Assembly: GCF_900110945.1 (NCBI RefSeq)
Contig: NZ_FOFL01000001.1
Coordinates: 1,054,001-1,118,000, forward strand
DNA from: Devosia sp. YR412
Lineage (GTDB): Bacteria > Pseudomonadota > Alphaproteobacteria > Rhizobiales > Devosiaceae
Reading direction: 5' to 3'
DNA length: 64,000 nucleotides
Of the stretch, positions 1 to 64,000 are shown in pieces. The position numbers were made by a program, and so were the translations under genes. Position 1 is the stretch's first letter, and every line of letters starts with the position of its first letter. The notes beneath the pieces are model-generated. The model searched no databases. It saw nothing but the letters and a program-made list of their open reading frames with translations, and was not told where the DNA came from.

Positions 1-189
1 TTCTGGTATCGCGGACTGGCTCAAGGTGGGATTGCATCGGTTGGCCAGCTGCAGTTGCTCCAGCCCTTCTTCGGCTTGGCACTGGCGGCGACTTTGCTAC
101 AAGAACCTGTATCGCCCGCCATGATCGTGGTCTGCGTAGCTGTCATCGGTTGCGTTGCTGGCGCTCGTAGATTTGGCGGTCGCAGGTAG
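1..189 (+). CDS. EamA/DMT-family transporter, C-terminal fragment (5' end outside window)
   Basis: Only the last 62 residues are present; the gene enters from the left edge in frame 1 and stops at TAG. The fragment reads WYRGLAQGGIASVGQLQLLQ and continues into a hydrophobic helix, a short loop and another hydrophobic helix ending in an arginine-rich tail. This matches the last two membrane segments of EamA-domain drug/metabolite transporters, inner-membrane carriers of small metabolites. Substrate cannot be told. The stop codon shares its last base with the regulatory motif placed upstream of the next gene. Confidence 0.7.
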   Translation, partial: FWYRGLAQGGIASVGQLQLLQPFFGLALAATLLQEPVSPAMIVVCVAVIGCVAGARRFGGRR

Positions 190-209
190 ATGACATTTCC
201 TGTCCGTCC
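189..209 (-). promoter_or_regulatory. Copy 1 of the GGNNGGACA-N5-TGTCANC motif
   Basis: On the minus strand this reads GGACGGACAG-GAAA-TGTCATC. It lies about 60 bp upstream of the metallophosphoesterase start and shares core and spacing with eight other intergenic copies. Probable operator; direct evidence is only the repeated sequence and its position. Confidence 0.55.
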
Positions 210-269
210 GGTAGCTTCTTGATAGCTGCTTCGGTCCACCATGCTGCCAAGCAACGAAAGGCTAGCTCG

Positions 270-1010
270 ATGCTGATAGCAGTCATCTCGGATGTGCACG
301 GAAACCTGGCGGCGTTGAACGCGGTGATGGATGAAATCTCATCACTGACGCCCGATCACGTCGTCAACCTGGGTGACCTTGTTTCCGGGCCGTTCGACCC
401 CCGAGGTAGTGCCGAACGCCAGATGACGTCAGGGTATCTGACCATTGCCGGGAACCATGAGCGCCAGCTGGTGGAACGCGTTCAGGGCGACTTGGATGAC
501 CTTGCCCGCCCTCTTTTGTCGGACGAGCAGTTGGCATGGATCGCTCACCTTCCTCAAACGCTGACGCTTGATGATGGCCGCGTCTTTGCCTGCCATGGCA
601 GCCCTGCGGGCGGAGATATGGACTATCTCCTCGAAGATGTCAGATCAGGCAAAGCCGTGCTGGACGACAGCGAGAGCATCCTTCCCAAGCTGGACGGTAT
701 CGGTGGGGCGCAGGTCGTTCTTTGCGGGCATACCCACACGCAGCGCATCGCCAAGATTGGCGGGACGTTAGTGGTCAATCCAGGCAGCGTCGGAATGCCA
801 GGCTATCGCGTCGACCAGATTCTGCCGCATGTGATCGAAGCCGGCAGTCCGCTGGCGCGCTTCGCAATCATCGAGCGTCGCAACGGTGATTGGTCGGCGC
901 AATTGCATGCCATCCCCTACCACACGGAAATCCCGGCGCGTCAGGCCGAGGCCTTCGGATTCCCCGATATCGCCCATTGCGTGCGAACTGGAAGGGTTCA
1001 GGCAGACTAG
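270..1010 (+). CDS. Metallophosphoesterase (calcineurin-like, YfcE/MJ0936 type)
   Basis: A 246-residue cytosolic phosphoesterase. Metal-binding motifs appear in the expected order: SDVHGN (D8, H10), GDLVSGP (D36), GNHE (61-64), a conserved ACHG histidine near 109 and GHTH (153-156), so the two-metal site is complete. Family members hydrolyse phosphomono- or diesters; the substrate here is unknown. ATG at 270 is chosen because GAAAGG stands 9 nt upstream and the conserved fold begins at once; an in-frame ATG at 219 would add an unconserved leader. The stop codon overlaps that of the convergent LysE gene by 4 nt. Confidence 0.85.
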   Translation: MLIAVISDVHGNLAALNAVMDEISSLTPDHVVNLGDLVSGPFDPRGSAERQMTSGYLTIAGNHERQLVERVQGDLDDLARPLLSDEQLAWIAHLPQTLTLDDGRVFACHGSPAGGDMDYLLEDVRSGKAVLDDSESILPKLDGIGGAQVVLCGHTHTQRIAKIGGTLVVNPGSVGMPGYRVDQILPHVIEAGSPLARFAIIERRNGDWSAQLHAIPYHTEIPARQAEAFGFPDIAHCVRTGRVQAD

Positions 1011-1639
1011 CTGCGTCCTTCCACCGCCAGGCGAGCGGCGAGGCCTAGAAACACCGTACCCATCAGCCAGCGCTGGGCGAGTGCGAAGGCCGGACGCCGC
1101 GCCAGAACGGCCGCGAACGATCCTGCCGAGATGATGATCATCGCATTGACCGACATGCTGACCACGATCTGGGTAATACCCATAACGATGGATTGCAGCA
1201 GGACGTTTCCGGCGTCGCGGTCAATGAACTGCGGCAACAGCGAGAGATACATGATTGCAATCTTTGGATTGAGCACGCTGGTGAAGAGACCCATCAAGAA
1301 GAGCCGGCGCGGTGTGTCATTACGCAGAATGGTAACACTCAATGCGCTATCGCCGCCCCGGCGGAGGGCCTGCCAAGCAAGCCACAGCAGATAGACTGCG
1401 CCGACCAGGCGAATGACGTCATAGGCATGGGGCACGGCCAGCAAGAATGCCGACAGACCGAAGGCAGCGCAGAGAGCATATATCACGAAACCCAGCCCAA
1501 CCCCGGCCAGCGAAATCAATCCGGCGCGCCTGCCCTGAGAGATGGACCGCGACAGGAGGTAGATCATGTTGGGACCGGGCGTCAGCACCATGCCGAACGC
1601 TACCAGGGCAAAGGCGAATAGTTCGGCAGGATCGTGCAC
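1007..1639 (-). CDS. LysE/RhtB-family amino-acid exporter
   Basis: A 210-residue inner-membrane protein with about six hydrophobic segments. The N-terminal signature TPGPN (residues 20-24) followed by a polar SISQGRRAG loop is typical of LysE/RhtB exporters, which expel amino acids or homoserine lactone-like compounds by proton exchange. Length is normal for the family. It is convergent with the metallophosphoesterase gene (CTAG overlap). No copy of the GGACA/TGTCA motif was found in its upstream region, unlike most neighbours. Substrate unknown. Confidence 0.88.
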   Translation of the reverse strand: MHDPAELFAFALVAFGMVLTPGPNMIYLLSRSISQGRRAGLISLAGVGLGFVIYALCAAFGLSAFLLAVPHAYDVIRLVGAVYLLWLAWQALRRGGDSALSVTILRNDTPRRLFLMGLFTSVLNPKIAIMYLSLLPQFIDRDAGNVLLQSIVMGITQIVVSMSVNAMIIISAGSFAAVLARRPAFALAQRWLMGTVFLGLAARLAVEGRS

Positions 1640-1856
1640 AATCTTCCCCTGTCATTAAGGATCATCATCGTCCGGTCGATTCTTGTCCTGCATTGAAGCT
1701 TGCCTGCTGCCATGCGCTGAGTGACACATCGATGGCCTCTTAGCGTTGAGATCGCTGGAAGCGCTCGATTTTCAGTTCCATCCTCATCCTCCGAACCGGC
1801 CGCTGAATGCCCCCCGCGCATTGAGAGGACCGTTGTTGAATTCCTTCTGTCCGAAT

Positions 1857-1877
1857 GGAAGGACAGGACCTGTCAGC
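1857..1877 (+). promoter_or_regulatory. Copy 2 of the GGNNGGACA-N5-TGTCANC motif
   Basis: Reads GGAAGGACAG-GACC-TGTCAGC, followed by TACG exactly as in copy 4. It lies about 64 bp upstream of the ArsR gene. Probable operator of the shared regulon. Confidence 0.55.
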
Positions 1878-1909
1878 TACGTGCAATGTTCGTCATCATA
1901 TTCCTTGAC

Positions 1910-1921
1910 AGGAATATTCCT
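1910..1921. promoter_or_regulatory. Perfect 12-bp palindrome upstream of ArsR gene
   Basis: AGGAATATTCCT is its own reverse complement and ends 19 bp before the ArsR start, where an autoregulatory operator of an ArsR-type repressor would lie. Direct sequence observation; operator role is inferred. Confidence 0.4.
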
Positions 1922-1940
1922 ATTTGAGCATATAACCTCT

Positions 1941-2243
1941 ATGTTAATATTTACAGCCATAGCCGACCCCGTGCGGCGCGACATTTTGGGATTGCTCCTC
2001 ACCGGCGAAAAGCCGGTTGGCGCGATTGTTGACGAACTCGGCCTGGCTCAGCCCAATGTATCAAAGCAGCTCAAAGCGCTGCACGAGGCAGGGCTCGTTC
2101 AGGTCCGGATAGACGGGCCGCGACGGCTCTACAGAATTGACCCCGGACCGCTGGCAGAACTCGACAACTGGCTGCAGCCCTACCGCGCGTTCTGGGCCGG
2201 CAAGCTCGATGCGCTTGATGAGCATTTGATGAGGAGCGACTGA
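1941..2243 (+). CDS. ArsR-family winged-helix transcriptional regulator
   Basis: A compact 100-residue DNA-binding protein. It opens with FTAIADPVRRDILGLLL, continues through the recognition-helix region LGLAQPNVSKQLKALHEAGL and the wing VRIDGPRRLYRI, and ends with the WLQPYRAFWAGKLDALDEHL helix typical of the ArsR subgroup paired with AHSA1/SRPBCC proteins. There is no metal-binding Cys pair, so it probably senses something other than a metal. ATG at 1941 is used because the conserved domain starts immediately; longer in-frame starts run through promoter sequence. The stop codon is one base before the next ATG, indicating co-translation with the SRPBCC gene. Confidence 0.88.
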   Translation: MLIFTAIADPVRRDILGLLLTGEKPVGAIVDELGLAQPNVSKQLKALHEAGLVQVRIDGPRRLYRIDPGPLAELDNWLQPYRAFWAGKLDALDEHLMRSD

Positions 2244-2244
2244 G

Positions 2245-2760
2245 ATGTCGAGCAATGACGCTCTCGGTGAATTCACCAGGCAAGGTGACCATATTGACGT
2301 GCATTTCGAACGCTTCTACCCGCGTCCCGTAAATACTGTCTGGAGCGCCCTGACCCAACCCGAACGGTTGGCTGACTGGATGGGTGCGGCTTATGTTGAG
2401 CCACGTGTGGGCGGCCGATTTGAACTGATGGTCGGTGGACCGCATCCAATGACTGGCCGGGTTCGTGTGTGGGATCCACCAAAAGTGCTGGAATTTAGCT
2501 GGTCGAACACGCACGCACCGGATTCGGTGGTTCGGTACGAGCTCCAGCGACAAGGCGAGGGCACGCGCCTGATCTTCACCCATCAGGGTATGCCGTATGT
2601 GAATAGCGCCCTCATGCTGCCCGGCTGGCACGACTTTCTCGAGCATCTGGGGAGCGCCTTGCTAGAAGCGAACCCACGCGTCGACCCTGATGGTTGGCAA
2701 AAGCGCCAAGCGATCTATGTCGATCACTATGGCCTCAATGACGTTCGCCTAACGCCCTAG
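2245..2760 (+). CDS. SRPBCC (AHSA1-like) domain protein
   Basis: A 171-residue protein with the START/Bet v1-like fold: FERFYPRPVNTVWSALTQPE at the N-terminus, then DWMGAAYVEPRVGGRFEL, the central LEFSWSN and the C-terminal LPGWHDFLEHLGSALL helix. These proteins bind a hydrophobic ligand in a cavity. The pairing with an upstream ArsR-type regulator (1-nt gap) is very common and suggests that the regulator controls this gene. Ligand and role are unknown. Confidence 0.82.
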   Translation: MSSNDALGEFTRQGDHIDVHFERFYPRPVNTVWSALTQPERLADWMGAAYVEPRVGGRFELMVGGPHPMTGRVRVWDPPKVLEFSWSNTHAPDSVVRYELQRQGEGTRLIFTHQGMPYVNSALMLPGWHDFLEHLGSALLEANPRVDPDGWQKRQAIYVDHYGLNDVRLTP

Positions 2761-2847
2761 TCTCGCCGACCAAATCTTCGCGACCCGCAATGACGTGCTT
2801 CGGCGCGATCGCTCCGTCATGCCTATGTTTCAACCAAGGAGAAGACC

Positions 2848-3327
2848 ATGAACGACAAAAACTATACAACCAACTATATCGTGCCGCAGACCCCAGATGA
2901 GGTTTTTGCTGCCATTAACAATGTGCGCGGCTGGTGGTCCGAAGACGTAATCGGCGACACGGACAAGCAGGGTGCGACGTTCCACTATGGGTTCCGCGAC
3001 ATCCATCGTACCGAGATCGCCATCACCGAGATAACGCCCTCACGCCGGGTTGTCTGGCATGTGGTGAAGAACTATTTCAATTTCACCCAGGACGAAACCG
3101 AGTGGACGGGCACCGATATCGTCTTCGAGATCGAGCCTGATGCAACCGGCACAAAGCTGACCTTCACCCACATTGGCCTGGTGCCGCATTTCGAATGCTT
3201 CGATGTATGCTCGAATGGTTGGGGCACCTACATCAATGGCAGCCTCAAGGCATTGATCACGACCGGTGAAGGCCATCCGAACGAGGGCGAACCGCTCAAC
3301 GACAGTGAGGCCGCCCTATCAGCCTGA
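2848..3327 (+). CDS. SRPBCC domain protein (second copy)
   Basis: A 159-residue Bet v1/START-like protein. It begins YIVPQTPDEVFAAINNVRGWW, has the central TFHYGFRD and VVWHV strands and ends with a long helix around NGWGTYINGSLKALI. It is preceded by AAGGAGAAG, a strong ribosome site. It is not closely similar to the preceding SRPBCC protein. It follows the ArsR-SRPBCC pair by 87 bp and may be transcribed with it. Function unknown beyond ligand-binding fold. Confidence 0.78.
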   Translation: MNDKNYTTNYIVPQTPDEVFAAINNVRGWWSEDVIGDTDKQGATFHYGFRDIHRTEIAITEITPSRRVVWHVVKNYFNFTQDETEWTGTDIVFEIEPDATGTKLTFTHIGLVPHFECFDVCSNGWGTYINGSLKALITTGEGHPNEGEPLNDSEAALSA

Positions 3328-3334
3328 TCGACCT

Positions 3335-3357
3335 GGGCCGGTCCTTGCGATCGGCCC
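3335..3357. terminator. Candidate bidirectional terminator hairpin
   Basis: GGGCCGGTC and GATCGGCCC form a 9-bp stem with one mismatch around the loop CTTGC, exactly between the convergent SRPBCC and OYE genes. There is no clear T-run, so termination is inferred from position and stem strength. Confidence 0.4.
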
Positions 3358-3364
3358 CATTACT

Positions 3365-4459
3365 TCAGCGCAGGTCCTCGAAGACTTGTCGCGAATAGGG
3401 TGTCCAGGCTTGCCCACCTTTCACCTTGGTCACCAGGTCCGGATTGGCGAGGAACAGGCGACCGAAGGCCGCCAGGTCGAAATTGCCATGTCTGACCTGC
3501 TCGGCCGCGGTCTGCGGATCATAGCCGCCGCAGCCGATCAGAAAGCCGTGAAAATGGCGGCGCAGGAAGGCGTTAGACGTGCCGCCGAGATAGTCATAGT
3601 GGATGTCTTCATCGACACCGGTATGGAGATAGGCGATCGGTCGGGCGTTCATGGCCGCGATCACTTCGAGCAGCGCATCTTCGTCGCCGGGGGTGAACAC
3701 CATCTCCGCAAAATGGGCTGCCGGCGATACGCGAAGGCCGACGCGCTCATAGCCGATTTCGGCGGCGCAGGCATCAATCACATCGATGACGAAGCGCGCT
3801 CGGTTCCTGGCGGCACCACCCCAGCCATCCGTGCGTCGATTGGTATGTTGGCGCAAAAACTGCTCGGGCAAGTAGCCGTTGGCGCCGTGAATTTCGACGC
3901 CATCGAAACCGGCGGCCCTGGCATTGCGGGCACCACGCGCGAAATCGGAAATCGTTCGCGCAATATCGCCCTCGCTCATGCTGCGGGGCGCTTCGTGGGT
4001 GAAGTCGTAATAACGGTCGCCGCGATGCTTGCTCAGATCGACCACGGGCGACGGCGCCAGCGGCAGGCTGCCCGAATAAAAGGAGTGTGCCATGCGCCCC
4101 TGATGCCAGAGCTGGTTGAAAATTAACCCGCCTTGGGCATGGACGCCATCAGTGACCTCACGCCAACGCTCGACATGGCTGGCGAGAAAAATCCCCGGAA
4201 TGCCCGGACCGCCCTGGGCCTCCTTGGAAATGATGGTACCCTCGGTCACGATCAGGCCAGCGGCGGCGCGGGCGGCGTAATGGGCGATGGCGCCACGGCT
4301 CGCCCTGAGGTCGGGCTCGGCGCGATTGCGCGTGCACGGCGCCATGACCATCCGGTTACGCAGCCTCAGGACGCCATTGAGATCGAAGGGCTGCAGCAGT
4401 GTCGTCGTCGATGACCGCAACGCCCATTCCTTATCCGAATGTTCGAAATTCTGGTTCAT
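3365..4459 (-). CDS. Old Yellow Enzyme family NADH:flavin oxidoreductase (ene-reductase)
   Basis: A 364-residue FMN-dependent TIM-barrel enzyme that reduces activated C=C bonds (enals, nitro compounds) with NAD(P)H. Visible motifs are MAPCTRNRA (flavin-site strand, Cys42), LWHQGR (119-122), the HGANGYLPEQFL ligand-binding pair H191/N194, GGAARNRARFV and the C-terminal AFGRLFLANPDL phosphate-binding motif. ATG at 4459 is preferred because GGGAGATGTC precedes it; an ATG 12 nt upstream is the alternative. A copy of the shared GGACA/TGTCA motif lies about 36 bp upstream, consistent with an electrophile or stress response. Confidence 0.92.
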   Translation of the reverse strand: MNQNFEHSDKEWALRSSTTTLLQPFDLNGVLRLRNRMVMAPCTRNRAEPDLRASRGAIAHYAARAAAGLIVTEGTIISKEAQGGPGIPGIFLASHVERWREVTDGVHAQGGLIFNQLWHQGRMAHSFYSGSLPLAPSPVVDLSKHRGDRYYDFTHEAPRSMSEGDIARTISDFARGARNARAAGFDGVEIHGANGYLPEQFLRQHTNRRTDGWGGAARNRARFVIDVIDACAAEIGYERVGLRVSPAAHFAEMVFTPGDEDALLEVIAAMNARPIAYLHTGVDEDIHYDYLGGTSNAFLRRHFHGFLIGCGGYDPQTAAEQVRHGNFDLAAFGRLFLANPDLVTKVKGGQAWTPYSRQVFEDLR

Positions 4460-4494
4460 GACATCTCCCATACTTTGCCCGAAGCTAGGGCCCC

Positions 4495-4515
4495 GGCCGG
4501 ACAGGATGTGTCATT
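4495..4515 (+). promoter_or_regulatory. Copy 3 of the GGNNGGACA-N5-TGTCANC motif
   Basis: Reads GGCCGGACAG-GATG-TGTCATT (last base deviates from consensus). It is centred about 45 bp upstream of the minus-strand OYE start. Probable operator. Confidence 0.5.
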
Positions 4516-4525
4516 TAAGAAGCAT

Positions 4526-4548
4526 GCCGGACACCTTGGGTGTCCGGC
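4526..4548 (-). terminator. Perfect 10-bp stem-loop after the VOC gene
   Basis: GCCGGACACC and GGTGTCCGGC pair perfectly around a 3-nt loop, 10 bp past the stop of the minus-strand VOC gene. The following bases on that strand are only moderately T-rich, so this may be a terminator or an mRNA-stabilising hairpin. Confidence 0.45.
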
Positions 4549-4557
4549 TCTACAGGG

Positions 4558-4941
4558 TCATTTCAGCGAACGTGGAAACTCTTCCGATTGCCAGAGGCCG
4601 ATACCGAAGCCGTCCGGGTCGAGGAAATCAGCACTCCACCCGCCGGGAGCCTCGCTGACCGGCGTGACAATATTGACGCCCTTGCCCGCGAGATCGGCGA
4701 CGATATCGTCGATACCGCCTTCACTCATCGAAAACACCAGGGCCGGTGTGCTACCGTGTGCACCCTCCTGTTCGAAAAAGATGATCTCAAGCCCGCTCTC
4801 GAGCGTGCCCTGCAGCCAGAAGGGTTCAGCCCCTTCCATCCGTTGCAAAGGCAGTCCTAGGGTCTCGGTATAAAATGTCTCGGTGCGCGCTATGTCGCTG
4901 ACATAGTAGACGACGCTGGCGCTTTTGGGTGTGAAGCTCAT
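4558..4941 (-). CDS. VOC-family protein (glyoxalase/bleomycin-resistance fold)
   Basis: A 127-residue single VOC module: VVYYVSDIARTETFYTETLG opens the first beta-alpha-beta-beta-beta unit and SADFLDPDGFGIGLWQ closes the second. Members are metal-dependent isomerases, dioxygenases or drug-binding proteins; the exact reaction is not inferable. The divergent Nudix gene lies 165 bp away, and the interval holds two copies of the shared operator-like motif, one close to each gene. Confidence 0.85.
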   Translation of the reverse strand: MSFTPKSASVVYYVSDIARTETFYTETLGLPLQRMEGAEPFWLQGTLESGLEIIFFEQEGAHGSTPALVFSMSEGGIDDIVADLAGKGVNIVTPVSEAPGGWSADFLDPDGFGIGLWQSEEFPRSLK

Positions 4942-4994
4942 GGGGGCCCCCGTGTTAGAGCTGGACGGATGAAAACGCCGCCTTGTCCCATGCC

Positions 4995-5015
4995 GGTTGG
5001 ACAGTCACTGTCAGC
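4995..5015 (+). promoter_or_regulatory. Copy 4 of the GGNNGGACA-N5-TGTCANC motif
   Basis: Reads GGTTGGACAG-TCAC-TGTCAGC. It is 54 bp upstream of the minus-strand VOC start and 15 bp from copy 5, so the divergent VOC/Nudix region has one site per gene. Confidence 0.6.
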
Positions 5016-5029
5016 TACGATCGGTGTCA

Positions 5030-5050
5030 GGTGACATTTTGTGTCCATCC
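5030..5050 (-). promoter_or_regulatory. Copy 5 of the GGNNGGACA-N5-TGTCANC motif
   Basis: On the minus strand reads GGATGGACAC-AAAA-TGTCACC. It lies 57 bp upstream of the GTG start of the Nudix gene. Probable operator. Confidence 0.6.
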
Positions 5051-5106
5051 CCGGATCTAGTTTCGCAGCGTTGGACTAGATTCGCGATGGGCCGGAGTAA
5101 GCGACA

Positions 5107-5589
5107 GTGACTGACCAAGATGTAACGATCCGAAACGGTGTTCGTGCTCTGATCCTCACACCCGAAGCCGAAATTCTGATGATGCGAATTCGCTTGGACA
5201 CGAACGAGTTGATCTGGATCCTACCCGGTGGCGGCAAGGAAGCCGGCGAGGACAACGCCACAGGACTACGGCGCGAGCTCAGGGAAGAATTGGGATTGCT
5301 CGAATTCGAGATTGGTCCCCTGGTCTGGCGGCGCCGGCACACTTTCAACTTCTTTGATTGCCGATACCAACAGACCGAAGAGTATTTCGTCGTGCACACC
5401 CACCGGTTCGAGCCCGTCATGAGCGATCAAGTGGAGGTGCGGGTTCTGGACTGCTTCCGCTGGTGGAAGATCGAGGACCTTAAGAGGGCGCAGGAGCGGC
5501 TCACCCCTCTGCGTCTTGCCGCTATCGTCGAAGACTATGCACGGCACGGCGCACCAACCGAAGTTCCCTTCGAAGTCTTGGTCGACTAA
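5107..5589 (+). CDS. Nudix hydrolase
   Basis: A 160-residue hydrolase with an exact Nudix box at residues 42-64 (G-x5-E-x7-REL-x-EE-x-GL), the magnesium-binding loop-helix used to cleave nucleoside diphosphates linked to another moiety. Start is GTG, preceded by GGAGTAAG. WILPGGGKEAGED is typical of housekeeping or sanitising members. The substrate is unknown. It ends with a 4-nt overlap against the convergent DUF1428 gene. Confidence 0.9.
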   Translation: MTDQDVTIRNGVRALILTPEAEILMMRIRLDTNELIWILPGGGKEAGEDNATGLRRELREELGLLEFEIGPLVWRRRHTFNFFDCRYQQTEEYFVVHTHRFEPVMSDQVEVRVLDCFRWWKIEDLKRAQERLTPLRLAAIVEDYARHGAPTEVPFEVLVD

Positions 5590-6011
5590 GTCGATGCGAC
5601 TTTTCCATCGGTCTTCGCCAGCCCGATGAAACCGCCGGATACGAGCCGGGCACCCTCGAAAATCACGCCCTGATCTTCTGTAGGTTGCACTCGTGGATCG
5701 GCCAGTACCTGCGGTAGCTGACGATCGCGAAACTCCTTGTTCGGCCACTCGGTCCAGGAAATGACAACGGTTTCACCCGGGCGAACGGCCGCTGCCATCA
5801 TGAAGTCGCGAAGGTCGTGCGCACCAACCTCATCCTTAGCGCCATCTGCATGAAACTGCGTGCCGTCAGCCTGTTGCTCATCCAAAACGCAATCCACGAC
5901 GGCGATCGCGCCATATTCGACATAGACGGCAGCCATCTCGGCCGAGAACTCTTTGTACTCCGCCATTTTGTAGACAGGCACCGGGATAAGATAGCAATCG
6001 AAATAGGACAT
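5586..6011 (-). CDS. DUF1428 family protein
   Basis: A 141-residue protein matching the DUF1428 pattern: MSYFDCYLIPVPVYKMAEYK at the start, a VEYGAIAVVDCVLDE segment, the central ETVVISWTEWPNKEFRD and a C-terminal FEGARLVSGGFIGL. The family has a ferredoxin-like fold related to dimeric alpha-beta barrel proteins, with no firmly assigned reaction. A copy of the shared regulatory motif lies 42 bp upstream, so it is likely co-regulated with the VOC and Nudix genes. Confidence 0.87.
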   Translation of the reverse strand: MSYFDCYLIPVPVYKMAEYKEFSAEMAAVYVEYGAIAVVDCVLDEQQADGTQFHADGAKDEVGAHDLRDFMMAAAVRPGETVVISWTEWPNKEFRDRQLPQVLADPRVQPTEDQGVIFEGARLVSGGFIGLAKTDGKVAST

Positions 6012-6052
6012 CAGAACCTCGCATGGTGATTGGGCGCCCAGTCTCGCTCCGG

Positions 6053-6073
6053 AACTGGACAGAAAGTGGCACC
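6053..6073 (+). promoter_or_regulatory. Copy 6 of the motif (slightly degenerate)
   Basis: Reads AACTGGACAG-AAAG-TGGCACC, differing from the consensus at the leading GG and at one base of the TGTC half. It is 42 bp upstream of the minus-strand DUF1428 start. Confidence 0.45.
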
Positions 6074-6094
6074 TACAACGCCAGCGAGAGACCG

Positions 6095-6820
6095 CTAATT
6101 GAGGTCTGGCGGATAGGCAGAGCTACGCAGCGTATCGGGCATATTGGCGCGGATGCTCCATTCCGAGAAAAGCTGATCGCGATCCCCGGGAAAGGTTTCT
6201 TGCAATGCTCGAACGTCTTCCAGGCCATCCGCTCGCAAGTGACGGAAGTCATCGGCCTGCTCGCACCACACGATCACCTGCAGGTTCTCGTCGCTCATCG
6301 ACAGGCCCAGAGGCCAGACGGTACGCGCACTAAAGGTGCCTTCGCTGCTTCGATAGTCCACCAGAAGCTTGGCCTGTGCACTCATGGCCGCACGGACCAC
6401 ATTCATCATCGGCGTCCAGTTGGTGGGAGTGACAGTTCCAAACACAGTTTTGCCGCGCTGCGGGCCACGCCTTTGCGACGAGGGCGTTCTTATGCTGGCA
6501 CGCAGTTTTGCCGCAGCATGTAGCGCCGCCTCTCGCAACATCGGATCGCAGCGTGCCGCGGCGACTTGAAGCCCGAAGAACAGCGCCTCTTCCTCAGCCT
6601 CGGTAAATCGTAGCGGGGGAATTCTGCCATCGTCTTCCAGTACGTAACCGACGCCTTGCTCGCCCCGGATATCGACGCCGGTTTCCATCAGGGTTTCGAT
6701 GTCGCGATAGATAGTGCGGTAGGACACGCCGAGCCGTCGACCTAGCTCGCGAGCACTGACGGGCTGTGAGTAAGCCCGTAGCAGCTGCAGCAATTCCATA
6801 AGGCGTTGTGATCGGATCAT
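6095..6820 (-). CDS. YafY-family HTH/WYL-type transcriptional regulator
   Basis: A 241-residue regulator: an N-terminal winged helix (RLMELLQLLRAYSQPVSARE through GVSYRTIYRDIETL, residues 6-45) followed by a WYL-type sensor domain in the second half (VDYRSSEGTFSARTVWPLGL). The eponymous W-Y-L tripeptide is degenerate here (NLQVIVW), as in a subset of YafY proteins. ATG at 6820 matches the usual family start; an in-frame ATG at 6859 overlaps the operator-like motif and is less likely. Divergent from an SDR gene. A motif copy lies in the shared promoter region, consistent with autoregulation, so it is the best candidate regulator of the nine-site regulon. Confidence 0.88.
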   Translation of the reverse strand: MIRSQRLMELLQLLRAYSQPVSARELGRRLGVSYRTIYRDIETLMETGVDIRGEQGVGYVLEDDGRIPPLRFTEAEEEALFFGLQVAAARCDPMLREAALHAAAKLRASIRTPSSQRRGPQRGKTVFGTVTPTNWTPMMNVVRAAMSAQAKLLVDYRSSEGTFSARTVWPLGLSMSDENLQVIVWCEQADDFRHLRADGLEDVRALQETFPGDRDQLFSEWSIRANMPDTLRSSAYPPDLN

Positions 6821-6858
6821 TGGTCCGTACTCGTCGTGTACCTGCAATTCATCATGCA

Positions 6859-6879
6859 TGTTGGACAGTTTTTGTCAGC
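6859..6879 (+). promoter_or_regulatory. Copy 7 of the motif, in the regulator/SDR divergent promoter
   Basis: Reads TGTTGGACAG-TTTT-TGTCAGC. It lies 38 bp upstream of the YafY-family start and 72 bp upstream of the divergent SDR start. Its place in the regulator's own promoter supports autoregulation. Confidence 0.6.
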
Positions 6880-6951
6880 ATGTTGGTCGCCAAAACCGGG
6901 TCGCTGCGTGGCGGGCCGGCCAGTACACGTCCAACATCGATGGAGAGTGAG

Positions 6952-7710
6952 ATGGAACTGGACAACAAAACGATCGTGATCACCGGTGCGAGCTCGGGTA
7001 TCGGGGCAGCCGCTGCGCGACTTTTCCTGCAGGAAGGAGCCAATGTCGTCCTCGGCGCCCGGAGCAAGGACAAGCTCACAGCTCTGGCTGAAGAAATCGA
7101 TCCAGCTCTTCAGAGAACCTTGGTTGTGCCGGGCGATGTCACACACATCGCCTATGCGAACGAGCTGGTCACCCGCGCTGAAGAACGGTTCGGCGGCCTT
7201 GACGGCGCGTTCAACAATGCCGGCATCGTTGGCGATATGGTGCCGGTGACAGAAATGACCCATGCGAACTGGAGCACGGTCATGACCGTCAACCTGACAT
7301 CCGCGTTTCTGGCCGCACAGGCGCAAATACCCGCGCTTATGCGTCGTGGGGGCGGATCGCTTGTGTTCACCTCGTCCTTTGTGGGTTTCAGCAACGGCGG
7401 CATGCCTGGCATGGCCGCTTACGCCGCCTCAAAGGCCGGCATGCTGGGGCTTGTCCAGTCGCTCGCGTCGGAACACGCCATCGACGCAATTCGTGTGAAC
7501 GCCCTATTACCTGGCGGCACGGTTACCCCGGCGGGTGGCGGGGGAAATGTTGACGCCATGGCCTTCATAGCCGGCCTGCATCCAGTCAAGCGCATGGCCC
7601 GCCCCACCGAAATCGCACAGGCTGCCATGTTCATGCTGTCCGACCGCGCAAGCTTCATGACCGGAAGTCCCATGCAGGTCGATGGCGGCATGTCGGTTCG
7701 TCTGATCTAG
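6952..7710 (+). CDS. SDR-family NAD(P)-dependent oxidoreductase
   Basis: A 252-residue classical short-chain dehydrogenase. Rossmann motif TGASSGIG is at residues 11-18, NNAG follows, the catalytic YAASK motif sits in MAAYAASKAGMLG, and the family C-terminus MQVDGGMSV is intact. ATG at 6952 is chosen for the GGAGAG ribosome site 4 nt upstream; an ATG 12 nt earlier is possible. Divergent from the YafY-type regulator. Substrate unknown. Confidence 0.9.
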   Translation: MELDNKTIVITGASSGIGAAAARLFLQEGANVVLGARSKDKLTALAEEIDPALQRTLVVPGDVTHIAYANELVTRAEERFGGLDGAFNNAGIVGDMVPVTEMTHANWSTVMTVNLTSAFLAAQAQIPALMRRGGGSLVFTSSFVGFSNGGMPGMAAYAASKAGMLGLVQSLASEHAIDAIRVNALLPGGTVTPAGGGGNVDAMAFIAGLHPVKRMARPTEIAQAAMFMLSDRASFMTGSPMQVDGGMSVRLI

Positions 7711-7733
7711 ATCGGCAGCATGGCGCGATCGCT

Positions 7734-7754
7734 GGTGACAACAACTGTCCAACC
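7734..7754 (-). promoter_or_regulatory. Copy 8 of the GGNNGGACA-N5-TGTCANC motif
   Basis: On the minus strand reads GGTTGGACAG-TTGT-TGTCACC. It begins 24 bp after the SDR stop and ends 34 bp before the SnoaL-like gene, placing a regulated promoter at the head of the 7.8-10.9 kb gene run. Confidence 0.6.
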
Positions 7755-7788
7755 CTCGGTGCTTGATTGGTGCGAGGGAGTTCAAGCC

Positions 7789-8163
7789 ATGAGCACTACC
7801 GAAGAAAACAAAGCTTTCATCCGCGATATGATCGGCAACAAGAAGCGGCTGGAAGACTATCCCGAGCGGTTCGACGAAAACCTAGTCATGCATGAGCCCG
7901 CGTCACTGCCTTTTGGCGGGACCTTCAGGGGGCTCGCCGAATTTAAGGAATTTTATCCTGCGGTCCGCGAATTCTACGACTTTGACCGCTTCGATTTGCT
8001 GGACGTGTTCGGTGACGGGGACACGGTCTTCGCCACGATCAAAGCCGGGCTCCTCAACAGTCCGACCATTATTTTTCTCGCCGAACAGTTCACCTTCTCA
8101 GGCCGTAGGATTGTCGAGGTCCGGTTGCACATCTGCGAGGCCATCGAAGGGTGTGCCCCATGA
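7789..8163 (+). CDS. Nuclear transport factor 2-like (SnoaL-like) protein
   Basis: A 124-residue small alpha+beta protein: NKAFIRDMIGNKKRLEDYPERF, then HEPASLPFGGTFRGLAEFKEF with the usual FGG-x-GLAEF core, and IVEVRLHICEA at the end. It resembles NTF2/SnoaL-like proteins of unknown ligand. ATG at 7789 follows GAGGGAG. Its last codons overlap the next ATG (ATGA), so it is co-translated with the dihydrofolate-reductase-like gene. Confidence 0.72.
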   Translation: MSTTEENKAFIRDMIGNKKRLEDYPERFDENLVMHEPASLPFGGTFRGLAEFKEFYPAVREFYDFDRFDLLDVFGDGDTVFATIKAGLLNSPTIIFLAEQFTFSGRRIVEVRLHICEAIEGCAP

Positions 8164-8714
8164 GCACCCAATCGACTGGCCATGTCTACATCGCAGTCAG
8201 TATCGATGGTTTCATCGCCAGGTTGGATGGCAGCATCGACTGGTTGGACCCTTACACCGGGACAGGTGAAGACCTCGGCTATGACTGCTTCATGGAGTCC
8301 ATCGACGGTGTTGTCATGGGCCGCAACACCTTCGAAAAAATCCTGACCTTCGGAAAATGGCCATTCGACAAGCCGGTGTTCGTACTTTCGCGCCATCTGT
8401 CAGAACAAGATGTTCCGGTAGACCTGAAAAGCTCGGTCCGCATCGTATCCGGGTCTCCTCATGAAATTATGGCCATTGCTGCCGAAGAAGGCCTGTTACG
8501 GATTTACGTTGACGGTGGCTCGGTCATTCGCAGGTTCATCGCTGATGGCCTCGTTGAAGATCTGGTCCTGACGCGTGTGCCGATCCTGCTCGGACGAGGA
8601 ATAGGCCTTTTTGGCGACGGCTCAGAGGTTTCCCTCCAACACGTCGCAACGTCCACCTTCCAATCCGGTCTCACGCAGTCAACCTACCGTGTTGCTGCCG
8701 CGACGACGCGCTGA
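8160..8714 (+). CDS. Dihydrofolate-reductase-family protein (RibD C-terminal-like)
   Basis: A 184-residue protein of the YwjB/YyaP group: GHVYIAVSIDGFIARLDGSI at the N-terminus, DGVVMGRNTFEKILTFG (NADPH-binding region) in the middle, RIYVDGGSVIRRFIADGLVE and ILLGRGIGLFG toward the C-terminus. The fold binds NADPH, but a pterin or pyrimidine substrate is not established for this subgroup. It starts inside the stop of the preceding gene (ATGA) and is followed 18 bp later by a hydrolase gene. Confidence 0.85.
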   Translation: MSTQSTGHVYIAVSIDGFIARLDGSIDWLDPYTGTGEDLGYDCFMESIDGVVMGRNTFEKILTFGKWPFDKPVFVLSRHLSEQDVPVDLKSSVRIVSGSPHEIMAIAAEEGLLRIYVDGGSVIRRFIADGLVEDLVLTRVPILLGRGIGLFGDGSEVSLQHVATSTFQSGLTQSTYRVAAATTR

Positions 8715-8732
8715 GACACATAGGAGATTACG

Positions 8733-9617
8733 ATGCTAGTACGTTTGAATGCGTGCCTGCTGGCGCTGGCATTGTCCGTGCCGGGGTTGGCAGCTCAAGA
8801 GCATGGCGCTCCTAATCCGACCACTTCTGGATATGCTCGCGCCAACGGCGTGGACGTTTATTATGCCACTTACGGGGAAGGCGTGCCGCTCGTTCTGCTC
8901 CACGGTGGCCTAGGTACGGTCGAGATGTTCGGCCCAGTCCTTAGTTTGTTGGCCGCCAATCGACAGGTCATCGGCATCGACCTCCAAGCACATGGCCGTA
9001 CACCGGCGCATGCCCGTCCGATGACTTACGAAAACCTGGCAGACGATGTCGCTGACCTTCTTCTTCAACTGGGATATGCCAAGGCCGATGTCGTTGGTTA
9101 TTCAATCGGAGGCGGCGTGGCCATGCAACTGGGCATTCGTCATCCCGATATTGTCGACAAACTTGTCCTGGTGTCCGTGCCCTTCAACAATGGCGGATGG
9201 AAATCCCAAGAGTTCCAGCAGATGGCAGGACTAAGCAGTGGTCTTGCCGAACCCATGAAGAACACGCCGGTCTACGACGAATTTGCAGCTTTCAACCCTG
9301 ATCCTGAGGCCAATTGGCCGAAGCTGCTTGATCAACTGGGGAATTTGGTCAGCCACCGGTTCGACTACGCTGACGACCTGCAGGAGATGAATGTTACCAC
9401 TATGATCGTGGTCGGCGATCACGACGCAGTCCCGATTTCGCATGCGGCGCGGTTCTTCGAGCTCCTGGGGGGCGGTAAAGCAGAATCCGGGTGGGTCGGC
9501 GGCGACCTGAACCGCAATAGACTCGCCGTCCTTCCTGGTCTGACCCACCAAACGATATTCGACAGTCCAAGTCTGGCTGGGACCGTCATTGGTTTCCTCG
9601 ATGATAGTTCGGAGTGA
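8733..9617 (+). CDS. Exported alpha/beta hydrolase
   Basis: A 294-residue alpha/beta hydrolase with a Sec signal peptide (MLVRLNACLLALALSVPGLA, cleavage near residue 21-22), so probably periplasmic. The oxyanion motif LLHGG, nucleophile elbow GYSIGG (Ser124), a late acidic residue in VVGDHDA and the catalytic His in PGLTHQT are all present. It is preceded by TAGGAGATTACG. Substrate unknown; it lies in the apparent operon from the motif at 7734. Confidence 0.87.
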   Translation: MLVRLNACLLALALSVPGLAAQEHGAPNPTTSGYARANGVDVYYATYGEGVPLVLLHGGLGTVEMFGPVLSLLAANRQVIGIDLQAHGRTPAHARPMTYENLADDVADLLLQLGYAKADVVGYSIGGGVAMQLGIRHPDIVDKLVLVSVPFNNGGWKSQEFQQMAGLSSGLAEPMKNTPVYDEFAAFNPDPEANWPKLLDQLGNLVSHRFDYADDLQEMNVTTMIVVGDHDAVPISHAARFFELLGGGKAESGWVGGDLNRNRLAVLPGLTHQTIFDSPSLAGTVIGFLDDSSE

Positions 9618-9622
9618 CTTGA

Positions 9623-10861
9623 ATGGTGGCACCGGTTTCCACGGCCAGCTTCCGCGGGCTGGCCTGGTCAAGTTTCCTGGCCCACGGTTCTGAGCAGGTC
9701 CTATTCACATCGCTCCCATTGATCGCAGTACTCATCGCGGGCGCTGATGCTACCGGAACCGGCCTGTTGCAGGTGGCGCAGACCTTGCCCTACTTCCTGC
9801 TCGCCTTGCCGCTTGGTGTTTTGGCCGATCGCACCAATCGAGCGAACCTGATGGCGACCGGCCAGCTGTTGCGCGTGCTCGGTCTGGCTTGCGGCATATT
9901 TCTTGTCATGTCAGGGCAACTCGATCTGGTTGCACTATCAATCATTGGCGCGTTCTGCGCAGTGGGCACGCTCACCTTCGTCATAGCCTCACCGGCCTTG
10001 CTGCCTTCGATCGTGTCGCGTCAGGACACGCCCGGTGCCAACACCTGGCTCGAGCTCGGTCGGAGTATTGCCATGACCGCAGGACCGGCCGCTGCAGGAC
10101 TTCTGGTCGCGCGCATTGGGAGCGCTGCAGGTCTAGCCCTGGCCTTGGGTCTGTCCCTGACCTCCGCGGTCATATTCGTTGCTATCAAGGAGCCGGCGTC
10201 TACTCACGGTCGCGACTCCATTAGGCCCTTCCGTGGCTTGGTGGATGGCGCCAGTATCATCTTGCACAATGGCCTATTGCGATGGGTGGTGTCCGTCGCC
10301 CTTGTCTTCAATGCTTCCGCCTTCGCTCTCCACGCCGTCCTCGTGGTGTTCTTGGCGGATATACTGGGCGCCTCCGGCACGCTGGTTGGTTCGATCCTGG
10401 GTCTCCTTGGCACCGGGATGATCGTGGCAGCCCTGACCGCCCCTGTTTTCCATCGAGCGCTGCCCATGGGGATCGTGATGATCATCGGTCCGGCATGTGG
10501 GTTTCTTAGCGCCGCGCTTATGGTTTTAACCTATACAACTGAAAGCTGGGGCTTTGCTGCCGCTGGGATGTTGATCTTCGGCTTCGGACCGGTTCTCTGG
10601 ACCATCAACAGCATGTCGCTGATGCAGGCAATCGTGCCCCGACATCAGTTGGGTCGCGTTTCAGGTCTGATGACATTGGCCACGTTCGGGGTTCGGCCAC
10701 TCGGGGCTCTATTGGGGACTTTGGCGGCCAGCGTCGGTGGCGTCGGGTTATGCCTGATGGTGGTGGCACTTGGATTTGCTGCGCAGTTGTTGCTCGCCAT
10801 GCTGTCGCCAATACTGTCGATTTCGAAGTTGGATGACGTGACTGAAACGGGACGGGCTTAG
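9623..10861 (+). CDS. Major facilitator superfamily transporter (EntS/MFS_3-like)
   Basis: A 412-residue inner-membrane exporter with about 12 hydrophobic segments. The intracellular loop PLGVLADRTNRANLM is the MFS motif-A-like signature of the EntS/macrolide-efflux group (MFS_3), as is the later RVSGLMTLATFGVRPLGALLG. Only 5 nt separate it from the hydrolase gene, suggesting one transcript. Substrate unknown. Its 3' end overlaps the convergent DUF5946 gene by 4 nt. Confidence 0.88.
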   Translation: MVAPVSTASFRGLAWSSFLAHGSEQVLFTSLPLIAVLIAGADATGTGLLQVAQTLPYFLLALPLGVLADRTNRANLMATGQLLRVLGLACGIFLVMSGQLDLVALSIIGAFCAVGTLTFVIASPALLPSIVSRQDTPGANTWLELGRSIAMTAGPAAAGLLVARIGSAAGLALALGLSLTSAVIFVAIKEPASTHGRDSIRPFRGLVDGASIILHNGLLRWVVSVALVFNASAFALHAVLVVFLADILGASGTLVGSILGLLGTGMIVAALTAPVFHRALPMGIVMIIGPACGFLSAALMVLTYTTESWGFAAAGMLIFGFGPVLWTINSMSLMQAIVPRHQLGRVSGLMTLATFGVRPLGALLGTLAASVGGVGLCLMVVALGFAAQLLLAMLSPILSISKLDDVTETGRA

Positions 10862-11370
10862 GCGCCCCCGCCATATCGGCCGTTCCGCACTACCCAGTCT
10901 CGAATGTAGGCATGTTGATCGGACCAATCGGACCAAGTGCGCATGGCCCATTCCCGGACCACGCCCGGATGCGCGTCGGAGCCGATAACTGGCACAATAT
11001 CGGCCACAGTCATCGCAAAACGACCAGGAGACACCAAGGGCTTCAGCGTCTGCTTGAAGCGAGAAAAATCGAGCATGACCGCATTGGTCTCGATCGGCGT
11101 TCGCGGTGTGGCAAGCTGCAGGTAGAGCCGCGACAGGTGCAGACCGACCGACTGAACGGCGCGCCGGTCCTTCGGGTCGCCGACATGCTGCACCGCCCAG
11201 GTGTCCACCGTCAGGCGATGCGTGGCTTGCAGGTCGGGCGAACTGTATTCCACAGCCAGTACAGCGCCAAAGGCTGCAAAGCAGGCCGGCGACGAAGCCA
11301 TGTAGGCGTGAACGGGGCCGTCCGATTGCTCGAACGACCCACCGCATCCGGGACACGCCTCACGGATCAC
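10858..11370 (-). CDS. DUF5946 family protein
   Basis: A 170-residue protein recognised from CPGCG at residues 6-10, GPVHAYMASSPACFAAFG, the HRLTVDTWAVQHVG block and SVGLHLSRLYL. The Cys pair may bind a metal with further residues. I infer a GTG start at 11370, 4 nt after the stop of the upstream hydrolase gene; longer in-frame extensions run through that gene and are shadows. Function of the family is not known. Confidence 0.75.
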   Translation of the reverse strand: MIREACPGCGGSFEQSDGPVHAYMASSPACFAAFGAVLAVEYSSPDLQATHRLTVDTWAVQHVGDPKDRRAVQSVGLHLSRLYLQLATPRTPIETNAVMLDFSRFKQTLKPLVSPGRFAMTVADIVPVIGSDAHPGVVREWAMRTWSDWSDQHAYIRDWVVRNGRYGGGA

Positions 11371-11374
11371 TTGT

Positions 11375-12301
11375 CTAATTGACCTTCGCGCAATGGGCCA
11401 GGATGGCCTCCACGATCTTGGGCACGTCCTCCGCGAGCAATTCGTGACCGACCCCGTCCAGGACCAAGAGCGTTGCGTCAGACACAACGTCGGCCGACTT
11501 TCTGGCTGCCGCGACCGAGATGATGGGGTCGTCGCTACCGTGAATCAGAAGCAAGGGCTGGGTAATCCCCGCCGCCGTGACGTCGGCGCCGAGTTCACCA
11601 CCGACCATGGAGTGATTGAAGGCGCTCTGAATGCTGTCGGTACGCGCCAGCTCGCGTTCGATGCGTGCCATTGCCTGCTTGCTGTCGAAAGGGCGACCGG
11701 AACCTGCGCTGAGCCGGGCAATACCCAGCATGAAGTCGGCCACTTCGGCATCATCGCTCCAATCGAGCGTGCCCATGGCACTGAAGTGCTCCATGAATTC
11801 TGGCGTGATGCCTTCACCTTGGTATTCAATTCCCACAGGCTCCGAAGCGATCAAGGTCAGGCTGAGCACCCGATCGGGATGCTCGATCGCATCGATCTGG
11901 GAGACATAACCGCCCAAGGACATACCCACGAAATGAGCGGACTGCACGTCATAGGCATCGAGGATGGCAAGCAGGTCGTCAGCCAAATCCTGTGCCTCAT
12001 ATTGCACGTCGCCAGGAGCATTGGTCGTCGACTGACCGGTATCGCGATGGTCGAAGCGAATAACCTGATAGCCTCCTTGTGCCAGGGCCTGCACCATTGT
12101 GTCGGGCCACCAGACCATTGATGCCGTGGCACCCATCGCCAAAAGGATTGTTCCCTTCTCCGGTGAGCCCGCGGCTTCGGTCGCCAGCTCGATGCCGGCG
12201 TGAGAGACAGTTTTTGCAGTCATTTCCATAGTCTGGTCTCCAAAGGCTGGCGGAACAACGGCCATCGCCATCGACAGGGCCAGGAAATCACGTCGTTGCA
12301 T
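11375..12301 (-). CDS. Alpha/beta hydrolase with N-terminal export signal
   Basis: A 308-residue alpha/beta hydrolase. The N-terminus MQRRDFLALSMAMAVVPPAF looks like a twin-arginine-type leader (RRDFL), so export is likely. Nucleophile elbow GMSLGG (Ser128), acid in LLIHGSDDP and His in GVGHELL complete the triad, and IRFDHRDTGQS is typical of the haloperoxidase/esterase branch. ATG at 12301 has AAGAAGGGAA upstream. A motif copy lies 43 bp upstream. The DUF5946 gene follows 4 nt downstream and is probably coupled. Confidence 0.86.
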   Translation of the reverse strand: MQRRDFLALSMAMAVVPPAFGDQTMEMTAKTVSHAGIELATEAAGSPEKGTILLAMGATASMVWWPDTMVQALAQGGYQVIRFDHRDTGQSTTNAPGDVQYEAQDLADDLLAILDAYDVQSAHFVGMSLGGYVSQIDAIEHPDRVLSLTLIASEPVGIEYQGEGITPEFMEHFSAMGTLDWSDDAEVADFMLGIARLSAGSGRPFDSKQAMARIERELARTDSIQSAFNHSMVGGELGADVTAAGITQPLLLIHGSDDPIISVAAARKSADVVSDATLLVLDGVGHELLAEDVPKIVEAILAHCAKVN

Positions 12302-12343
12302 GGCAGTTCCCTTCTTGGTTCGCCGGCGGCCACATACGAAAGC

Positions 12344-12364
12344 GGTTGGACAAGTCCTGTCACC
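12344..12364 (+). promoter_or_regulatory. Copy 9 of the GGNNGGACA-N5-TGTCANC motif
   Basis: Reads GGTTGGACAA-GTCC-TGTCACC, between the minus-strand hydrolase start (43 bp) and the plus-strand GNAT gene (70 bp). Probable operator, last clear copy in the window. Confidence 0.6.
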
Positions 12365-12433
12365 TTCAAGCCGGCGCGCAGCTGACGGAATCTGTCCAGG
12401 TCTGTCGATAGTCACCCATTTGCGGCCAAGACC

Positions 12434-13393
12434 TTGGAAATGAACATGCAGCTCGACCTGACAATCCTGCCTCTACAGTCGGATCGTTTAACCCTCAGGG
12501 CCTTCACCGAAGGCGATCGGGCCCAGTACGCGGCCTACCACCGGATTCCCGAGGTTTACCGATACCTCTATTCGGCTGTGCCCAGCGAGACCGAGTTAGA
12601 TACAAAGTTCAACACCCTGTTGCGCCAACCCTTCTTGAACGATGGTGACACGCTCAAGCTGGCCGTGGTCACCAAGGAAGATCACAATCTGGTTGGTGAA
12701 GTGGTTTTGAAACTGACCAGCGTCCAGGCTGAACAGGCCGAATTGGGTTACCTCCTCAGCCCGGACTTTGGCGGTCGTGGCTACGCGACAGAAGCGGCCA
12801 GAGCGCTACTCGCCGCCGGGTTCGAGGCGTTTGGCTTTCACAGGATTTTTGGCAGGGTCGATGCTGCCAATGGACCATCGGTCCGACTTCTGGAACGGCT
12901 AGGTATGCGTCAGGAGGGCCATCTGATCGCGAACGACCGCTTCGGCGACAAATGGGGCGATGAAAAGGTTTTTGCCATGCTTCAGGAGGAGTGGAAGAGC
13001 TTCAATATCCGAAACGAAAGTGTGGAGCGCATAGGCGGGCATAATGTGCAGTTCGTCGGGAGCAGTGGTCCGATGCTGTCGAGGGAGCAGGATGCACTCG
13101 ACCTGATCGGAGCGACATACGGTCGGGACGTCGACATCATTGTCGTTTCCGCCGAACGCTTCATTTCTGAGTTTTTCCGTCTCAACAACCAGCTGGCAGG
13201 GCACTTCTTTCAGAAGATGCAGAATTATGGGATCCGTCTTGTCATATTGGGCGACATTTCGTTTCACCTTTCCCGTAGCAAGGCGCTGCAGGACTTTGTT
13301 GGCGAAACCAACCGCATTGGACACCATCTCTTTGTGACAGATCGGGCGATGCTGGAAGAAAAACTGGTCCCTGCCATCCGGCCAAATCTATGA
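12434..13393 (+). CDS. GNAT acetyltransferase fused to a DUF4180 domain
   Basis: A 319-residue two-domain protein. Residues about 8-190 are a RimJ/RimL-type GNAT domain (LTLRAFTEGDRAQYAAYH, acetyl-CoA loop SPDFGGRGYATEAARALL, SVRLLERLGMRQEGHL). Residues about 195-319 match DUF4180 (DALDLIGATYGRDVDIIVV, FFRLNNQLAGHFFQKMQNYG, VILGDISFHL). The two are usually separate genes; here they are in one frame. The GNAT half probably acetylates a protein or small-molecule amine; the DUF4180 role is unknown. It overlaps the GrpB gene by 4 nt (ATGA). Confidence 0.85.
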   Translation: MEMNMQLDLTILPLQSDRLTLRAFTEGDRAQYAAYHRIPEVYRYLYSAVPSETELDTKFNTLLRQPFLNDGDTLKLAVVTKEDHNLVGEVVLKLTSVQAEQAELGYLLSPDFGGRGYATEAARALLAAGFEAFGFHRIFGRVDAANGPSVRLLERLGMRQEGHLIANDRFGDKWGDEKVFAMLQEEWKSFNIRNESVERIGGHNVQFVGSSGPMLSREQDALDLIGATYGRDVDIIVVSAERFISEFFRLNNQLAGHFFQKMQNYGIRLVILGDISFHLSRSKALQDFVGETNRIGHHLFVTDRAMLEEKLVPAIRPNL

Positions 13394-13962
13394 ATGGACC
13401 AACCTTGAGAATGAGTTTGAAAGTTGGCAGCGGCAGAAACATAGGAACTGACTTCGGGCTTGGTCTGCGCCAAGGAATGGTCGAGCTCGTTCCCCATAAT
13501 CCATCGTGGACCGACGCTTATGATCTTGAGGCATCGGAGATCAGACATGTCCTGGGTAGCCGCTTCATTGAAATCGAGCATATTGGGAGCACGGCAATCG
13601 CGGGCATTCGAGCAAAGCCTATATTGGACATAATGGTCGGCATCGAGGATTTCTCATCCGGTCCACTACTCGAGCCCATGCTTGCCAAACTCGGCTATGA
13701 CTATGCCCGCAACGCCGGTGTCCCTCACGACCATGTTTTCGGGAAGGGAGAGGAGCGGACCCACCTGGTGCACGTTGTCGAGTTTGATGGAGCGGTCTGG
13801 CATCATAATCTGCGGTTCCGAGACGCGCTACGGTCCGATCCCACGCTGGCGGCTAGGTACGAGGATTTGAAAGTGCGTCTCAGTGGGCAATTCCAGAATA
13901 ATCGCGCCGCGTACACAGCGGCAAAGCGAGAATTTATAGACTTGGTGGCCAAGCGGCCTTGA
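13390..13962 (+). CDS. GrpB/UPF0157 family nucleotidyltransferase-like protein
   Basis: A 190-residue protein with the GrpB pattern: VELVPHNPSWTDAYDLEASE, the signature IEHIGSTAIAGIRAKPILDI (nucleotidyltransferase-like GS and D-x-D region), then HLVHVVEFDGAVWHHNLRFR and the C-terminal YTAAKREFI. Its activity is unproven. The in-frame leader before VELVPHNP is about 30 residues longer than usual, so an internal start (ATG near residue 30) is possible. Translation appears coupled to the GNAT-DUF4180 gene. Confidence 0.85.
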   Translation: MNGPTLRMSLKVGSGRNIGTDFGLGLRQGMVELVPHNPSWTDAYDLEASEIRHVLGSRFIEIEHIGSTAIAGIRAKPILDIMVGIEDFSSGPLLEPMLAKLGYDYARNAGVPHDHVFGKGEERTHLVHVVEFDGAVWHHNLRFRDALRSDPTLAARYEDLKVRLSGQFQNNRAAYTAAKREFIDLVAKRP

Positions 13963-14182
13963 GGGGGTCAGGCGGTTCTCCGTCAATTCATGCGCTGACA
14001 AGACCTCCTCGGTGATGGCCGAGCCAAGGCCACCGCGTTGGTGCCACTCTGAAGCATTCACACACCTGATTAATTATGCACTCGAATATAAGCGCGCTGG
14101 AACGCAGCGTCACGATGATGACTGTCAGCTGCCGTTCACTTACTGCCAAGCATCAATTCAAGGATGAACTGAGGTACACAAA

Positions 14183-14668
14183 TTGGAATTTAATATTGAA
14201 ATGTATCGGCCCGAACACAAGTCAGAAATACTTTCGTTGTCTCTCAGCGCTTGGCGGCGGGTATTCGATGGCATCCAGCTTACGATGCCGACATTTGCTT
14301 ACAGCGCCTTTTATCCCGATGGATGGGCTACCCGTCAGGTAAGTGACATTGAACGCGTGCTCGATGGCGAGGCGGATTGCGTCTCGGTGGCAGTTGCTCA
14401 AAATGGGGTTATAGGTTGGGCCGCGGTGAAGACCCATGAAGAAATCAAAATGGGCGAGATATACATGTTGGCGGTAGATCCAGAATTTCAAAGAGGTGGT
14501 GTTGCCACGGCTCTCATCGAATATTCGGTCGAGACTATGCGTAGCCAAGGGTTGCAGGTAATCTTTATTGAAACTGGGGATGATCCTGGCCATCAGCCAG
14601 CTCGCGCCCTCTATGAGGCTTCAGGTTTTGAACCCTGGCGTGCGGTTCGTTATTTTCGGGAACTGTAA
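14183..14668 (+). CDS. GNAT-family N-acetyltransferase
   Basis: A 161-residue GNAT enzyme. Motif A is clear in IYMLAVDPEFQRGGVATALIEYSV (acetyl-CoA pyrophosphate loop around QRGGVA), followed by IFIETGDDPGHQPARALYEASGFEPW, the usual C-terminal signature. I use TTG at 14183 because GAGG stands 8 nt upstream; an ATG at 14201 would remove the first strand. Target unknown. The 220 bp upstream hold no gene, only a half-site resembling the regional motif (TGTCAGC near 14123). Confidence 0.82.
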   Translation: MEFNIEMYRPEHKSEILSLSLSAWRRVFDGIQLTMPTFAYSAFYPDGWATRQVSDIERVLDGEADCVSVAVAQNGVIGWAAVKTHEEIKMGEIYMLAVDPEFQRGGVATALIEYSVETMRSQGLQVIFIETGDDPGHQPARALYEASGFEPWRAVRYFREL

Positions 14669-14763
14669 TCCGAAAGTCAAAAATTCCGCTTCGCAAGGCT
14701 GCGACTTATTTGCGAGGGTGCGAGGAATGGCCGCTTTTAGCGCCTGCGCAGGTAGACGCGAAC

Positions 14764-14780
14764 GACCGAAATGGGGTCGG
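14764..14780 (+). repeat. Dispersed short repeat, GACCGAAATGGGGTCGG
   Basis: This 17-mer in the GNAT/bestrophin intergenic region is identical to 21731-21747, and near-copies lie at 22593-22609 and 48203-48219, always outside confident genes. Likely one family of decaying intergenic repeat elements. Confidence 0.4.
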
Positions 14781-14887
14781 TAGCTGACCGGCTGATCTTG
14801 GGTGGGAGCCGGACTGTCCCCCCTTTCTGACACAATGGAAAATAGCACACCTTCGGTTGTCCCGGCGCATGACAGTCTGGCTGGCCA

Positions 14888-15895
14888 TCATGTGGCGATG
14901 CCATTGCGCGGCAGCAATGGATTGGGCAGGTTGACTTCGCCCATGGCAGAGCGCAGTTCGATCTCGAGTTCGCGGCAGATCGGCGAAATGGGGACGTCGT
15001 TGGCACCGCCCTCGAAGGGGTTGGACGTGTTCTCGCCGACCTGGTCGAGCGACATGTACATCCAGCCCAGCAGCGTGCTGAAGGGGATGGTCAGCCAGAT
15101 CGAGATCACGCTCCAGATGCCGCCAAGCCGGCTCATCTCGGCAAAGACGGGTACGGCGCCGAACGGCAACAGGGTGCAGAAGATGGCAACGAACATGGTG
15201 CTGACGATGGCATATTGGCGCGGGTAAGGACTGTTCTTGATGCGGTCACAGCGCGCCTGCTGGTCGTGCAGGTCGCGCATCAGCTTGAGCAGCTCGGTAT
15301 AGACCTGCGGCGCCAGGCCGGTGTCGCGAAACAGCAGATTGATCTGGTGACCCTGGCTGCTGAGCAGGTGCAGCGGCGCAGCCAGCATGCCGCCATCCAG
15401 CACTTTTGCCGACTCGTCCGGACCCAGCAAAGCAGCCAGTTCGTCGAGAAGGGACGTCGTGTCCTCGATGATGTGGTAGCGCTTGCGGAACTCGGTATTG
15501 GCCTTGCGCCCCATCGACTCCCACGGCATGGGCCGGCGCAAGCTGAAGCGCAGCGCGGTCATCCAGGCGATATGCCGATAGATCAGCGCGCGCTTCGTCG
15601 CCTCGTCGGTGAAATCGCAGCAGAAGCGGGACAGCATGCGGCTGCTGGCAGATACCTGCGCAAAGGCCTGCAGCGCCTCGCCGCTGCGCGCCAGCACCTG
15701 CGCATTCTTGAACCCGGCCATCAGCGACACCGTTGTGCCCAACACCACGATGATCGGCCAGGGCACGGCAAAGCCGGCAATCGAGGGGATATTGTAGACG
15801 CCGATAGCGCAGAGGCTCACGACGACCATGAAAACGATACTGCCGCGCGACCACAGCGCAAATTCCATGGGTCGATAGGATTTTCCAACGTGCAT
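14888..15895 (-). CDS. Bestrophin family ion channel
   Basis: A 335-residue inner-membrane protein with two hydrophobic segments near residues 20-60 and two more near 235-285, and the bestrophin hallmark DQVGENTSNPFEGGANDVPI just after the last one. Bacterial bestrophins are pentameric ion channels. ATG at 15895 is favoured over in-frame starts at 15955 and 15991, because those lie upstream of or inside a predicted ECF41 promoter whose -10 is at 15931-15928. It is divergent from the sigma-factor operon and probably part of the same regulon. Confidence 0.85.
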   Translation of the reverse strand: MHVGKSYRPMEFALWSRGSIVFMVVVSLCAIGVYNIPSIAGFAVPWPIIVVLGTTVSLMAGFKNAQVLARSGEALQAFAQVSASSRMLSRFCCDFTDEATKRALIYRHIAWMTALRFSLRRPMPWESMGRKANTEFRKRYHIIEDTTSLLDELAALLGPDESAKVLDGGMLAAPLHLLSSQGHQINLLFRDTGLAPQVYTELLKLMRDLHDQQARCDRIKNSPYPRQYAIVSTMFVAIFCTLLPFGAVPVFAEMSRLGGIWSVISIWLTIPFSTLLGWMYMSLDQVGENTSNPFEGGANDVPISPICRELEIELRSAMGEVNLPNPLLPRNGIAT

Positions 15896-15927
15896 GTGCG
15901 GCCCCGATCTCAGGTTGATGCCCACAA

Positions 15928-15954
15928 GACGAGACGCTTGCCCATGGTGTGACA
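15928..15954 (-). promoter_or_regulatory. Predicted ECF41 promoter for the bestrophin gene
   Basis: On the minus strand TGTCACA (15954-15948) is followed after 16 nt by CGTC (15931-15928), the two elements known for ECF41 promoters. The bestrophin ATG is 33 bp downstream of the -10 element. An ECF41 sigma gene lies about 1.3 kb away. Confidence 0.65.
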
Positions 15955-15985
15955 TGCCGCCGGCAGATTCTTTTTTAGCCCCCCA

Positions 15986-16013
15986 TGTCACACAAGCCTC
16001 TGGCCATCTCGTC
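15986..16013 (+). promoter_or_regulatory. Predicted ECF41 promoter for the sigma-factor operon
   Basis: TGTCACA (15986-15992), 17 nt, CGTC (16010-16013), matching the known ECF41 promoter. It drives the NAD(P)-binding, CMD and sigma genes, so the sigma factor would activate its own operon. Together with the minus-strand copy it makes a 10-bp inverted repeat (GTGTGACATG / CATGTCACAC). Confidence 0.7.
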
Positions 16014-16068
16014 TTGGTGCTGAAGACGTCGCCGTCCCGGCATAGCGTCCCTCAGCAAGGCCAAAAAC

Positions 16069-16821
16069 ATGAAAATCCTCGTTATCGGCGGCACCGGCCT
16101 CATCGGCTCCAAGACGGTCAAAATCCTGCTCGACCGTGGCCATGAGGTCATCGCCGCCTCGCCCAGTTCGGGCGTCAACACCATCACCGGCGAAGGCCTG
16201 GCTGAGGCCATGGCCGGCACTGAAGTCGTGCTGGACCTCGCCAATTCGCCCTCCTTCGAGGATGCGGAGGTGCTCGAATTCTTTCAAACCGCCGGCCGCA
16301 ACCTGCTGGCCGCCGAACAGGAAGCCGGCGTGCACCATCACGTGGCACTTTCGGTCGTCGGCACGCAGGACCTCGGCGACAGCGGCTATTTCCGCGGCAA
16401 GCAGGCGCAGGAAACGCTGGTCAAGGCCGCGCCCATTCCCTACACCATCGTGCATTCCACCCAGTTCTTCGAATTCCTGGGCGGGATCGCCAAGTCGGCC
16501 GGCGCCGAGGGCACGATTACCCTGTCGACCGCCTTCATCCAGCCGATCGCCTCGCCCGACGTGGCCGCCGTCATGGCCGATATCGCGCTCGGCGCCCCGC
16601 TCAATGGCACGTTGGAAATCGCTGGCCCGGACAAGGTCCGCATGTCGGAGCTGCTGGCCCGGTATCTGCGCGACATCGGCGATGCTCGCGCCGTCATCGG
16701 CACGCCGGAAGCGCCCTATTTCGGCGCCCGCCTGGCCGACGACACGCTGCTGCCGCGCGGCGAGGCCCGCCTCGGCACGATTGGTTATGCCGACTGGCTC
16801 GCCAGCCAGACCCCGCGCTGA
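16069..16821 (+). CDS. NmrA-like NAD(P)-binding oxidoreductase/epimerase (ECF41 partner)
   Basis: A 250-residue atypical SDR. The dinucleotide-binding motif GGTGLIGS is at residues 8-15; YFRGKQAQETLV replaces the classical catalytic Tyr-x3-Lys and PYTIVHSTQFFEF is typical of NmrA/SDR_a5-type proteins. Carboxymuconolactone decarboxylase, oxidoreductase or epimerase genes are the established neighbours of ECF41 sigma factors. It is first in the operon, 56 bp after the predicted promoter, with AAGG in front of the ATG. Substrate unknown. Confidence 0.86.
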   Translation: MKILVIGGTGLIGSKTVKILLDRGHEVIAASPSSGVNTITGEGLAEAMAGTEVVLDLANSPSFEDAEVLEFFQTAGRNLLAAEQEAGVHHHVALSVVGTQDLGDSGYFRGKQAQETLVKAAPIPYTIVHSTQFFEFLGGIAKSAGAEGTITLSTAFIQPIASPDVAAVMADIALGAPLNGTLEIAGPDKVRMSELLARYLRDIGDARAVIGTPEAPYFGARLADDTLLPRGEARLGTIGYADWLASQTPR

Positions 16822-16831
16822 GGAGCAGGCG

Positions 16832-17296
16832 ATGAAAGCCAGGCTGCATAATCACCTCGCCCTTGCGCCCGCTGCCATCAAGTCGATGATGGCGCTTGAA
16901 GCGGCGCTCAAGGCGAGTAGTCTCGAACCGGACCTGCTGGAACTGGTCAAGTTGCGCGCGTCCCAGATCAATGGCTGTGCCTATTGCATCCATCTGCACG
17001 CCACCTCCCTGCGCCAGTCCGGTGAAAGCGAGATGCGATTGTACCTGTTGGACGCATGGCGGGAGGCGCCGCATTATACCGCGCGCGAGCGGGCAGCACT
17101 GGCCTGGACCGAGACGTTGACCCGGCTGTCTGAGACCGATGTCGACGAAGCCGAGTATGAAATCCTCGAGGCAGCCTTCACGGCTGAGGAACAGGTTCAC
17201 CTGACCCTGGCCATCGGCGCCATCAATCTGTGGAACCGGCTGCAGGTCGGCTTTGCCGTGCCCCCGCCCTTTCCCGAGGCTGATTATGACGCCTGA
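16832..17296 (+). CDS. Carboxymuconolactone decarboxylase family protein (AhpD-like)
   Basis: A 154-residue AhpD/CMD-fold protein with the redox motif C49-x2-C52-x3-H56 (CAYCIHLH), which in AhpD-like proteins supports alkylhydroperoxidase activity. GAGGAG lies 7 nt before the ATG. An open frame extends upstream to 16136 but is only a shadow of the preceding gene. It is the typical ECF41-associated COE gene, and its end overlaps the sigma gene by 11 nt, so translation is probably coupled. Confidence 0.92.
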   Translation: MKARLHNHLALAPAAIKSMMALEAALKASSLEPDLLELVKLRASQINGCAYCIHLHATSLRQSGESEMRLYLLDAWREAPHYTARERAALAWTETLTRLSETDVDEAEYEILEAAFTAEEQVHLTLAIGAINLWNRLQVGFAVPPPFPEADYDA

Positions 17297-18149
17297 TCAG
17301 GCCTCGGACTTATTCGAGACTCACCGGCCCCGGCTGGTGCGTCTCGGCTATCGCATGCTGGGCGGCCGCGCGGCTGCCGAGGACATCGTGCAGGATGCCT
17401 GGCTGCGCTGGTCCACGACGGATCAATCGGCCGTCAGCAATGTCGGGGCCTTCCTAGCCCGCATCGTCACGCGCCTCTGCCTCGATGAAATGAAATCGGC
17501 CCGGGCGCGACGAGAGCTGTATGTCGGGAGCTGGCTGCCCGAGCCGATTTTAGAACAGCAGGAGCCAGAACTCGATACGGACGAGCTGACCATGACGCTG
17601 ATGCTGGCGCTGGAACGGCTCTCGCCACTGGAGCGGGCCGCTTTCCTGCTGCATGACGTGTTTGGCCAGCCGCTCGACGAAATTGCCACCACGCTGGGCC
17701 GCGATGCACCGGCGGTGCGCCAATTGGCCTCGCGGGCCCGCAAGCACGTGCAGGCGGCGCGGCCGCGATTTCCGGTCACGCGGACCGATGGCGATCGTAT
17801 CGCCCAGGCCTTCTTTGCCGCGGCCCATACCGGCGATGTCACCGCGCTGCGGGCCCTGCTGGCCGATGACGTGGTGCTGCACTCCGATGGCGGCGGCAAG
17901 GTTTTTGCCTTCCTGCGCCCGATCATCGGAATGGACCACGTGCTGCGCATGTATGGCGGGCTCTATCGCAAGCTCGGTCCGGATTGGACCCGGTTCATTC
18001 GCCCGGCCTGGATCGATGGCCTGCCCGGCTATGTCAGCCGCGAGCGGGGCGCGATCCTCCAGACCACCGCCTTTGCCATCGAAAACGGCAAGATCCGCGC
18101 CATCTACATGATGCGCAATCCCGACAAGCTGAGCCACGTAAATGGCTGA
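17286..18149 (+). CDS. sigJ: ECF41-family RNA polymerase sigma factor with C-terminal SnoaL-like domain
   Basis: A 287-residue extracytoplasmic-function sigma factor. Sigma-2 spans about residues 8-75 (AAEDIVQDAWLRW), sigma-4 about 100-158 and a SnoaL/NTF2-like extension about 165-287. The three ECF41 hallmarks are all present: WLPEP (83-87), DGGGK (201-205) and NPDKL (278-282). In this family no anti-sigma gene is needed; the C-terminal extension modulates activity. The start overlaps the CMD gene by 11 nt. Its own predicted promoter is at 15986-16013. The inducing signal is not known. Confidence 0.94.
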   Translation: MTPDQASDLFETHRPRLVRLGYRMLGGRAAAEDIVQDAWLRWSTTDQSAVSNVGAFLARIVTRLCLDEMKSARARRELYVGSWLPEPILEQQEPELDTDELTMTLMLALERLSPLERAAFLLHDVFGQPLDEIATTLGRDAPAVRQLASRARKHVQAARPRFPVTRTDGDRIAQAFFAAAHTGDVTALRALLADDVVLHSDGGGKVFAFLRPIIGMDHVLRMYGGLYRKLGPDWTRFIRPAWIDGLPGYVSRERGAILQTTAFAIENGKIRAIYMMRNPDKLSHVNG

Positions 18150-18167
18150 GCCGTCAGCGGTCCAACG

Positions 18168-19094
18168 TCAATGCGTTGCGCTGCCAGCGGTGGCAAGCCT
18201 CAGGTCGCTGCGATAGCGTGCCGGCGAGATGCCGTAGATGCGGCGGAAGCTGGCGCCGAAGGCGCTGTCTGAGCGATAGCCCAGTGCCGCGCCGATGCTG
18301 GAGACCGGCTCGCCCCCCCGCCGCAACCTGCCCGCCGCCAAGCGCATGCGCCAGCGTGTGAGGTAGTCCATTGGCGCGATGCCGACACGGGATTTAAAGC
18401 GCGCGGCAAAGCTCGAGCGCGACTGGCCGGCCAAGCGTGACAATTCGCCGAGCGTCCAGTCGTGTTCCGGTGCGGCATGCACGGCCTGCAGCACCGGGGC
18501 GACGTGGCGATCGGTCAGCCCGCTCAGCCAGCCGGCATCCCCGGCGGAGCGCTGTGCCAGATGCGCCCGCAGCACATGGATGAAGGCCAGGCGCAGTAGG
18601 TCATTGCACATCAATTGCGCTCCGGGCGCGCCCGAATCCCATTCGCGGTCGAGCTGGTCGAGCAGCCAGGCGATCGGCGCCGCCGCGCCGCCCTTGATCA
18701 CCAGGATGCGCGGCAGGGCATCGGACAGCAGCACGCCATCCACGGTATCGAGCCGCACGCTGCCCCCCAGGATAGCGAACTCGCTGCCGTCCCCAAGCCG
18801 GGCGGCCATGCTCGAGTCGGCGAAGACATCATGGGCGGACACCGTCGCCGCACCTGGCGCGCTGGCCAGATCGAAGGCGCCGTTGGTAACGACGAAACAA
18901 TCGCCGGCTGTCAGCTGCACCGGCTCCTGGTCCGCCGTGAGCAGCCAGCAGCTGCCGCGACGCACCACGTTGAACTTGATATTGGCCGGAGCGGCAAAGC
19001 GAATGCCCCAGTCGCCACCGGCTTCGAGGCTGATCGAGCACAGGGCCACGGCATTGATGGTGGTCAGGATGGCCGACAGAGCATCGCTCGGCAT
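18168..19094 (-). CDS. AraC-family transcriptional regulator with cupin_6 domain
   Basis: A 308-residue regulator. Residues about 1-180 form an AraC-type cupin sensor (SISLEAGGDWGIRFAAP, RRGSCWLL, LTAGDCFVV) and about 205-300 carry two helix-turn-helices (LGELSRLAGQSRSSFAARFK and PVSSIGAALGYRSDSAFGAS), ending in ISPARYR. ATG at 19094 is chosen because the sensor domain starts there; a GTG at 19145 would overlap an inverted repeat that looks like an operator. It is divergent from an SDR gene, its likely target. Effector unknown. Confidence 0.88.
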   Translation of the reverse strand: MPSDALSAILTTINAVALCSISLEAGGDWGIRFAAPANIKFNVVRRGSCWLLTADQEPVQLTAGDCFVVTNGAFDLASAPGAATVSAHDVFADSSMAARLGDGSEFAILGGSVRLDTVDGVLLSDALPRILVIKGGAAAPIAWLLDQLDREWDSGAPGAQLMCNDLLRLAFIHVLRAHLAQRSAGDAGWLSGLTDRHVAPVLQAVHAAPEHDWTLGELSRLAGQSRSSFAARFKSRVGIAPMDYLTRWRMRLAAGRLRRGGEPVSSIGAALGYRSDSAFGASFRRIYGISPARYRSDLRLATAGSATH

Positions 19095-19114
19095 GGTTTG
19101 GACGATCACGATAG

Positions 19115-19152
19115 TATCTCGGATTTCACTGTCTGTATTGTCCACCGAGATA
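19115..19152. promoter_or_regulatory. Inverted repeat between AraC regulator and SDR gene
   Basis: TATCTCGG (19115-19122) and CCGAGATA (19145-19152) are exact inverted copies 22 bp apart in the divergent promoter region. Candidate binding site of the adjacent AraC-type protein; inference from position. Confidence 0.35.
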
Positions 19153-19188
19153 AGCCATATGCAGGGCTAATACCAGTGGAGACCCAGC

Positions 19189-20157
19189 ATGACCCATCTT
19201 CAACATCCCATCGGCTCGCCCTTTTCAGCCGCCAGCACCGCGGCGGAGGTCGCCAAGGGCATCGACCTCACCGGCAAGACCGCCATCGTCACCGGCGGCC
19301 ATTCCGGCATCGGGCTCGAAACGGTGCGGGCCCTGGCCGGGGCCGGCGCACAGGTGATTGTTCCGGCGCGAGATCCGCAGCGTTCGGCAGAAGCCCTCAG
19401 CGGCATCGCCAATGTAGAGATCGACCAGCTTGACCTCAGCGACGCTGCCTCGATTGCCGGCTTGGGCGCGCGCGTGGTCGCAAGCGGCCGGACTATCGAC
19501 GCCCTGATCAATGGCGCCGGGATCATGGCCGCCCCCCTGTCGCGCGACGCCGACGGTCATGAGAGCCAGTTCGCCACCAATCACCTCGGCCATTTTCGGC
19601 TGACCGCAGCCCTGTGGCCTGCGCTGCTCCGTAGCGGCGATGCGCGGGTCATCAGCGTCTCCTCGCGCGGCCACCAGATTGCCGGCGTGGATTTCGACGA
19701 CATCGATTTTATCATTCGTCCCTACGACAAATGGGTGGCCTATGGCCAATCCAAGACGGCCAATGCGCTTTTCGCCCTAGGGTTGGATGCGGGGGGTAAG
19801 GCAGTCGGCGTCCGCGCCTTTTCGCTGCATCCGGGCCAGGTGCTAACCGGCCTAGCGCGGCATCTGTCCGAGGAGGAGATTGCCGGCTTCGACGCACGCG
19901 ATGAGCATGGCAATGTGCGGGTCGATCCGGCCCGCGGCATGAAGACCGTGCCGCAGGCGGCCGCGACATCGGTCTGGGCCGCAACCAGTGCGCAACTGGC
20001 CGGGATGGGCGGGGTCTATCTGGAAGATTGCGACATTGCTGCGATCAACACGGCCGAAGCCGGTCGCAAGGGCGTTGCCCCGTGGGCCGCCGACTATGCC
20101 CTGGCCGAGCGGCTGTGGCAGGTCTCTGAGGCCATGACGGGCGTGTCGATCGGTTGA
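19189..20157 (+). CDS. SDR-family oxidoreductase (retinol-dehydrogenase-like)
   Basis: A 322-residue short-chain dehydrogenase with TGGHSGIGLETVRALAGAGA (cofactor loop), NGAGIMA, the catalytic Ser in SVSSRGH and AYGQSKTAN (Tyr-x3-Lys). The extended length and the QFATNHLGHF motif place it with the WW-oxidoreductase/retinol-dehydrogenase-like SDRs common in bacteria. GGAGACCC precedes the ATG. It is divergent from the AraC regulator. Substrate unknown. Confidence 0.9.
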   Translation: MTHLQHPIGSPFSAASTAAEVAKGIDLTGKTAIVTGGHSGIGLETVRALAGAGAQVIVPARDPQRSAEALSGIANVEIDQLDLSDAASIAGLGARVVASGRTIDALINGAGIMAAPLSRDADGHESQFATNHLGHFRLTAALWPALLRSGDARVISVSSRGHQIAGVDFDDIDFIIRPYDKWVAYGQSKTANALFALGLDAGGKAVGVRAFSLHPGQVLTGLARHLSEEEIAGFDARDEHGNVRVDPARGMKTVPQAAATSVWAATSAQLAGMGGVYLEDCDIAAINTAEAGRKGVAPWAADYALAERLWQVSEAMTGVSIG

Positions 20158-20187
20158 TCGATGCTGCTGCGCTCCACCGCAATATAA

Positions 20188-20209
20188 TTCTTGACTCATC
20201 AGTCCAGAA
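20188..20209 (+). promoter_or_regulatory. Probable TetR operator, site 1
   Basis: TTCTTGACTC-AT-CAGTCCAGAA matches the perfect palindrome at 20850-20871 in all but two bases of the left arm plus the centre, and ends 16 bp before the TetR start. Autoregulatory operator inferred. Confidence 0.55.
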
Positions 20210-20225
20210 TGCTTAGTTGAAGTCC

Positions 20226-20810
20226 ATGGCAAGGACCAAAGAATTCGATCGCGACGCAGCCCTGGCCGGAGCACTTGAGGTGTTCTGGACCAAGGGCTAC
20301 GAAGCTGCATCGACGGACGACTTGCTCAAGGGCATGAAGATCGGTCGCCAGTCCATGTACGACACCTTTGGCGACAAGCAGGCCTTGTTTTTCGAAAGCC
20401 TGCGGCGCTACCATAAGCTCGACAACAAGAACTTCTTCGACCACCTGGGGGACAACCCTTCCCCGCTCGACCTATTGCACGGGTTTCTAGCAATCTTTGC
20501 TCGGCGCAGCGCTGCCGAGAATGCCCGCGGCTGCATGGGCATCAACGCGACCACCGCCTTTGGCCATGCCCAGCCGGAAGTCACCGCCTTGGCCCGCGGC
20601 ACGGCAACGAGCGTTGAGACCATGCTGGCGGGCCTCGTTGAAGCCGCCAAGTCGCGGGGCAAACTTTCCAAGGCCGTTGACGCCACGGCGGCAGCCAGTT
20701 TCCTCTATGCCACGCTGCAGGGACTGACGGTCCGGGCCCAGGCCGGTGCCAGTCGTGACGAACTGGCCGCGGTCGCCGACTTTGCCATGAAGGCGCTCTC
20801 AGCCATGTAG
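20226..20810 (+). CDS. TetR-family transcriptional repressor
   Basis: A 194-residue regulator. The N-terminal helix-turn-helix spans about residues 7-53 (ALEVFWTKGYEAASTDDLLK, GRQSMYDTFGDKQALF), followed by a helical ligand domain with ENARGCMGINATTAFG, typical of the TetR_C subgroup next to SDR or oxidoreductase genes. ATG at 20226 is used; a TTG three codons earlier is in frame. Two near-identical operators, one in front of this gene and one in front of the downstream SDR, indicate autoregulation and control of the SDR. Confidence 0.9.
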   Translation: MARTKEFDRDAALAGALEVFWTKGYEAASTDDLLKGMKIGRQSMYDTFGDKQALFFESLRRYHKLDNKNFFDHLGDNPSPLDLLHGFLAIFARRSAAENARGCMGINATTAFGHAQPEVTALARGTATSVETMLAGLVEAAKSRGKLSKAVDATAAASFLYATLQGLTVRAQAGASRDELAAVADFAMKALSAM

Positions 20811-20849
20811 TCGCGCCTGCCAAACAACATCACCGCTCAACCTGCCCAA

Positions 20850-20871
20850 TTCTGGACTGAACAGTCCAGAA
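20850..20871 (+). promoter_or_regulatory. Probable TetR operator, site 2 (perfect palindrome)
   Basis: TTCTGGACTG-AA-CAGTCCAGAA has two perfect 10-bp arms and lies between the TetR gene and the SDR gene, 33 bp before the SDR start. Confidence 0.65.
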
Positions 20872-20904
20872 AATGCCTCTCCCTGCATTACTAAAGGATA
20901 CCAC

Positions 20905-21644
20905 ATGTCAGCCTACCTTCCCCTGCTCAACAAGCGTGCCGTAGTGACCGGCGGCTCACGCGGCATAGGCGCTGCCATTGTACGAAAGCTCGCCGAGCAA
21001 GGCGCCTTGGTCGTCTTCACCTATTCGGCCAGTCCCGACGCCGCACAGGTCCTGGTTCGAGATATCGTCGCTGCAGGCGGCAGAGCCTCGGCCCTCCACG
21101 CCGACAGCGCCGATCCGGCACGTCTGCAGGTCGCCATCCGCCAAGCGGTCGAGCGTCTCGGGGGACTGGATATTCTGGTCAACAACGCCGGAACGCTGGT
21201 CCATGCATTGATCGACGACTTCACCCAGGCCGATTTCGACCGCACCATGGCAATCAACGTCCGGGCGCCGTTCTTTGCTATGCAGGAAGCGGGGCGCCAC
21301 CTTCAGTCGGGTGGACGCATCATCAACGTCTCGAGCAATGTCGCGGTGAGCGCGGCGGTGCCGGGCGCCAGCGTCTATGGCCTCTCCAAGTCGGCGCTGA
21401 CCGCCATGACGCGCGCTTTGGCGCACGAGTTTGCCCCAAGGGGCATTACCGTAAACGCCATCCAGCCTGGGCCGACGACCACCGACATGACCTCGGGCAT
21501 GGAAGAATTCATCATCGGCAGGGTGCCCGCGGGTCGAATGGCCAATGCGTCCGAGCCCGCGGCGCTCGTGCCTATCTGGCTGGCCCAGACGCCGGCTTCA
21601 TTAATGGCGCGGCTGTCACCATCGACGGCGCTATGACCGCTTAG
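20905..21644 (+). pseudogene. SDR-family oxidoreductase with a frameshift near the 3' end
   Basis: The first 222 codons encode a normal classical SDR (TGGSRGIG, NNAG, SNVAVSAAV with catalytic Ser, VYGLSKSALT). In frame, the protein then ends PIWLAQTPASLMARLS and stops at 21636. In the next frame the expected SDR C-terminus is present: YLAGPDAGFINGAAVTIDG followed by AMTA and TAG at 21644. One base is missing near 21570 (GTGCC where GTGGCC would restore the frame). This may be a real inactivating mutation or a base-calling error. The upstream TetR operator and GGATACC leader look intact. Confidence 0.75.
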
Positions 21645-21730
21645 TACGCCACCACTGCCTTGCCGCCATCGGCGGTGAGGCAGTCGCTCAACGACGGCAG
21701 CTTTTGGATGTTGCACCGACGCTCGCTGAT

Positions 21731-21747
21731 GACCGAAATGGGGTCGG
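21731..21747 (+). repeat. Dispersed short repeat, second identical copy
   Basis: GACCGAAATGGGGTCGG, identical to 14764-14780, within the 236-bp gap between the frameshifted SDR and the DUF4142 gene. Confidence 0.4.
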
Positions 21748-21880
21748 GATTTGCCAGCATGGTGTTCACGTAACCGTCAGGCACGCTGCTAAACGTGACG
21801 GAACGTCCACGGTCGCGAAACCTTGTGGTCCCGATGCGCCAACGCCCGGCTTCCCGTCGAGTGCGCATCAAGGAGACAAT

Positions 21881-22420
21881 ATGGATCGTCGTGTAATTCT
21901 GACGGGTGTGGCTATGACCATAGCCTCTCCGCTAATCCTTCGCACCGCCGCCTTCGCCGCGATGATCGACCCCAGCGCGGCAAAGACTGAAGCGGATTTC
22001 CGGAACGGCGTCATCGGGCCAGCCGAACTTTCGCTTGCTACCAGCAAGATCGCCGTAGAAAAGGCGACCAATGAGCACGCCAAGATTTTTGCCGGATACG
22101 AGCTTGCCGAAGCGATGGCAGTTACCGAGGTCCTGCGTGATCTCGGCACCGAGGTCCCTGAAATGGACGAAAAGGCCAAGGCTACCCTAGCAAAGATTGA
22201 AGCCGCTTCGGGTGCAGATTTCGACATCGCCTACATCCAGGCACAGCTCGAAAATCATGAGTATCTGCGCGACCTGGCAGAAGGGTTCTTGGCCAACTCA
22301 TCAGCTGACAACACTGACATGGCTGAGATGCATGGCCGCCATTTGGCGACTTTGTCACATGCCGTGTTCAAGGAACACGTCGATATTACGACCCGCATTC
22401 TGGCTGAGTTGAAGGCCTGA
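21881..22420 (+). CDS. DUF4142 (ferritin-like) exported protein
   Basis: A 179-residue protein. The first 27 residues (MDRRVILTGVAMTIASPLIL and AAFA) form an export signal with paired arginines. The rest is mostly helical and matches DUF4142: KTEADFRNGVIGPAELSLAT, EHAKIFAGYELAEAMAVTEV, FDIAYIQAQLENHEYL, HGRHLATLSHAVFKEHV. The family has a ferritin-like fold and is extracytoplasmic; function is unclear. AAGGAGA precedes the ATG. A strong hairpin follows 9 bp after the stop. Confidence 0.87.
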   Translation: MDRRVILTGVAMTIASPLILRTAAFAAMIDPSAAKTEADFRNGVIGPAELSLATSKIAVEKATNEHAKIFAGYELAEAMAVTEVLRDLGTEVPEMDEKAKATLAKIEAASGADFDIAYIQAQLENHEYLRDLAEGFLANSSADNTDMAEMHGRHLATLSHAVFKEHVDITTRILAELKA

Positions 22421-22429
22421 GCATAGTTT

Positions 22430-22449
22430 CCCCGGGCGGTGGCCCGGGG
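22430..22449 (+). terminator. GC-rich hairpin after the DUF4142 gene
   Basis: CCCCGGGC and GCCCGGGG pair perfectly around GGTG, 9 bp after the DUF4142 stop. The downstream sequence GTTACTCCC is not a T-run; candidate terminator by stem and position. Confidence 0.45.
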
Positions 22450-22882
22450 GTTACTCCCGCAGTTGCAATTTGTGGCTCTACGAGCATTTCAGCTAAACCG
22501 GACCCGTCGAGATACTTGCGGTGGACCTGAATAGTGGTGAAGTCTCTATTGGACGACGTCTGCTATTGGCAGGTTCCAGGAAGGTTTTGAACGTCCGAAA
22601 TGGGGTCGAGTGGAGACCGGCGGTAATGGGGTAGAATGAAGACCACGCATGAGACGGGTTTGATGACCGTGTCTGAGGCGTGGTCCCCGTGCTCTCTGTG
22701 GAGGACGGCTAGCTGCATAGAATGGTGACGAACTAGGTCTATTACCACCGCTTATGGAGACCAACTCCGCATGGTCAGGGTCAAGCGGATGTAGCTCATT
22801 GATGTTCTAGGCTTGGCATTCATACGCAATATCGCGCAACTTGCCGCATCCAACGTGCCCACCCAGAGCCATAGCACTGCTT
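22450..22882. other. Intergenic region at the edge of the accessory island
   Basis: No convincing gene. It holds a near-copy of the dispersed repeat (22593-22609) and decayed-looking sequence. It separates ordinary chromosome from the minus-strand island and lies downstream of the last gene of that island. Confidence 0.4.
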
Positions 22883-24694
22883 TCAGGGTCTATGAGGCCA
22901 AAGATGAACGACAACGCAACGTGACATCAGAGCCGCGTCCACGTCGATCTTATCTGTGGCTGTGAAAATCGTTAGGCCTGTCCCAAAGGCCGACTCGTAG
23001 GACTTCAAGAGCTCCAAGCACATCGCGCCCGGCAAGTAATCTATGTTGTGAAGCACCGTGACCGGAGGACCCATAACTGTACCGCGGTTGCGGGCTCGCC
23101 CACGGAGGAAGTCCTTCATGTCGCCGAGATCAACTATATCCAAAGTGTCTACATTGGCGATGCGGAAACCGGTCGAATGACAGCCAGCGCAATTCCCGCA
23201 CACCCGTGGCGTTTCTACTGTTGCCTTCTCGCAAATGAACAATCGCGCCAATATGTCCGCCGCCCTCCGCTTTCCAACCTCAGGCTCTCCCACAAGCAGG
23301 AATGGCTTCTTGTAAGCTCGGTCGTTCTCAAGACGGTGGTCGAACGGCCTCAAGAACATAGACTTTAGCGTGGATTGCCCATCTAGCTCGGATAGGGATT
23401 CCAGCGCGTCGTAGCACTTTGCCTCTTCCCGCGCGGTGACCTCATCAGCGTCTTTGGTCAGCCAGCTTTGCGCGTTGACCAACAGCTCGGCATCACGGGA
23501 CAAATATTTGAATTCGGCTTCGCCGTTGCCATATTTCAAGCCTTCGAGACCGTTGGAGATCCGCTCGCTCAAGTCCAAGAAATTGCTTCTCAACCATCGA
23601 GCGCCAGCTTCAACCAAACGTTCATGGTCCTCGTCCCAAGCATTAGCGATGCTTTGCACCCTTTGAAATTCACTTAAGAAGTAGAATAGCGAGCTTAACC
23701 TGCGATCTGGCCGCGTCCAAACGGCATCGCTGTTGTCTTCGGCAGAAGCCAGGCTCGGGGCGCGTTTGAGCAAAGCACCGAGCCAAACTGCCCATCGATG
23801 ACAGCTCAGCTGAAACAAGACCCCATCGGCACCTTGCGAAGCGCTTGGCGACGGTCTAGCGCGCATAGTTGCTAGGACCAGCTCTCTTAGTATGCGCGCA
23901 CCAGAAAAGCCCGTGAGAAGAAGGGTCTCGATTACCTCAAGCCGTCTCGTTTGCGCGCCAAAGATGACGTCCTCCATGACAGATTTGGATAGACGCGCTG
24001 ACTGGTTAGCCTTCTCCTCGTCAGGCAAACTCCAATTAGGATTGGCCAGGAGAGCCACCGATGCTGTGTCAATGATCTCCACCATGTCGCCGGAGCGATA
24101 GCCAGCGTTCCATGCCTCTTGGGCGACGCTATTCAACTTCAAGAGTCTTATAGTGTCTTGCCCATCCGCAAGAGCCCGCACCAGTGCCGGTAAGTCGGCC
24201 CGTTTGAAATCGGCCACACTGTCAATTTGCAGCTCGTCAGCAGACTTGTCGTGCCACCAATCCTCTACGAATACCTGATCTACCAGCAAGATAGCCGAGG
24301 GTGACCCTGATGGTCGATGCCTCGCCATCTCGACCAACCCACCCAGGCCATAATCAACCTGATCTTGCTCGCTTGATTCTCCTCCATCCATCCACGAAGA
24401 TAGCTCATCGCTGTCCGTGAGAACGGCGGGGCGCAGTCCACTCCGCCTCAGAGACTCCTGTAGAAACTCACTCCAGTCGAGGAATGGCACCTCCGTTTTG
24501 GAGACAAACAGTCCCTCTCCGTGTATCCGCCTCACAAACTCAGATTGATCACAGAGCACCAGTTGATTGCCACTTGCCGCGACGCCCTGTTGGATTTTCG
24601 CGAGCACGGCACGCCGAAGGTGTTCGTGCCTATATCGATAGAGCACCAGTGAGCCCAAGGCGGGCCCGTTGGCTATGAACTCTAAATCAAGCAT
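22883..24694 (-). CDS. Clamp-loader delta/delta-prime-like protein (divergent)
   Basis: A 603-residue protein. The C-terminal ~190 residues resemble a DNA polymerase III delta-prime ATPase module: FLLVGEPEVGKRRAADILA is a Walker A with Arg after the Lys, hence probably non-functional as in delta-prime; then a four-Cys zinc-type motif (Cys in FICEK, then CGNCAGC), a Walker-B-like VTVLHNIDYL and the SRC motif in MSRCVVVHL. The first ~400 residues are not recognised by eye; LVLYRYRHEHLRRAVLAKIQ and the layout are loosely reminiscent of the delta subunit. It is last in a three-gene operon, 6 nt after the DnaX-like gene. Inference: a non-hydrolysing clamp-loader partner. Confidence 0.65.
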   Translation of the reverse strand: MLDLEFIANGPALGSLVLYRYRHEHLRRAVLAKIQQGVAASGNQLVLCDQSEFVRRIHGEGLFVSKTEVPFLDWSEFLQESLRRSGLRPAVLTDSDELSSWMDGGESSEQDQVDYGLGGLVEMARHRPSGSPSAILLVDQVFVEDWWHDKSADELQIDSVADFKRADLPALVRALADGQDTIRLLKLNSVAQEAWNAGYRSGDMVEIIDTASVALLANPNWSLPDEEKANQSARLSKSVMEDVIFGAQTRRLEVIETLLLTGFSGARILRELVLATMRARPSPSASQGADGVLFQLSCHRWAVWLGALLKRAPSLASAEDNSDAVWTRPDRRLSSLFYFLSEFQRVQSIANAWDEDHERLVEAGARWLRSNFLDLSERISNGLEGLKYGNGEAEFKYLSRDAELLVNAQSWLTKDADEVTAREEAKCYDALESLSELDGQSTLKSMFLRPFDHRLENDRAYKKPFLLVGEPEVGKRRAADILARLFICEKATVETPRVCGNCAGCHSTGFRIANVDTLDIVDLGDMKDFLRGRARNRGTVMGPPVTVLHNIDYLPGAMCLELLKSYESAFGTGLTIFTATDKIDVDAALMSRCVVVHLWPHRP

Positions 24695-24700
24695 AATCGC

Positions 24701-26683
24701 TCATCGTAATGGTCCTTTCGATCGGAGTGTTTGCCGGGCAAAGGCCTCAACTTCCCAGCCGGTCGTAACTTTGTCGAAAAGTCCCGCCGCAAATTTCGAG
24801 CTCAGTTGGGCAGGTCCACTTAGCTCTCCTTGGCTGAGTGCTGGGCAAGCTTGGCCCCAGTAGCGAACGCGCTCAACAAGAAGGCGAGTGGTGTAACGGC
24901 CGCTGTTTGATGCCAAGCCCGAGTTTTGCATCTTCTCGACCATGCCGATCTCAGTCGACACATGGCCAGCCAATAGCGTACGCACGATACTCCAATGCAG
25001 GTTGATGGCGCGTGATCGCGTCGTCGCGCCAAACAAAATCGTCAGGTCTGGGACGGATTTTACCCAATCTTCTATGCGCAGTAGCGGAGACAATTTTGGG
25101 TCGTCTGGATGCTCTTGCCTCGGCAAACTCACTGCGACGAAACCAATCGGGCCCAGTGGCGTGTTTTCGGCGACACGGATAGCGGCCATCGGCACCGCTG
25201 GGTCTACCAAGGCCAGCAGATTTTCAATCTCGACCACCTTGTCATCAATATGACCGACTGCTGCATCATCTGAAGTATGAGCCCCCGATTTTGGCAGCAC
25301 CTTAATCAGGAAGTTGAACAGCCTCCCGCTACGCTGAGTAAAAAAAGACGACGCATTGATAATGTCTCTCGCCTCTGCAGATGTGAGATAACCCTCATCC
25401 AGATCTGCGTCGTCAGTAATTCGCTCTGCAATGCCGGATCCAACATTTGCTTTGGGCAGGACGGTCCGTACGGACACCGCCCAGTTGGCATCGATAGTGC
25501 GCCCATGAAACAGTCCCATTTTCAACTCGCACTTTGCTTCCGATGGGCGAGTTGGAAAGTCAGCCCAAAACTCCATCATGGCGCGCCAGGTTGGTGCCAG
25601 TTCGGCGATACTGGTCAGATTTAGGCGCTGAAGAAAGGCATCCGCTACCCGTTGGCGGCTTCGATTCAGACTATCGACCACAGCGTCGCCCGGGGCATCA
25701 TAGCCGTTGATCGTACGCAGATAGAATGATGCGAGGTAGGATTCCACCCATTGAATTCTTTGCGCAATGGGCAAGCGCCATCGATAAAATATACGCAACA
25801 CCGCGTCTATGTCGCCCTTGCCCAGGGCGATGAAATACTCCTCGAGATCATTGACCTGATCGTAACCGAACGCTTCTTTAGCCTCAGCAATTTGGACCAC
25901 CTTCAACCTGCGATCCGCGACGAGCTCTAGGGCAGCAATCAAATTGCGCGGTTGGCGGCCAGCATACCGTATGACTAAATCGAACACCCCGTCCTCAACA
26001 GTCAGGCCCTCGCTATCGGTAATCCATCGAAGGAGATTATGGCAGTCATCACGGTCCAATGCGGCGACGTGCAGCCTCTCTAGGCGCGACCGAAGGGCGG
26101 GCGCGAGCTTCTCTGGTGCTGTGGTCGCGAAGACGAAAACCGGAGCCTTGGCATCGATCTGAGCCGCCTCTAGACGCTTGAGCAGATAAAGGCAGGCCTT
26201 TAGCTCAAGGCTCTGCGCTTCATCAAAAAATAAGACAGTCGGCCGATCTGGCCGTCCGTTCCTAGCATTCTGTTCGACGAACCGGCCGATCTCGGAGACG
26301 CTGCCCCCACTCCCAGGAACATCATACTCGAACAGATTATCCGGCTCGCCATCACAATGCTTGCATTTCAAGCATGGTGAACCAGTTTCAGGGTCCGGAG
26401 AAGCACAGTTGAGCGCTGCCGCGAAAATGCGCGCAAGGGAAGTTTTGCCGGACCCGACATCGCCAAACAAGAGTATGTTGCGCTTGTGCTTCTGACCGTT
26501 TGCAGTTAGCCCTCCTAGGAACGCGCAAGGCGTCTTCTGACCAAGGACGTCTTCGTAAATTTGAGGACGATAGAGGTCACTCCACTCCGCGTGTAAATCA
26601 CTCATATTCGGAACCGGCATTATGCTGAAAATGTAGGATATGTATGATGTATACGCGGCGCGATGGTAATTCGCTTCGCCCAC
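24701..26683 (-). CDS. DnaX-like clamp-loader AAA+ ATPase (accessory)
   Basis: A 660-residue protein. SDLYRPQIYEDVLGQ near residue 35 is the DnaX opening (YRPxxFxDVxGQ). Walker A GDVGSGKTS is at about 74-82, a zinc-type C93-C104-C107-C110 set follows (CASPDPETGSPCLKCKHC), then Walker B VLFFDEAQS (150-158), sensor 1 VFVFATTAPEK and SRLERL where DnaX has an arginine-finger SRF/SRC motif. The C-terminal 350 residues are unlike tau. The GTG start at 26683 lies 6 nt after the upstream stop; ATGs at 26620 and 26605 are alternatives. Chromosomal dnaX is not expected in such a context, so this looks like a dedicated accessory loader. Confidence 0.78.
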   Translation of the reverse strand: MGEANYHRAAYTSYISYIFSIMPVPNMSDLHAEWSDLYRPQIYEDVLGQKTPCAFLGGLTANGQKHKRNILLFGDVGSGKTSLARIFAAALNCASPDPETGSPCLKCKHCDGEPDNLFEYDVPGSGGSVSEIGRFVEQNARNGRPDRPTVLFFDEAQSLELKACLYLLKRLEAAQIDAKAPVFVFATTAPEKLAPALRSRLERLHVAALDRDDCHNLLRWITDSEGLTVEDGVFDLVIRYAGRQPRNLIAALELVADRRLKVVQIAEAKEAFGYDQVNDLEEYFIALGKGDIDAVLRIFYRWRLPIAQRIQWVESYLASFYLRTINGYDAPGDAVVDSLNRSRQRVADAFLQRLNLTSIAELAPTWRAMMEFWADFPTRPSEAKCELKMGLFHGRTIDANWAVSVRTVLPKANVGSGIAERITDDADLDEGYLTSAEARDIINASSFFTQRSGRLFNFLIKVLPKSGAHTSDDAAVGHIDDKVVEIENLLALVDPAVPMAAIRVAENTPLGPIGFVAVSLPRQEHPDDPKLSPLLRIEDWVKSVPDLTILFGATTRSRAINLHWSIVRTLLAGHVSTEIGMVEKMQNSGLASNSGRYTTRLLVERVRYWGQACPALSQGELSGPAQLSSKFAAGLFDKVTTGWEVEAFARQTLRSKGPLR

Positions 26684-26689
26684 CGAAGA

Positions 26690-28000
26690 TTACTTTCCAC
26701 GAAGCGGGAAGAAAAAGCCACGTGCATGACGTTTGGGCCAATTGAACGGGACGGACGCATCCTTCGTCGCCTCGCGCATCAACCTGCCAAAGCTCTGTAC
26801 CGAGGTTTGAGTGTCTTGGGTTTGCTCGCAGTATAAATCGTACAAGTCGAGCGACGGTGCACCCTGCGGTTGAAGAACGCGACCCACCGCCTCGCTATCA
26901 ATGTCCAGCCGCCTGGACCAACTATGCACGCTGCTTTTGCTCTCTGACTGACTACCCCTGCCAAAGATCTCCAGTCGGACATCCGCCAGGGGCGAGGCAC
27001 CGAATGGGTCGATCGAGCGCCACAAGGCTTTGAAGTCGGTGGCGTTGATATCGTCCCAGATCCCAGTGTTCCCCGCCGCTGCCGAATTGGCGCGGAACGT
27101 CATCTCGTAGAACCGGCGGTTGCCGCTTTCATCGGGAACGAGAGCGGCGACGGACATGTTGGAGGTTCCGATGAATGTTGCTCGCTGTTGGGTACTCAAT
27201 TCCCGGTTCGAACGCATTCCTCGGCCTGTCACATCCTCGCCAGTGATCCGGTTCTTAACGACAGGGATGTTGTGGGCACTAAGCTTTTCCATATCGTCGA
27301 CAACGAGCACAGTATGCCGAAACACGTGGATGGAACGAGGGTCCGCAATGTCGGAGAACAGAACCGACTTAGCGAGCTCGGCCATCGGCTCAACCAACCG
27401 GTTGACAAAGGTGGTCTTGCCTACACCCTGCTGCCTGCTCACAATGACGGGCATCAAGTGGTCAGGAACAGGGAGTTTTGAGAGCTTGCGCTTGACCTGA
27501 TAGATGAAGTGACACAGCACCTTGGTGTTGATATCCGCGTCACCGTCTAACATTTTGGCGAGCAGATCTCGGAAAGATGCGACCGTCAATTCGCATTGTC
27601 TGTCGGATTGCGTGGGGCACGCAATGCCATCGACAATAGACTTCCTTCTATCTCGCCCATCGTCGCGCAAGACCTTGCGCAGCGCAGCATTCAAAATCTT
27701 CGTTTTATGGGGCGAACACGCGAGCAAGAGGTCATCAATAACCGCTTGTGCCGCTGGTGCGGCGGCAGTGGCAACAGTTGCAATGTCAGCAGCAGAGCTG
27801 GCGGGGATTTCAAGGAGACGGATGTCGCCGTCGCTTCCCACATATAGGTCGTTCGCTTCGAGGTAGGCCCGGATCTCCAACTCGGCAGGATTAGGTGCTC
27901 CTGCGTAAATCTGAGAATTGGTGTCGGACGACACACTGTCTGCGTCCAGCTGGACGTGATCGATAGAAACGGGGAGATTATCGTGATGGCTGGCGGCCAT
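26690..28000 (-). CDS. VapE-like P-loop ATPase (virulence-associated E domain)
   Basis: A 436-residue protein. MPVIVSRQQGVGKTTFVNRL carries Walker A, TVLVVDDMEKLSAHNIPVVK carries Walker B, and RATFIGTSNMSVAALVPDESGNRRFYEM is the sensor/arginine region typical of VapE-type domains found in phage and satellite primase-helicases. It lacks a visible primase domain; the first ~120 residues are low-complexity and Ala-rich. The last ~120 residues are unassigned and end FFFPLRGK. It is the first gene of a three-gene minus-strand operon with the two clamp-loader-like genes. Role inferred: DNA-associated motor or helicase. Confidence 0.75.
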   Translation of the reverse strand: MAASHHDNLPVSIDHVQLDADSVSSDTNSQIYAGAPNPAELEIRAYLEANDLYVGSDGDIRLLEIPASSAADIATVATAAAPAAQAVIDDLLLACSPHKTKILNAALRKVLRDDGRDRRKSIVDGIACPTQSDRQCELTVASFRDLLAKMLDGDADINTKVLCHFIYQVKRKLSKLPVPDHLMPVIVSRQQGVGKTTFVNRLVEPMAELAKSVLFSDIADPRSIHVFRHTVLVVDDMEKLSAHNIPVVKNRITGEDVTGRGMRSNRELSTQQRATFIGTSNMSVAALVPDESGNRRFYEMTFRANSAAAGNTGIWDDINATDFKALWRSIDPFGASPLADVRLEIFGRGSQSESKSSVHSWSRRLDIDSEAVGRVLQPQGAPSLDLYDLYCEQTQDTQTSVQSFGRLMREATKDASVPFNWPKRHARGFFFPLRGK

Positions 28001-28513
28001 TTTGCATCCTGACTTGGTTTCGGATGCAGGCGGAAATTAGTTGCCTGCCCAGTATATAGAGAGCTGGCGCAAATCCCCGTAGCTGGCTGTATCAAAAAGG
28101 TAGAATGTTTCAATTAAGCCCTGCTTCTCCGAACTTAGAGATGGCAAAGGGTCCATTCTAGGAAACCGTTTCTAACGCACTTTTGGATGCCCTCGGGCTG
28201 CGACTGGCACAATTTGTCTGTCAAAACAGCTTATTGGCGAAGCGATGCTCCTCGGCCTCGAAATGAGAGACCTCCCAGTGTTGCCCAGCAAAACCCGGGA
28301 TTGGGCGCAAGGCCTTTGACATCGGAAATGGCGCTGTGGAGCAGAGCAATCGGCAATGCCCCCGTGCTCCGACGTAGGAATGACTTCACCCTGTCCGACA
28401 CCTCTAGAGTGTGTGACGACATGGTCGGAGTTCGAGCGTCGGCCCCATGAACGGCGCGCACGGAATTATCTAGGTGACGATGGTGAGGCGTTTTCACGCT
28501 GACCGTGGCCTAG
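28001..28513. other. 513-bp non-coding gap between the two island operons
   Basis: No convincing gene on either strand. It must hold the promoter for the VapE-like/clamp-loader operon (minus strand, next to 28001) and the 3' end of the helicase-nuclease operon. I see no clear terminator hairpin. The remaining ~300 bp is unexplained. Confidence 0.4.
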
Positions 28514-31066
28514 TTAATCGCCTTTCTCCAGCCTAACGCTGGGAGGCGCGAAACGAGGCGTGGCGTTATCGATGCGATCTATAAGGGACAGTTTCTCTGC
28601 ACTGTGGGCACCCGCACGCACGATATGAGGCAAAACATCGCCATGCAACTGTGCCCGCAGTTGGGACCATCGTTCCTTGAGGACCTGCCAATTGTAGTCG
28701 TCATAGGTCCCCTGGACGACAACCGGGTGGATCACGATGCGAGGCGGATCTCCAACAGCCCCCCTACTCTCCCACTCCCGTAACTCTTTCAGCCAAAGAC
28801 TATCCTTGCGGTCAACCCGCCCGATTTGCTGCTCTACAACGCCAGGATTCCACTCTGCATGCAGCAGGACTACCGTACGGCAGGCTTCATGAAGGTTCAG
28901 TCCCTCACGACCAACGCGCGACTGGGCTATCAGTACCATGGGCCAACTTGCGGGCCGGTTGAACGCTGCCTGAAGCAGGCGCCGCGTCTGCGGATTTGTC
29001 GCGCCCGACATCATACGCGCAAAGTTGCCCTCGCGCCCTGAATAGTCAGCCAGATGCAATGCCAGACGCGCTTGTAAGGTCTCATGACTTTCCTCTTCGT
29101 CGTCGCCCGACAATTCCCCAATCAGTGCCTTAAATAGCATCAGTATCTCATCGCCAGTCCAAGGATGTGCTGACGACGGACGACGAGCATCTAGCGCCTC
29201 AAGCAGAGAGCCGATGTCGCCGTGTAGTTCCTGAGCTGGATCTGGGGCCAAGAAGCGCACCAATAGTGCTGCCAACGCGTCATGCTCGGCCAGCATTTCG
29301 ATTTCACGATGTAAGCGCGCTAGCTCCGAACGCCTGGCATTGGACCATTCGCCATATCTCGTAGCCAGAATGGCATCGATGGCTGCGATCCCTGCTGCTG
29401 GTGCCGCCAATTCTTGGTCCCGTGCCGCAGCCAATACTGCGGCAATGCTCTCCTTATGGACAGACTTGCCAGGCCAATGCTGCCCATCGCGCAACCGTCG
29501 GAGCATTTCTCGAGCGTCTAGCAGCTTGGTGAGGGCGTCCATCGGCTTAATGAACCGCCCAAACACGAGCACCTTCTCGCCGCGCGTAGCGTAGCCCTCA
29601 ATCAGCCGCGTCGCAGCCAAAATTGCCGGGTGATCGTAAATATCACCGGCGTCCTTACCGAACGCATCTAGCCAAACTTCGTGAGTACCCTCATTGCCTT
29701 CATCTTGGCTCAGAGGCGTGTCGGCATCCTCGTCGCTCGATAGGCCAAAGCCATATCCCTGTGCCACCGAAATCCTGGCTCGTTTAATGCGCTGATCGTC
29801 TTGCGGTAAAAAAGACAATGCCTCCGCAGCGCAAAACCGTCGGAGCCAATCGATTGTGAAGCCCTCATTTTTCGGCACAACGATCAAGTCCTTCACAAGA
29901 CGATAGTCTCCGAAGCGATCTTGGAAGGATTGGAACTCGGGATCGTCACGCTTGTCGCGCCGTATGACGAAGGGCTGCAGTGCTCGACGAAACTCTGTCG
30001 CTGCGCTTTCGAATGCCGAGGTAAGCGGGTTGTCCAGCTCCTCCCGCTTGATGCGCTGGACACTTTCAACGTAACCGCGGATCCACTTTGCCAGTTCGCC
30101 CAAATCAGACACGTCTCGATCATCGTCGCGGCCGCTTATTCTCTCCAGCGTGTTGACCCATTGGTCTGCTTCCAACTCGACCGGTGTCGCGGTCATTCCT
30201 AAGCGGAATGGATCCGAACCCTCCCATGTCACCGGGCCCAAAATGTTGGATAAGCTGGAGTCGCTTCCGCGCGATTTGTGGGCCTCATCGACCACCACCA
30301 AGTCGAACTGACCTAAAGCGTAGCCGATCAGCGGCAAGATTTTGCGCTTATATTCAGCGGCCGATAGCCACTTCTGATCACCAGATAGATCGCACTCTAG
30401 CGCATGTTTCGTGATCGCCTCGGCGATCACTTCAGCTGCCCTGCGGCTCGCGCGAACAAGCTCAATTTCGTTGTTGTAGAAATTGCCGCGTACAAAGTTG
30501 CGGCGCCGCCCCTCAAGAAGACGAGCTACATTTGGCAACAGCTCCCGTCGCCATCCATGAGCCGCATTTTCACCGCCATGAGGAAATCGCATCGCCGCGA
30601 AGGTGTGAGAAATCATCACAACGCTCTCGCTGCTCCAGTCATTTTCTGGGAGTTCCCGTTGCTGCCGCCGATCGTTCATCCACTTTTTGTGGTTTTCGAT
30701 ACGCGTCGCATTACCCTCAGGATCTCCATCGCGCAGATAGCCCGAGATGAAGCTATAGTAACTGCGCAGCGGCAAAAGCGTGCGGTCGTCTTGTCTAAAG
30801 CGACGAAGCTCCTTTTGCCATTGAACGCCCAACCCTGCTGGCAGAACGATGGCGGAGCGACCACCAGCGCGTCGCACTGCTTCGATGAGCGCAACAGCGA
30901 TCCGCGTCTTGCCCATACCCACCTCATCGGCCAGCAGAGCAGCGCGTTGGCCCGCTCGAATCCGGCGTGCGAGTTCGGCCAAGGTTGACCTTTGACCAAG
31001 GTCCAGCAGCTCAGTTTGCTGCACTGCAAACGCATCTAGTTCTTCGGCGACAGTCTCCCAATTCAT
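28514..31066 (-). CDS. SNF2/RapA-like superfamily 2 helicase
   Basis: An 850-residue translocase. Motif I LLADEVGMGKTRIAVALIE (about residue 47), motif II VVVDEAHKSRGSDS (about 260), motif III region FRLGMTATPVE, then the second RecA lobe with KVLVFGRF, motif V SRVGREGLNLHEACRTVVLL and motif VI QQIGRVDRKDS. This order is that of SNF2/HepA (RapA) ATPases found in several phage-defence systems. ATG at 31066 overlaps the stop of the PLD gene (ATGA); the codons before it are inside that gene. Last gene of the seven-gene operon. Inferred to move on DNA and feed the neighbouring nucleases. Confidence 0.88.
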   Translation of the reverse strand: MNWETVAEELDAFAVQQTELLDLGQRSTLAELARRIRAGQRAALLADEVGMGKTRIAVALIEAVRRAGGRSAIVLPAGLGVQWQKELRRFRQDDRTLLPLRSYYSFISGYLRDGDPEGNATRIENHKKWMNDRRQQRELPENDWSSESVVMISHTFAAMRFPHGGENAAHGWRRELLPNVARLLEGRRRNFVRGNFYNNEIELVRASRRAAEVIAEAITKHALECDLSGDQKWLSAAEYKRKILPLIGYALGQFDLVVVDEAHKSRGSDSSLSNILGPVTWEGSDPFRLGMTATPVELEADQWVNTLERISGRDDDRDVSDLGELAKWIRGYVESVQRIKREELDNPLTSAFESAATEFRRALQPFVIRRDKRDDPEFQSFQDRFGDYRLVKDLIVVPKNEGFTIDWLRRFCAAEALSFLPQDDQRIKRARISVAQGYGFGLSSDEDADTPLSQDEGNEGTHEVWLDAFGKDAGDIYDHPAILAATRLIEGYATRGEKVLVFGRFIKPMDALTKLLDAREMLRRLRDGQHWPGKSVHKESIAAVLAAARDQELAAPAAGIAAIDAILATRYGEWSNARRSELARLHREIEMLAEHDALAALLVRFLAPDPAQELHGDIGSLLEALDARRPSSAHPWTGDEILMLFKALIGELSGDDEEESHETLQARLALHLADYSGREGNFARMMSGATNPQTRRLLQAAFNRPASWPMVLIAQSRVGREGLNLHEACRTVVLLHAEWNPGVVEQQIGRVDRKDSLWLKELREWESRGAVGDPPRIVIHPVVVQGTYDDYNWQVLKERWSQLRAQLHGDVLPHIVRAGAHSAEKLSLIDRIDNATPRFAPPSVRLEKGD

Positions 31067-32862
31067 TTGTGATCTGCCTCCCTGTCCCAAAGCGATGGAC
31101 ATGACGCGAGGCCCCAGACCTGCTTTACATCTGCAAGTGCCGCACGAAGGATCGTGTCTTGGGTTCGCGGTGGCCTCATGCGCGGATCCGCCAAAATAGA
31201 AAGCGGGTCTGCGCCGGCGCTGCGGAAAAACTCCAGCATCGCATGCTCTGTTTTTACGATGTCGCTCAGATTGCCACGCAGCTCACGACACCAGCGCTGC
31301 CAGTCTCTTTGATCAACGCGCTTTTGCGCCTCGCTGATTTTGACCAAGAGATGCATCATCCTCCGAATAGCATATGCGGATTCTGGAGCCCCTGCTGATG
31401 GCTGATCAGTCACAATCGGCTCTTCCCCCTCTGGGGCATCATCCGGTCGATCTATCTCCTGGGGTTCAGGAAATGTTGCCAGACCCGCTAAGATATCTTC
31501 GACAGTAAGCTCTGATCGACGCGGCACAACCAAGACACCCTCCGCAATGACCGGCAGACGCCAACCACCATGCGCCAACGTCACAATGGACGGCGGGGGG
31601 CCAGGCCATTCACACGGCGTGCAAACCACTTGATTTCCCGCGTCTACGACATCGATCTCAGCACCATCGGGGCCCATGAGCACCCCATCGCGCCAAACCA
31701 ACCAAGATACAGGTGGTTGCTCTGTCGGCTCTTCGGGAGAAACAAAATCGTCGCCCGGCCGTAGCGCCTTCAAGGTCACTGTGTTTTCGAACTGCAACGG
31801 AAGCATTATGGAAATGCCGGCCTTGCCACGCCAGGTGGCGTTGTCTGGTAGATCAATGACGACGCCAGCCTCAAGATTACCACCTGAGCTGGCTGCTGTT
31901 TCAAACCCCACCCGACTTAGGTTGCCCGATCCCAGGTACAGCTTGCCCTTTACTTCCTCGTTGGCGTTAAGTTTGGCGACCAGAACAAATTTTGCATGAA
32001 GTTTTCCGTCCTCGCCATGCTTCTCCGAGAATGCCCGTCGCAACGCCCAGCCACGACCTGTGAGTGCTGTGGCTCGTTCGGCAATCCCTTGGCAGGACAG
32101 TGGGTTGAGAAATAAATCGAGCGTAGCATTCTTGGTCAGCGCCTTGTCCTTAACGAACGCTTCACGCAACCGCTCAAGCAAACCAGCATCGCCGTCGCCA
32201 GCGGCTTCGAAGTAACCGGAGCCGACGATCAAACGGTTCGCCTTCGTTAGACCGCTCACTCGCTCAGTCACCTGGGACAGGAGAGGTTGCGTTCTGCTGT
32301 CAACGAAGCGAGGCGCCAAATCGGTCTTGGGCAGCAACGCAACGGCGTCAGCGAGCAAGCTATCGGGTCGATGCCCATCATACTCCTGTTCAATCAATGA
32401 ACAGTCGGCCCTTCGTCGGAGCCATGAGAACATTTTCCAGGCCGCCTGAACATCAGAACAGTCTTGGTCGCTAGGTTGCGCGAGATCGACATCTATCGAC
32501 CAGAACAGATCAATGCTGTCGGTCAATGGGTCCTGGGTCCAATTGCCCGTACTGACCACCAATCGGATGACATATCCCCGGCCCTCTCGCTTCCGAAAGC
32601 CAAGCAGTGCCACCTTGGCATGAAGCAAGTTGTATCCTCGCTTCTCCAACCGCATCCACATCCACGCCAGACCCGGTATGTCAGACTGTGCATCTATCGT
32701 GGGATGGATGAAAGCCGCGAGCGCAGGCCGAGCAACCTCACCTGAGAATGTGCGCTTGATCTGATCCAAGACTTGCTTAGTTGCCGTAAAGCCGGTGATG
32801 AAGCCAAAATCGCCAATACAGTCCTCTGGCGGCATGAAGAGCGTATAAAGGGTTGTTTGCAT
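31063..32862 (-). CDS. Phospholipase D-like nuclease
   Basis: A 599-residue protein with two HKD catalytic half-sites: LLHAKVALLGF followed by VVSTGNWTQDP (about residues 78-110), and KLHAKFVLVAKL followed by LYLGSGNLSRVGFE (about 285-320). Together they form one active site in PLD-superfamily nucleases. The C-terminal 250 residues are not assigned. Its start overlaps the upstream stop (TAATG) and its end overlaps the SNF2 gene start (ATGA). PLD nucleases next to SNF2 helicases occur in DISARM and dpd loci, but the other partners of those systems are absent. Confidence 0.85.
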   Translation of the reverse strand: MQTTLYTLFMPPEDCIGDFGFITGFTATKQVLDQIKRTFSGEVARPALAAFIHPTIDAQSDIPGLAWMWMRLEKRGYNLLHAKVALLGFRKREGRGYVIRLVVSTGNWTQDPLTDSIDLFWSIDVDLAQPSDQDCSDVQAAWKMFSWLRRRADCSLIEQEYDGHRPDSLLADAVALLPKTDLAPRFVDSRTQPLLSQVTERVSGLTKANRLIVGSGYFEAAGDGDAGLLERLREAFVKDKALTKNATLDLFLNPLSCQGIAERATALTGRGWALRRAFSEKHGEDGKLHAKFVLVAKLNANEEVKGKLYLGSGNLSRVGFETAASSGGNLEAGVVIDLPDNATWRGKAGISIMLPLQFENTVTLKALRPGDDFVSPEEPTEQPPVSWLVWRDGVLMGPDGAEIDVVDAGNQVVCTPCEWPGPPPSIVTLAHGGWRLPVIAEGVLVVPRRSELTVEDILAGLATFPEPQEIDRPDDAPEGEEPIVTDQPSAGAPESAYAIRRMMHLLVKISEAQKRVDQRDWQRWCRELRGNLSDIVKTEHAMLEFFRSAGADPLSILADPRMRPPRTQDTILRAALADVKQVWGLASCPSLWDREADHK

Positions 32863-34073
32863 TACGCAATTCCCTCATGCCGAGTAACACCTGGATTGGC
32901 TTTCCCAGATAGCTCCGTGGCTAAGCAATGAAGGTTGTACAGCCGAAAGAGCTGCGGGGCGAATACATCATCTTTCGGCGGAATACCTTCCTCTCCAAGC
33001 TCATCATTTCTTTTAAGCTCGCCGGCCGCTGCCCCCAATCGCAACTGGTCGCCGTGCCAGCGAATGACCGTTCCATCGCGCTCTGCTAATCGTCGCACAA
33101 GGTGTGGTGGATCAAGGCTGGCGAGCTCGGCGAGGAAAGCCTTACTAACTGGCTCGTCTGCGCCTCTGACGCGATCACCAAGGCGATCCGTTAGACGACC
33201 TAGTGCCTCAATTTCCTCTTCAGCGGCGGACGCAGCTTGTTCCTCCGATAGCCGAACCGCTTCGTTGTCGTCGCGAAGCTTCAAGAGCCGCTGCTCAAGG
33301 CGATCAAGAACAGACAGTGCCGCATCCCGGATTTCCATGAATGCCGCGCCACCGCGCAAGTCGCGCCAATGGTCGTCGTCAACACCAGGCGGTGGCCGCG
33401 TGTTTTCAAGCTGCTGCGAGGAAGGGCCGGTTCCCAACGAGACCAAATTGCGCCTGCGCGTACTGGCCTGATCTTCCCCATCGATAAGCCTTGCGAGGAT
33501 CAATTTTCGCACTTCAGGGCGAACATCTTCGGTCGGGCTTATCGCGGCTATGACTTCGCTAAGTCCACGCGGGTTCTTGCCGTTAGCCCAGGCGAGCAAC
33601 GTATCACGGTAGTGTTCTACAATCGGCAACTCGAGCATCCGCTTGCCGGCCGTGTGAAGCTGGAAAGCGCCATAGCGGCTGCCTTGCGCAAACCCCAAAG
33701 CGACCAACGGCTGGACCATAGCCATACGGATTGGTTGAACGACATAAGTGCCGCGCTTACGAAGCTTCTCAAAGCTCCAGTCAGTCAGTCCCTGCAGCTT
33801 ACGCTTTCCGCGCACACGCCGATCAATCGGACCGTCCTTGGCTTGACTCATAGCCAGAGCTTCGATGGCGTTTCCAACGGGTAGCGCAGGTTGCTGAAGC
33901 TTCTCAGCAATCGAGACCGCTACTACAGACCACACGACGGGCATGGCGAACCACATGCCACCCAAACCCGGAACGGCGGCGTCGTTGAAATAACGAACTG
34001 CTGCGCCAAGCTCCAAATTCTGCTGACGTCGCTGCGAAATAACCGCATCCGGCGACAAAATTCCCCAAGCCAC
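32862..34073 (-). CDS. Unknown protein embedded in the helicase-nuclease operon
   Basis: A 403-residue protein with no domain I recognise. It starts at a GTG that overlaps the AddA-like stop (TAGTG); longer in-frame extensions are shadows of the AddA gene. Visible features: a hydrophobic stretch near residue 40-55 (GGMWFAMPVVWSVVAVSI), a basic segment (DRRVRGKRKLQGL) and a Glu/Arg-rich probable coiled coil at about 230-310 (DRLEQRLLKLRDDNEAVRLS, EEEIEALGRLTDRLGDRV). It overlaps the PLD gene by one base. Position suggests a structural or specificity subunit of the same machine. Confidence 0.7.
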   Translation of the reverse strand: MAWGILSPDAVISQRRQQNLELGAAVRYFNDAAVPGLGGMWFAMPVVWSVVAVSIAEKLQQPALPVGNAIEALAMSQAKDGPIDRRVRGKRKLQGLTDWSFEKLRKRGTYVVQPIRMAMVQPLVALGFAQGSRYGAFQLHTAGKRMLELPIVEHYRDTLLAWANGKNPRGLSEVIAAISPTEDVRPEVRKLILARLIDGEDQASTRRRNLVSLGTGPSSQQLENTRPPPGVDDDHWRDLRGGAAFMEIRDAALSVLDRLEQRLLKLRDDNEAVRLSEEQAASAAEEEIEALGRLTDRLGDRVRGADEPVSKAFLAELASLDPPHLVRRLAERDGTVIRWHGDQLRLGAAAGELKRNDELGEEGIPPKDDVFAPQLFRLYNLHCLATELSGKANPGVTRHEGIA

Positions 34074-37000
34074 TATTTCAGTCCCATTGTTTGCGGATGA
34101 AGCCCAACCGCCGCAAAGTCGACGACTTCCAGCGTGCCTTGATCGACCCAATGAATGGCGACCTGCTGAAGCGGCTGATTGGGCATCAGCTGAGAGACAA
34201 TTCGCCCATAAGCTGCGAGCTGTGGCCAATACCCACCAAGCCCAGTCCCTGCTCCTCCGGTCTTATGATCGATCAAAATCGAGCCGGCGGCATTGGTGGC
34301 CAGCAAATCGATCACGCCTGGGATTTCAGCCCCTCCCGCCGTGCGCCCGAGAAAAGGCACCTCACATTCAAACTGTTTGTAACCTTTAGCTTCGAGCCAA
34401 AGTCTGATGGCCTCTGCGCGCTCACTGACGAGCCCCAAGACCTCCGAACTAAGCCCCGTCGCTTCAGCCAGCGCTGGCCCCAGGTCTGGCCGTGTCAAAT
34501 ATGTCCTCAGTGCTAAATGCAACACGGTGCCCCGATCTATGTCGTTTGTGGACTTCGCCCACGGTTCACCCAACACAACCGCGTGGCTCTCTGGGACGTA
34601 GCCCAACGAAGACGATTGGGAGGGCTGAAGTCGCCATGGCGTTAGACTGATCGAGGGCAAAGGCGTAGCGCGACCCATCTCGGGTAGGCCCGTGGCTTGC
34701 CGCGCAACATATGCGGTAAAGCCAGCCTGCTCTGGAAGGTTGGTGATCAAAGCAGCGCACTCAACGTCGCCGATAGCAAGACTATTTGCCTTACGGCGTG
34801 GCCGGCATGCGTCCTCGAAAACGTGAAACAGGGCGCGAGCCAGCTGGGCGTCGTCCTCGCGGTCCTTCATAAACCCTGGCCATTCAAGGATTAGCCTATC
34901 CCTAGCCCTCGTCAGCGCTACATAGAGTAAGTTCCGTGCGTTGGTCTCAAAATCACCTCGGCGATCTTCGACAAACCGAGTTTGAGCCTCTGGGGCAACC
35001 ATCGTCGGAGTATGGATCAACTGCGCTGACTCAAGGACAGCAGCTATGTCGTTGATATTGTCCAGCGCTTCAAATCGCGTCGAGGATGTCCCCGGTCGCT
35101 CCTCAATGCCGTTGTCAAATTCCGCTACAACGGTGATCGGCCACTCTCGCCCTTTAGAGGCATGCCAGGTCACTATCTCAACAGCATCCGCACCGATGGA
35201 CGATGGGTCCGGACGGCGATCAAAGTCACGCTCACCTCCCTGCGCATCCAGCCAGCCCAGAAAGACTTTTGCAGTCTCCCCGTGAAATCCCGAGGCAGCC
35301 TTGAGATCTCGGTGCGCAGCTTCAAACGCTTCAGCCTCGGCCTGAAGGCGGAGCAAGTCGGCACGACTTTGGGACCCATCAACAAGCGACGCTGCCCAGC
35401 GGTAGACTGCTGACGCTTCAAGAACGAGTTCCAGAGCCACAGAAACTGGCACTCCAACCAGCCGATCCGAAAGCTCAGCAAGGCGGACGAGAACTGGATC
35501 CTCGCGCAACGTTCCATCAGCCAGGTCCGACACTGCCTTTTGTAGGTCCAACGGATCGGGACCTAGCGTACGCAACACCAGTGCTGCGTGTGTGTCAGAT
35601 GGATTTGCAGCAAAGCTCAGCGCGGCCCGCGCAACTTGGATTATGAGGCTTCCTGCCCAACCATCTTCTGCAATTCTGACCGGAACGCCCCGGGCCCGCA
35701 ATTCTTGGGCATATCGCATAGCTGTAGAATGACGGCAGACAAGCAACGCTATGTCTGAAGGTTTCGCTGGGCGCTCAGCTTGCGTCGTTCTATCGGTGAC
35801 CAGTTCCCCATTGTTGAGAATCTGAACGATGCGTTCAGCCACATGCTCTTGCGGCTTTGCGAAAGCCTGAACATTTCGACCTTTGCTCGCGTAAAGAACT
35901 TCTAGCGCCGGGCCGTCGACGGCGCTGCGGGTTGGCTCGAGTCGGTTGTATCCGCTTCCAAACAACCCAGCGCCCATGGAATTGATGAACTCCATCATCG
36001 CAGGCGTTGAGCGCCAATTTGAACCAAGTGGCTCAGTCGCATCCGGGTTGGTCGCCGCCAGAGCTTGCGACAATCTTGGATCGGCTCCCTGAAAGCCCAT
36101 AATGGACTGCTTCACATCGCCAACGAGCAAACTGCGGGGCGCCCTTGAACCCAATTGCCAGAGCAAGGCGAACTGAACAGGATTGGTGTCCTGGAACTCA
36201 TCGATGATGACGCAGTCAATCTCACCCAACACCGCGTCGCGAACCAAGCTATTCGTTCGCAACAGCTTTTCGGCACCTGTGATCATGTCAGCAAAATCTA
36301 TGAGACCGAGCGCTTTCTTGCGCGCCTCATATGCAGTCATCACCTCTTGGGCGCACGATACCAAGCATTGAAGATGGAGCTTTGCGTCCTCGAGCGGCCC
36401 TGGATGACTTGGCAGGACATCAGCGGCGGACATAATCGTCGTTGCCAATTCATCGTAACCAGGCGGGGTTTTGCTACTCCTGTTTGATAGGAACAGGTTG
36501 CGGAGGCTTTGCCAGATCGTCCAATCGCGATCGAGCAGGTCTGGCGATCGAACCACCCGTGCAAAGAGCTGGGCTTCCTTATCGAGCCGTTCTCTCGGGG
36601 TTTTTGCCGTCACGGTTTCCATGCCGCCATTCGGAAAGGCGGTGGTCATTGCCCGGACGCAAGAATGAAGAGCTGCCGCTGCTGCACTAGCGTCACTCAA
36701 AACGGGCCCATACAATGCGTCAAGTCGCGTTAGTGCGGGCGCGGTAATGTGTGGGGATCGCCCGTTATCGCCCAGACCTCGGAGCAAGTCGATCATCGAC
36801 AAAACTCTGCCGCGTAGGGCATCCTCGATTGTATCGCCCGACTGCCAATTGGCTTGGTATCCGAAGCGGGCTGGTTCCGCCTTTATCGGATCAAGGGCCG
36901 TGGCATGAGCAAGACACTGGCGAATCAGTAGATCCCGCTCAGCATCACCGAGATGGCGCGGCTGGGGTGATGCGCCTGCCGCCAAGGCATGCTCGCTCAG

Positions 37001-37258
37001 CAGTCTCAGCCCTAAACCGTGGATGGTTGACACATAGGCGCGCTCAACGGCCATTGCCTCCGTCACCAGACCATCAGCCAGCAAGCCCGACCGAATGCGT
37101 TCACGTAACTCGCTAGCAGCAGCCTCAGTGAACGTCACAGCCAAGATGCGGTCAGGGCGAACGACTCCGCGCTTCACCCAGTTTGAGAGCTGCGTCTTGA
37201 TGCGATGCGTTTTGCCTGCCCCAGCGCCGGCCGGGACAATGGTCAGTCCTTGATCCAT
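34073..37258 (-). CDS. AddA-like UvrD-family helicase-nuclease
   Basis: A 1061-residue superfamily 1 helicase with a C-terminal nuclease. Walker A PAGAGAGKTHRI (9-20), Ia LAVTFTEAAASELRER, II VIIDEFQDTNPVQF (about 350), III LLVGDVKQSIMGFQGADP, IV LGSNWRSTPAMMEFI, V IVTWHASKGREWPITVV and VI NLLYVALTRARDRLIL are all present. The nuclease motif IPGVIDLLATNAAGSILIDH-KTG (about 975-1000) is of RecB/AddA type. It lies 2 nt after the AddB-like gene. The pair resembles the recombination nuclease AddAB, but neighbours differ from a housekeeping addAB locus, so a defence or mobile-element role is inferred. Confidence 0.87.
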   Translation of the reverse strand: MDQGLTIVPAGAGAGKTHRIKTQLSNWVKRGVVRPDRILAVTFTEAAASELRERIRSGLLADGLVTEAMAVERAYVSTIHGLGLRLLSEHALAAGASPQPRHLGDAERDLLIRQCLAHATALDPIKAEPARFGYQANWQSGDTIEDALRGRVLSMIDLLRGLGDNGRSPHITAPALTRLDALYGPVLSDASAAAAALHSCVRAMTTAFPNGGMETVTAKTPRERLDKEAQLFARVVRSPDLLDRDWTIWQSLRNLFLSNRSSKTPPGYDELATTIMSAADVLPSHPGPLEDAKLHLQCLVSCAQEVMTAYEARKKALGLIDFADMITGAEKLLRTNSLVRDAVLGEIDCVIIDEFQDTNPVQFALLWQLGSRAPRSLLVGDVKQSIMGFQGADPRLSQALAATNPDATEPLGSNWRSTPAMMEFINSMGAGLFGSGYNRLEPTRSAVDGPALEVLYASKGRNVQAFAKPQEHVAERIVQILNNGELVTDRTTQAERPAKPSDIALLVCRHSTAMRYAQELRARGVPVRIAEDGWAGSLIIQVARAALSFAANPSDTHAALVLRTLGPDPLDLQKAVSDLADGTLREDPVLVRLAELSDRLVGVPVSVALELVLEASAVYRWAASLVDGSQSRADLLRLQAEAEAFEAAHRDLKAASGFHGETAKVFLGWLDAQGGERDFDRRPDPSSIGADAVEIVTWHASKGREWPITVVAEFDNGIEERPGTSSTRFEALDNINDIAAVLESAQLIHTPTMVAPEAQTRFVEDRRGDFETNARNLLYVALTRARDRLILEWPGFMKDREDDAQLARALFHVFEDACRPRRKANSLAIGDVECAALITNLPEQAGFTAYVARQATGLPEMGRATPLPSISLTPWRLQPSQSSSLGYVPESHAVVLGEPWAKSTNDIDRGTVLHLALRTYLTRPDLGPALAEATGLSSEVLGLVSERAEAIRLWLEAKGYKQFECEVPFLGRTAGGAEIPGVIDLLATNAAGSILIDHKTGGAGTGLGGYWPQLAAYGRIVSQLMPNQPLQQVAIHWVDQGTLEVVDFAAVGLHPQTMGLK

Positions 37259-37260
37259 AA

Positions 37261-39810
37261 TTATTCCTCCGCCACCGCTTGCTGGACGAAGGCTCGAACC
37301 AAAAGCAAACCATCAGTCAGAGCATAGGGCGTGAAGCCGGCTTCCTTCTTGAAGAAGGCCTCGTCATCGGTCGTATTGAGAACGATCCGCCCCAACTTGA
37401 GCTCACCTAAGCGCTCGCCGAGTTTGGCAACCGCCCCCTCGTTGATCAGCTCTCCCATGTCTCGCGCCGTAGAGCTTGCGACAGGCAAGAAACCCGACGT
37501 CAGCAAACCGCCGTCATTCATAAGGTGATAGCCAATGCCAACCCTGCGACCGACGAGCGGATCCATGCCATCGCCTTCCGACCGCGTCGGGCGCGCGATC
37601 ATATCGCGATAGAGGCCGGCTTGCAGATCCCATCCAGCCTCCATTCTCTTCCTGCGCCCGGCAGTGCCACTTTTCTTGTGATCAACAACAAGCAGACTGC
37701 CGTCCGGCATACAAAGGATAGCGTCGGCTTTGCCTCTCAATGAAACCCCATGCGCCGTTCCGGCCAGCCAAATCTCGTTGCCGACGATCTTGGCGCCGAG
37801 ATTGACCAAATGCTCGCGCCACCTCAGCGCCGCCTGCAAGATATCGCTCTCTAGGCCCCGCCGCTCCATTTCCCACGCCGATCCGCGAAGGAAACCTGCG
37901 TGTCGCCCAAGCGCACGATCAAATATCGTCTGCAACGTCTCGGGCATGCTCGTTGCATCCGGAAAAGCATCACCCGGCACAAACAGGTTCTCGAAAACGT
38001 CGTGGGCGATGTTACCTTTAATGATCACGTCCAGACCTTCGGACGCCCAAGACAGATCTCGCACACCTAACTCTTCCAAAAGCCATGCGAAGGGGCTGAC
38101 CAATAGAGTTTCTAGGCGCGATGGAGACTGTGGTTTCGCAACGCCGTTTTCGTCGAGCCTCAGCGCCAGCAGGTCTCTTCCGGATAGGTCCAACGCGCCG
38201 AGCGGCGACGATGTCGTGGATGGCGGTGGCGGTTGATGATGAGAAATGGGCCACTGCTCGGGCGGCACCGTCGACAAATCGACAATCAAGTCACTCGCAT
38301 CGGGCGACCCATCAAATACTCTCGCCATAAGTGACATGCCAGCAGACGCCGCCTGCCGTGACCCAGCCAAGTCGCGTCTTGGCACCAAGAATGTGACACT
38401 TTGTGCCGCCGCCTGGATCTGCTGGTCAAACAGGGAAAGGCTAGCAGCTAAACCCTCTGCCCGACCGAAAAGCGTCAAGCCAGTTGCTTCACGCACCGCA
38501 ACAACTTCGCTATCCAAAAATAGGGGGTTCGGGCGGGGTCGGCTTGGATAGGCCCCCTCGGTAAAATCGACAACGATCAGGTGAGAGCAGGGCCGCCATG
38601 GGCTCTCACTGGCATTCCAAATGCTGACACCTTCCAGATTTCGGACCGGGTCTCCGATAGCGTGCGGTCCGACTGAAATCGCACGGAGCAGTCCATCCCA
38701 ATCTGGCGTTCCTTCGACCTGTGGTATCGCGATAAGCTCGCGCAAAGCCTGGCCCTGAGAAAGCTGCGAGCAAATGCGGTCAATCAGAAATCGCAGCTGT
38801 GAAAGGCTACTCGCCGAGGCTCGAATGTCATCCCACAGTGCCACATGAGCTGGCGTATCACGCAGGGCTGTACCCCGATAATCACCGCCAGCAAGGCTTT
38901 CGGCTAGATCGCGCCCAATTTGGGGATCCCAAGGCATGACCGGCGACAACGCCAAGCTAGCAAGCACCATGGACGGCGTCGGTGAACGCTTAGCCAAAAG
39001 CAAGAATAGCGCCGTCTCCCCCAGCACATCTCTTTTCGGAAGCTGTCCCGGCAGACCTGAAAGTGGGACGCCTTGATGCGCGAACGCCCGCTCCAGAAGC
39101 CGTGTGTTACCCGTCGTCATAACCGCGATCGAGTTTGCGGGCTCACCGGCCTCGATCATCATTCGGGCCCGGGCAGCAGCAAAGTTAGCGCAGGCGTTGG
39201 GGTCCCTCAGTCCGTAAAAGGAGATGCTGCCATCCCGTTTGCCAACTTCGATGGTCGCTTCCGTGAGCCCACCCTGCACGGCGTGAAGTCGCGTGCCAGG
39301 GGCCGCTAGTCGACTGCCTTCTTGATTTGGAACCGTGCCAAACTCGCTTTTCAGTCGATAATAGAGCGCCCGCATCGCGGCTGGCGCCACAGGATCCAAT
39401 GATCCTTCGACAACAGGTAGTGCACTCAAAAAGCGGCCATGCGACAACTCCAATGCGTGTCGAACGGCCCCCAAACCTTGAGGCAGCGCCTCCCCTAACT
39501 CACGCCAGATACCAGCTAGCGCTAGAAGATGTCGTCTCGCGCGCCCCTCCGGCATAGCCTCCAAGTTTGGTAGCCGCAGATTCGGCGTCGCAACCACCAG
39601 ATTGGCCAAAGCCGACGACACAGCGGCAATTGTCTCCACGGGAGCGTTGGCCAGGCTATCGGCCCAAACCGGCTCCACAATGCGAGCTATCGCTTTGCCT
39701 GGAAGCCACTCAAGTTCTGCGGGAGCAAGCGCGAGCTCACTCAGCAGCTTGTCATTTGGACGAAAACGCAACCCAGAGCGAGGATCAGACACGAGGAATG
39801 GATAGAACAT
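37261..39810 (-). CDS. AddB-like nuclease/inactivated helicase subunit
   Basis: An 849-residue protein. The middle region carries AddB-like helicase remnants without a Walker A (ICSQLSQGQALRELI, HLIVVDFTEGAYPSRPRPNP, FLVPRRDLAGSRQAA). The C-terminal nuclease domain (about 600-770) has GNIAHDVFENLF, GKADAILCMPDGSLLVVDHK (the D-x(n)-DHK core) and GWDLQAGLYRDMI, so the PD-(D/E)XK site looks complete. The four-Cys iron-sulphur pattern of Bacillus AddB is not visible. It directly precedes the AddA-like gene (2-nt gap) and is probably its heterodimer partner. Confidence 0.8.
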   Translation of the reverse strand: MFYPFLVSDPRSGLRFRPNDKLLSELALAPAELEWLPGKAIARIVEPVWADSLANAPVETIAAVSSALANLVVATPNLRLPNLEAMPEGRARRHLLALAGIWRELGEALPQGLGAVRHALELSHGRFLSALPVVEGSLDPVAPAAMRALYYRLKSEFGTVPNQEGSRLAAPGTRLHAVQGGLTEATIEVGKRDGSISFYGLRDPNACANFAAARARMMIEAGEPANSIAVMTTGNTRLLERAFAHQGVPLSGLPGQLPKRDVLGETALFLLLAKRSPTPSMVLASLALSPVMPWDPQIGRDLAESLAGGDYRGTALRDTPAHVALWDDIRASASSLSQLRFLIDRICSQLSQGQALRELIAIPQVEGTPDWDGLLRAISVGPHAIGDPVRNLEGVSIWNASESPWRPCSHLIVVDFTEGAYPSRPRPNPLFLDSEVVAVREATGLTLFGRAEGLAASLSLFDQQIQAAAQSVTFLVPRRDLAGSRQAASAGMSLMARVFDGSPDASDLIVDLSTVPPEQWPISHHQPPPPSTTSSPLGALDLSGRDLLALRLDENGVAKPQSPSRLETLLVSPFAWLLEELGVRDLSWASEGLDVIIKGNIAHDVFENLFVPGDAFPDATSMPETLQTIFDRALGRHAGFLRGSAWEMERRGLESDILQAALRWREHLVNLGAKIVGNEIWLAGTAHGVSLRGKADAILCMPDGSLLVVDHKKSGTAGRRKRMEAGWDLQAGLYRDMIARPTRSEGDGMDPLVGRRVGIGYHLMNDGGLLTSGFLPVASSTARDMGELINEGAVAKLGERLGELKLGRIVLNTTDDEAFFKKEAGFTPYALTDGLLLVRAFVQQAVAEE

Positions 39811-39927
39811 AACTTACTCAGAAAACGGAACTTGTTCGGAATCAATCAGCCCATCGACAAAGAAATGATACTGCTCAACTTCAAATCGCAATATCACCCT
39901 TGTTGGCATTTAGTTTCGAGAGAGTTC

Positions 39928-42030
39928 TCAAAAGCCGATACGGCGCGTAACACCGGGTTTTGCCAGAACTTCTTTTTCGAGCATGTCCCCTATAAGGATA
40001 GGATCGGTCACTCGGAGCACTTTTGCTCGGCGGGCGACAACATTAAAATCGCCAGGTGTGAGCTGGGGCAAACTCGAGACATGCGGTGGTGCATCCACCC
40101 CGAAGGTTCGACGGAAGATACCTTGTATCTGTGCTGGAACCATGGGAGCAAACTGCACCTTAAATAGAAAGCGGCGCTGCGTTGCGGGGTCAAAACGCCC
40201 TGACAGGTTGGTTGTGGCCGCAAACGGCGTCGGATGTCGCTCCATCCAGGTCAGCATTTCATTGACTTGGCTGATTTCCCAGCTGCGCTGGGCACCGGCG
40301 CGATCGGACAGCAACGAGTCAGCTTCATCCAAGATCAAGAACCGACCTGCTTCAGCAGCTTGGGCAAAAGCATCCGCTATTCGCTTCTCTGTCTCGCCCA
40401 CAAACATACCAAGAAGGTCTGACCCCTTCTTTTCCAGCACTTCGAGCTCCAAGCGCTCTGCAAGGTGACGGGCAAATGCGCTTTTTCCTGTTCCCGGCGG
40501 ACCAGACAGAAGAAACGATAAGGCGCCTGGACCTGCAGCCACGACCTGCTTCTCAAGCTCGGGAAGGTCGACATCGGCCTGCGAGAAACTGGCATCGAAA
40601 GCCATGGTTTCACCCGACGATGACGGCGGGATCACTCGCCCTGCGACCCGGAGCAATGACCGAGTTACAGAGATTGCAAGTTGGCCTGCGTCTTCACTCT
40701 GAACAGCGGCTATTGCGGCAGCTCGCAACCCAGTCCCTAGAAGTGCAGGTGTGGCTGGCAGCCCAGCCAGCCCTTCAAGTGCCAGAGGAGACAATTGGAT
40801 TTTGTGCTCGGACGCGTGGCGCTCAATGATGCGGCGCCTTGTGGAGCGATCTGCATCACGAAATTCTGCGGCGAACAGCATGCGGCGCAGAACAGCTTCG
40901 CCCAAACGGTCGGGATGATTAGTGATCCAGATCATGGGTACAGGACAATTCTCGACGACCCGATTCATAAAGACCTTCGAGCCAGAGCGGCTGAAGCCAT
41001 CCTCGTCGTCGACACCAGAAAAAACTTCATCCGCCTCGTCAATGACAAGAACGACCCTACCCGCACGCGACGCCAATGCTGAGACAAAAGCGAGATGAGA
41101 CAGTCGATCCGACCGCGACGGCTCGGATCGAAAGTTGCGAGCGCTGGCGTCAGTCCGCCGTTCCCCGATGAACACGACGTCAGCTGCAATTTCAGAAGCC
41201 ACGAGCTTTGCAAACTCGGTCTTGCCCGTGCCAGGCGCTCCATAAAACAACAGACTCGCGCCACTCTCACCGCGTTCAAGAGCTCCATCGAGGAGGGTCA
41301 AAACCGTTCGGCTGCTCGCCCCTAGATGGTCGAAGTCAGCCAACGAAAGCTCTGTTTTGGAGGCCTGGCCCAAAAGCGAATGGCGCAGCACCTGTGGGTC
41401 GCTTGACCTTGTCGCAAGCAGATCAACTACGGTAGCGGATGCTGCAACGTCCCCGCCTCCACGGTCTTCGATGAGACCCAGCTGGACAAGCGCGCCCCGG
41501 CGGTCGGTAATGCCCCAGCTTTCGCGTGGTGTCAGTCCAGCCATCCTGGCCGCGGTAGTGGCCAGAACTTCGTCGTCGCTATTGTGACCAACCATTACCG
41601 CGTCATAAAATTCGAAAAACGGTTGGACACGGGTCATCCGAACGACGGCGCCCAGAAAGGCACTCTCGCTAACGCTCAAACCTAATGTATCGGCGACCCA
41701 ATTGAGACGGGTTTGAAACGCCGAAGGCGTCGGACGCTTGGCTGTATAGGTTGGGAGATCTCGCATCGTGTACTGCCATTCGATCAAGCTCGGGAACTCC
41801 CGACTTGCCTTGCTTCTTCGCAAGATGGCTTCTAGTGGCGCGACACGAAAACCCAACAGATCACGATGGTTCTGATACCACTTCAGGAACGATTCCGAGA
41901 TGGCGTGGCCCCGTTGGCCCTTTTCAGGCAGCAATGCTGCAAGAGCATACCGGCGAAGAACATCCTGCTCATAGGCACCAAACGGTGCATCAAACAAAGC
42001 TGTCCATTGAGCGCTCAAACTGCGAAGCAT
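39928..42030 (-). CDS. Tandem AAA+ ATPase (two Walker modules, CDC48/SpoVK-like)
   Basis: A 700-residue protein with a ~230-residue unassigned N-terminus and two AAA+ modules. Module 1: LLFYGAPGTGKTEFAKLVAS (about residue 260), VVLVIDEADEVFSG and WITNHPDRLGEAVLRRM. Module 2: FLLSGPPGTGKSAFARHLAE (about 510), RFLILDEADSLLSDR and an arginine-finger region FDPATQRRFLFKV. Both look catalytically intact. ATG at 42030 follows GGGGG and a 9-nt gap from the DUF4258 stop. Proteins like this remodel protein or nucleoprotein complexes. It precedes the AddB-like gene by 117 bp in the same orientation. Confidence 0.85.
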   Translation of the reverse strand: MLRSLSAQWTALFDAPFGAYEQDVLRRYALAALLPEKGQRGHAISESFLKWYQNHRDLLGFRVAPLEAILRRSKASREFPSLIEWQYTMRDLPTYTAKRPTPSAFQTRLNWVADTLGLSVSESAFLGAVVRMTRVQPFFEFYDAVMVGHNSDDEVLATTAARMAGLTPRESWGITDRRGALVQLGLIEDRGGGDVAASATVVDLLATRSSDPQVLRHSLLGQASKTELSLADFDHLGASSRTVLTLLDGALERGESGASLLFYGAPGTGKTEFAKLVASEIAADVVFIGERRTDASARNFRSEPSRSDRLSHLAFVSALASRAGRVVLVIDEADEVFSGVDDEDGFSRSGSKVFMNRVVENCPVPMIWITNHPDRLGEAVLRRMLFAAEFRDADRSTRRRIIERHASEHKIQLSPLALEGLAGLPATPALLGTGLRAAAIAAVQSEDAGQLAISVTRSLLRVAGRVIPPSSSGETMAFDASFSQADVDLPELEKQVVAAGPGALSFLLSGPPGTGKSAFARHLAERLELEVLEKKGSDLLGMFVGETEKRIADAFAQAAEAGRFLILDEADSLLSDRAGAQRSWEISQVNEMLTWMERHPTPFAATTNLSGRFDPATQRRFLFKVQFAPMVPAQIQGIFRRTFGVDAPPHVSSLPQLTPGDFNVVARRAKVLRVTDPILIGDMLEKEVLAKPGVTRRIGF

Positions 42031-42039
42031 CAATGCCCC

Positions 42040-42321
42040 CTATTGACGGCGAAAGCGACGAAGGCTGCGAGCGGCAGTGATGAGCGTGCCGTCTTCGCCA
42101 ACCACCAAGTAGGCATCCAAGCTCTTCTCGATCCTTGCGAAACGCTTGCCCCCAATTTCCTCGCGAACCCGTTCTCGAGTGCGCCTGTCCACAAAGTACA
42201 CATCGGCACCGCGAGAGCGCTCGCACCGCCCGTATGTAAGCAGGGCTTCAACAACTTCGCTCCGGATGCCACGTTGATGCATGCGGGTGGTGGCATGTGC
42301 ACTCAAGTTTAGGCCATTCAT
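42040..42321 (-). CDS. DUF4258 family small protein
   Basis: A 93-residue protein: LSAHATTRMHQRGIRSEVVE is the His/Arg-containing DUF4258 opening, followed by GADVYFVDRRTRERV and DAYLVVGEDGTLITAARSLR. Function is unknown; members often occur beside toxin or defence genes. ATG at 42321 follows GGGAGCGAGAGA. It is first in the minus-strand operon, 9 nt before the tandem AAA+ gene, and divergent from the WYL-domain regulator. Confidence 0.72.
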   Translation of the reverse strand: MNGLNLSAHATTRMHQRGIRSEVVEALLTYGRCERSRGADVYFVDRRTRERVREEIGGKRFARIEKSLDAYLVVGEDGTLITAARSLRRFRRQ

Positions 42322-42378
42322 TCTCTCGCTCCCGTCTCTCCGGCACCAGCCGCTGACAAAACTGAGAATGCCAGAAGG

Positions 42379-42410
42379 GGTCGACAAAAATGGTCGACCA
42401 GATAATCTGG
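42379..42410 (+). promoter_or_regulatory. Direct repeat plus palindrome in the divergent WYL/DUF4258 promoter
   Basis: GGTCGAC occurs at 42379-42385 and again 13 bp on at 42392-42398, abutting a perfect palindrome CCAGAT-A-ATCTGG (42398-42410). The block is 28 bp before the WYL gene and 57 bp before the divergent operon: a likely operator. Confidence 0.5.
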
Positions 42411-42438
42411 GGGTGAGAGATTATGCAGGGCACTCCCA

Positions 42439-43470
42439 ATGGCCTATGAAAAAGCCAAGGAATTACTAGACTTAGCGTTGCTCCTCGCCAGCAGTCGGTA
42501 CGGCATGTCCGCCACAGAGATCGAGCACTTCCTCGCCAACAAAGGTCGTGGCAACCAGTCGAGCTCGGCCCTCATCCGCCAGCGACAAAGAATGTTGAAC
42601 CAACTCGACGAGCTATTTGGGCCGGCGCTCGAGATGTCGATTGACGCAGATGACGGCCGTTGGCGTTGGTCACTCAGAACCAAAGATCTAGCCAATCTGC
42701 CGCTGATCGACCCTGCCGACCTGGCAGCTATCGAACACGCGACCCAAATCCTCTCAAGGTTGGGCGATCGGGATAGCGCAGAGCGGCTATCGCGGATCAA
42801 CATCTTGCTTCAGACGACGCTTGATGCCCGGCGGAGGGCGAGCTTTGAAGTCGACTTTGAGGCCTTGCGGGACTCCCAGACGATTGTCGCCCAGCCTGGC
42901 CCTCAGATCGAAGTTAGCCGTGATGTTGAACAGGCGGTGAGCGAAGCCATTCTCAAGGGCCGCTGCCTGGAATTCGTGTACCAGAACCGAGACCAAAAGG
43001 TGCGACGTAGTGTTGAACCCGTGGGTGTCCTCCTCGGACCGCGCAAGTACCTCATAGCTCGCTCTACGAACTCACCAGAATGGGCAGACGCCAATCACTG
43101 GCGCATGGATAAGATCCTCGAGCCAAGGGTCTCCGATCAACCAGCAAGGTCGATGCCAGAAGGGTTCACCCTGGCCGACCATGCTCGTCGCTGCTTTGGC
43201 GTGTTCTGGAGGGAGGAAGAATATCAGGACGTTGAATGGCGGTTCGCTGCCAGGGCGGCCGTCTCAGCAGCGAACTGGCGCTTTCATCCCGATCAAACGG
43301 TCGAGCAAAACTCCGATGGCTCGATTACGGTTCGGTTCAAAGCCTCGGGCCATTACGAGATGGCTTGGCACCTCTATCAGTGGGGGGATGCGGTTCAAGT
43401 TATCGCCCCCAAAGCCTTGGCGAAGCTCGTCGAAGGATACCAACGCGCCGATTTTACGGCCCTGCCCTAA
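42439..43470 (+). CDS. WYL-domain transcriptional regulator of the island
   Basis: A 343-residue protein. The N-terminus (KELLDLALLLASSRYGMSAT, LIRQRQRMLNQLDELFG) is a winged-helix region; the WYL sensor domain spans about 165-260 (LEFVYQNRDQKVRRSVEPVG, GPRKYLIARS with Y-L of the motif, HWRMDKILEP), and a C-terminal WCX extension follows to about 340. Such regulators repress BREX, CBASS and other defence operons and respond to nucleic acid. It is divergent from the DUF4258/AAA+ operon with a candidate operator between, so it probably represses that operon. Confidence 0.85.
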   Translation: MAYEKAKELLDLALLLASSRYGMSATEIEHFLANKGRGNQSSSALIRQRQRMLNQLDELFGPALEMSIDADDGRWRWSLRTKDLANLPLIDPADLAAIEHATQILSRLGDRDSAERLSRINILLQTTLDARRRASFEVDFEALRDSQTIVAQPGPQIEVSRDVEQAVSEAILKGRCLEFVYQNRDQKVRRSVEPVGVLLGPRKYLIARSTNSPEWADANHWRMDKILEPRVSDQPARSMPEGFTLADHARRCFGVFWREEEYQDVEWRFAARAAVSAANWRFHPDQTVEQNSDGSITVRFKASGHYEMAWHLYQWGDAVQVIAPKALAKLVEGYQRADFTALP

Positions 43471-43494
43471 CACTGGCGGCATACCGGTCCTTGT

Positions 43495-44475
43495 TCAGAT
43501 CACAGCTAAGATCACTTTACGAACCTCATCCCTCAGCGCGAAAGTTCGAAGTCTCTCGAGCTGAACTAGTCCCACCTTTGCGTCATCGCGAATGTCGCCA
43601 AAAGGCAGCAAATGTTTGAGTGGCGGGGCCTTGAGGTTGACGTAGGCTGCAGATTTGGTGACGCGCATCACCATGTCCTCATCAAGGAGTGGTTCGATTG
43701 CCTCTGCCAATTCTTGCGCCCTATAGGTCGCTATCCCAAGCTCGCAACCAATCCCTTTGAACTTGTGGATCAACCTTACCTTGGCGCCGCCGCCATAGAG
43801 TGGTGAGAAATAGATCCAACTACCGTCCTTGCCAACTACACCAGGCCTTGGCATGCGAAGCTGCGGGAATTCTGACGAGGCTAGTGACCAATACTGCTCA
43901 TAAAACGCCATCATCGGCGCGTCGGGCAGTCGCTGATATCCTTTCTTGAAATCGGCAATCGCCGACAAGAACACATGTCGCTTGAAAGCTTGTTCTGGGT
44001 GATCCGCGAGAAACGCCACAATCGCCTCATATGTCAGATTGGCATTGATATGCTGCGCGTGGTTCCGATCCAGAGCTTCGAAGTACGCCTTGGGCGACAT
44101 TAGAATAATGCTAACGCGGTCCCATTTTCCCTTGGCAATGCCCTCAGTACCCCGCATCTGGTAGCGCTCAAACTGGCGATCCATCAGCGGCGCGCGGATC
44201 TTGTTTTCGATCAATATGGCGTGCCGACCGCGTTCGCTTCGAACGACAAGTTCAATGTCCGTTTCGCCCAGGGATGTATCAAACACTGACCGGCGCATGG
44301 CAATAATGCTTGCCTCACCCGGTTCACCCGCAAGGTCCAGCAGTCTCCTCAAAAACTGTGGCGAGCTGTACAACAGATCCATCGCTAAGACGTCTGTCAC
44401 GACCTCATCGACACGCGGGATGGTGTCAAAAGCCAATGAGAATGATTGCGTGAGCTGATCGCTGGAAGTGTTCAC
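43495..44475 (-). CDS. PD-(D/E)XK nuclease-superfamily protein
   Basis: A 326-residue protein with a nuclease core: GETDIELVVRSERGRHAILI followed by ENKI gives the D-x(n)-E-x-K signature; FDTIPRVDEVVTDVLAMDLL precedes it and a Gln-rich QFERYQMRG helix follows. I chose GTG at 44475; a longer TTG-initiated form (to 44571) would add an unconserved leader. It is convergent with the WYL regulator and divergent from McrB. No methylase is next to it. It may act with McrBC or be an independent element. Confidence 0.7.
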   Translation of the reverse strand: MNTSSDQLTQSFSLAFDTIPRVDEVVTDVLAMDLLYSSPQFLRRLLDLAGEPGEASIIAMRRSVFDTSLGETDIELVVRSERGRHAILIENKIRAPLMDRQFERYQMRGTEGIAKGKWDRVSIILMSPKAYFEALDRNHAQHINANLTYEAIVAFLADHPEQAFKRHVFLSAIADFKKGYQRLPDAPMMAFYEQYWSLASSEFPQLRMPRPGVVGKDGSWIYFSPLYGGGAKVRLIHKFKGIGCELGIATYRAQELAEAIEPLLDEDMVMRVTKSAAYVNLKAPPLKHLLPFGDIRDDAKVGLVQLERLRTFALRDEVRKVILAVI

Positions 44476-44717
44476 TGGCAACTCTGATTTTCCTGAGACG
44501 ATTAAGACGCTCAAAGAGATTGGCAAAACCTTCAGTAGCTGCCTTGGCAGACGCGTCCCATAGAGATGCAACGTGCAGTGGCCAATGTATTGCTTGGGTC
44601 GCCAGCGTCCTGCTGCCTGGGCCGCTGACTATCCCGTCAGTTGCAGGAGCATGGCACAGCCTAGAACAGTTTCGAAGGACATGAGAGCTTCGATACCACA
44701 ATGAGGGGGATGATTCT

Positions 44718-46949
44718 GTGCAGTATGACAGCTTCAAGGAATGGCTCGCTGGGCGCGGTGGCGCAAAGAACAGCGTAAATACTCGATCTAATGCCCTTCG
44801 GAAGCTCGAGCGCGAGCTTGGTCAGCTGAACATCTCGCATAGCGATCTCGATAGCGCTTTCAGCGACGATCAGTTCGCTTCAATCCGTATCAGCCTTGAT
44901 CAGATGCGTGATGATGCGCGCGCCGGCGGCACCGTCTTCCGCGCATTGTTTCCAGAGTCCAGTGATCCCCTCAACAGGATAGCGAACACCAAGGCTTGGC
45001 TTGGACAATATGCCCAGTTCCTAAGCGGCGCAGCTCAGAACGACGAAGTGCGAACTGATGATACCTTTTGGATTGTGGGCGCATCATTTGGCGGCAATGA
45101 CGACCAGACCCAACGCTTTGTTCAGGATGGGATGTGGGAGATCAGAACTCCCGACCAAAACGAAACTACCCAAATCAAATCAATGAAAATTGGTGATCGC
45201 ATTGCCATCAAGGCTGCGTTTGTCCAGAAGCGGAACTTGCCCTTCGACAACAGGAATCAAAGCGTTTCGGTTATGCGCATCAAAGCGCGCGGGGTGATAA
45301 CTGACAACCCAGCAAACGGTCAAAGCGTCTCCGTTGCCTGGGATTTAGAGTTTGAGCCGTGCGAATGGTATTTCTATACCTACCGGCCGACAATTTGGGC
45401 CGTTAGACCTGGCAGTGAGCTTGCCAATAGATTGATCGCTTTCGTCTTCTTCGACGAGTCTCAAGACATCTCATGGTTTCGCAACCATCCGTCTTGGGCC
45501 AAACAGTATGGTGACGATCGAGGACCTCTGCCCAAACGATATTGGATTGAAAAGACCATCGTAGCGGGACGAGATGACCGGCTGGAGGGACAAAATGCTT
45601 TGGGACTCGCGTTATGGTCCCCTCAGCAATCCAAAGACGGCAAAAACATCTATGGCAACATGCTCCAGGTGCAGGCTGGGGACATCGTATTTCACCTCAC
45701 AGACAACGAGGAAATATCGAGCGTCTCGGTAGCCGCTGAAGTGGCCGATCCTAACTTTGTCGGACTAGAGGGCAGCGAATGGTCCAGTCAGCCGGCATAT
45801 CGGATCCCGTTGCAAGACCACCAGCCGCTTGTTCCACCCCTTCCCCGGGCAGCATTCCTAGAGACCGATCCGTTCGCGTCAGAGTTGCGCGAATTGGCCT
45901 CTAGCGGCGTCAAAGGTTTGTTCTTCAATCGCAGCTTGGCACTCAATCAAGGTGCATATCTGACGGAAGCAACACCGACACTTCTTTCAATTTTAAGCCG
46001 CGCTTATGAACACCAAGCCGGCAAGCCTCTGCCGTTCGTTGAATCCGACAATTCCGACGCCCCCGACCAAATTCGCACAACATACACTCTCGAGGACGCA
46101 CTCGAGCCCTTGTTCATGGATAAAGAAACTGCCGAAGAGTTGCTAATCCTGTGGCGAGCGAAACGGAATGTTGTCCTGCAAGGCCCACCCGGCGTCGGCA
46201 AATCCTTTGCTGCGCACAAGTTTGCCTATGCACTAATGGGAGAAGAAGACCCAAGTCGCGTCGGCTTCGTTCAATTCCACCAGTCATACGCCTACGAGGA
46301 TTTTGTGGAGGGTTACCGCCCCACCACTTCCGGTTTTGAGCTTCGTCCAGGGAAGTTTGTCGAGTTTTGTCGGCAAGCCGAGGCCGACCCGAACAGAACC
46401 TACGTGTTTATAATTGATGAGATTAATCGCGGAAACCTGAGCAAGATCTTGGGCGAGCTTATGCTCCTCATCGAAGGCGATAAGCGGTCCCCCAAATGGG
46501 CAATGTCGCTGGCGTCCGGAAGAGCGCAATTTCACGTGCCAGCAAACGTCTTTCTCATGGGCCTGATGAACACGGCAGACCGATCTCTGGCTGTGGTGGA
46601 CTATGCCTTGAGGCGGCGGTTCGCATTCGTTGATCTCGCGCCAAATTTGGACTCGCCAAAGTTCCTGACGCACCTTGAGAAAATTGGGATTACGCGCGCG
46701 GTCTCAGAAACGCTGATCTCTCAAATAGGGAGGCTCAATCGCGAGATTGTAGGCGATACCAGCAACCTGGGAGCCGGATTTGCCATTGGTCATAGCTTCT
46801 TCTGTGGCGCCCCGACTGCGGGAGAAACCGACCGCACCTGGTACAATAGGATCATTCGCACAGAAATTGTTCCCCTTCTAAGGGAGTATTGGTTCGATGC
46901 GCCGCAAAAGGCTGACACTTGGCGCGATGAGCTCCTGATCGCTCAGTGA
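44718..46949 (+). CDS. mcrB: McrB-type AAA+ GTPase restriction subunit
   Basis: A 743-residue protein. The C-terminal motor has Walker A QGPPGVGKSFAAHKFA (about 487-502), HQSYAYEDFVEGYRP, the McrB signature IIDEINRGNLSKILGELM (about 565-582) and MNTADRSLAVVDYALRRRF. The N-terminal ~400 residues hold two PUA/EVE-like candidate modified-base readers: FWIVGASFGGNDDQTQRFVQ to about residue 200, and NALGLALWSPQQ through IVFHLTDNEEISSV. It would recognise modified DNA and translocate by GTP hydrolysis. GTG start follows GAGGGGGATG. Overlaps mcrC by 4 nt (GTGA). Confidence 0.9.
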   Translation: MQYDSFKEWLAGRGGAKNSVNTRSNALRKLERELGQLNISHSDLDSAFSDDQFASIRISLDQMRDDARAGGTVFRALFPESSDPLNRIANTKAWLGQYAQFLSGAAQNDEVRTDDTFWIVGASFGGNDDQTQRFVQDGMWEIRTPDQNETTQIKSMKIGDRIAIKAAFVQKRNLPFDNRNQSVSVMRIKARGVITDNPANGQSVSVAWDLEFEPCEWYFYTYRPTIWAVRPGSELANRLIAFVFFDESQDISWFRNHPSWAKQYGDDRGPLPKRYWIEKTIVAGRDDRLEGQNALGLALWSPQQSKDGKNIYGNMLQVQAGDIVFHLTDNEEISSVSVAAEVADPNFVGLEGSEWSSQPAYRIPLQDHQPLVPPLPRAAFLETDPFASELRELASSGVKGLFFNRSLALNQGAYLTEATPTLLSILSRAYEHQAGKPLPFVESDNSDAPDQIRTTYTLEDALEPLFMDKETAEELLILWRAKRNVVLQGPPGVGKSFAAHKFAYALMGEEDPSRVGFVQFHQSYAYEDFVEGYRPTTSGFELRPGKFVEFCRQAEADPNRTYVFIIDEINRGNLSKILGELMLLIEGDKRSPKWAMSLASGRAQFHVPANVFLMGLMNTADRSLAVVDYALRRRFAFVDLAPNLDSPKFLTHLEKIGITRAVSETLISQIGRLNREIVGDTSNLGAGFAIGHSFFCGAPTAGETDRTWYNRIIRTEIVPLLREYWFDAPQKADTWRDELLIAQ

Positions 46950-48019
46950 CCAATTCAACCATACCCATTGGCAATATCTACTATCTCTTCGCCTACGCCT
47001 GGAACAGGTTCGAGGAGGCGAGCGCAGTCGAGGTTGGCAACGCTGGAACTGCCGACCTTCCCAATCTACTTGCTCGAGTACTGCTCTCCAGTGCCCGCTC
47101 TCTTTTAAGGCGAGGGCTGGACCGTGGTTACCTGCCGGTTGAAGATCAGATCGCGACAGTACGCGGCCGAATTGCCATCGGCGCGAGCGCGCGTTTGCGG
47201 GCGGCTGGTATCCGGCGTCTGCACTGCGAGTTTGATGAGCTCAGCCAAGATCTCCACCACAATCGTGTTCTCAAAGCCACGCTACGCCGTATGGCCGCAT
47301 TAGCAACGCTAGACAGAGAGCTGAGCACCGAACTCATTGCCGTCGCGCGTCAGATGTGTGGTGTCTCGGATCTCTGGCTTAGAGCCAGCGACTTTGCGGC
47401 CATCCGCCTCAACAGGAACAACGCACACTACAGCTTCCTGCTGCGCGTGGCTGAACTGGCATTTGATTGCCTTCTTCCAGATGACGGCGGAAGCGGCTTC
47501 ACGTTCCGGGACGTTCTTCGCGATGAGCGCAAGATGGCCAGGGTGTTTGAGGATTTTGTTCGCAATTTCTACCGCGTTGAGCAGCGAGAATTCTCAGTGG
47601 AGCCGCTCTCGATCCGATGGAAAGCCAACTCCATCTCGTCAATACGAGGTACGCCCCTGCCCCAAATGCGCGTCGACGTATTCCTTAAGTCAAAGCAACG
47701 CAACATCATCATCGATACGAAGTACTACGCCTCTGCGCTGCAAACTTACTATCAGGCTGAGACGGTTCATTCGGGAAATCTCTATCAGCTGTTCAGCTAT
47801 CTCAAGAACGCTGGTGCGCAGGATGAGACACTGCAGCAGGCTGAGGGGCTGCTACTCTACCCGTGCAATGGCACGACGCTTAATGAACGCTTCGAAGTCC
47901 ATGGGCAGTACGTCACCGTGGCCACAGTTGATCTAAACCAGCCTTGGCAGAAAATTCGCGAGCAATTGCTCGCGCTTATATCTGTGAACAGCGGCGCGGT
48001 ATCAACAGCAGGGGCATAA
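46946..48019 (+). CDS. mcrC: McrC-type endonuclease subunit
   Basis: A 357-residue partner of McrB. IPIGNIYYLFAYAWNRFEEA is the typical McrC N-terminus, GYLPVEDQIATVRGRIAI and HCEFDELSQDLHHNRVLKAT follow, and the PD-(D/E)XK site is in MRVDVFLKSKQRNIIIDTKY, with the Q-containing YQAETVHSGNLYQLFSYL after it. McrC binds the McrB ring and cuts modified DNA. GTG start overlaps the mcrB stop, ensuring coupled synthesis. A candidate terminator is about 110 bp downstream. Confidence 0.92.
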   Translation: MTNSTIPIGNIYYLFAYAWNRFEEASAVEVGNAGTADLPNLLARVLLSSARSLLRRGLDRGYLPVEDQIATVRGRIAIGASARLRAAGIRRLHCEFDELSQDLHHNRVLKATLRRMAALATLDRELSTELIAVARQMCGVSDLWLRASDFAAIRLNRNNAHYSFLLRVAELAFDCLLPDDGGSGFTFRDVLRDERKMARVFEDFVRNFYRVEQREFSVEPLSIRWKANSISSIRGTPLPQMRVDVFLKSKQRNIIIDTKYYASALQTYYQAETVHSGNLYQLFSYLKNAGAQDETLQQAEGLLLYPCNGTTLNERFEVHGQYVTVATVDLNQPWQKIREQLLALISVNSGAVSTAGA

Positions 48020-48129
48020 CACCCGCGACACCTTGGACATGTCCAACTCTTATCCCGATCGCGAAGTCTAGTCTCGACCGCCCTGACAGCGGGTTGCAGG
48101 GAGCCAGAGCTTGGATCGGCCGTTTTGGG

Positions 48130-48156
48130 GCCGTGAGCTGACCGGCGGCTTTTTTT
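48130..48156 (+). terminator. Candidate terminator downstream of mcrC
   Basis: A short stem (GCCG / CGGC) is followed by GGC and seven T residues (48150-48156); an overlapping CGGCC/GGCCG hairpin lies just upstream (48117-48133). Likely intrinsic terminator of the McrBC operon. Confidence 0.4.
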
Positions 48157-48518
48157 GCGGTGCGCCGACGATAGCGGACGTTGGAAGCGCCTGGTGCCAA
48201 ACGGCTGAAATGGGGCCGACGGCGGACTGGCAGCTTTTGTCGGCGCGCTAAGGAAAGCAGCCATCGGGCGCGCGATGGTGCCCGCGACACATTTGGGGCC
48301 GGAGGGTCCTCTCACGTACTATGCTGGCGCCATTGAAAGGCACAGACCAATCTGCACGTCGTCGACGTCTTAAAAGGTGCGATGAAAGCGTTTTCCAATC
48401 ATGGCGGCAATTATCACACGTAACGAGGGAGCCATTTCACATCTCCCTCCCGAACCCTTATCCCTGATTCCGGGATTTGAAGTCGCGCATCGCGTGTCGC
48501 ATTTGAGGCAATTTGAGG
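48157..48518. other. Intergenic region between McrBC and CBASS operons
   Basis: No gene seen. It contains a diverged copy of the dispersed repeat at 48203-48219 (GGCTGAAATGGGGCCGA). It separates convergent operons. Confidence 0.4.
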
Positions 48519-49157
48519 CTAGGCAGGTTGCCGGTTGCCCGCGTCGAGGGCCGCAAAACGCCAGAGGATCACGTCCACGACGCCCACCAGCTCGCCTGTG
48601 CGGACAGCGATAACCTCGCAGAGCGACTGTGCATCGTTAAATCCGCAACTTTCTGCGAAGCGTGCCAGATGCCGGTCGTTCTTGGCAATATCGAGCCCAA
48701 GGTTTTTAGCGAGATGCGCCCATGTCACCGGGCCGATATAGGGCAAGCCCATCAGTGTTTGCTGCGGCCCTGCGAGGATTTGGCGCTTAAAGTCGGCGAA
48801 CCCAACCCCGTCCACAGTCTCTGCAATTGACATTATGGCCTGAAGCTTCGGCCTGCTTCTAAATTTTGACAAGGCAGTTTCAATACACCGGTTGCCTGAT
48901 GTCACGATGTCCTGTGCCGACTCCCAATCACAAAAGCAAAGTGAAACATAGTCGAAGGCACTCCGCACCGTTGCTTCGCGAAACCCGCTACAAAGGACGA
49001 CCCACGCGGCCTCGCGCAGAAAATCTGCCTCTGAAAAGGGCTGCTTGGTGAGCGCCCTCTGCCATTCTTTCTCCCACTCGTACCCTGCAGCCGCGACTGT
49101 GCGAGCAGCAAGTTCGAAAAGCTCAAGAGCCCGATCGGTGCGAAGTTCAGTTGCCAT
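48519..49157 (-). CDS. cap11: Type IV CBASS helix-hairpin-helix glycosylase-like protein (OGG-like)
   Basis: A 212-residue all-helical protein of the HhH/endonuclease III-OGG superfamily: LMGLPYIGPVTWAHLAKNLG is the hairpin and AKNDRHLARFAESCG carries the conserved Asp of the HhH-GPD site, while the usual Lys position is not obvious. OGG-like proteins are a defining accessory gene of type IV CBASS. It is last in the five-gene minus-strand operon and overlaps the SLATT gene by 11 nt. Its exact role in the system is not known to me; the symbol follows CBASS numbering from memory. Confidence 0.8.
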   Translation of the reverse strand: MATELRTDRALELFELAARTVAAAGYEWEKEWQRALTKQPFSEADFLREAAWVVLCSGFREATVRSAFDYVSLCFCDWESAQDIVTSGNRCIETALSKFRSRPKLQAIMSIAETVDGVGFADFKRQILAGPQQTLMGLPYIGPVTWAHLAKNLGLDIAKNDRHLARFAESCGFNDAQSLCEVIAVRTGELVGVVDVILWRFAALDAGNRQPA

Positions 49158-49746
49158 CGTCCGTCCCGAGTGGTTTCAACGTGTCCCTAAGTAACAGGCG
49201 TGCTCTTACCAAAGGCACCCAGGCGCCCGGATAGCGGTCGAGGTATCTGCTTATGAATACCTTCCGCAGGTGATGCGCCTTGCCAGTGAGGAAATCCCGA
49301 TCAGGGATGTGCGTTCCAAGCTCAGAGACCAAGTCATATTTCGTACGTAGGCGCTGAAATTCCTGATTGGTGACAGACCTGCCTTTCGACAGCAGTTCAC
49401 GACAATCTCCGGTCACGACAGAGTATTCCTTACAGGAACGGGCATGCGCCTGAGTCTTGCTTTTCCAGTCGCTTTTGAATTGCACAATCGACAGAAAAAA
49501 GGTCAGTAGCGAGAGGCTTCCAACCCAAAGCTGAACGTCCAGCCCGAAGGTCAGGCGTATGCCTATTTGCGGCTCAACAAAAATAAGAGCGACCAAGTAC
49601 GTGGAAACGGCCAGTGTGCCGTAGTCCAGCAGGCTAGAACGAAACGCATTACTGTCGCGCAAATGGGCATGAATTGACGATTGCTGGTTGGCGCGCCGCC
49701 GGATGGAGCGGAGTTCGTCTGTCAGAGTTCTCTCCGGCGTCGTCAT
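49147..49746 (-). CDS. SLATT-domain two-transmembrane CBASS effector
   Basis: A 199-residue membrane protein. A basic N-terminus (LTDELRSIRRRANQQSSIHA) leads to two hydrophobic helices (YGTLAVSTYLVALIFV, about 42-60, and WVGSLSLLTFFLSIVQF, about 73-92), then a soluble helical tail (CKEYSVVTGDCRELLSKG, RYLDRYPGAWVPLV). This is the SLATT architecture predicted to form membrane pores on sensing a cyclic nucleotide. It overlaps the CD-NTase gene by 4 nt (ATGA), fixing it as that enzyme's effector. Confidence 0.84.
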   Translation of the reverse strand: MTTPERTLTDELRSIRRRANQQSSIHAHLRDSNAFRSSLLDYGTLAVSTYLVALIFVEPQIGIRLTFGLDVQLWVGSLSLLTFFLSIVQFKSDWKSKTQAHARSCKEYSVVTGDCRELLSKGRSVTNQEFQRLRTKYDLVSELGTHIPDRDFLTGKAHHLRKVFISRYLDRYPGAWVPLVRARLLLRDTLKPLGTDDGN

Positions 49747-50678
49747 TTTTCACCGAACAAGTTCGACCATTGTTCCATCGAACCGCTCGCTGATGCATTC
49801 GACATGCGTTTAGCGATGCGACCTAACAAATGGCTCGCGTTCGTCCGAACGGCACTATCAGCGTTGCCCATGTATCCATCGACATGCACTGACTGGCCGG
49901 TACTGTCCGTCATCGGCTTAAGAACGCGATCCTGCGCCTTCTGGAAAAAGTGCGGCAGCATCGCAGAAACCGTCTTGGCACCCGTGTAGCCTCGGAATGC
50001 GTCGATCCCCAAGCTCTCAACATGGTAACCGGCCAGTTGATGCGCTTCTGGGAAGTTTGAGATGATGGCCTTAGCCAATTTGACCACGGGAACGAGCTTG
50101 CCCTCACACTCGGCGTTGCGGCGGGTCAAAGCCTCCTGAAATTTTCCAGGATTGATCTTGGACCAGCTGTGCTGGTCGCGAGATGACTGGATTTTCATCC
50201 CCTCACCCTGCTTCACCGCCGGAAGCAGCTGAATTTCCATCCCATCGCCGTACCTGACGGTGACGGCTAAGTTCCCTTTTGTCACCTCGGCCTGAGAGCC
50301 CAACTTCTCTTTCAGGGCATCGGTAAACGCTGCGAGCGTCGCTTGCGGCCCCTTGCCGATCAAGGCCTGGTCCCTCAGGACCATCAGGCAGTCTATGTCG
50401 CTGAGGCCGTCGACGTAGGTATGCTTGGCGACCGATCCGCCAAAGCGCTGCTCGATGTCGCTATCTAACTTGTCGCCCAGCACCTTTTCGATCTGATCGA
50501 GGCGCTCTCTGACAAGCTGAACGTCCCGGTCATTGAATTTAGAGAGCAACTCACTCAGCTTCGATGAAAGCTCGGTCTGGAAGGCGAGGCTCTGCACCTC
50601 CTGCAGCGCAGCTTTCAACTGCTGCGCAGCGCTGCCAAGACCACCTCCGTAACCACCACCGCCGCCGCTGCCGCCCAT
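49743..50678 (-). CDS. CD-NTase (cGAS/DncV-like nucleotidyltransferase) of type IV CBASS
   Basis: A 311-residue nucleotidyltransferase. RFGGSVAKHTYVDGLSDIDC gives the G-S (81-82) and D94-x-D96 catalytic motif; the strand that usually supplies the third acid reads GMEIQLLPA. VVKLAKAII and the C-terminal helices fit SMODS-type enzymes that make cyclic oligonucleotides on phage infection. ATG at 50678 is firm: GGGAG is 8 nt upstream and the TGT-like stop ends 1 nt before it. The N-terminus is strikingly Gly-rich (MGGSGGGGGYGGGLGS), which may be a modification tail. Product nucleotide unknown. Confidence 0.9.
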   Translation of the reverse strand: MGGSGGGGGYGGGLGSAAQQLKAALQEVQSLAFQTELSSKLSELLSKFNDRDVQLVRERLDQIEKVLGDKLDSDIEQRFGGSVAKHTYVDGLSDIDCLMVLRDQALIGKGPQATLAAFTDALKEKLGSQAEVTKGNLAVTVRYGDGMEIQLLPAVKQGEGMKIQSSRDQHSWSKINPGKFQEALTRRNAECEGKLVPVVKLAKAIISNFPEAHQLAGYHVESLGIDAFRGYTGAKTVSAMLPHFFQKAQDRVLKPMTDSTGQSVHVDGYMGNADSAVRTNASHLLGRIAKRMSNASASGSMEQWSNLFGEK

Positions 50679-50679
50679 A

Positions 50680-51654
50680 TCAGGTCTCCCTCGTCGAACT
50701 AAGTTGTTCCCAAGCACCAGCAAAAAGACTGGCGTTGTGGCGGAACGCAGAAAAATCGCCTGATTCAGCAAACGCGCACATTTGCAGCTGCAGGTCCTGC
50801 AGGTAACGGTAGTTGTTGAACCATGTAGTCACGCTCAAGAGGTCAGGGGATAAGTCGAGGCCAAGCTTTTGAGCCGCGTAATTTTGCCGGTAAATTGTAA
50901 GTCCTTCGTCGAAGGCATATCGGAGCCAGGTAAGGCCGTCGAACACATCGGCACCCGCGATCTGATAAAGGGGGGTAGATATTGTATCCAGACTCCCAAA
51001 AACGTGGATCGGCGTCCCCTCGCCCCCTGCTTTGTTAAGCGCCATCCGGAGTTTGGCGATATTGACCATCCTGGCCAGGACGGTGTCACCAATTTCCTTT
51101 TCGGTGACCCCAACTGCGTCGAAGGTAACTAGTTCAGTTGCGACTGCTACAATCCGAGCAATATCCAAGTACGCTGAGCCCACGGCTTCGGGTTTGAGAA
51201 GCAGTTCAGAGAAAAGCAGTCCCCCCGATGGGATGTCGGCTCTGGCGCGTTCGATCTGTGTGGCTAAACTTACGCGATCCAAATGATGGTCGTAGCTGAC
51301 AATGATTGTAGGGCGACTACTATTCCACCCTGTGACCGTCTCCGCATGCTGAGTCCTGGTCCACGAGAGTGGGACGTGCGGTGCGCCGGCAACTTCAGAC
51401 AGGTCTAAATCGGTCCCCGACTCGTAACCGCCACTGTCGAGAATAATCGCCTCGGCAAAATCCACATCTCCGGACAGATGCCGATGATGATAATCATAGG
51501 CGCTCACCAAGATCGCTGAATCGATAACCCGCTCTGTTGCGGCGAGAATAGCTTGTAGGTCTGGAAAGCCCTTGCTGGAAAACGAAGGCACCAGCAGCGG
51601 TGTCGCAATCGCCAAGGCCCCTTCTCTCCCGAATCCTCTCCGGGCCGCTAGCAT
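50680..51654 (-). CDS. cap10: Type IV CBASS TGT-like protein
   Basis: A 324-residue protein related to tRNA-guanine transglycosylase. FAEAIILDSGGYESG is the active-site strand (TGT: LDSGGFQ-like), with TPLLVPSFSSKGFPDL near the start and GGLLFSELLLKPEAVG and IHVFGSLDTISTPLYQIAGA resembling later TGT barrel strands. The zinc-binding Cys set of true TGT is not visible. It overlaps the QueC-like gene by 7 nt and precedes the CD-NTase by 1 nt. A role in base exchange or base handling for the system is inferred from the fold. Confidence 0.84.
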   Translation of the reverse strand: MLAARRGFGREGALAIATPLLVPSFSSKGFPDLQAILAATERVIDSAILVSAYDYHHRHLSGDVDFAEAIILDSGGYESGTDLDLSEVAGAPHVPLSWTRTQHAETVTGWNSSRPTIIVSYDHHLDRVSLATQIERARADIPSGGLLFSELLLKPEAVGSAYLDIARIVAVATELVTFDAVGVTEKEIGDTVLARMVNIAKLRMALNKAGGEGTPIHVFGSLDTISTPLYQIAGADVFDGLTWLRYAFDEGLTIYRQNYAAQKLGLDLSPDLLSVTTWFNNYRYLQDLQLQMCAFAESGDFSAFRHNASLFAGAWEQLSSTRET

Positions 51655-52229
51655 CCTAGTGCTCTGCGGTCGCCGCATGAGGCGCATATACCGCACGGGG
51701 GATTTGTCCCGGCCTCGCAGCTATATGTCTGGTCGACGCGGAGTTTAGACGCGATGAAATAGTCGAATATCTGCCCCTTTGACCAATTCACAAATGGAGC
51801 CACCACTGTAAGGCCACCTTCGGTATGCTCTTCGACTAAGACGCGCATGCGCTCTAGAAACGTTGCGGAGCAATCATAGTACGGCGTGCCGGAGTGGATT
51901 CCGATCCCGACCAGACCCGTGTGCGCACGTGCTACAAATATGGATGCCCAGATCAGGAATGCGTTTCGGCCCGTAAGTTCACCGGCGCCGAGCTTTGTAG
52001 AGCTGGGAAATTTGAACTTTTTGACTGGGATCCCGAGGGTCTTTGCGAGGCGCTTAGCAGCCTGAAACTCAGGAACAGCGGCCGCCTGACCGTAGTCGAA
52101 GAAAACGCCCCTCACCGTTGCGCCTTGCTGCATCAGCAAATGTGCACAAGCAGCTGAATCGATCCCGCCACTTAATAGGATTGTTGCTTCGACGGCGACG
52201 GGTTTACCCGCCCCTTGTTGTTTTTCCAT
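51648..52229 (-). CDS. cap9: Type IV CBASS QueC-like protein
   Basis: A 193-residue protein related to QueC (7-cyano-7-deazaguanine synthase). The N-type ATP-pyrophosphatase loop ILLSGGIDSAACAHLL (about 18-33), FFDYGQAAAVPE and a C-terminal four-Cys zinc site (CEAGTNPPCGICASC) are all present, so catalysis is plausible. No other queuosine or preQ0 pathway gene is nearby; the operon partners are TGT-like, CD-NTase, SLATT and OGG-like proteins, the type IV CBASS set. It is the first gene of the operon. Confidence 0.88.
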   Translation of the reverse strand: MEKQQGAGKPVAVEATILLSGGIDSAACAHLLMQQGATVRGVFFDYGQAAAVPEFQAAKRLAKTLGIPVKKFKFPSSTKLGAGELTGRNAFLIWASIFVARAHTGLVGIGIHSGTPYYDCSATFLERMRVLVEEHTEGGLTVVAPFVNWSKGQIFDYFIASKLRVDQTYSCEAGTNPPCGICASCGDRRALGC

Positions 52230-52937
52230 GGTTTGCCCTCAGCTTAAGTAGAGTGAACATCCATAGAAATAGCAATCCAGCTTCTACAGGTTTCTTCTTC
52301 CATCCTCGATCATTTCGACCTCGGATGTTCTGCCCGCAAGGCCTTCAGGAGATAATCATGACGTAGCGCAGGCTCGCTTGCTGCTGTACCGCCATGATCT
52401 TCAACTCGGTTCTGATATAATCTGGTAATTCCAATTTCAAAGTTCATCCGGCTGCATGTAGTCGCTGTCCGGCTTGACCGTTCTGACAGGCGTTTTCTTA
52501 GCAGCTGTGTGGGCAGTGCCTGTGCCGCGGGCTTCTCATATTTGCCAACACTTTTCGCAACGGCAAGCCGCTCGATGCTTTGGTCATCGATATCGGCGGT
52601 TAGCGAGACAAACGGAGTGCGTTCGGTGGCCACCGTTGACGACGGCGTATCAGGCAAACTATGGCCTCACACATCGATCCACACGTGGAAGGGCTGATGT
52701 CCACAATTGTGGCAACGCGCGAGGTACCTAAATGACCCGAATGGGGCGCATTGCGGGCTCTGACGGTCGGCCAACCGGGCTGTTCTCGCCACGCCGGCGC
52801 GATGGCTAAACTCACGATGAGCATCTTTGGCTAAGGGTAACCACGCAAAGCAAACAGCGTGGAAAGCTCCATCAGGCTGAACGTCAAACAAGAAGTCATT
52901 CGGAAAATGCCGCACGGTCTCCCCCAGAGGACACGGC
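52230..52937. other. 708-bp region between CBASS operon and recombinase
   Basis: No gene I can support. It must contain the CBASS promoter (minus strand) and the recombinase promoter. A minus-strand open frame at 52667-52960 ending in RYLARCHNCGHQPFHVWI could be a degraded gene but overlaps the recombinase start and has no visible ribosome site. AT-richer sequence lies near 52240-52440. Confidence 0.4.
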
Positions 52938-54383
52938 ATGACCACGATGCGGCTAAGCAAGCACGATCTGAGTGCAGACGACGTTTTGGCGGGGCTGGCC
53001 GTCAGGTATGGCCCATACTACCAGCCGATCGCTAAGACCCGCCACCTGGGCTATCGCAAGGGTCTCAAAGGTGATGAGTGGTACGCCCGGATACGGACGC
53101 GGGCAGGTGGCTATTATCGCCGTCGGCTAGGCTGGGCGGTCTCTCCAGCGCGTCCAGCGGGCCTCACATATGAAACGGCATTGGCAGCGGCCCATCAGTG
53201 GTTCGACAGTTCCACCGTTCTCCCCTGGGCCGCCGAACCCAGCCCACTGGGAGTAAAACAAGACCTCATCGTGTGCCCGATCGAAGGCTCATACAGCGTG
53301 GCCCACGCAATGCACGAGTATGTCGAATGGAAACGTCTGGTGGCGGCGCAGAGTCACTTCGAAACATGCATTTCGCTGATCAACTACCACATCATCCCGC
53401 GCCTCGCGAACTTGGCCGTCGACGAGTTTAACAGCGAGCACCTGCGCCACTTTGTGCGGGACGTGCTCGAAACACCGGTAAAGCGTGGGCGCCGCGCGCT
53501 GGGGCCGCAGCTCTCCATCGCGAGCCTCGACGATGAGCAACTTCGCAAGCGCAAGAAGACCGTAAATACGCTTATCGGAATTCTTCGCGTGGCCTTCCAG
53601 ATTTCCTGGGAGAGCGGGAAGGTCGAGAGTGAACGCGCGTGGCGGTGCTTGCGGCGCTTGCCAGCAGTTGATCGCCCCCGGTCACTTCACCTGTCGCGGG
53701 CAGAGTGCCGAGACCTTATCGCTCAGTGCCGACCCGACCTCGAACGCCTTGTCCTGGGCGCGCTTTACACTGGCTGCCGTTCAAACGAACTGCTCAACAT
53801 GAGATGCGAAGACGTCGGGCGCGACGGCTATGGCGTGTACATTCCCCGAGCCAAAAATTACCGGGCACGCTTCATATTTCTGCCTGACGAGGGAATGGCT
53901 TGGTTCCTGGACCTGGTGCGCGGCCGCAAGCGGAAAGACTTCGTCTTTGTCCGCGAGAGCGGAAAACCCTGGATTGGCAACCAGAAGTCACTCTTCAAGA
54001 ATGCAGTGCGTGCCGCCGAGCTACCGGATGAATTCACCTTTCATGGACTACGCCACACGTATGCGAGCCAGCTGGTTCAGGCCGGAGCTACGGTCTACGC
54101 CGTGGCCGCCCAACTGGGCCATGCTGATCCCACAACAGTTCTTCGCACCTACGGCCACCTGGCACCTCAAATCCGAGAGTCTGAAGTGCGGCAGCGATTT
54201 ACGCCGGTCAGCCCCGAGAACGACGAGGCGGCTCGAGGGCGATCTGACGAATTGCGAGACTGGCGAGCCAACCTGCACGGCGGAGTTTGGCGAGAGTATG
54301 CCAAGATTTCGGACGTCTGGGATCCCGCTCGTTCCCTTGAGCCGGCCAGGTTGCCAAACCCCATCGCGCCATATCGCAGCTAA
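52938..54383 (+). CDS. Tyrosine-type site-specific recombinase/integrase
   Basis: A 481-residue integrase. The catalytic set is visible: Arg in LGALYTGCRSNELLNM (about 281), Lys region PRAKNYRARFIFLPDE, H-x2-R in FHGLRHTYASQLVQAGAT (about 369-372), LGHADPTTVLRTYGHLAP with the nucleophilic Tyr near 405. The C-terminal ~75 residues extend beyond the usual end. It is a probable integrase of the accessory element. No adjacent tRNA or duplicated att core was found. Confidence 0.9.
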   Translation: MTTMRLSKHDLSADDVLAGLAVRYGPYYQPIAKTRHLGYRKGLKGDEWYARIRTRAGGYYRRRLGWAVSPARPAGLTYETALAAAHQWFDSSTVLPWAAEPSPLGVKQDLIVCPIEGSYSVAHAMHEYVEWKRLVAAQSHFETCISLINYHIIPRLANLAVDEFNSEHLRHFVRDVLETPVKRGRRALGPQLSIASLDDEQLRKRKKTVNTLIGILRVAFQISWESGKVESERAWRCLRRLPAVDRPRSLHLSRAECRDLIAQCRPDLERLVLGALYTGCRSNELLNMRCEDVGRDGYGVYIPRAKNYRARFIFLPDEGMAWFLDLVRGRKRKDFVFVRESGKPWIGNQKSLFKNAVRAAELPDEFTFHGLRHTYASQLVQAGATVYAVAAQLGHADPTTVLRTYGHLAPQIRESEVRQRFTPVSPENDEAARGRSDELRDWRANLHGGVWREYAKISDVWDPARSLEPARLPNPIAPYRS

Positions 54384-54385
54384 CC

Positions 54386-54571
54386 TCAATGGCCTCTGAC
54401 CGCCCACAACGCCACAGCGCATAGACCAGCACTCGAGAACATCGACGCGAGTACCGTCCACGACGGATTGCCCGCCAGAATTGGGGTAATTGCGCCGATA
54501 CCAATGATTGCCACAGCGATACCGTTCAAAAACTGCGCTACAGCCCGCCTGCTTTCTCGATCAAGTCTCAT
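54386..54571 (-). CDS. Small two-helix membrane protein
   Basis: 61 residues: LDRESRRAVAQFLNGIAVAI followed by two hydrophobic segments (IAVAIIGIGAITPILAG and VLASMFSSAGLCAVALWAV). GGAGG stands in front of the ATG. Similar tiny membrane proteins are common near mobile regions; function unknown. It is convergent with the recombinase, 2 bp apart. Confidence 0.65.
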   Translation of the reverse strand: MRLDRESRRAVAQFLNGIAVAIIGIGAITPILAGNPSWTVLASMFSSAGLCAVALWAVRGH

Positions 54572-54654
54572 GTCTACCTCCGTGCTGGTGCCGCAAGAAT
54601 AGGTCCACTAGCGCTGACGGGGATAAGCGGGGTAGCGTGACGGAGGAGGTCGAC

Positions 54655-54936
54655 ATGAAGGCACCGGTCGAGCGGCTGAGCGCGGAGCTTTCGGAGCGGT
54701 ATGTCCAGTATCTCGAAACGTTCTTGGTGGACCTGTGGAGCGAGCCCGACTTCATAGAGTTCCGGGCTGGCTATGTGTTGCGCCGAGACCGTGAACTGCG
54801 ATCCCTCACCGTTAAGGTTGATGCCGCTTCGGGTCAGACGGACGCTGAGCGCGAACTACTGGTCATTGCGGTATTCGATGAAATCGAACAGCAAATCGAC
54901 ATCGCCATCGCGTACAACAAGGTGGATGCAAATTGA
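54655..54936 (+). CDS. Unknown small protein
   Basis: 93 residues with no domain recognised. ATG at 54655 has a strong GGAGGAGG site; a GTG 18 nt upstream is possible. Mixed helical, acidic (ELSERYVQYLETFLVDLWSE). It is probably co-translated with the next short gene (TTGA overlap). Confidence 0.6.
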   Translation: MKAPVERLSAELSERYVQYLETFLVDLWSEPDFIEFRAGYVLRRDRELRSLTVKVDAASGQTDAERELLVIAVFDEIEQQIDIAIAYNKVDAN

Positions 54937-55115
54937 CAGCCCGGGTTCCAGATACCAATCCCGAACGCGCCCGACTGGTCCGCAAGCTGGAGGCCGATCT
55001 GGCACGGTTCAGGCGTGTTCCGGCACATCGTAGAGACGCAGAATGTGCCCATGAGGGCGAAGCGACATGTTTGGCGTTGCTCAGCGACCTCGGGATTGAA
55101 CCGTCGACGGTATAG
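54933..55115 (+). CDS. Unknown very small protein
   Basis: 60 residues starting at TTG inside the stop of the previous gene. Arg-rich helix (PERARLVRKLEADLARFRRV) then a CAHEGEATCLALLSDLG segment with two Cys. No family recognised; the call rests on coupling and frame. Confidence 0.45.
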   Translation: MTARVPDTNPERARLVRKLEADLARFRRVPAHRRDAECAHEGEATCLALLSDLGIEPSTV

Positions 55116-55507
55116 TTCAGCCCAGGTTCTCTATCAGGAACTTGATCGGCCCTATACGCTGCGCGGCCCCACGGCACAAATCCTCCACTACACCCCTGCC
55201 GCAGCGTCATCATAGCGCTCTGCTCGGCTGAGGCAGCAAACCACCTCCGTTGCCGCCGGTCATGATTCCTCATCAAACGACCGCTTTTGGGAAATCGAAA
55301 AGCTGCGCTTAATCGCCGGACTGGGGCGCCTAGTGCCCGACAGGCCTAGGGCGGGGTCTGGGGCTCAAGGCGCCCTTGTACAATGATGAACTGAGAAAGC
55401 TGGGAGATCCGTCGCGATGTCAACGAACTCACCTCGAAGTGTACTCGGCTTGCACATTTTCCAATCTCGGTGAAAAGTGGTGAGATATTTGGTGCGCTGA
55501 GGGGGCC
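55116..55507. other. Intergenic region without a recognisable gene
   Basis: 392 bp. Contains ACGACCGCTTTTGGG-like sequence near 55276, similar in style to the decayed intergenic repeats seen elsewhere. Promoter of the BRCT gene is presumably near its right end. Confidence 0.35.
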
Positions 55508-56116
55508 ATGACCGAAGAATTTAACAACCGCGTCGGCGGTGATCGAATTTCAAGCAGACAGATTGATGAACTTATCGGAATTTCCAGAGGGTTAGTTGCC
55601 GACGGCCATATCAACCAGAGCGAGGTCGAGTTTCTGCAAAAGTGGTTGGCAGCAAACCTTGAGGTCAGCGGTCAGCCGCTCGTCCGTGTACTCTACAACC
55701 GCGTCAATGAAATCCTTGCGGATGGCGTCGCGGACGAAGAGGAGAAGAGCGAACTTCTCGACACCCTGAGCCGCTTTTCGAATCGTGATTTCGAGATTGG
55801 CGAGCCGCTAAAGTCGACTAGTTTGCCGCTGTGCAGTCCAACGCCGGCGCTAACTTTTCCTGGCCTTCGCTATACGTTCACTGGAACGTTTAACTTTGGT
55901 CAGCGGAAACACTGCGAGGCGGCGGTGATAGAGCGGGGCGCAACAGCTGGCGGCATAGCTCAGAAGACGAACGTTCTGGTCATCGGCGTCTATGCAACGG
56001 AGTCTTGGAAGCACTCTTCGTTTGGAAACAAAATCCTTCAGGCTGTAGAATGGAGAGAGCAAGGCTATCCGATATCAATCGTCTCCGAGGAACATTGGGT
56101 AGGGCATTTAAAGTGA
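55508..56116 (+). CDS. TerB-like plus BRCT-domain protein
   Basis: A 202-residue protein. Residues about 15-95 are a helical TerB-like region (GLVADGHINQSEVEFLQKWL, EILADGVADEEEKSELLDTL). Residues about 115-200 are a BRCT domain (FPGLRYTFTGTFNFGQRKHC, AVIERGATAGGIAQKTNVLV, SIVSEEHW), as at the end of NAD-dependent DNA ligase. BRCT domains bind DNA ends or phosphoproteins. It overlaps the next gene by 4 nt (GTGA). Function unknown, likely DNA-linked. Confidence 0.82.
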   Translation: MTEEFNNRVGGDRISSRQIDELIGISRGLVADGHINQSEVEFLQKWLAANLEVSGQPLVRVLYNRVNEILADGVADEEEKSELLDTLSRFSNRDFEIGEPLKSTSLPLCSPTPALTFPGLRYTFTGTFNFGQRKHCEAAVIERGATAGGIAQKTNVLVIGVYATESWKHSSFGNKILQAVEWREQGYPISIVSEEHWVGHLK

Positions 56117-56364
56117 GACTAGCTCGCAATCTGAAGCTCATTGCTCCTGCGCTATTAGCAATCTTCCTGAACTCTACGTTGGTCCTAGCTCAGCAAGGGA
56201 ATTGCGTTATCAAAGGCAATATCAATACGCAGGGCGAGCGCATCTACCATGTGCCTGGCCAGAAATACTACAATGACACTCGCATCAGCGCTTCGCATGG
56301 TGAGCGATGGTTCTGTTCTGAAGAGGAAGCTCGTGCAGCTGGATGGCGTCGATCTCGGGTTTGA
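56113..56364 (+). CDS. Exported sunset-domain protein
   Basis: 83 residues. Signal peptide LKLIAPALLAIFLNSTLVLA, then the compact Cys-containing domain CVIKGNINTQGERIYHVPGQ, RISASHGERWFCSEEEARAA, GWRRSR, known as the sunset domain and often attached to thermonuclease-like proteins. GTG start overlaps the BRCT stop. Periplasmic or secreted; function unknown. Confidence 0.78.
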   Translation: MRLARNLKLIAPALLAIFLNSTLVLAQQGNCVIKGNINTQGERIYHVPGQKYYNDTRISASHGERWFCSEEEARAAGWRRSRV

Positions 56365-56401
56365 CGATGAAAAGAATGAACGCCAAGCAATAGGGGCAAC
56401 G

Positions 56402-56689
56402 ATGGCGCTGGAAATTAACGACTTCAAGAAGACCGCGATCGCAACTTACGGGATGGCTCGCGACTACATCGGAAAAACATCAGAAAGGAAGTGGACAGCT
56501 GTAGGTATTGCGCTGGCGTTTGGGATGGCGCTGATTTTCATGCCGGGCTTCGGCATCGCAGTGTTTGGCGGCGCGTTCTCAGCTTGGGGCCTCGGTGTCG
56601 TGGTCATTACCATTTTTGGCGGTCTGGTCGGTAACAGAGCTGGTTTAGAAGTCGAGCGTCGGCGACGCGCAGCGGAAGAGAAGCAGTGA
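56402..56689 (+). CDS. Small two-helix membrane protein
   Basis: 95 residues: a polar helix (LEINDFKKTAIATYGMARDY) followed by two hydrophobic segments (AVGIALAFGMALIFMPGFGI and GLGVVVITIFGGLVGN) and a basic tail (EVERRRRAAEEKQ). ATG at 56402 with AGGGG upstream. No family recognised. Confidence 0.6.
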   Translation: MALEINDFKKTAIATYGMARDYIGKTSERKWTAVGIALAFGMALIFMPGFGIAVFGGAFSAWGLGVVVITIFGGLVGNRAGLEVERRRRAAEEKQ

Positions 56690-56883
56690 GCGGGGATAGC
56701 GTTAGTATGCCTCTCGGCTCTTCAAGGCCCGTTAGGAAGGCCATCAGGCGGTCAGAACCTGTGTAGGCGGTACTGTGGCTCCAGCTGATTTTGGCATCAA
56801 TCAACTCGCCCTCAAGCCCCCCCAAATGAGAACGGTACGACCGATCTCGGCGTGAAGATCGTCCTTGGTCGGTCCTAATTTAC

Positions 56884-57234
56884 TCACGCGCCCCAACCGG
56901 TCCAGACAATCGCGGCTACACAAGCAGACACGCAGATAACCGTGGCGATCCAGATGGTCACATCCACAATGCGCTCGCGTGTTCGCCGCTGATCCAAATC
57001 AGTGACGCACGGGCCCGGAAATGTGCTGTTTGGGTGTCCAGTTTCGACGGCGCCGTCATCCTGCTTTCGGCCATTGTCGAGCAACACTGCGGGCGGCTTA
57101 AGCGGCGCGACAAAGCCTCCACGTAGAATACTATCCACACGAAACCGCGCCGGAGGACCACCCCACTTTAGGCGCCGGAAAGCGAAGACGTTGCCGTCGG
57201 AACGCTGAGCCTGACGCTTTGCCTGATCTTCCAT
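56884..57234 (-). CDS. Unknown protein with a C-terminal membrane helix
   Basis: 116 residues: a basic polar N-terminus (MEDQAKRQAQRSDGNVFAFR), Pro-rich middle, Arg-rich RRTRERIVDV and a single hydrophobic helix near the end (TIWIATVICVSACVAAIVW). No family recognised and no clear ribosome site, so the gene itself is uncertain. Confidence 0.4.
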   Translation of the reverse strand: MEDQAKRQAQRSDGNVFAFRRLKWGGPPARFRVDSILRGGFVAPLKPPAVLLDNGRKQDDGAVETGHPNSTFPGPCVTDLDQRRTRERIVDVTIWIATVICVSACVAAIVWTGWGA

Positions 57235-57423
57235 GCCGCCAAACTGCCCGGAGCTCAGTAGCGTGTCGATGTCAGCTTGATGAGAGGCTTAACTAGTGTT
57301 TGCTGGGATGGCACATCCTCATAAATTTCTTCCTCGCGCTATGGCCGATTTTGGAGGTTCTAAGGGTGGCCCAAACGATAGAAAGTCGGCTCATCGGCGG
57401 ACCTAAGCATCCGCGAGCCCTTT

Positions 57424-58095
57424 CTAACGCTCATCTGGGAGATACCCCAAAAGATGCCCATCCACCATTCGCGGTGTCCACCACTGATCACGGTAATTGA
57501 GCTCAATGTACGCGAGCAACCTCAGACAGTGGGCAGCGTATGGCGTGCGGAGTTCAGGGCCGAAATAAGTGGGCCATTCAACCGGCCGACTACGCCCGTC
57601 AACCCGAAGGGCATTTCGCGCTAAGGAATCAAGAATGAAGAAGGCCATCGGTGCGTGAAAGTGTAGGTATTTTGAGACAAAGGAGTCGCGTGCCTGCACT
57701 TCGCGGGACCTATTCGGTCCTTGCCAATCTTTGATCGACTGTACCAGCTCGCCGTTGAGAAAACGGTGACACTCCACAACTGCCGCTAAGTTGTCGACAT
57801 CAATGCGATCGATTTTGTTAAGCTGAGCAAGCTGACCGTCGAGCGTAGAATTGACGCGGACCAGACGTTCGGCGAGGTGGTCGTAGAGCTTCCTTGGAAG
57901 CTGTTCGTTAAGATGATCGCGTTGGCCAGCGCCACGTGTGACGGCGGCCGAATATACCCGACCGATTACGAGCAGCTTATCGGCGACGAGTCGTGCATCC
58001 GCGTGTCCCGGATTTTCGGCGGCCATCCGATAAAGAGTGGTGTTGGCAAGCCCGCCGGCGGCGGCGAGATCTTTGGTCCAGTCCAATTCAGGCAT
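57424..58095 (-). CDS. Unknown 223-residue protein
   Basis: No domain recognised. It looks globular: LAAVVECHRFLNGELVQSIK, DSFVSKYLHFHAPMAFFILD, SLARNALRVDG, YIELNYRDQWWTPRMVDGHL. Codon style fits a real gene. It stands alone, minus strand. Confidence 0.65.
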   Translation of the reverse strand: MPELDWTKDLAAAGGLANTTLYRMAAENPGHADARLVADKLLVIGRVYSAAVTRGAGQRDHLNEQLPRKLYDHLAERLVRVNSTLDGQLAQLNKIDRIDVDNLAAVVECHRFLNGELVQSIKDWQGPNRSREVQARDSFVSKYLHFHAPMAFFILDSLARNALRVDGRSRPVEWPTYFGPELRTPYAAHCLRLLAYIELNYRDQWWTPRMVDGHLLGYLPDER

Positions 58096-58371
58096 GCATT
58101 CCCCTGTGCTCCACTGCGCACTCTAGATCGCTCCCAAGCTCCCTGCCACCGGGTTGCTTTACATGTAGTCGGCGAGGGAACGACTAGCCTTATCCTTGGC
58201 GCCAACGGAATGGCTCCGCCATCGTGGAGCGATCTCATGGGACAGGCCATCCAATCCTCACCAACCCAGAGGTGATCAAAAATAACATCCGCATATGCTG
58301 GCATGCTTTTTATGATTGCATAGCTCGATTGATATCGCTATGTACTGCATATCAGCAAACGAGGTGCCCAA

Positions 58372-58578
58372 ATGGTTCTTAGCGATCACGCCCATGCCCG
58401 CAAGTGTCAGCGGTCCCTACCAAGTTACGTTCTTTCGGCAGCCTACGACTTCGGAACGAGCCGCTCGATCCGAGGCGCATTGCGTTCCTACACGCTGGAC
58501 CGGACAGCAATCGATCTTGCTAGCGACTTCTACCCTCGTCAGGTCGTCTCAACCCTTTCCCGCTACCTCGGCGTCTAA
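58372..58578 (+). CDS. Possible small protein, unknown
   Basis: 68 residues; the ATG is preceded by GAGG at 7 nt, a good site, and no other gene is present between 58096 and 58668. Sequence MVLSDHAHARKCQRSLPSYV through FYPRQVVSTLSRYLGV matches nothing I know. It ends 90 bp before the glycosylase-like gene. Confidence 0.4.
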   Translation: MVLSDHAHARKCQRSLPSYVLSAAYDFGTSRSIRGALRSYTLDRTAIDLASDFYPRQVVSTLSRYLGV

Positions 58579-58668
58579 GTCGTGGTCGGCGATGACAAGA
58601 CGATCGTTACAGCCGCTCGCGGAGAATGCCGCGGCCCCCGCAATCGATAAAACAGACAGGAACAAGTC

Positions 58669-59460
58669 TTGTTGGCTTACGACCTATCCACTGCACAGCA
58701 ATTTCTCGCCGCCATTTCTCACTGGAATGCTCCCGACCCTCGCGTGATCCCCGAGCTTGTCTACGCTCAGCATAGCAAGATCCAGGTGACCTACGCGCCT
58801 TTCGACCATGTCGCTCCCAGCGCAAAGCTGGTTGTTGTTGGCATCACGCCTGGTCTCTCGCAGGCGACCACCGCTCTTACTGAGGCGCGTAAGCACCACT
58901 TGGCTGGAGTGCCCCTTCCAGAAGTGCTCCGCCGCGCAAAGCTGACAGCTAGTTTCAGCGGTGGCGCGATGCGGAATAATCTCGTGTCAATGCTGGACGC
59001 GATTGGCGTGAACCGACTATTTTCTCTCACCAGCACGAATGCGCTTTTCAGTCCCGGCGCCGAGCACGTTCATTTCACGTCCGCCTTGCGCTATCCAGTG
59101 TTCGTGGACGGTCTGAACTATAATGGTAATCCCGATATGCTGCGGACACCGATCCTGCGCGAGATGGTGGAGACTTACCTAGCCGAAGAAGCGGTCTTGC
59201 TGCCCAATGCGCTGTGGCTGCCCTTAGGGCCTAAAGCTCAGTCTGCACTAACCCATCTAGCCGGTGCAGGTCTCCTCGATAAGTCGCGCATTCTGGCGGG
59301 ACTTCCTCATCCTAGCGGTGCGAACGCCGAACGGGTGGCGATCTTCCTAGGACGTAAGGATCCTCGTCTCGCTTCAGCCAAGACCAACCCAGTTCCACTT
59401 CTTGCCGCAAATGCCGCCCTGCGCGCCCAAATCGCGGAACTCAATGGAGGTCGCAATTGA
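58669..59460 (+). CDS. Uracil-DNA-glycosylase-superfamily protein
   Basis: A 263-residue protein with UDG-fold motifs: AKLVVVGITPGLSQATTALT (motif like GxxPGxxQ) and ILAGLPHPSGANAERVAIFL (motif like HPS). The catalytic details differ from classical UDG families, so activity on uracil is uncertain. TTG start with AGGAACAAG upstream. Its stop overlaps the next gene (TTGA), forming a two-gene module. Confidence 0.78.
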   Translation: MLAYDLSTAQQFLAAISHWNAPDPRVIPELVYAQHSKIQVTYAPFDHVAPSAKLVVVGITPGLSQATTALTEARKHHLAGVPLPEVLRRAKLTASFSGGAMRNNLVSMLDAIGVNRLFSLTSTNALFSPGAEHVHFTSALRYPVFVDGLNYNGNPDMLRTPILREMVETYLAEEAVLLPNALWLPLGPKAQSALTHLAGAGLLDKSRILAGLPHPSGANAERVAIFLGRKDPRLASAKTNPVPLLAANAALRAQIAELNGGRN

Positions 59461-60404
59461 CCAAACTCCGAAAGCCTATTGATGGCCGTGCCCCCTTCAC
59501 GCGCGAAGAGATTGTCACTGAGGTTAGGCGAGCGGCCCTTGGCATGGCCTCGCTAATTGCAGGCTTCGGCCATATGCAAGGTCAGTTGGAAGTCGCCGCA
59601 CATTATCTTGGCGTCGAACTTGAGGACTACGACTTCGGAGGGGACGACACCGAGAAGCTATCGCTAATCCCGATAGAAGATCACTTCCTCTATCACGTCG
59701 TCATGGATGCCTACGATCACGCCTATCAAGTCGGAGTGGCTATTGCTGACGGCGTCAGATGGGACGAGCGGGCACATGAAGTCAGCGGTATCCTGACCGG
59801 CTTTCCACAAACCGATTACAACGGCGAACCGACGCCCCTCGACCAACTCAACCCCCAGAAGCTGCGGCAAGTGTTGGACACGTTCATGGCCCGCTATGGC
59901 CTCGACACCGGCTGGGATCTGACGGTTTCAGACCTGGCGCTGCTCGCCAATATGGGCGAATCCGCAGTCAGAACATCACTCAGCGGAGAAGGCATTAAGA
60001 CAATCGCCGGCTCCAAAAAAGGTGAAAAGAACCAAGTCAATAACGACGAGGCCCTGGCCTGGTTATTGGGCCGACGAAATTTTGTGCCCACTAAGCGCTT
60101 CGGCGAACAGGCAAATGATGCAGCGGAAATAGTTAGTAGTCTGTTCAACGCTGATAGCGTGCCCTTTGAGGTAGCACTGAACAAGGCCCTCGGCATGCTC
60201 TCCCGTGGTCAAGCTGAACTGCTGCAGCAGGCTCGTGTGACTGATCAGTTCGTTGAACTACTGCTTTCTCCAGACCAAAGTCTCGAAGTTGATGTTGAAG
60301 CGCTTGAACGACTTGCGGTCGCATTGAAGGCACCGGTACCCGTGTTCGTGGGCAAAGCGGTGATGGCTATTCTAGGTCGACGTGATCGCCTCGCGGCGGG
60401 CTAG
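59457..60404 (+). CDS. Unknown protein co-translated with the glycosylase-like gene
   Basis: A 315-residue, mostly helical, acidic protein with no domain recognised by eye. LTVSDLALLANMGESAVRTS followed by LSGEGIK resembles a helix-turn-helix at about 160-185. TTG start overlaps the stop of the UDG-like gene. Possibly a regulator or partner of that protein. Confidence 0.7.
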   Translation: MTKLRKPIDGRAPFTREEIVTEVRRAALGMASLIAGFGHMQGQLEVAAHYLGVELEDYDFGGDDTEKLSLIPIEDHFLYHVVMDAYDHAYQVGVAIADGVRWDERAHEVSGILTGFPQTDYNGEPTPLDQLNPQKLRQVLDTFMARYGLDTGWDLTVSDLALLANMGESAVRTSLSGEGIKTIAGSKKGEKNQVNNDEALAWLLGRRNFVPTKRFGEQANDAAEIVSSLFNADSVPFEVALNKALGMLSRGQAELLQQARVTDQFVELLLSPDQSLEVDVEALERLAVALKAPVPVFVGKAVMAILGRRDRLAAG

Positions 60405-60543
60405 GTGACGAGTACCTGTTCCGAACTTGTCGAAACACACGAAGTCCAGTGCCTAACGACAGCGTTATGAAACTTCTGCGTCCCTCGAGTGGGCGCGGAC
60501 TTTGAAGTTCGCGCCACTTCCCTGCCCTCAATGGAGATCGCTA

Positions 60544-60903
60544 ATGGCCATCAGCAAGATCATTCAGTCCCTGAACAACAGTGCCCTACATGACAAGCGG
60601 CTCACCCCCCATCCGAGCCGAACCGTTGGAGGAACTCAGTACATATCCATCTTTCTTAACAGACGTGGCGATGCGATGGCACTTGACCTGTCGTCCGGAT
60701 CTAACAATGCAATCTTCATGCCTTTTGCCATAGCCCCAGCCCGCGTGCTCCCGGCAATCGATCGAACGCTATATGCGGCGGACAAATCCAGAAATTCCAA
60801 TGTCAACGTTCCTGAACTCCAGGATCGCGCTCTAACGCGCTTCCACTGCAGTGGCCTCGGCCAAGCGCGCGACGTTATGAACTATTTTGCTGAGCTAACA
60901 TGA
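60544..60903 (+). CDS. Unknown small protein
   Basis: 119 residues, no family recognised. ATG at 60544 follows TGGAGATCGC. Contains VGGTQYISIFLNRRGDAMAL and a C-terminal GLGQARDVMNYFAEL. Overlaps the next frame by 4 nt (ATGA). Confidence 0.55.
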   Translation: MAISKIIQSLNNSALHDKRLTPHPSRTVGGTQYISIFLNRRGDAMALDLSSGSNNAIFMPFAIAPARVLPAIDRTLYAADKSRNSNVNVPELQDRALTRFHCSGLGQARDVMNYFAELT

Positions 60904-61463
60904 AGGTCCCGCGACTAGGCCGTTACGGCATTCATAGCCGTGTTTGTATGATGCTTGGAGCGCTGCAGGCTGATCTTATCTTCCGCGCTAACCGGGGCCG
61001 TACCGCGACCCAATCTCCAATCGAGCACCGTCGCTTACGCCGCACGAGATTTGCAATGCAGGGTGTGGTTATCGCTCTTTCTATACCAGCTAGTCTGGCC
61101 AGCGGCGACGAAACCTGGCGCGAGGCAGATTTCAGAGACGCGCTTTGCGCGGGTATGCGAACGGAAGTTCGGCTTGCCGACTATGGTCGAGCAGATTGCA
61201 TCAGTCGCACTCATGCAATCGAAGTGGAGTGGGCTGACAAATTCAAAGAGGGCGTTGGTCAGTCCCTCACATATTCAACAACCACCGCGCTGGTCCCAGG
61301 TCTCATACTGATCTGCAGAAGGCCCGAGGACAGCTGCCTCCGCAATTCATTGGCCGCTCAAGAAACATTCGCTGCCTTCGGCATTGAAGCCACGGTCTGG
61401 GAGTGCGGCCTAGATGCCAGAATCCTCTCCGATTGCCTCCGGCGGGATATAGACCCTCGCTAA
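60900..61463 (+). CDS. PD-(D/E)XK nuclease-like protein, possibly exported
   Basis: 187 residues as coupled to the previous gene; an ATG at 61056 with a signal-like start (MQGVVIALSIPASLASG) may be the true start. The conserved block is LCAGMRTEVRLADYGRADCI, then SRTHAIEVEWADKFKEGVGQ with D-x(n)-E-V-E, resembling small nuclease-fold proteins in which a Lys or Asp follows. Function unproven. Confidence 0.6.
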   Translation: MKVPRLGRYGIHSRVCMMLGALQADLIFRANRGRTATQSPIEHRRLRRTRFAMQGVVIALSIPASLASGDETWREADFRDALCAGMRTEVRLADYGRADCISRTHAIEVEWADKFKEGVGQSLTYSTTTALVPGLILICRRPEDSCLRNSLAAQETFAAFGIEATVWECGLDARILSDCLRRDIDPR

Positions 61464-61580
61464 TGCCAAATGCCCAGCTGTTCGAGCTGACCGCGGTAAA
61501 CGTTTCAGCCTCTGCGATAGGCGCAACTGCGAACTCGAGATCTCTAACTTCGACGGAAAATGTCGTGCCCCGCAATTCCG

Positions 61581-63971
61581 CTACTCTTCGGTGTCGCCCA
61601 GATCTTCAATCTGACGCAAGATGTTGGGATCTCCACCGACACCTGACAGGTAGTCGATCAGATCACTAACGATTGCGATTTTCATAGCACCTTGCGGAAC
61701 TGTGCCGGCGTGAGAGGACAGTATTTCTTTAGCGCTCTCCAATCGGAGAGCGAGCTTTTCCGCCGATAAATTTCTGTCTCGGACCAGAGCCCACGGCTCT
61801 ATCTCTCGGTAACGCAAAAGCCCCGTTAGAACCGTTAGAGCATTTTTGAACTTAATCTTGAAACTGCGCTGCGCGACAAGATCATCCAGCACGGAATCTA
61901 GCCGGCTGGCTATTTTGGCCACAAGCGCCGGCGTGAGTGCGCCAGGTGCCTCTGCTCGCCGTGATAAGGCAGATGAAAGCGCTGATAGGATCACCGTATT
62001 TGTTTGACGATTGACCAGGGTGTGGAACATTCGACCTAAACGTTCTGTGCCTGTAACCGCGCGCCCAGCACCTGCAATGATAACCACTCTCGCGCCATTT
62101 GTGGCAAGCAGTGGAGCCCTTCCAGTTTCAGCTTCGCGTTCGAGCGTTTCGACCAACGCTTCCTGAATTTGAACCGGACATCTGGCAAAAGCCCAGGTTG
62201 CGAACAGAAGTGCCGAATTGTCTCTGAAAACTCCATTCCCGCGCCATACCTCTACAATCTGCCGCTCTGCCTCTTCCAGCCGTTCACTAAACAATCTCTG
62301 TGTGTGGGGCAGCAAGTTGGCAGGAAAAGTGCCGTCGGTACCGATTGGGCGGAAACCAAGCCCCAGATCCGCTACCCATTTGCTGCGGCGGATCGCCTGG
62401 GCTAGGTCCTTAACTGGGGCATGTGATTCTAGCCGCGTAGCAAGGCCGACAACGCCGCCGTCGTCTATCCAAGCCAACAAATGGGGCTCTTCTATAATCC
62501 TCCGCGGAACCGTCGGATTTGGGCGCTCCAGTGCGGCAAGTATCTCCTCTGGAGATCGTGGGTCTGGGCGAAGACGGTCCCACTCCAGCTCGATTGCTTG
62601 TAGGCCGTCCCAGTTCTTGGAGGTCAACGAAAGCTTCGCCCAGCTCTGCCCTGGTGTTTGGCGGAGCCGCAGCTCAACACCCGCATCCTGTGAAGGGCTG
62701 GTATCGGCGTTCACAGTCCAATGTCGCACCTCGACGTCGTCCGTCTGAACGTGGCCCTTAAGTACGAAGAACTCAATTTGGGTCTTCCCCCTCCCCCAAC
62801 GCAGACCAGTGATAGGCTCAGAAACATACTCCCGGTTAGCGGGGACAGTAGCGGTCGTTGGCATAAGACTGTGGAACGACGGCCCTTCCCCGTCCATCAC
62901 CGCCAAACTAATTGGCGTAAGCCGATCCAAATAATGCGGCAGTCCACGCTCAATTAGCCGGCCAGCCCTCAATGCGCCCCGGGCAATAGATTCCCAAGGC
63001 AGGACTTCGATGGATGGGAAGATGCCTCTCAATTCCTCAACGAGTTGGGCGCGGAGCGGGGGAGACAACGGAGAGGCTATAAGAACCTTTTCGGCATTGA
63101 GCCCTTCCAGCGATGGTCGATCCAACGGCGGCATCAAGCGGGATGGCAGATCGGGCGCTTCGACCTCCATCCAAGTCCCATTGTTCCGTCTTAGGATTTC
63201 AACATCACCTGCCGATACCTCTCCCATCAGCATCCCAATCGGAGTTCTACTGGCCTCGGATCGCCCTTCTGCCAACTCCAAGTTAGCTTCTAACATTGCG
63301 CGCGCAAGACGCTCGTGCAGCGTCTTTAACCCGAGCTCGGGGAAGAGCAATCGGCCATATCCATCTCGCTCGGGCGCGAAATGTCCGGGATATTCCTCAA
63401 CACGTCTAAGAACGAGTTGCTGCGCCTCAATGCCGTCCTCGCCATGAACAAGGACAAGCACGGGCTTCCGCTCGGTTGAAGTCGATAATACTCCCTCGTG
63501 GAGACTGTCCAAAAAAACTGCAACTGACCTCCAAAGCAGTCTCGGCTGCGCTCTTTTTATGCCCTTTAGCGCCGCGAGCGTGCGGGACTGCGCGACTTCG
63601 TCAAAAACGGGAAGGTCAGGTACGGTCAGCATCAGCGACTGCGAATTTCTAGCCAATGCGTCCACTGCAGCATACCAAGCCGCGGCCGTATCACTTACTG
63701 GTGTAGTTAGCAGTTCTTGCCACAGATCCGCCACTCGCCGTCGCCGGATCGGCGCGCCAATTCTGCCCCACCCCGCCCCGCGGCCATGCGGAGCAAGTGC
63801 GGCCTGTGGCCCCCCGATCCAATCGCCCGCGTCCTGGCGGACAGACAAGCTTCCCAGTCCACCCTCAATCAACTTTGGCTTTGACAAGAGAGCGTCCGGA
63901 TCTTCCGGCTCCCAGTCACGCGCAGCGATGTCTCGCCATCCATTAAGATCGAGTCCAACCCAGCGCCTCAC
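61581..63971 (-). CDS. Unknown 796-residue protein
   Basis: No domain recognised. It opens WVGLDLNGWRDIAARDWEPE and contains GGLGSLSVRQDAGDW, VLVLVHGEDG, RRNNGTWMEVEAPD, GRGKTQIEFFVLKGH and a helical C-terminus (VAQRSFKIKFKNALTVLTGL). GTG start overlaps the stop of an upstream gene that lies beyond the right edge (GTGA), so it is a downstream gene of an operon. The opening GLDLNG recalls actin/Hsp70-fold phosphate loops but this is only a hint. Confidence 0.7.
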   Translation of the reverse strand: MRRWVGLDLNGWRDIAARDWEPEDPDALLSKPKLIEGGLGSLSVRQDAGDWIGGPQAALAPHGRGAGWGRIGAPIRRRRVADLWQELLTTPVSDTAAAWYAAVDALARNSQSLMLTVPDLPVFDEVAQSRTLAALKGIKRAQPRLLWRSVAVFLDSLHEGVLSTSTERKPVLVLVHGEDGIEAQQLVLRRVEEYPGHFAPERDGYGRLLFPELGLKTLHERLARAMLEANLELAEGRSEASRTPIGMLMGEVSAGDVEILRRNNGTWMEVEAPDLPSRLMPPLDRPSLEGLNAEKVLIASPLSPPLRAQLVEELRGIFPSIEVLPWESIARGALRAGRLIERGLPHYLDRLTPISLAVMDGEGPSFHSLMPTTATVPANREYVSEPITGLRWGRGKTQIEFFVLKGHVQTDDVEVRHWTVNADTSPSQDAGVELRLRQTPGQSWAKLSLTSKNWDGLQAIELEWDRLRPDPRSPEEILAALERPNPTVPRRIIEEPHLLAWIDDGGVVGLATRLESHAPVKDLAQAIRRSKWVADLGLGFRPIGTDGTFPANLLPHTQRLFSERLEEAERQIVEVWRGNGVFRDNSALLFATWAFARCPVQIQEALVETLEREAETGRAPLLATNGARVVIIAGAGRAVTGTERLGRMFHTLVNRQTNTVILSALSSALSRRAEAPGALTPALVAKIASRLDSVLDDLVAQRSFKIKFKNALTVLTGLLRYREIEPWALVRDRNLSAEKLALRLESAKEILSSHAGTVPQGAMKIAIVSDLIDYLSGVGGDPNILRQIEDLGDTEE

Positions 63972-64000
63972 TGTTTGGCCTCACGCACTATCTGAGAAGA
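63968..64000 (-). CDS. C-terminal end of an upstream gene (truncated by window)
   Basis: Ten codons and a TGA stop (SSQIVREAKQ) overlap the GTG start of the 796-residue gene by 4 nt, as in other coupled genes here. Too short to identify. Confidence 0.45.
   Translation of the reverse strand, partial: SSQIVREAKQ

Follow-up and report, generated by a model that had tools for sequence, protein, structure and literature searches.

A five-gene AddB-AddA-X-PLD-SNF2 cassette of Devosia sp. YR412 that may act as a two-module antiphage system

Introduction

RecBCD and AddAB enzymes guard the cell against linear phage DNA, although Chi restrains them and phage inhibitors block them; AddAB is also a family of repair enzymes. 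PLD nucleases and SNF2 helicases occur together in DISARM and Dpd. Two further systems, Azaca and Shango, were reportedly described by Millman et al. in 2022. Here we analyse a window, the whole stretch of 64,000 nucleotides from Devosia sp. YR412 (contig NZ_FOFL01000001.1, positions 1,054,001 to 1,118,000), in which a first-pass annotation had noticed a seven-gene helicase-nuclease operon matching no named defence system. We describe which of these genes form a conserved unit, how this unit compares with the described systems and what role it may play.

Results

The operon is real, and its conserved core consists of five of the seven genes: AddB-like, AddA-like, X, PLD and SNF2. All seven open reading frames were present, co-oriented on the minus strand (28514-42321), next to a divergent regulatory gene:

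42439..43470, + strand: WYL-domain regulator (WYL/WCX domains), divergent from the operon; probable control gene
42040..42321, - strand: DUF4258 protein, 93 aa; local gene outside the conserved set (PF14076, 25.1 bits; cut-off 25)
39928..42030, - strand: tandem AAA+ ATPase, 700 aa; optional accessory (AAA, 6e-39)
37261..39810, - strand: AddB-like protein, 849 aa; core gene 1, a short AddB with a C-terminal PD-(D/E)XK domain (PDDEXK_1, 1e-16)
34073..37258, - strand: AddA-like protein, 1061 aa; core gene 2, UvrD/RecB-type helicase plus PD-(D/E)XK nuclease (UvrD, 1e-43; PDDEXK_1, 8e-5)
32862..34073, - strand: X, 403 aa; core gene 3, family not recognised (GTG start at 34073)
31063..32862, - strand: PLD-family nuclease, 599 aa; core gene 4, two HAK...GN motifs (PADLOC ZacB, 4e-9)
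28514..31066, - strand: SNF2-family helicase, 850 aa; core gene 5 (ATG at 31066; ResIII, 2e-11; SNF2, 3e-7; Helicase_C, 1e-6)

The domain assignments of the first-pass annotation held in Pfam and, for the PLD gene, which had no Pfam match at 0.01, through the PADLOC ZacB model and the HAK...GN motifs. Its description of most junctions as overlaps of 1 or 4 nt applied to the last three of the six (AddA/X and X/PLD, 1 nt each; PLD/SNF2, 4 nt), whereas the others were gaps of 2 nt (AddB/AddA), 9 nt (DUF4258/AAA) and 117 nt (AAA/AddB). Because of this spacing, the tight unit is considered to begin at AddB and not at DUF4258.

A scan of genome contigs with six close X proteins returned 18 loci, mostly close relatives of one another, all in records whose titles named alphaproteobacteria. 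Relatives of AddA, PLD and SNF2 accompanied X at all 18, and AddB was visible at 16, the contigs of the other two (L039 and L041) ending inside AddA. The order AddB-AddA-X-PLD-SNF2 was found at 17 loci, including the two that were cut, while L034 showed X-PLD-SNF2-AddB-AddA. The single IMG/VR match carried X-PLD-SNF2 and then AddB, where the stretch ended. This neighbourhood survey, as the annotation had proposed it, kept the five core genes together and left DUF4258 and AAA outside. On plasmids, AddAB was present in five of the seven records with X (L008, L009, L010, L017 and L018) and absent from Pantoea L015 and Desulfosarcina L016; among the 11 records with AddB, five carried the triad of X, PLD and SNF2, five lacked it (L011-L014 and L019) and one was a fragment (L020). 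As each half was found alone (in two of seven X records and five of ten intact AddB records), neither needs the other. The cassette is rare among order genomes, since a search of 397 of them found X only in the Devosia genome itself, in G244 and, as a weak match, in G217. At 1e-25, with no more than two candidates scored per genome, AddB was restricted to its own genome among the matches listed for 385 class genomes, and it had no match in 50,697 phage records.

The accessory genes were less constant. No DUF4258 relative was present at any of the 46 loci searched, and AAA relatives with 28-41% identity occurred at L008, L009, L014-L016, L018, L042, L043, L045, L049 and L103. WYL genes were also found at L008, L009, L012, L014, L018, L019, L042, L043, L045 and L049. 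A fixed stoichiometry of all seven genes, which the overlaps had been taken to imply, was not borne out, given the lack of DUF4258 relatives, the patchy AAA gene and the separate occurrence of AddAB and triad; the proposal of a co-oriented conserved cluster that combines a PLD nuclease and an SNF2 motor with two nuclease domains of RecB type was supported. The VapE/DnaX/HolB-like operon downstream was discarded as part of the system, as it had no relative at the 46 loci; its DnaX-like protein gave no plasmid match at 1e-30. The island in the window also carries McrBC-like, CBASS-like and integrase genes, a company typical of defence.

The AddAB-like pair of the window is distinct from the housekeeping AddAB of the genome. 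It shares with AddAB/RecBCD the helicase motifs, two PD-(D/E)XK domains and the adjacent addB-addA order, but it is a second copy, linked to defence genes and far under the family cut-offs. The genome contained four PDDEXK_1 matches, two in the window and two at the housekeeping AddAB (C2:58-62 kb), where the alphaproteobacterial AddA model gave the AddA at 58 kb a score of 1017.7 bits, above its cut-off of 860.75. The window AddA reached 156.1 bits against 860.75 (TIGR02784) and the window AddB 27.6 against 486.5 (TIGR02786), the latter being 849 aa long compared to 1022 aa for the other AddB. In an AddA tree of 37 rows (built by a quick search and rooted at the midpoint, with SH-aLRT as its sole support measure and some long branches flagged by the software), the six housekeeping and 31 linked rows were placed on opposite sides of a branch with an SH-aLRT of 100. 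Six of the seven genomes checked retained an AddA over the housekeeping cut-off, the seventh (G531) coming from another class.

Alignments within clades I and II indicated that the predicted motor and nuclease motifs of both proteins are intact. H603, D696, D710-x-K712 and Q730 of AddB were invariant in 10 out of 10 rows, and the Walker A, DEFQDTN, QGAD, WRS, VAxTRAR and D984/D997-x-K999 motifs of AddA were kept in nine out of nine. The N-terminal part of AddB was different. Its profile matched a single AddB of solved structure (chain B of 3u44, with 1166 residues; whole-sequence E of 3e-5), with residues 177-253 aligned to 290-368 and 417-495 to 605-683, both weak pieces (0.27 and 0.87, respectively), and the first 289 residues of the solved protein had no counterpart in this overall weak match. 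When compared to four housekeeping AddB proteins with hhalign (98% probability), query residue 1 fell at template position 298, with low confidence in the N-terminal part, an offset placed differently from that of the 3u44 match; the structural model of AddB was too poor for a fold search (pLDDT 52.4). We take the residue numbers of the published AddB mutants to be those of the same B. subtilis protein as the solved structure. PMC4824097 describes two Chi-binding mutants, F68A and F210A, as well as E129A, a mutant of the latch, and all three positions fall in the stretch that had no match to the window AddB. Because the match is weak, the hhalign offset differs and the model is poor, we only infer that the window AddB has lost the Chi-reading stretch and hence Chi control. 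These features bear on whether the pair could instead protect the host by clearing or repairing breaks made by the triad, thus limiting self-damage. Such a role would agree with its dedicated coupling to nuclease systems, and the triads lacking AddAB may rely on host enzymes; we consider it improbable, since destruction fits better than repair for an enzyme that keeps both nuclease sites and seemingly misses the Chi-reading part.

The triad was then compared with the described systems. X, scanned as a 455-aa ORF, had no match in Pfam, PADLOC or NCBIfam. Its AlphaFold2 model was mostly helical with moderate confidence (pLDDT 64.6), and two short hairpins in it could be winged helices. Against the PDB, the fold returned nothing at E <= 0.001 (FokI ranked third, E 1.2) and the sequence had a designed protein as its top match (0.044). 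The top PDB match of the PLD sequence was only 0.55, and its two HAK...GN motifs were retained in the eight aligned members. SNF2 matched the PADLOC models PDC-M27C (2e-22), DrmD (3e-17) and ZacC (1e-14).

Azaca was the closest system. It has three genes in the same order, the first of ~390-400 aa, followed by a PLD gene of ~600 aa and an SF2 helicase, and the PLD protein was homologous to ZacB (hhalign 89%, E 2e-6 over 289 columns; PADLOC 4e-9), although only as a distant homologue, given that a genuine ZacB scores 1.5e-171. SNF2 has 850 aa for 1019 model positions of ZacC, and its ZacC match lies below its own PDC-M27C and DrmD scores, whereas a genuine ZacC gives E = 0. X had no detectable homology to ZacA (DUF6361). 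The hhalign comparison of nine X with nine ZacA proteins gave a probability of 0.3%, so that any relation would have to be very remote, and the PADLOC ZacA model matched neither X nor three distant X relatives (L009, L015 and L016). As X showed no relation to ZacA in these searches, the operon was not assigned to Azaca. Judged from the comparisons, the triad is Azaca-like, with an A subunit that is different or unrecognisably diverged.

Other systems were more distant. The operon shares with DISARM and Dpd a PLD protein together with an SNF2-type protein but lacks the DUF1998 protein (DrmB) and a methylase, for which Pfam, PADLOC and NCBIfam gave no match; with the DrmC model, whose cut-off is 133 bits, the PLD reached 13.1. 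Among the families listed for the operon proteins, neither BrxC, PglX nor PglZ was matched, so the earlier exclusion of DISARM and BREX stands. Gabija also combines a UvrD-family helicase with a nuclease, and GajB models matched AddA, but the operon has no GajA match and its AddA carries its own RecB-type nuclease domain; Gabija was thus ruled out. In the PADLOC search that the annotation had suggested, PLD, SNF2 and AddA matched the ZacB, ZacC/PDC-M27C/DrmD and GajB models, respectively, while no PADLOC 2.0 model matched AddB or X. The claim that no named system fits therefore holds for AddB and X and requires amendment for the Azaca-like triad with its ZacB homologue. A literature search, chiefly outside subscription papers, retrieved none combining AddAB with Azaca and none describing the cassette. 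The main text of a BREX survey (PMC12839542), in its available part, contains no AddB, UvrD, RecB or Azaca, and the available auxiliary-nuclease section does not describe the cassette; in the accessible part of a YprA preprint (PMC12458937), UvrD occurs once, and AddB, AddAB, RecB and Azaca are absent.

Phylogenies suggested that the two halves have been exchanged. Clade I of the AddA tree, with 21 rows and a support of 100, includes Fuscovulum L009, whose triad is merely 28-33% identical to that of the window, and excludes L018 and L034. The SNF2 and PLD clades (19 rows and support 100 each) include L018 and L034 and exclude L009. These conflicting splits, from quick trees with long branches, indicate module exchange. 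The presence of AddAB required at least four changes on the SNF2 or PLD tree. Such repeated breaking and restoring of the AddAB/triad pairing hints at a functional link, but the trees are quick ones with long branches and have the solo AddAB of L011-L013 scattered within AddA clade I. The likeness to BREX type I is one of position: at 10 distinct loci elsewhere (L010, L017 and eight from the set of 18 genome loci), brxL is followed after 124 nt by a cassette of the window type. As the BREX parts at these loci are 92-100% identical to those of L010 (75% for the PglX of L017), these loci may reflect the spread of a single element instead of ten separate joinings. The partners seen for window-type AddAB were the X triad, BREX-I or none.

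Genuine Azaca showed a similar arrangement. L028 encodes ZacA (3.8e-132), ZacB (1.5e-171) and ZacC (0), and a more distant, clade III AddB-AddA pair was close by at seven out of 15 distinct ZacA loci. It was directly upstream on the same strand at L028, L030, L033 (the same as L061), L060 and L062 (contig cut inside AddA), one gene off on the other strand at L027/L089, and divergent with two small genes between at L097. The pair was absent from the available stretch at seven loci (L025, L026, L029, L031, L032, L063 and L065, the last two cut on one side), and the contig of L064 was too short to judge. On plasmids, a clade III AddB was nearby in at least 11 ZacA records (best 40 of 45 ZacA records compared to best 60 of 64 AddB records); Cronobacter accounted for 19 of the 40, none with such an AddB among the matches listed. 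ZacA was found in three out of 249 phylum and seven out of 385 class genomes, the G853 match being weak. These layouts bear on the possibility that the AddAB-like pair and the Azaca-like triad are two independent defence systems in one cluster, with no joint mechanism. Each is found without the other, and a WYL gene of their own accompanies the solo AddAB pairs of L012, L014 and L019. However, both halves cluster at all 18 X loci in two gene orders, a 1-nt overlap spans the AddA/X border in the window and genuine Azaca presents the same AddB-AddA-A-B-C layout, and we regard independence as rather unlikely.

Relatives of the AddAB-like pair adjoin genuine Azaca, BREX, Shango, CBASS and type III R-M genes. 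The L028 AddB found 64 plasmid records, eight of which were opened by choice and not at random. AddA followed AddB in all eight, although the L094 record ended within it and the L090 and L097 matches came in pieces. The pair was located directly behind Shango in L091 (SngA 1e-103, SngB 2e-176, SngC 4e-272; L092 has the same annotated gene order), behind a CBASS set in L095 (cyclase 2e-131, E1-E2 3e-188, JAB 3e-53) and behind type III R-M genes in L093 (MTase 6e-182, REase 5e-132). In L090 it diverged from BREX-I genes, in L097 it lay close to Azaca, and no clear partner system was seen in L094 and L096. In Desulfosarcina ovata, an AddAB-like pair occupies the place expected of a CBASS effector. 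Clade III AddA is merely 27% identical to the window AddA, and Pfam detected a nuclease domain in a clade III AddB and no PDDEXK domain in its AddA. As AddAB are repair enzymes and many copies lie on conjugative plasmids (seven of the 11 records found with the window AddB and 40 of the 64 found with that of clade III), the pair might serve the repair or recombination of its carrier plasmids and islands and have no defence role. We hold such upkeep to be a poor explanation for a pair that adjoins several kinds of defence operon in genomes that, in six of seven cases, keep their housekeeping-level AddA.

Discussion

The genes of the cassette are associated in the genomes and plasmids surveyed, and from this association we infer a defence function and its mechanism. 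On balance, the cassette is slightly more apt to be a mobile, probably antiphage, cut-and-shred system built from two exchangeable modules than to be something else. The X-PLD-SNF2 triad would recognise invading DNA, with X, likely a DNA-binding or adaptor subunit, and SNF2, a putative translocase, engaging the DNA, and PLD, as endonuclease, introducing the initial break. The AddAB-like enzyme would then load on the end made by PLD and degrade the DNA. As its AddB apparently lacks the Chi-reading stretch, this degradation may carry on through host Chi sites. The AAA and WYL genes or, in other genomes, BREX might exert control or mark self DNA.

More tentatively, and with less confidence than even odds would imply, a duplicated, horizontally moving AddAB could be a shared Chi-blind shredding effector for X-PLD-SNF2, Azaca, BREX, Shango, type III R-M and CBASS, a plug-in role suggested mainly by clade III, which is distant from the window type. 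In that case, the window operon would count among its most closely joined forms. If true, an additional, dedicated AddAB, coupled to cutting systems and possibly blind to Chi, would explain how systems making a single cut reach full destruction of the DNA, and the poorly understood Azaca and Shango systems would gain a common and testable effector step.

Other genes in the window

The five-gene cassette (AddB-AddA-X-PLD-SNF2) shares the window with the following genes:

22883-28000, minus strand: consecutive genes for VapE-like, DnaX-like (660 aa) and HolB-like (603 aa) proteins
43495-44571, minus strand: nuclease with a PDDEXK_4 domain (Pfam)
44718-48019, plus strand: McrBC-like pair, an AAA_5 ATPase followed by McrC (PF10117, 6e-34)
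49743-52229, minus strand: SMODS cyclase and QueC-like protein, close to each other (Pfam)
52938-54383, plus strand: phage-type integrase, adjoining the defence genes

The first row, next to the cassette, constitutes a clamp-loader-like ATPase operon. Its relatives were absent from the 46 loci searched, and the DnaX-like protein had no matches in plasmid records at a threshold of 1e-30. The SMODS and QueC-like genes, which were flanked by ORFs without a Pfam match, look like a type IV CBASS, since QueC is listed as a component of that type (PMC10952713). The position of the phage-type integrase beside the defence genes suggests an integrated island. A relative of the PDDEXK_4 nuclease was located at L019:10648-11613, close to the solo AddAB (the pair without X-PLD-SNF2) of Sinorhizobium medicae.

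Partners and variants of the cassette at other loci

Upstream of the cassette, an ADP-ribosylglycohydrolase gene was repeatedly found (L008, L009, L035, L042, L043, L045, L049 and L103), with a phosphatase-like part according to Pfam analysis of the L008 copy. Among loci with the more distant AddB-AddA family, L027 and L090-L092 carried a gene for a roughly 1112-aa DEAD/DEAH helicase after AddB-AddA. PADLOC called it PbeA-like in both loci scanned (L027 and L091), and this helicase is a further recurrent partner of AddB-AddA. Another locus of this family presented a different arrangement:

L095:5513-15152: CBASS cyclase, E1-E2 and JAB genes, then AddB-AddA

Here, AddAB possibly takes the position of a CBASS effector.

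Copies of AddB, PLD, AddA and X were split or interrupted among L011, L017, L046 and L050, including a PLD gene carrying an insertion of about 2.3 kb; judged from these loci, broken cassettes are not rare. In Paracoccus versutus (L018:10303-13317), a single ORF spanned X and PLD, which may be a natural fusion. If true, such a fusion would be evidence for contact between the X and PLD proteins.
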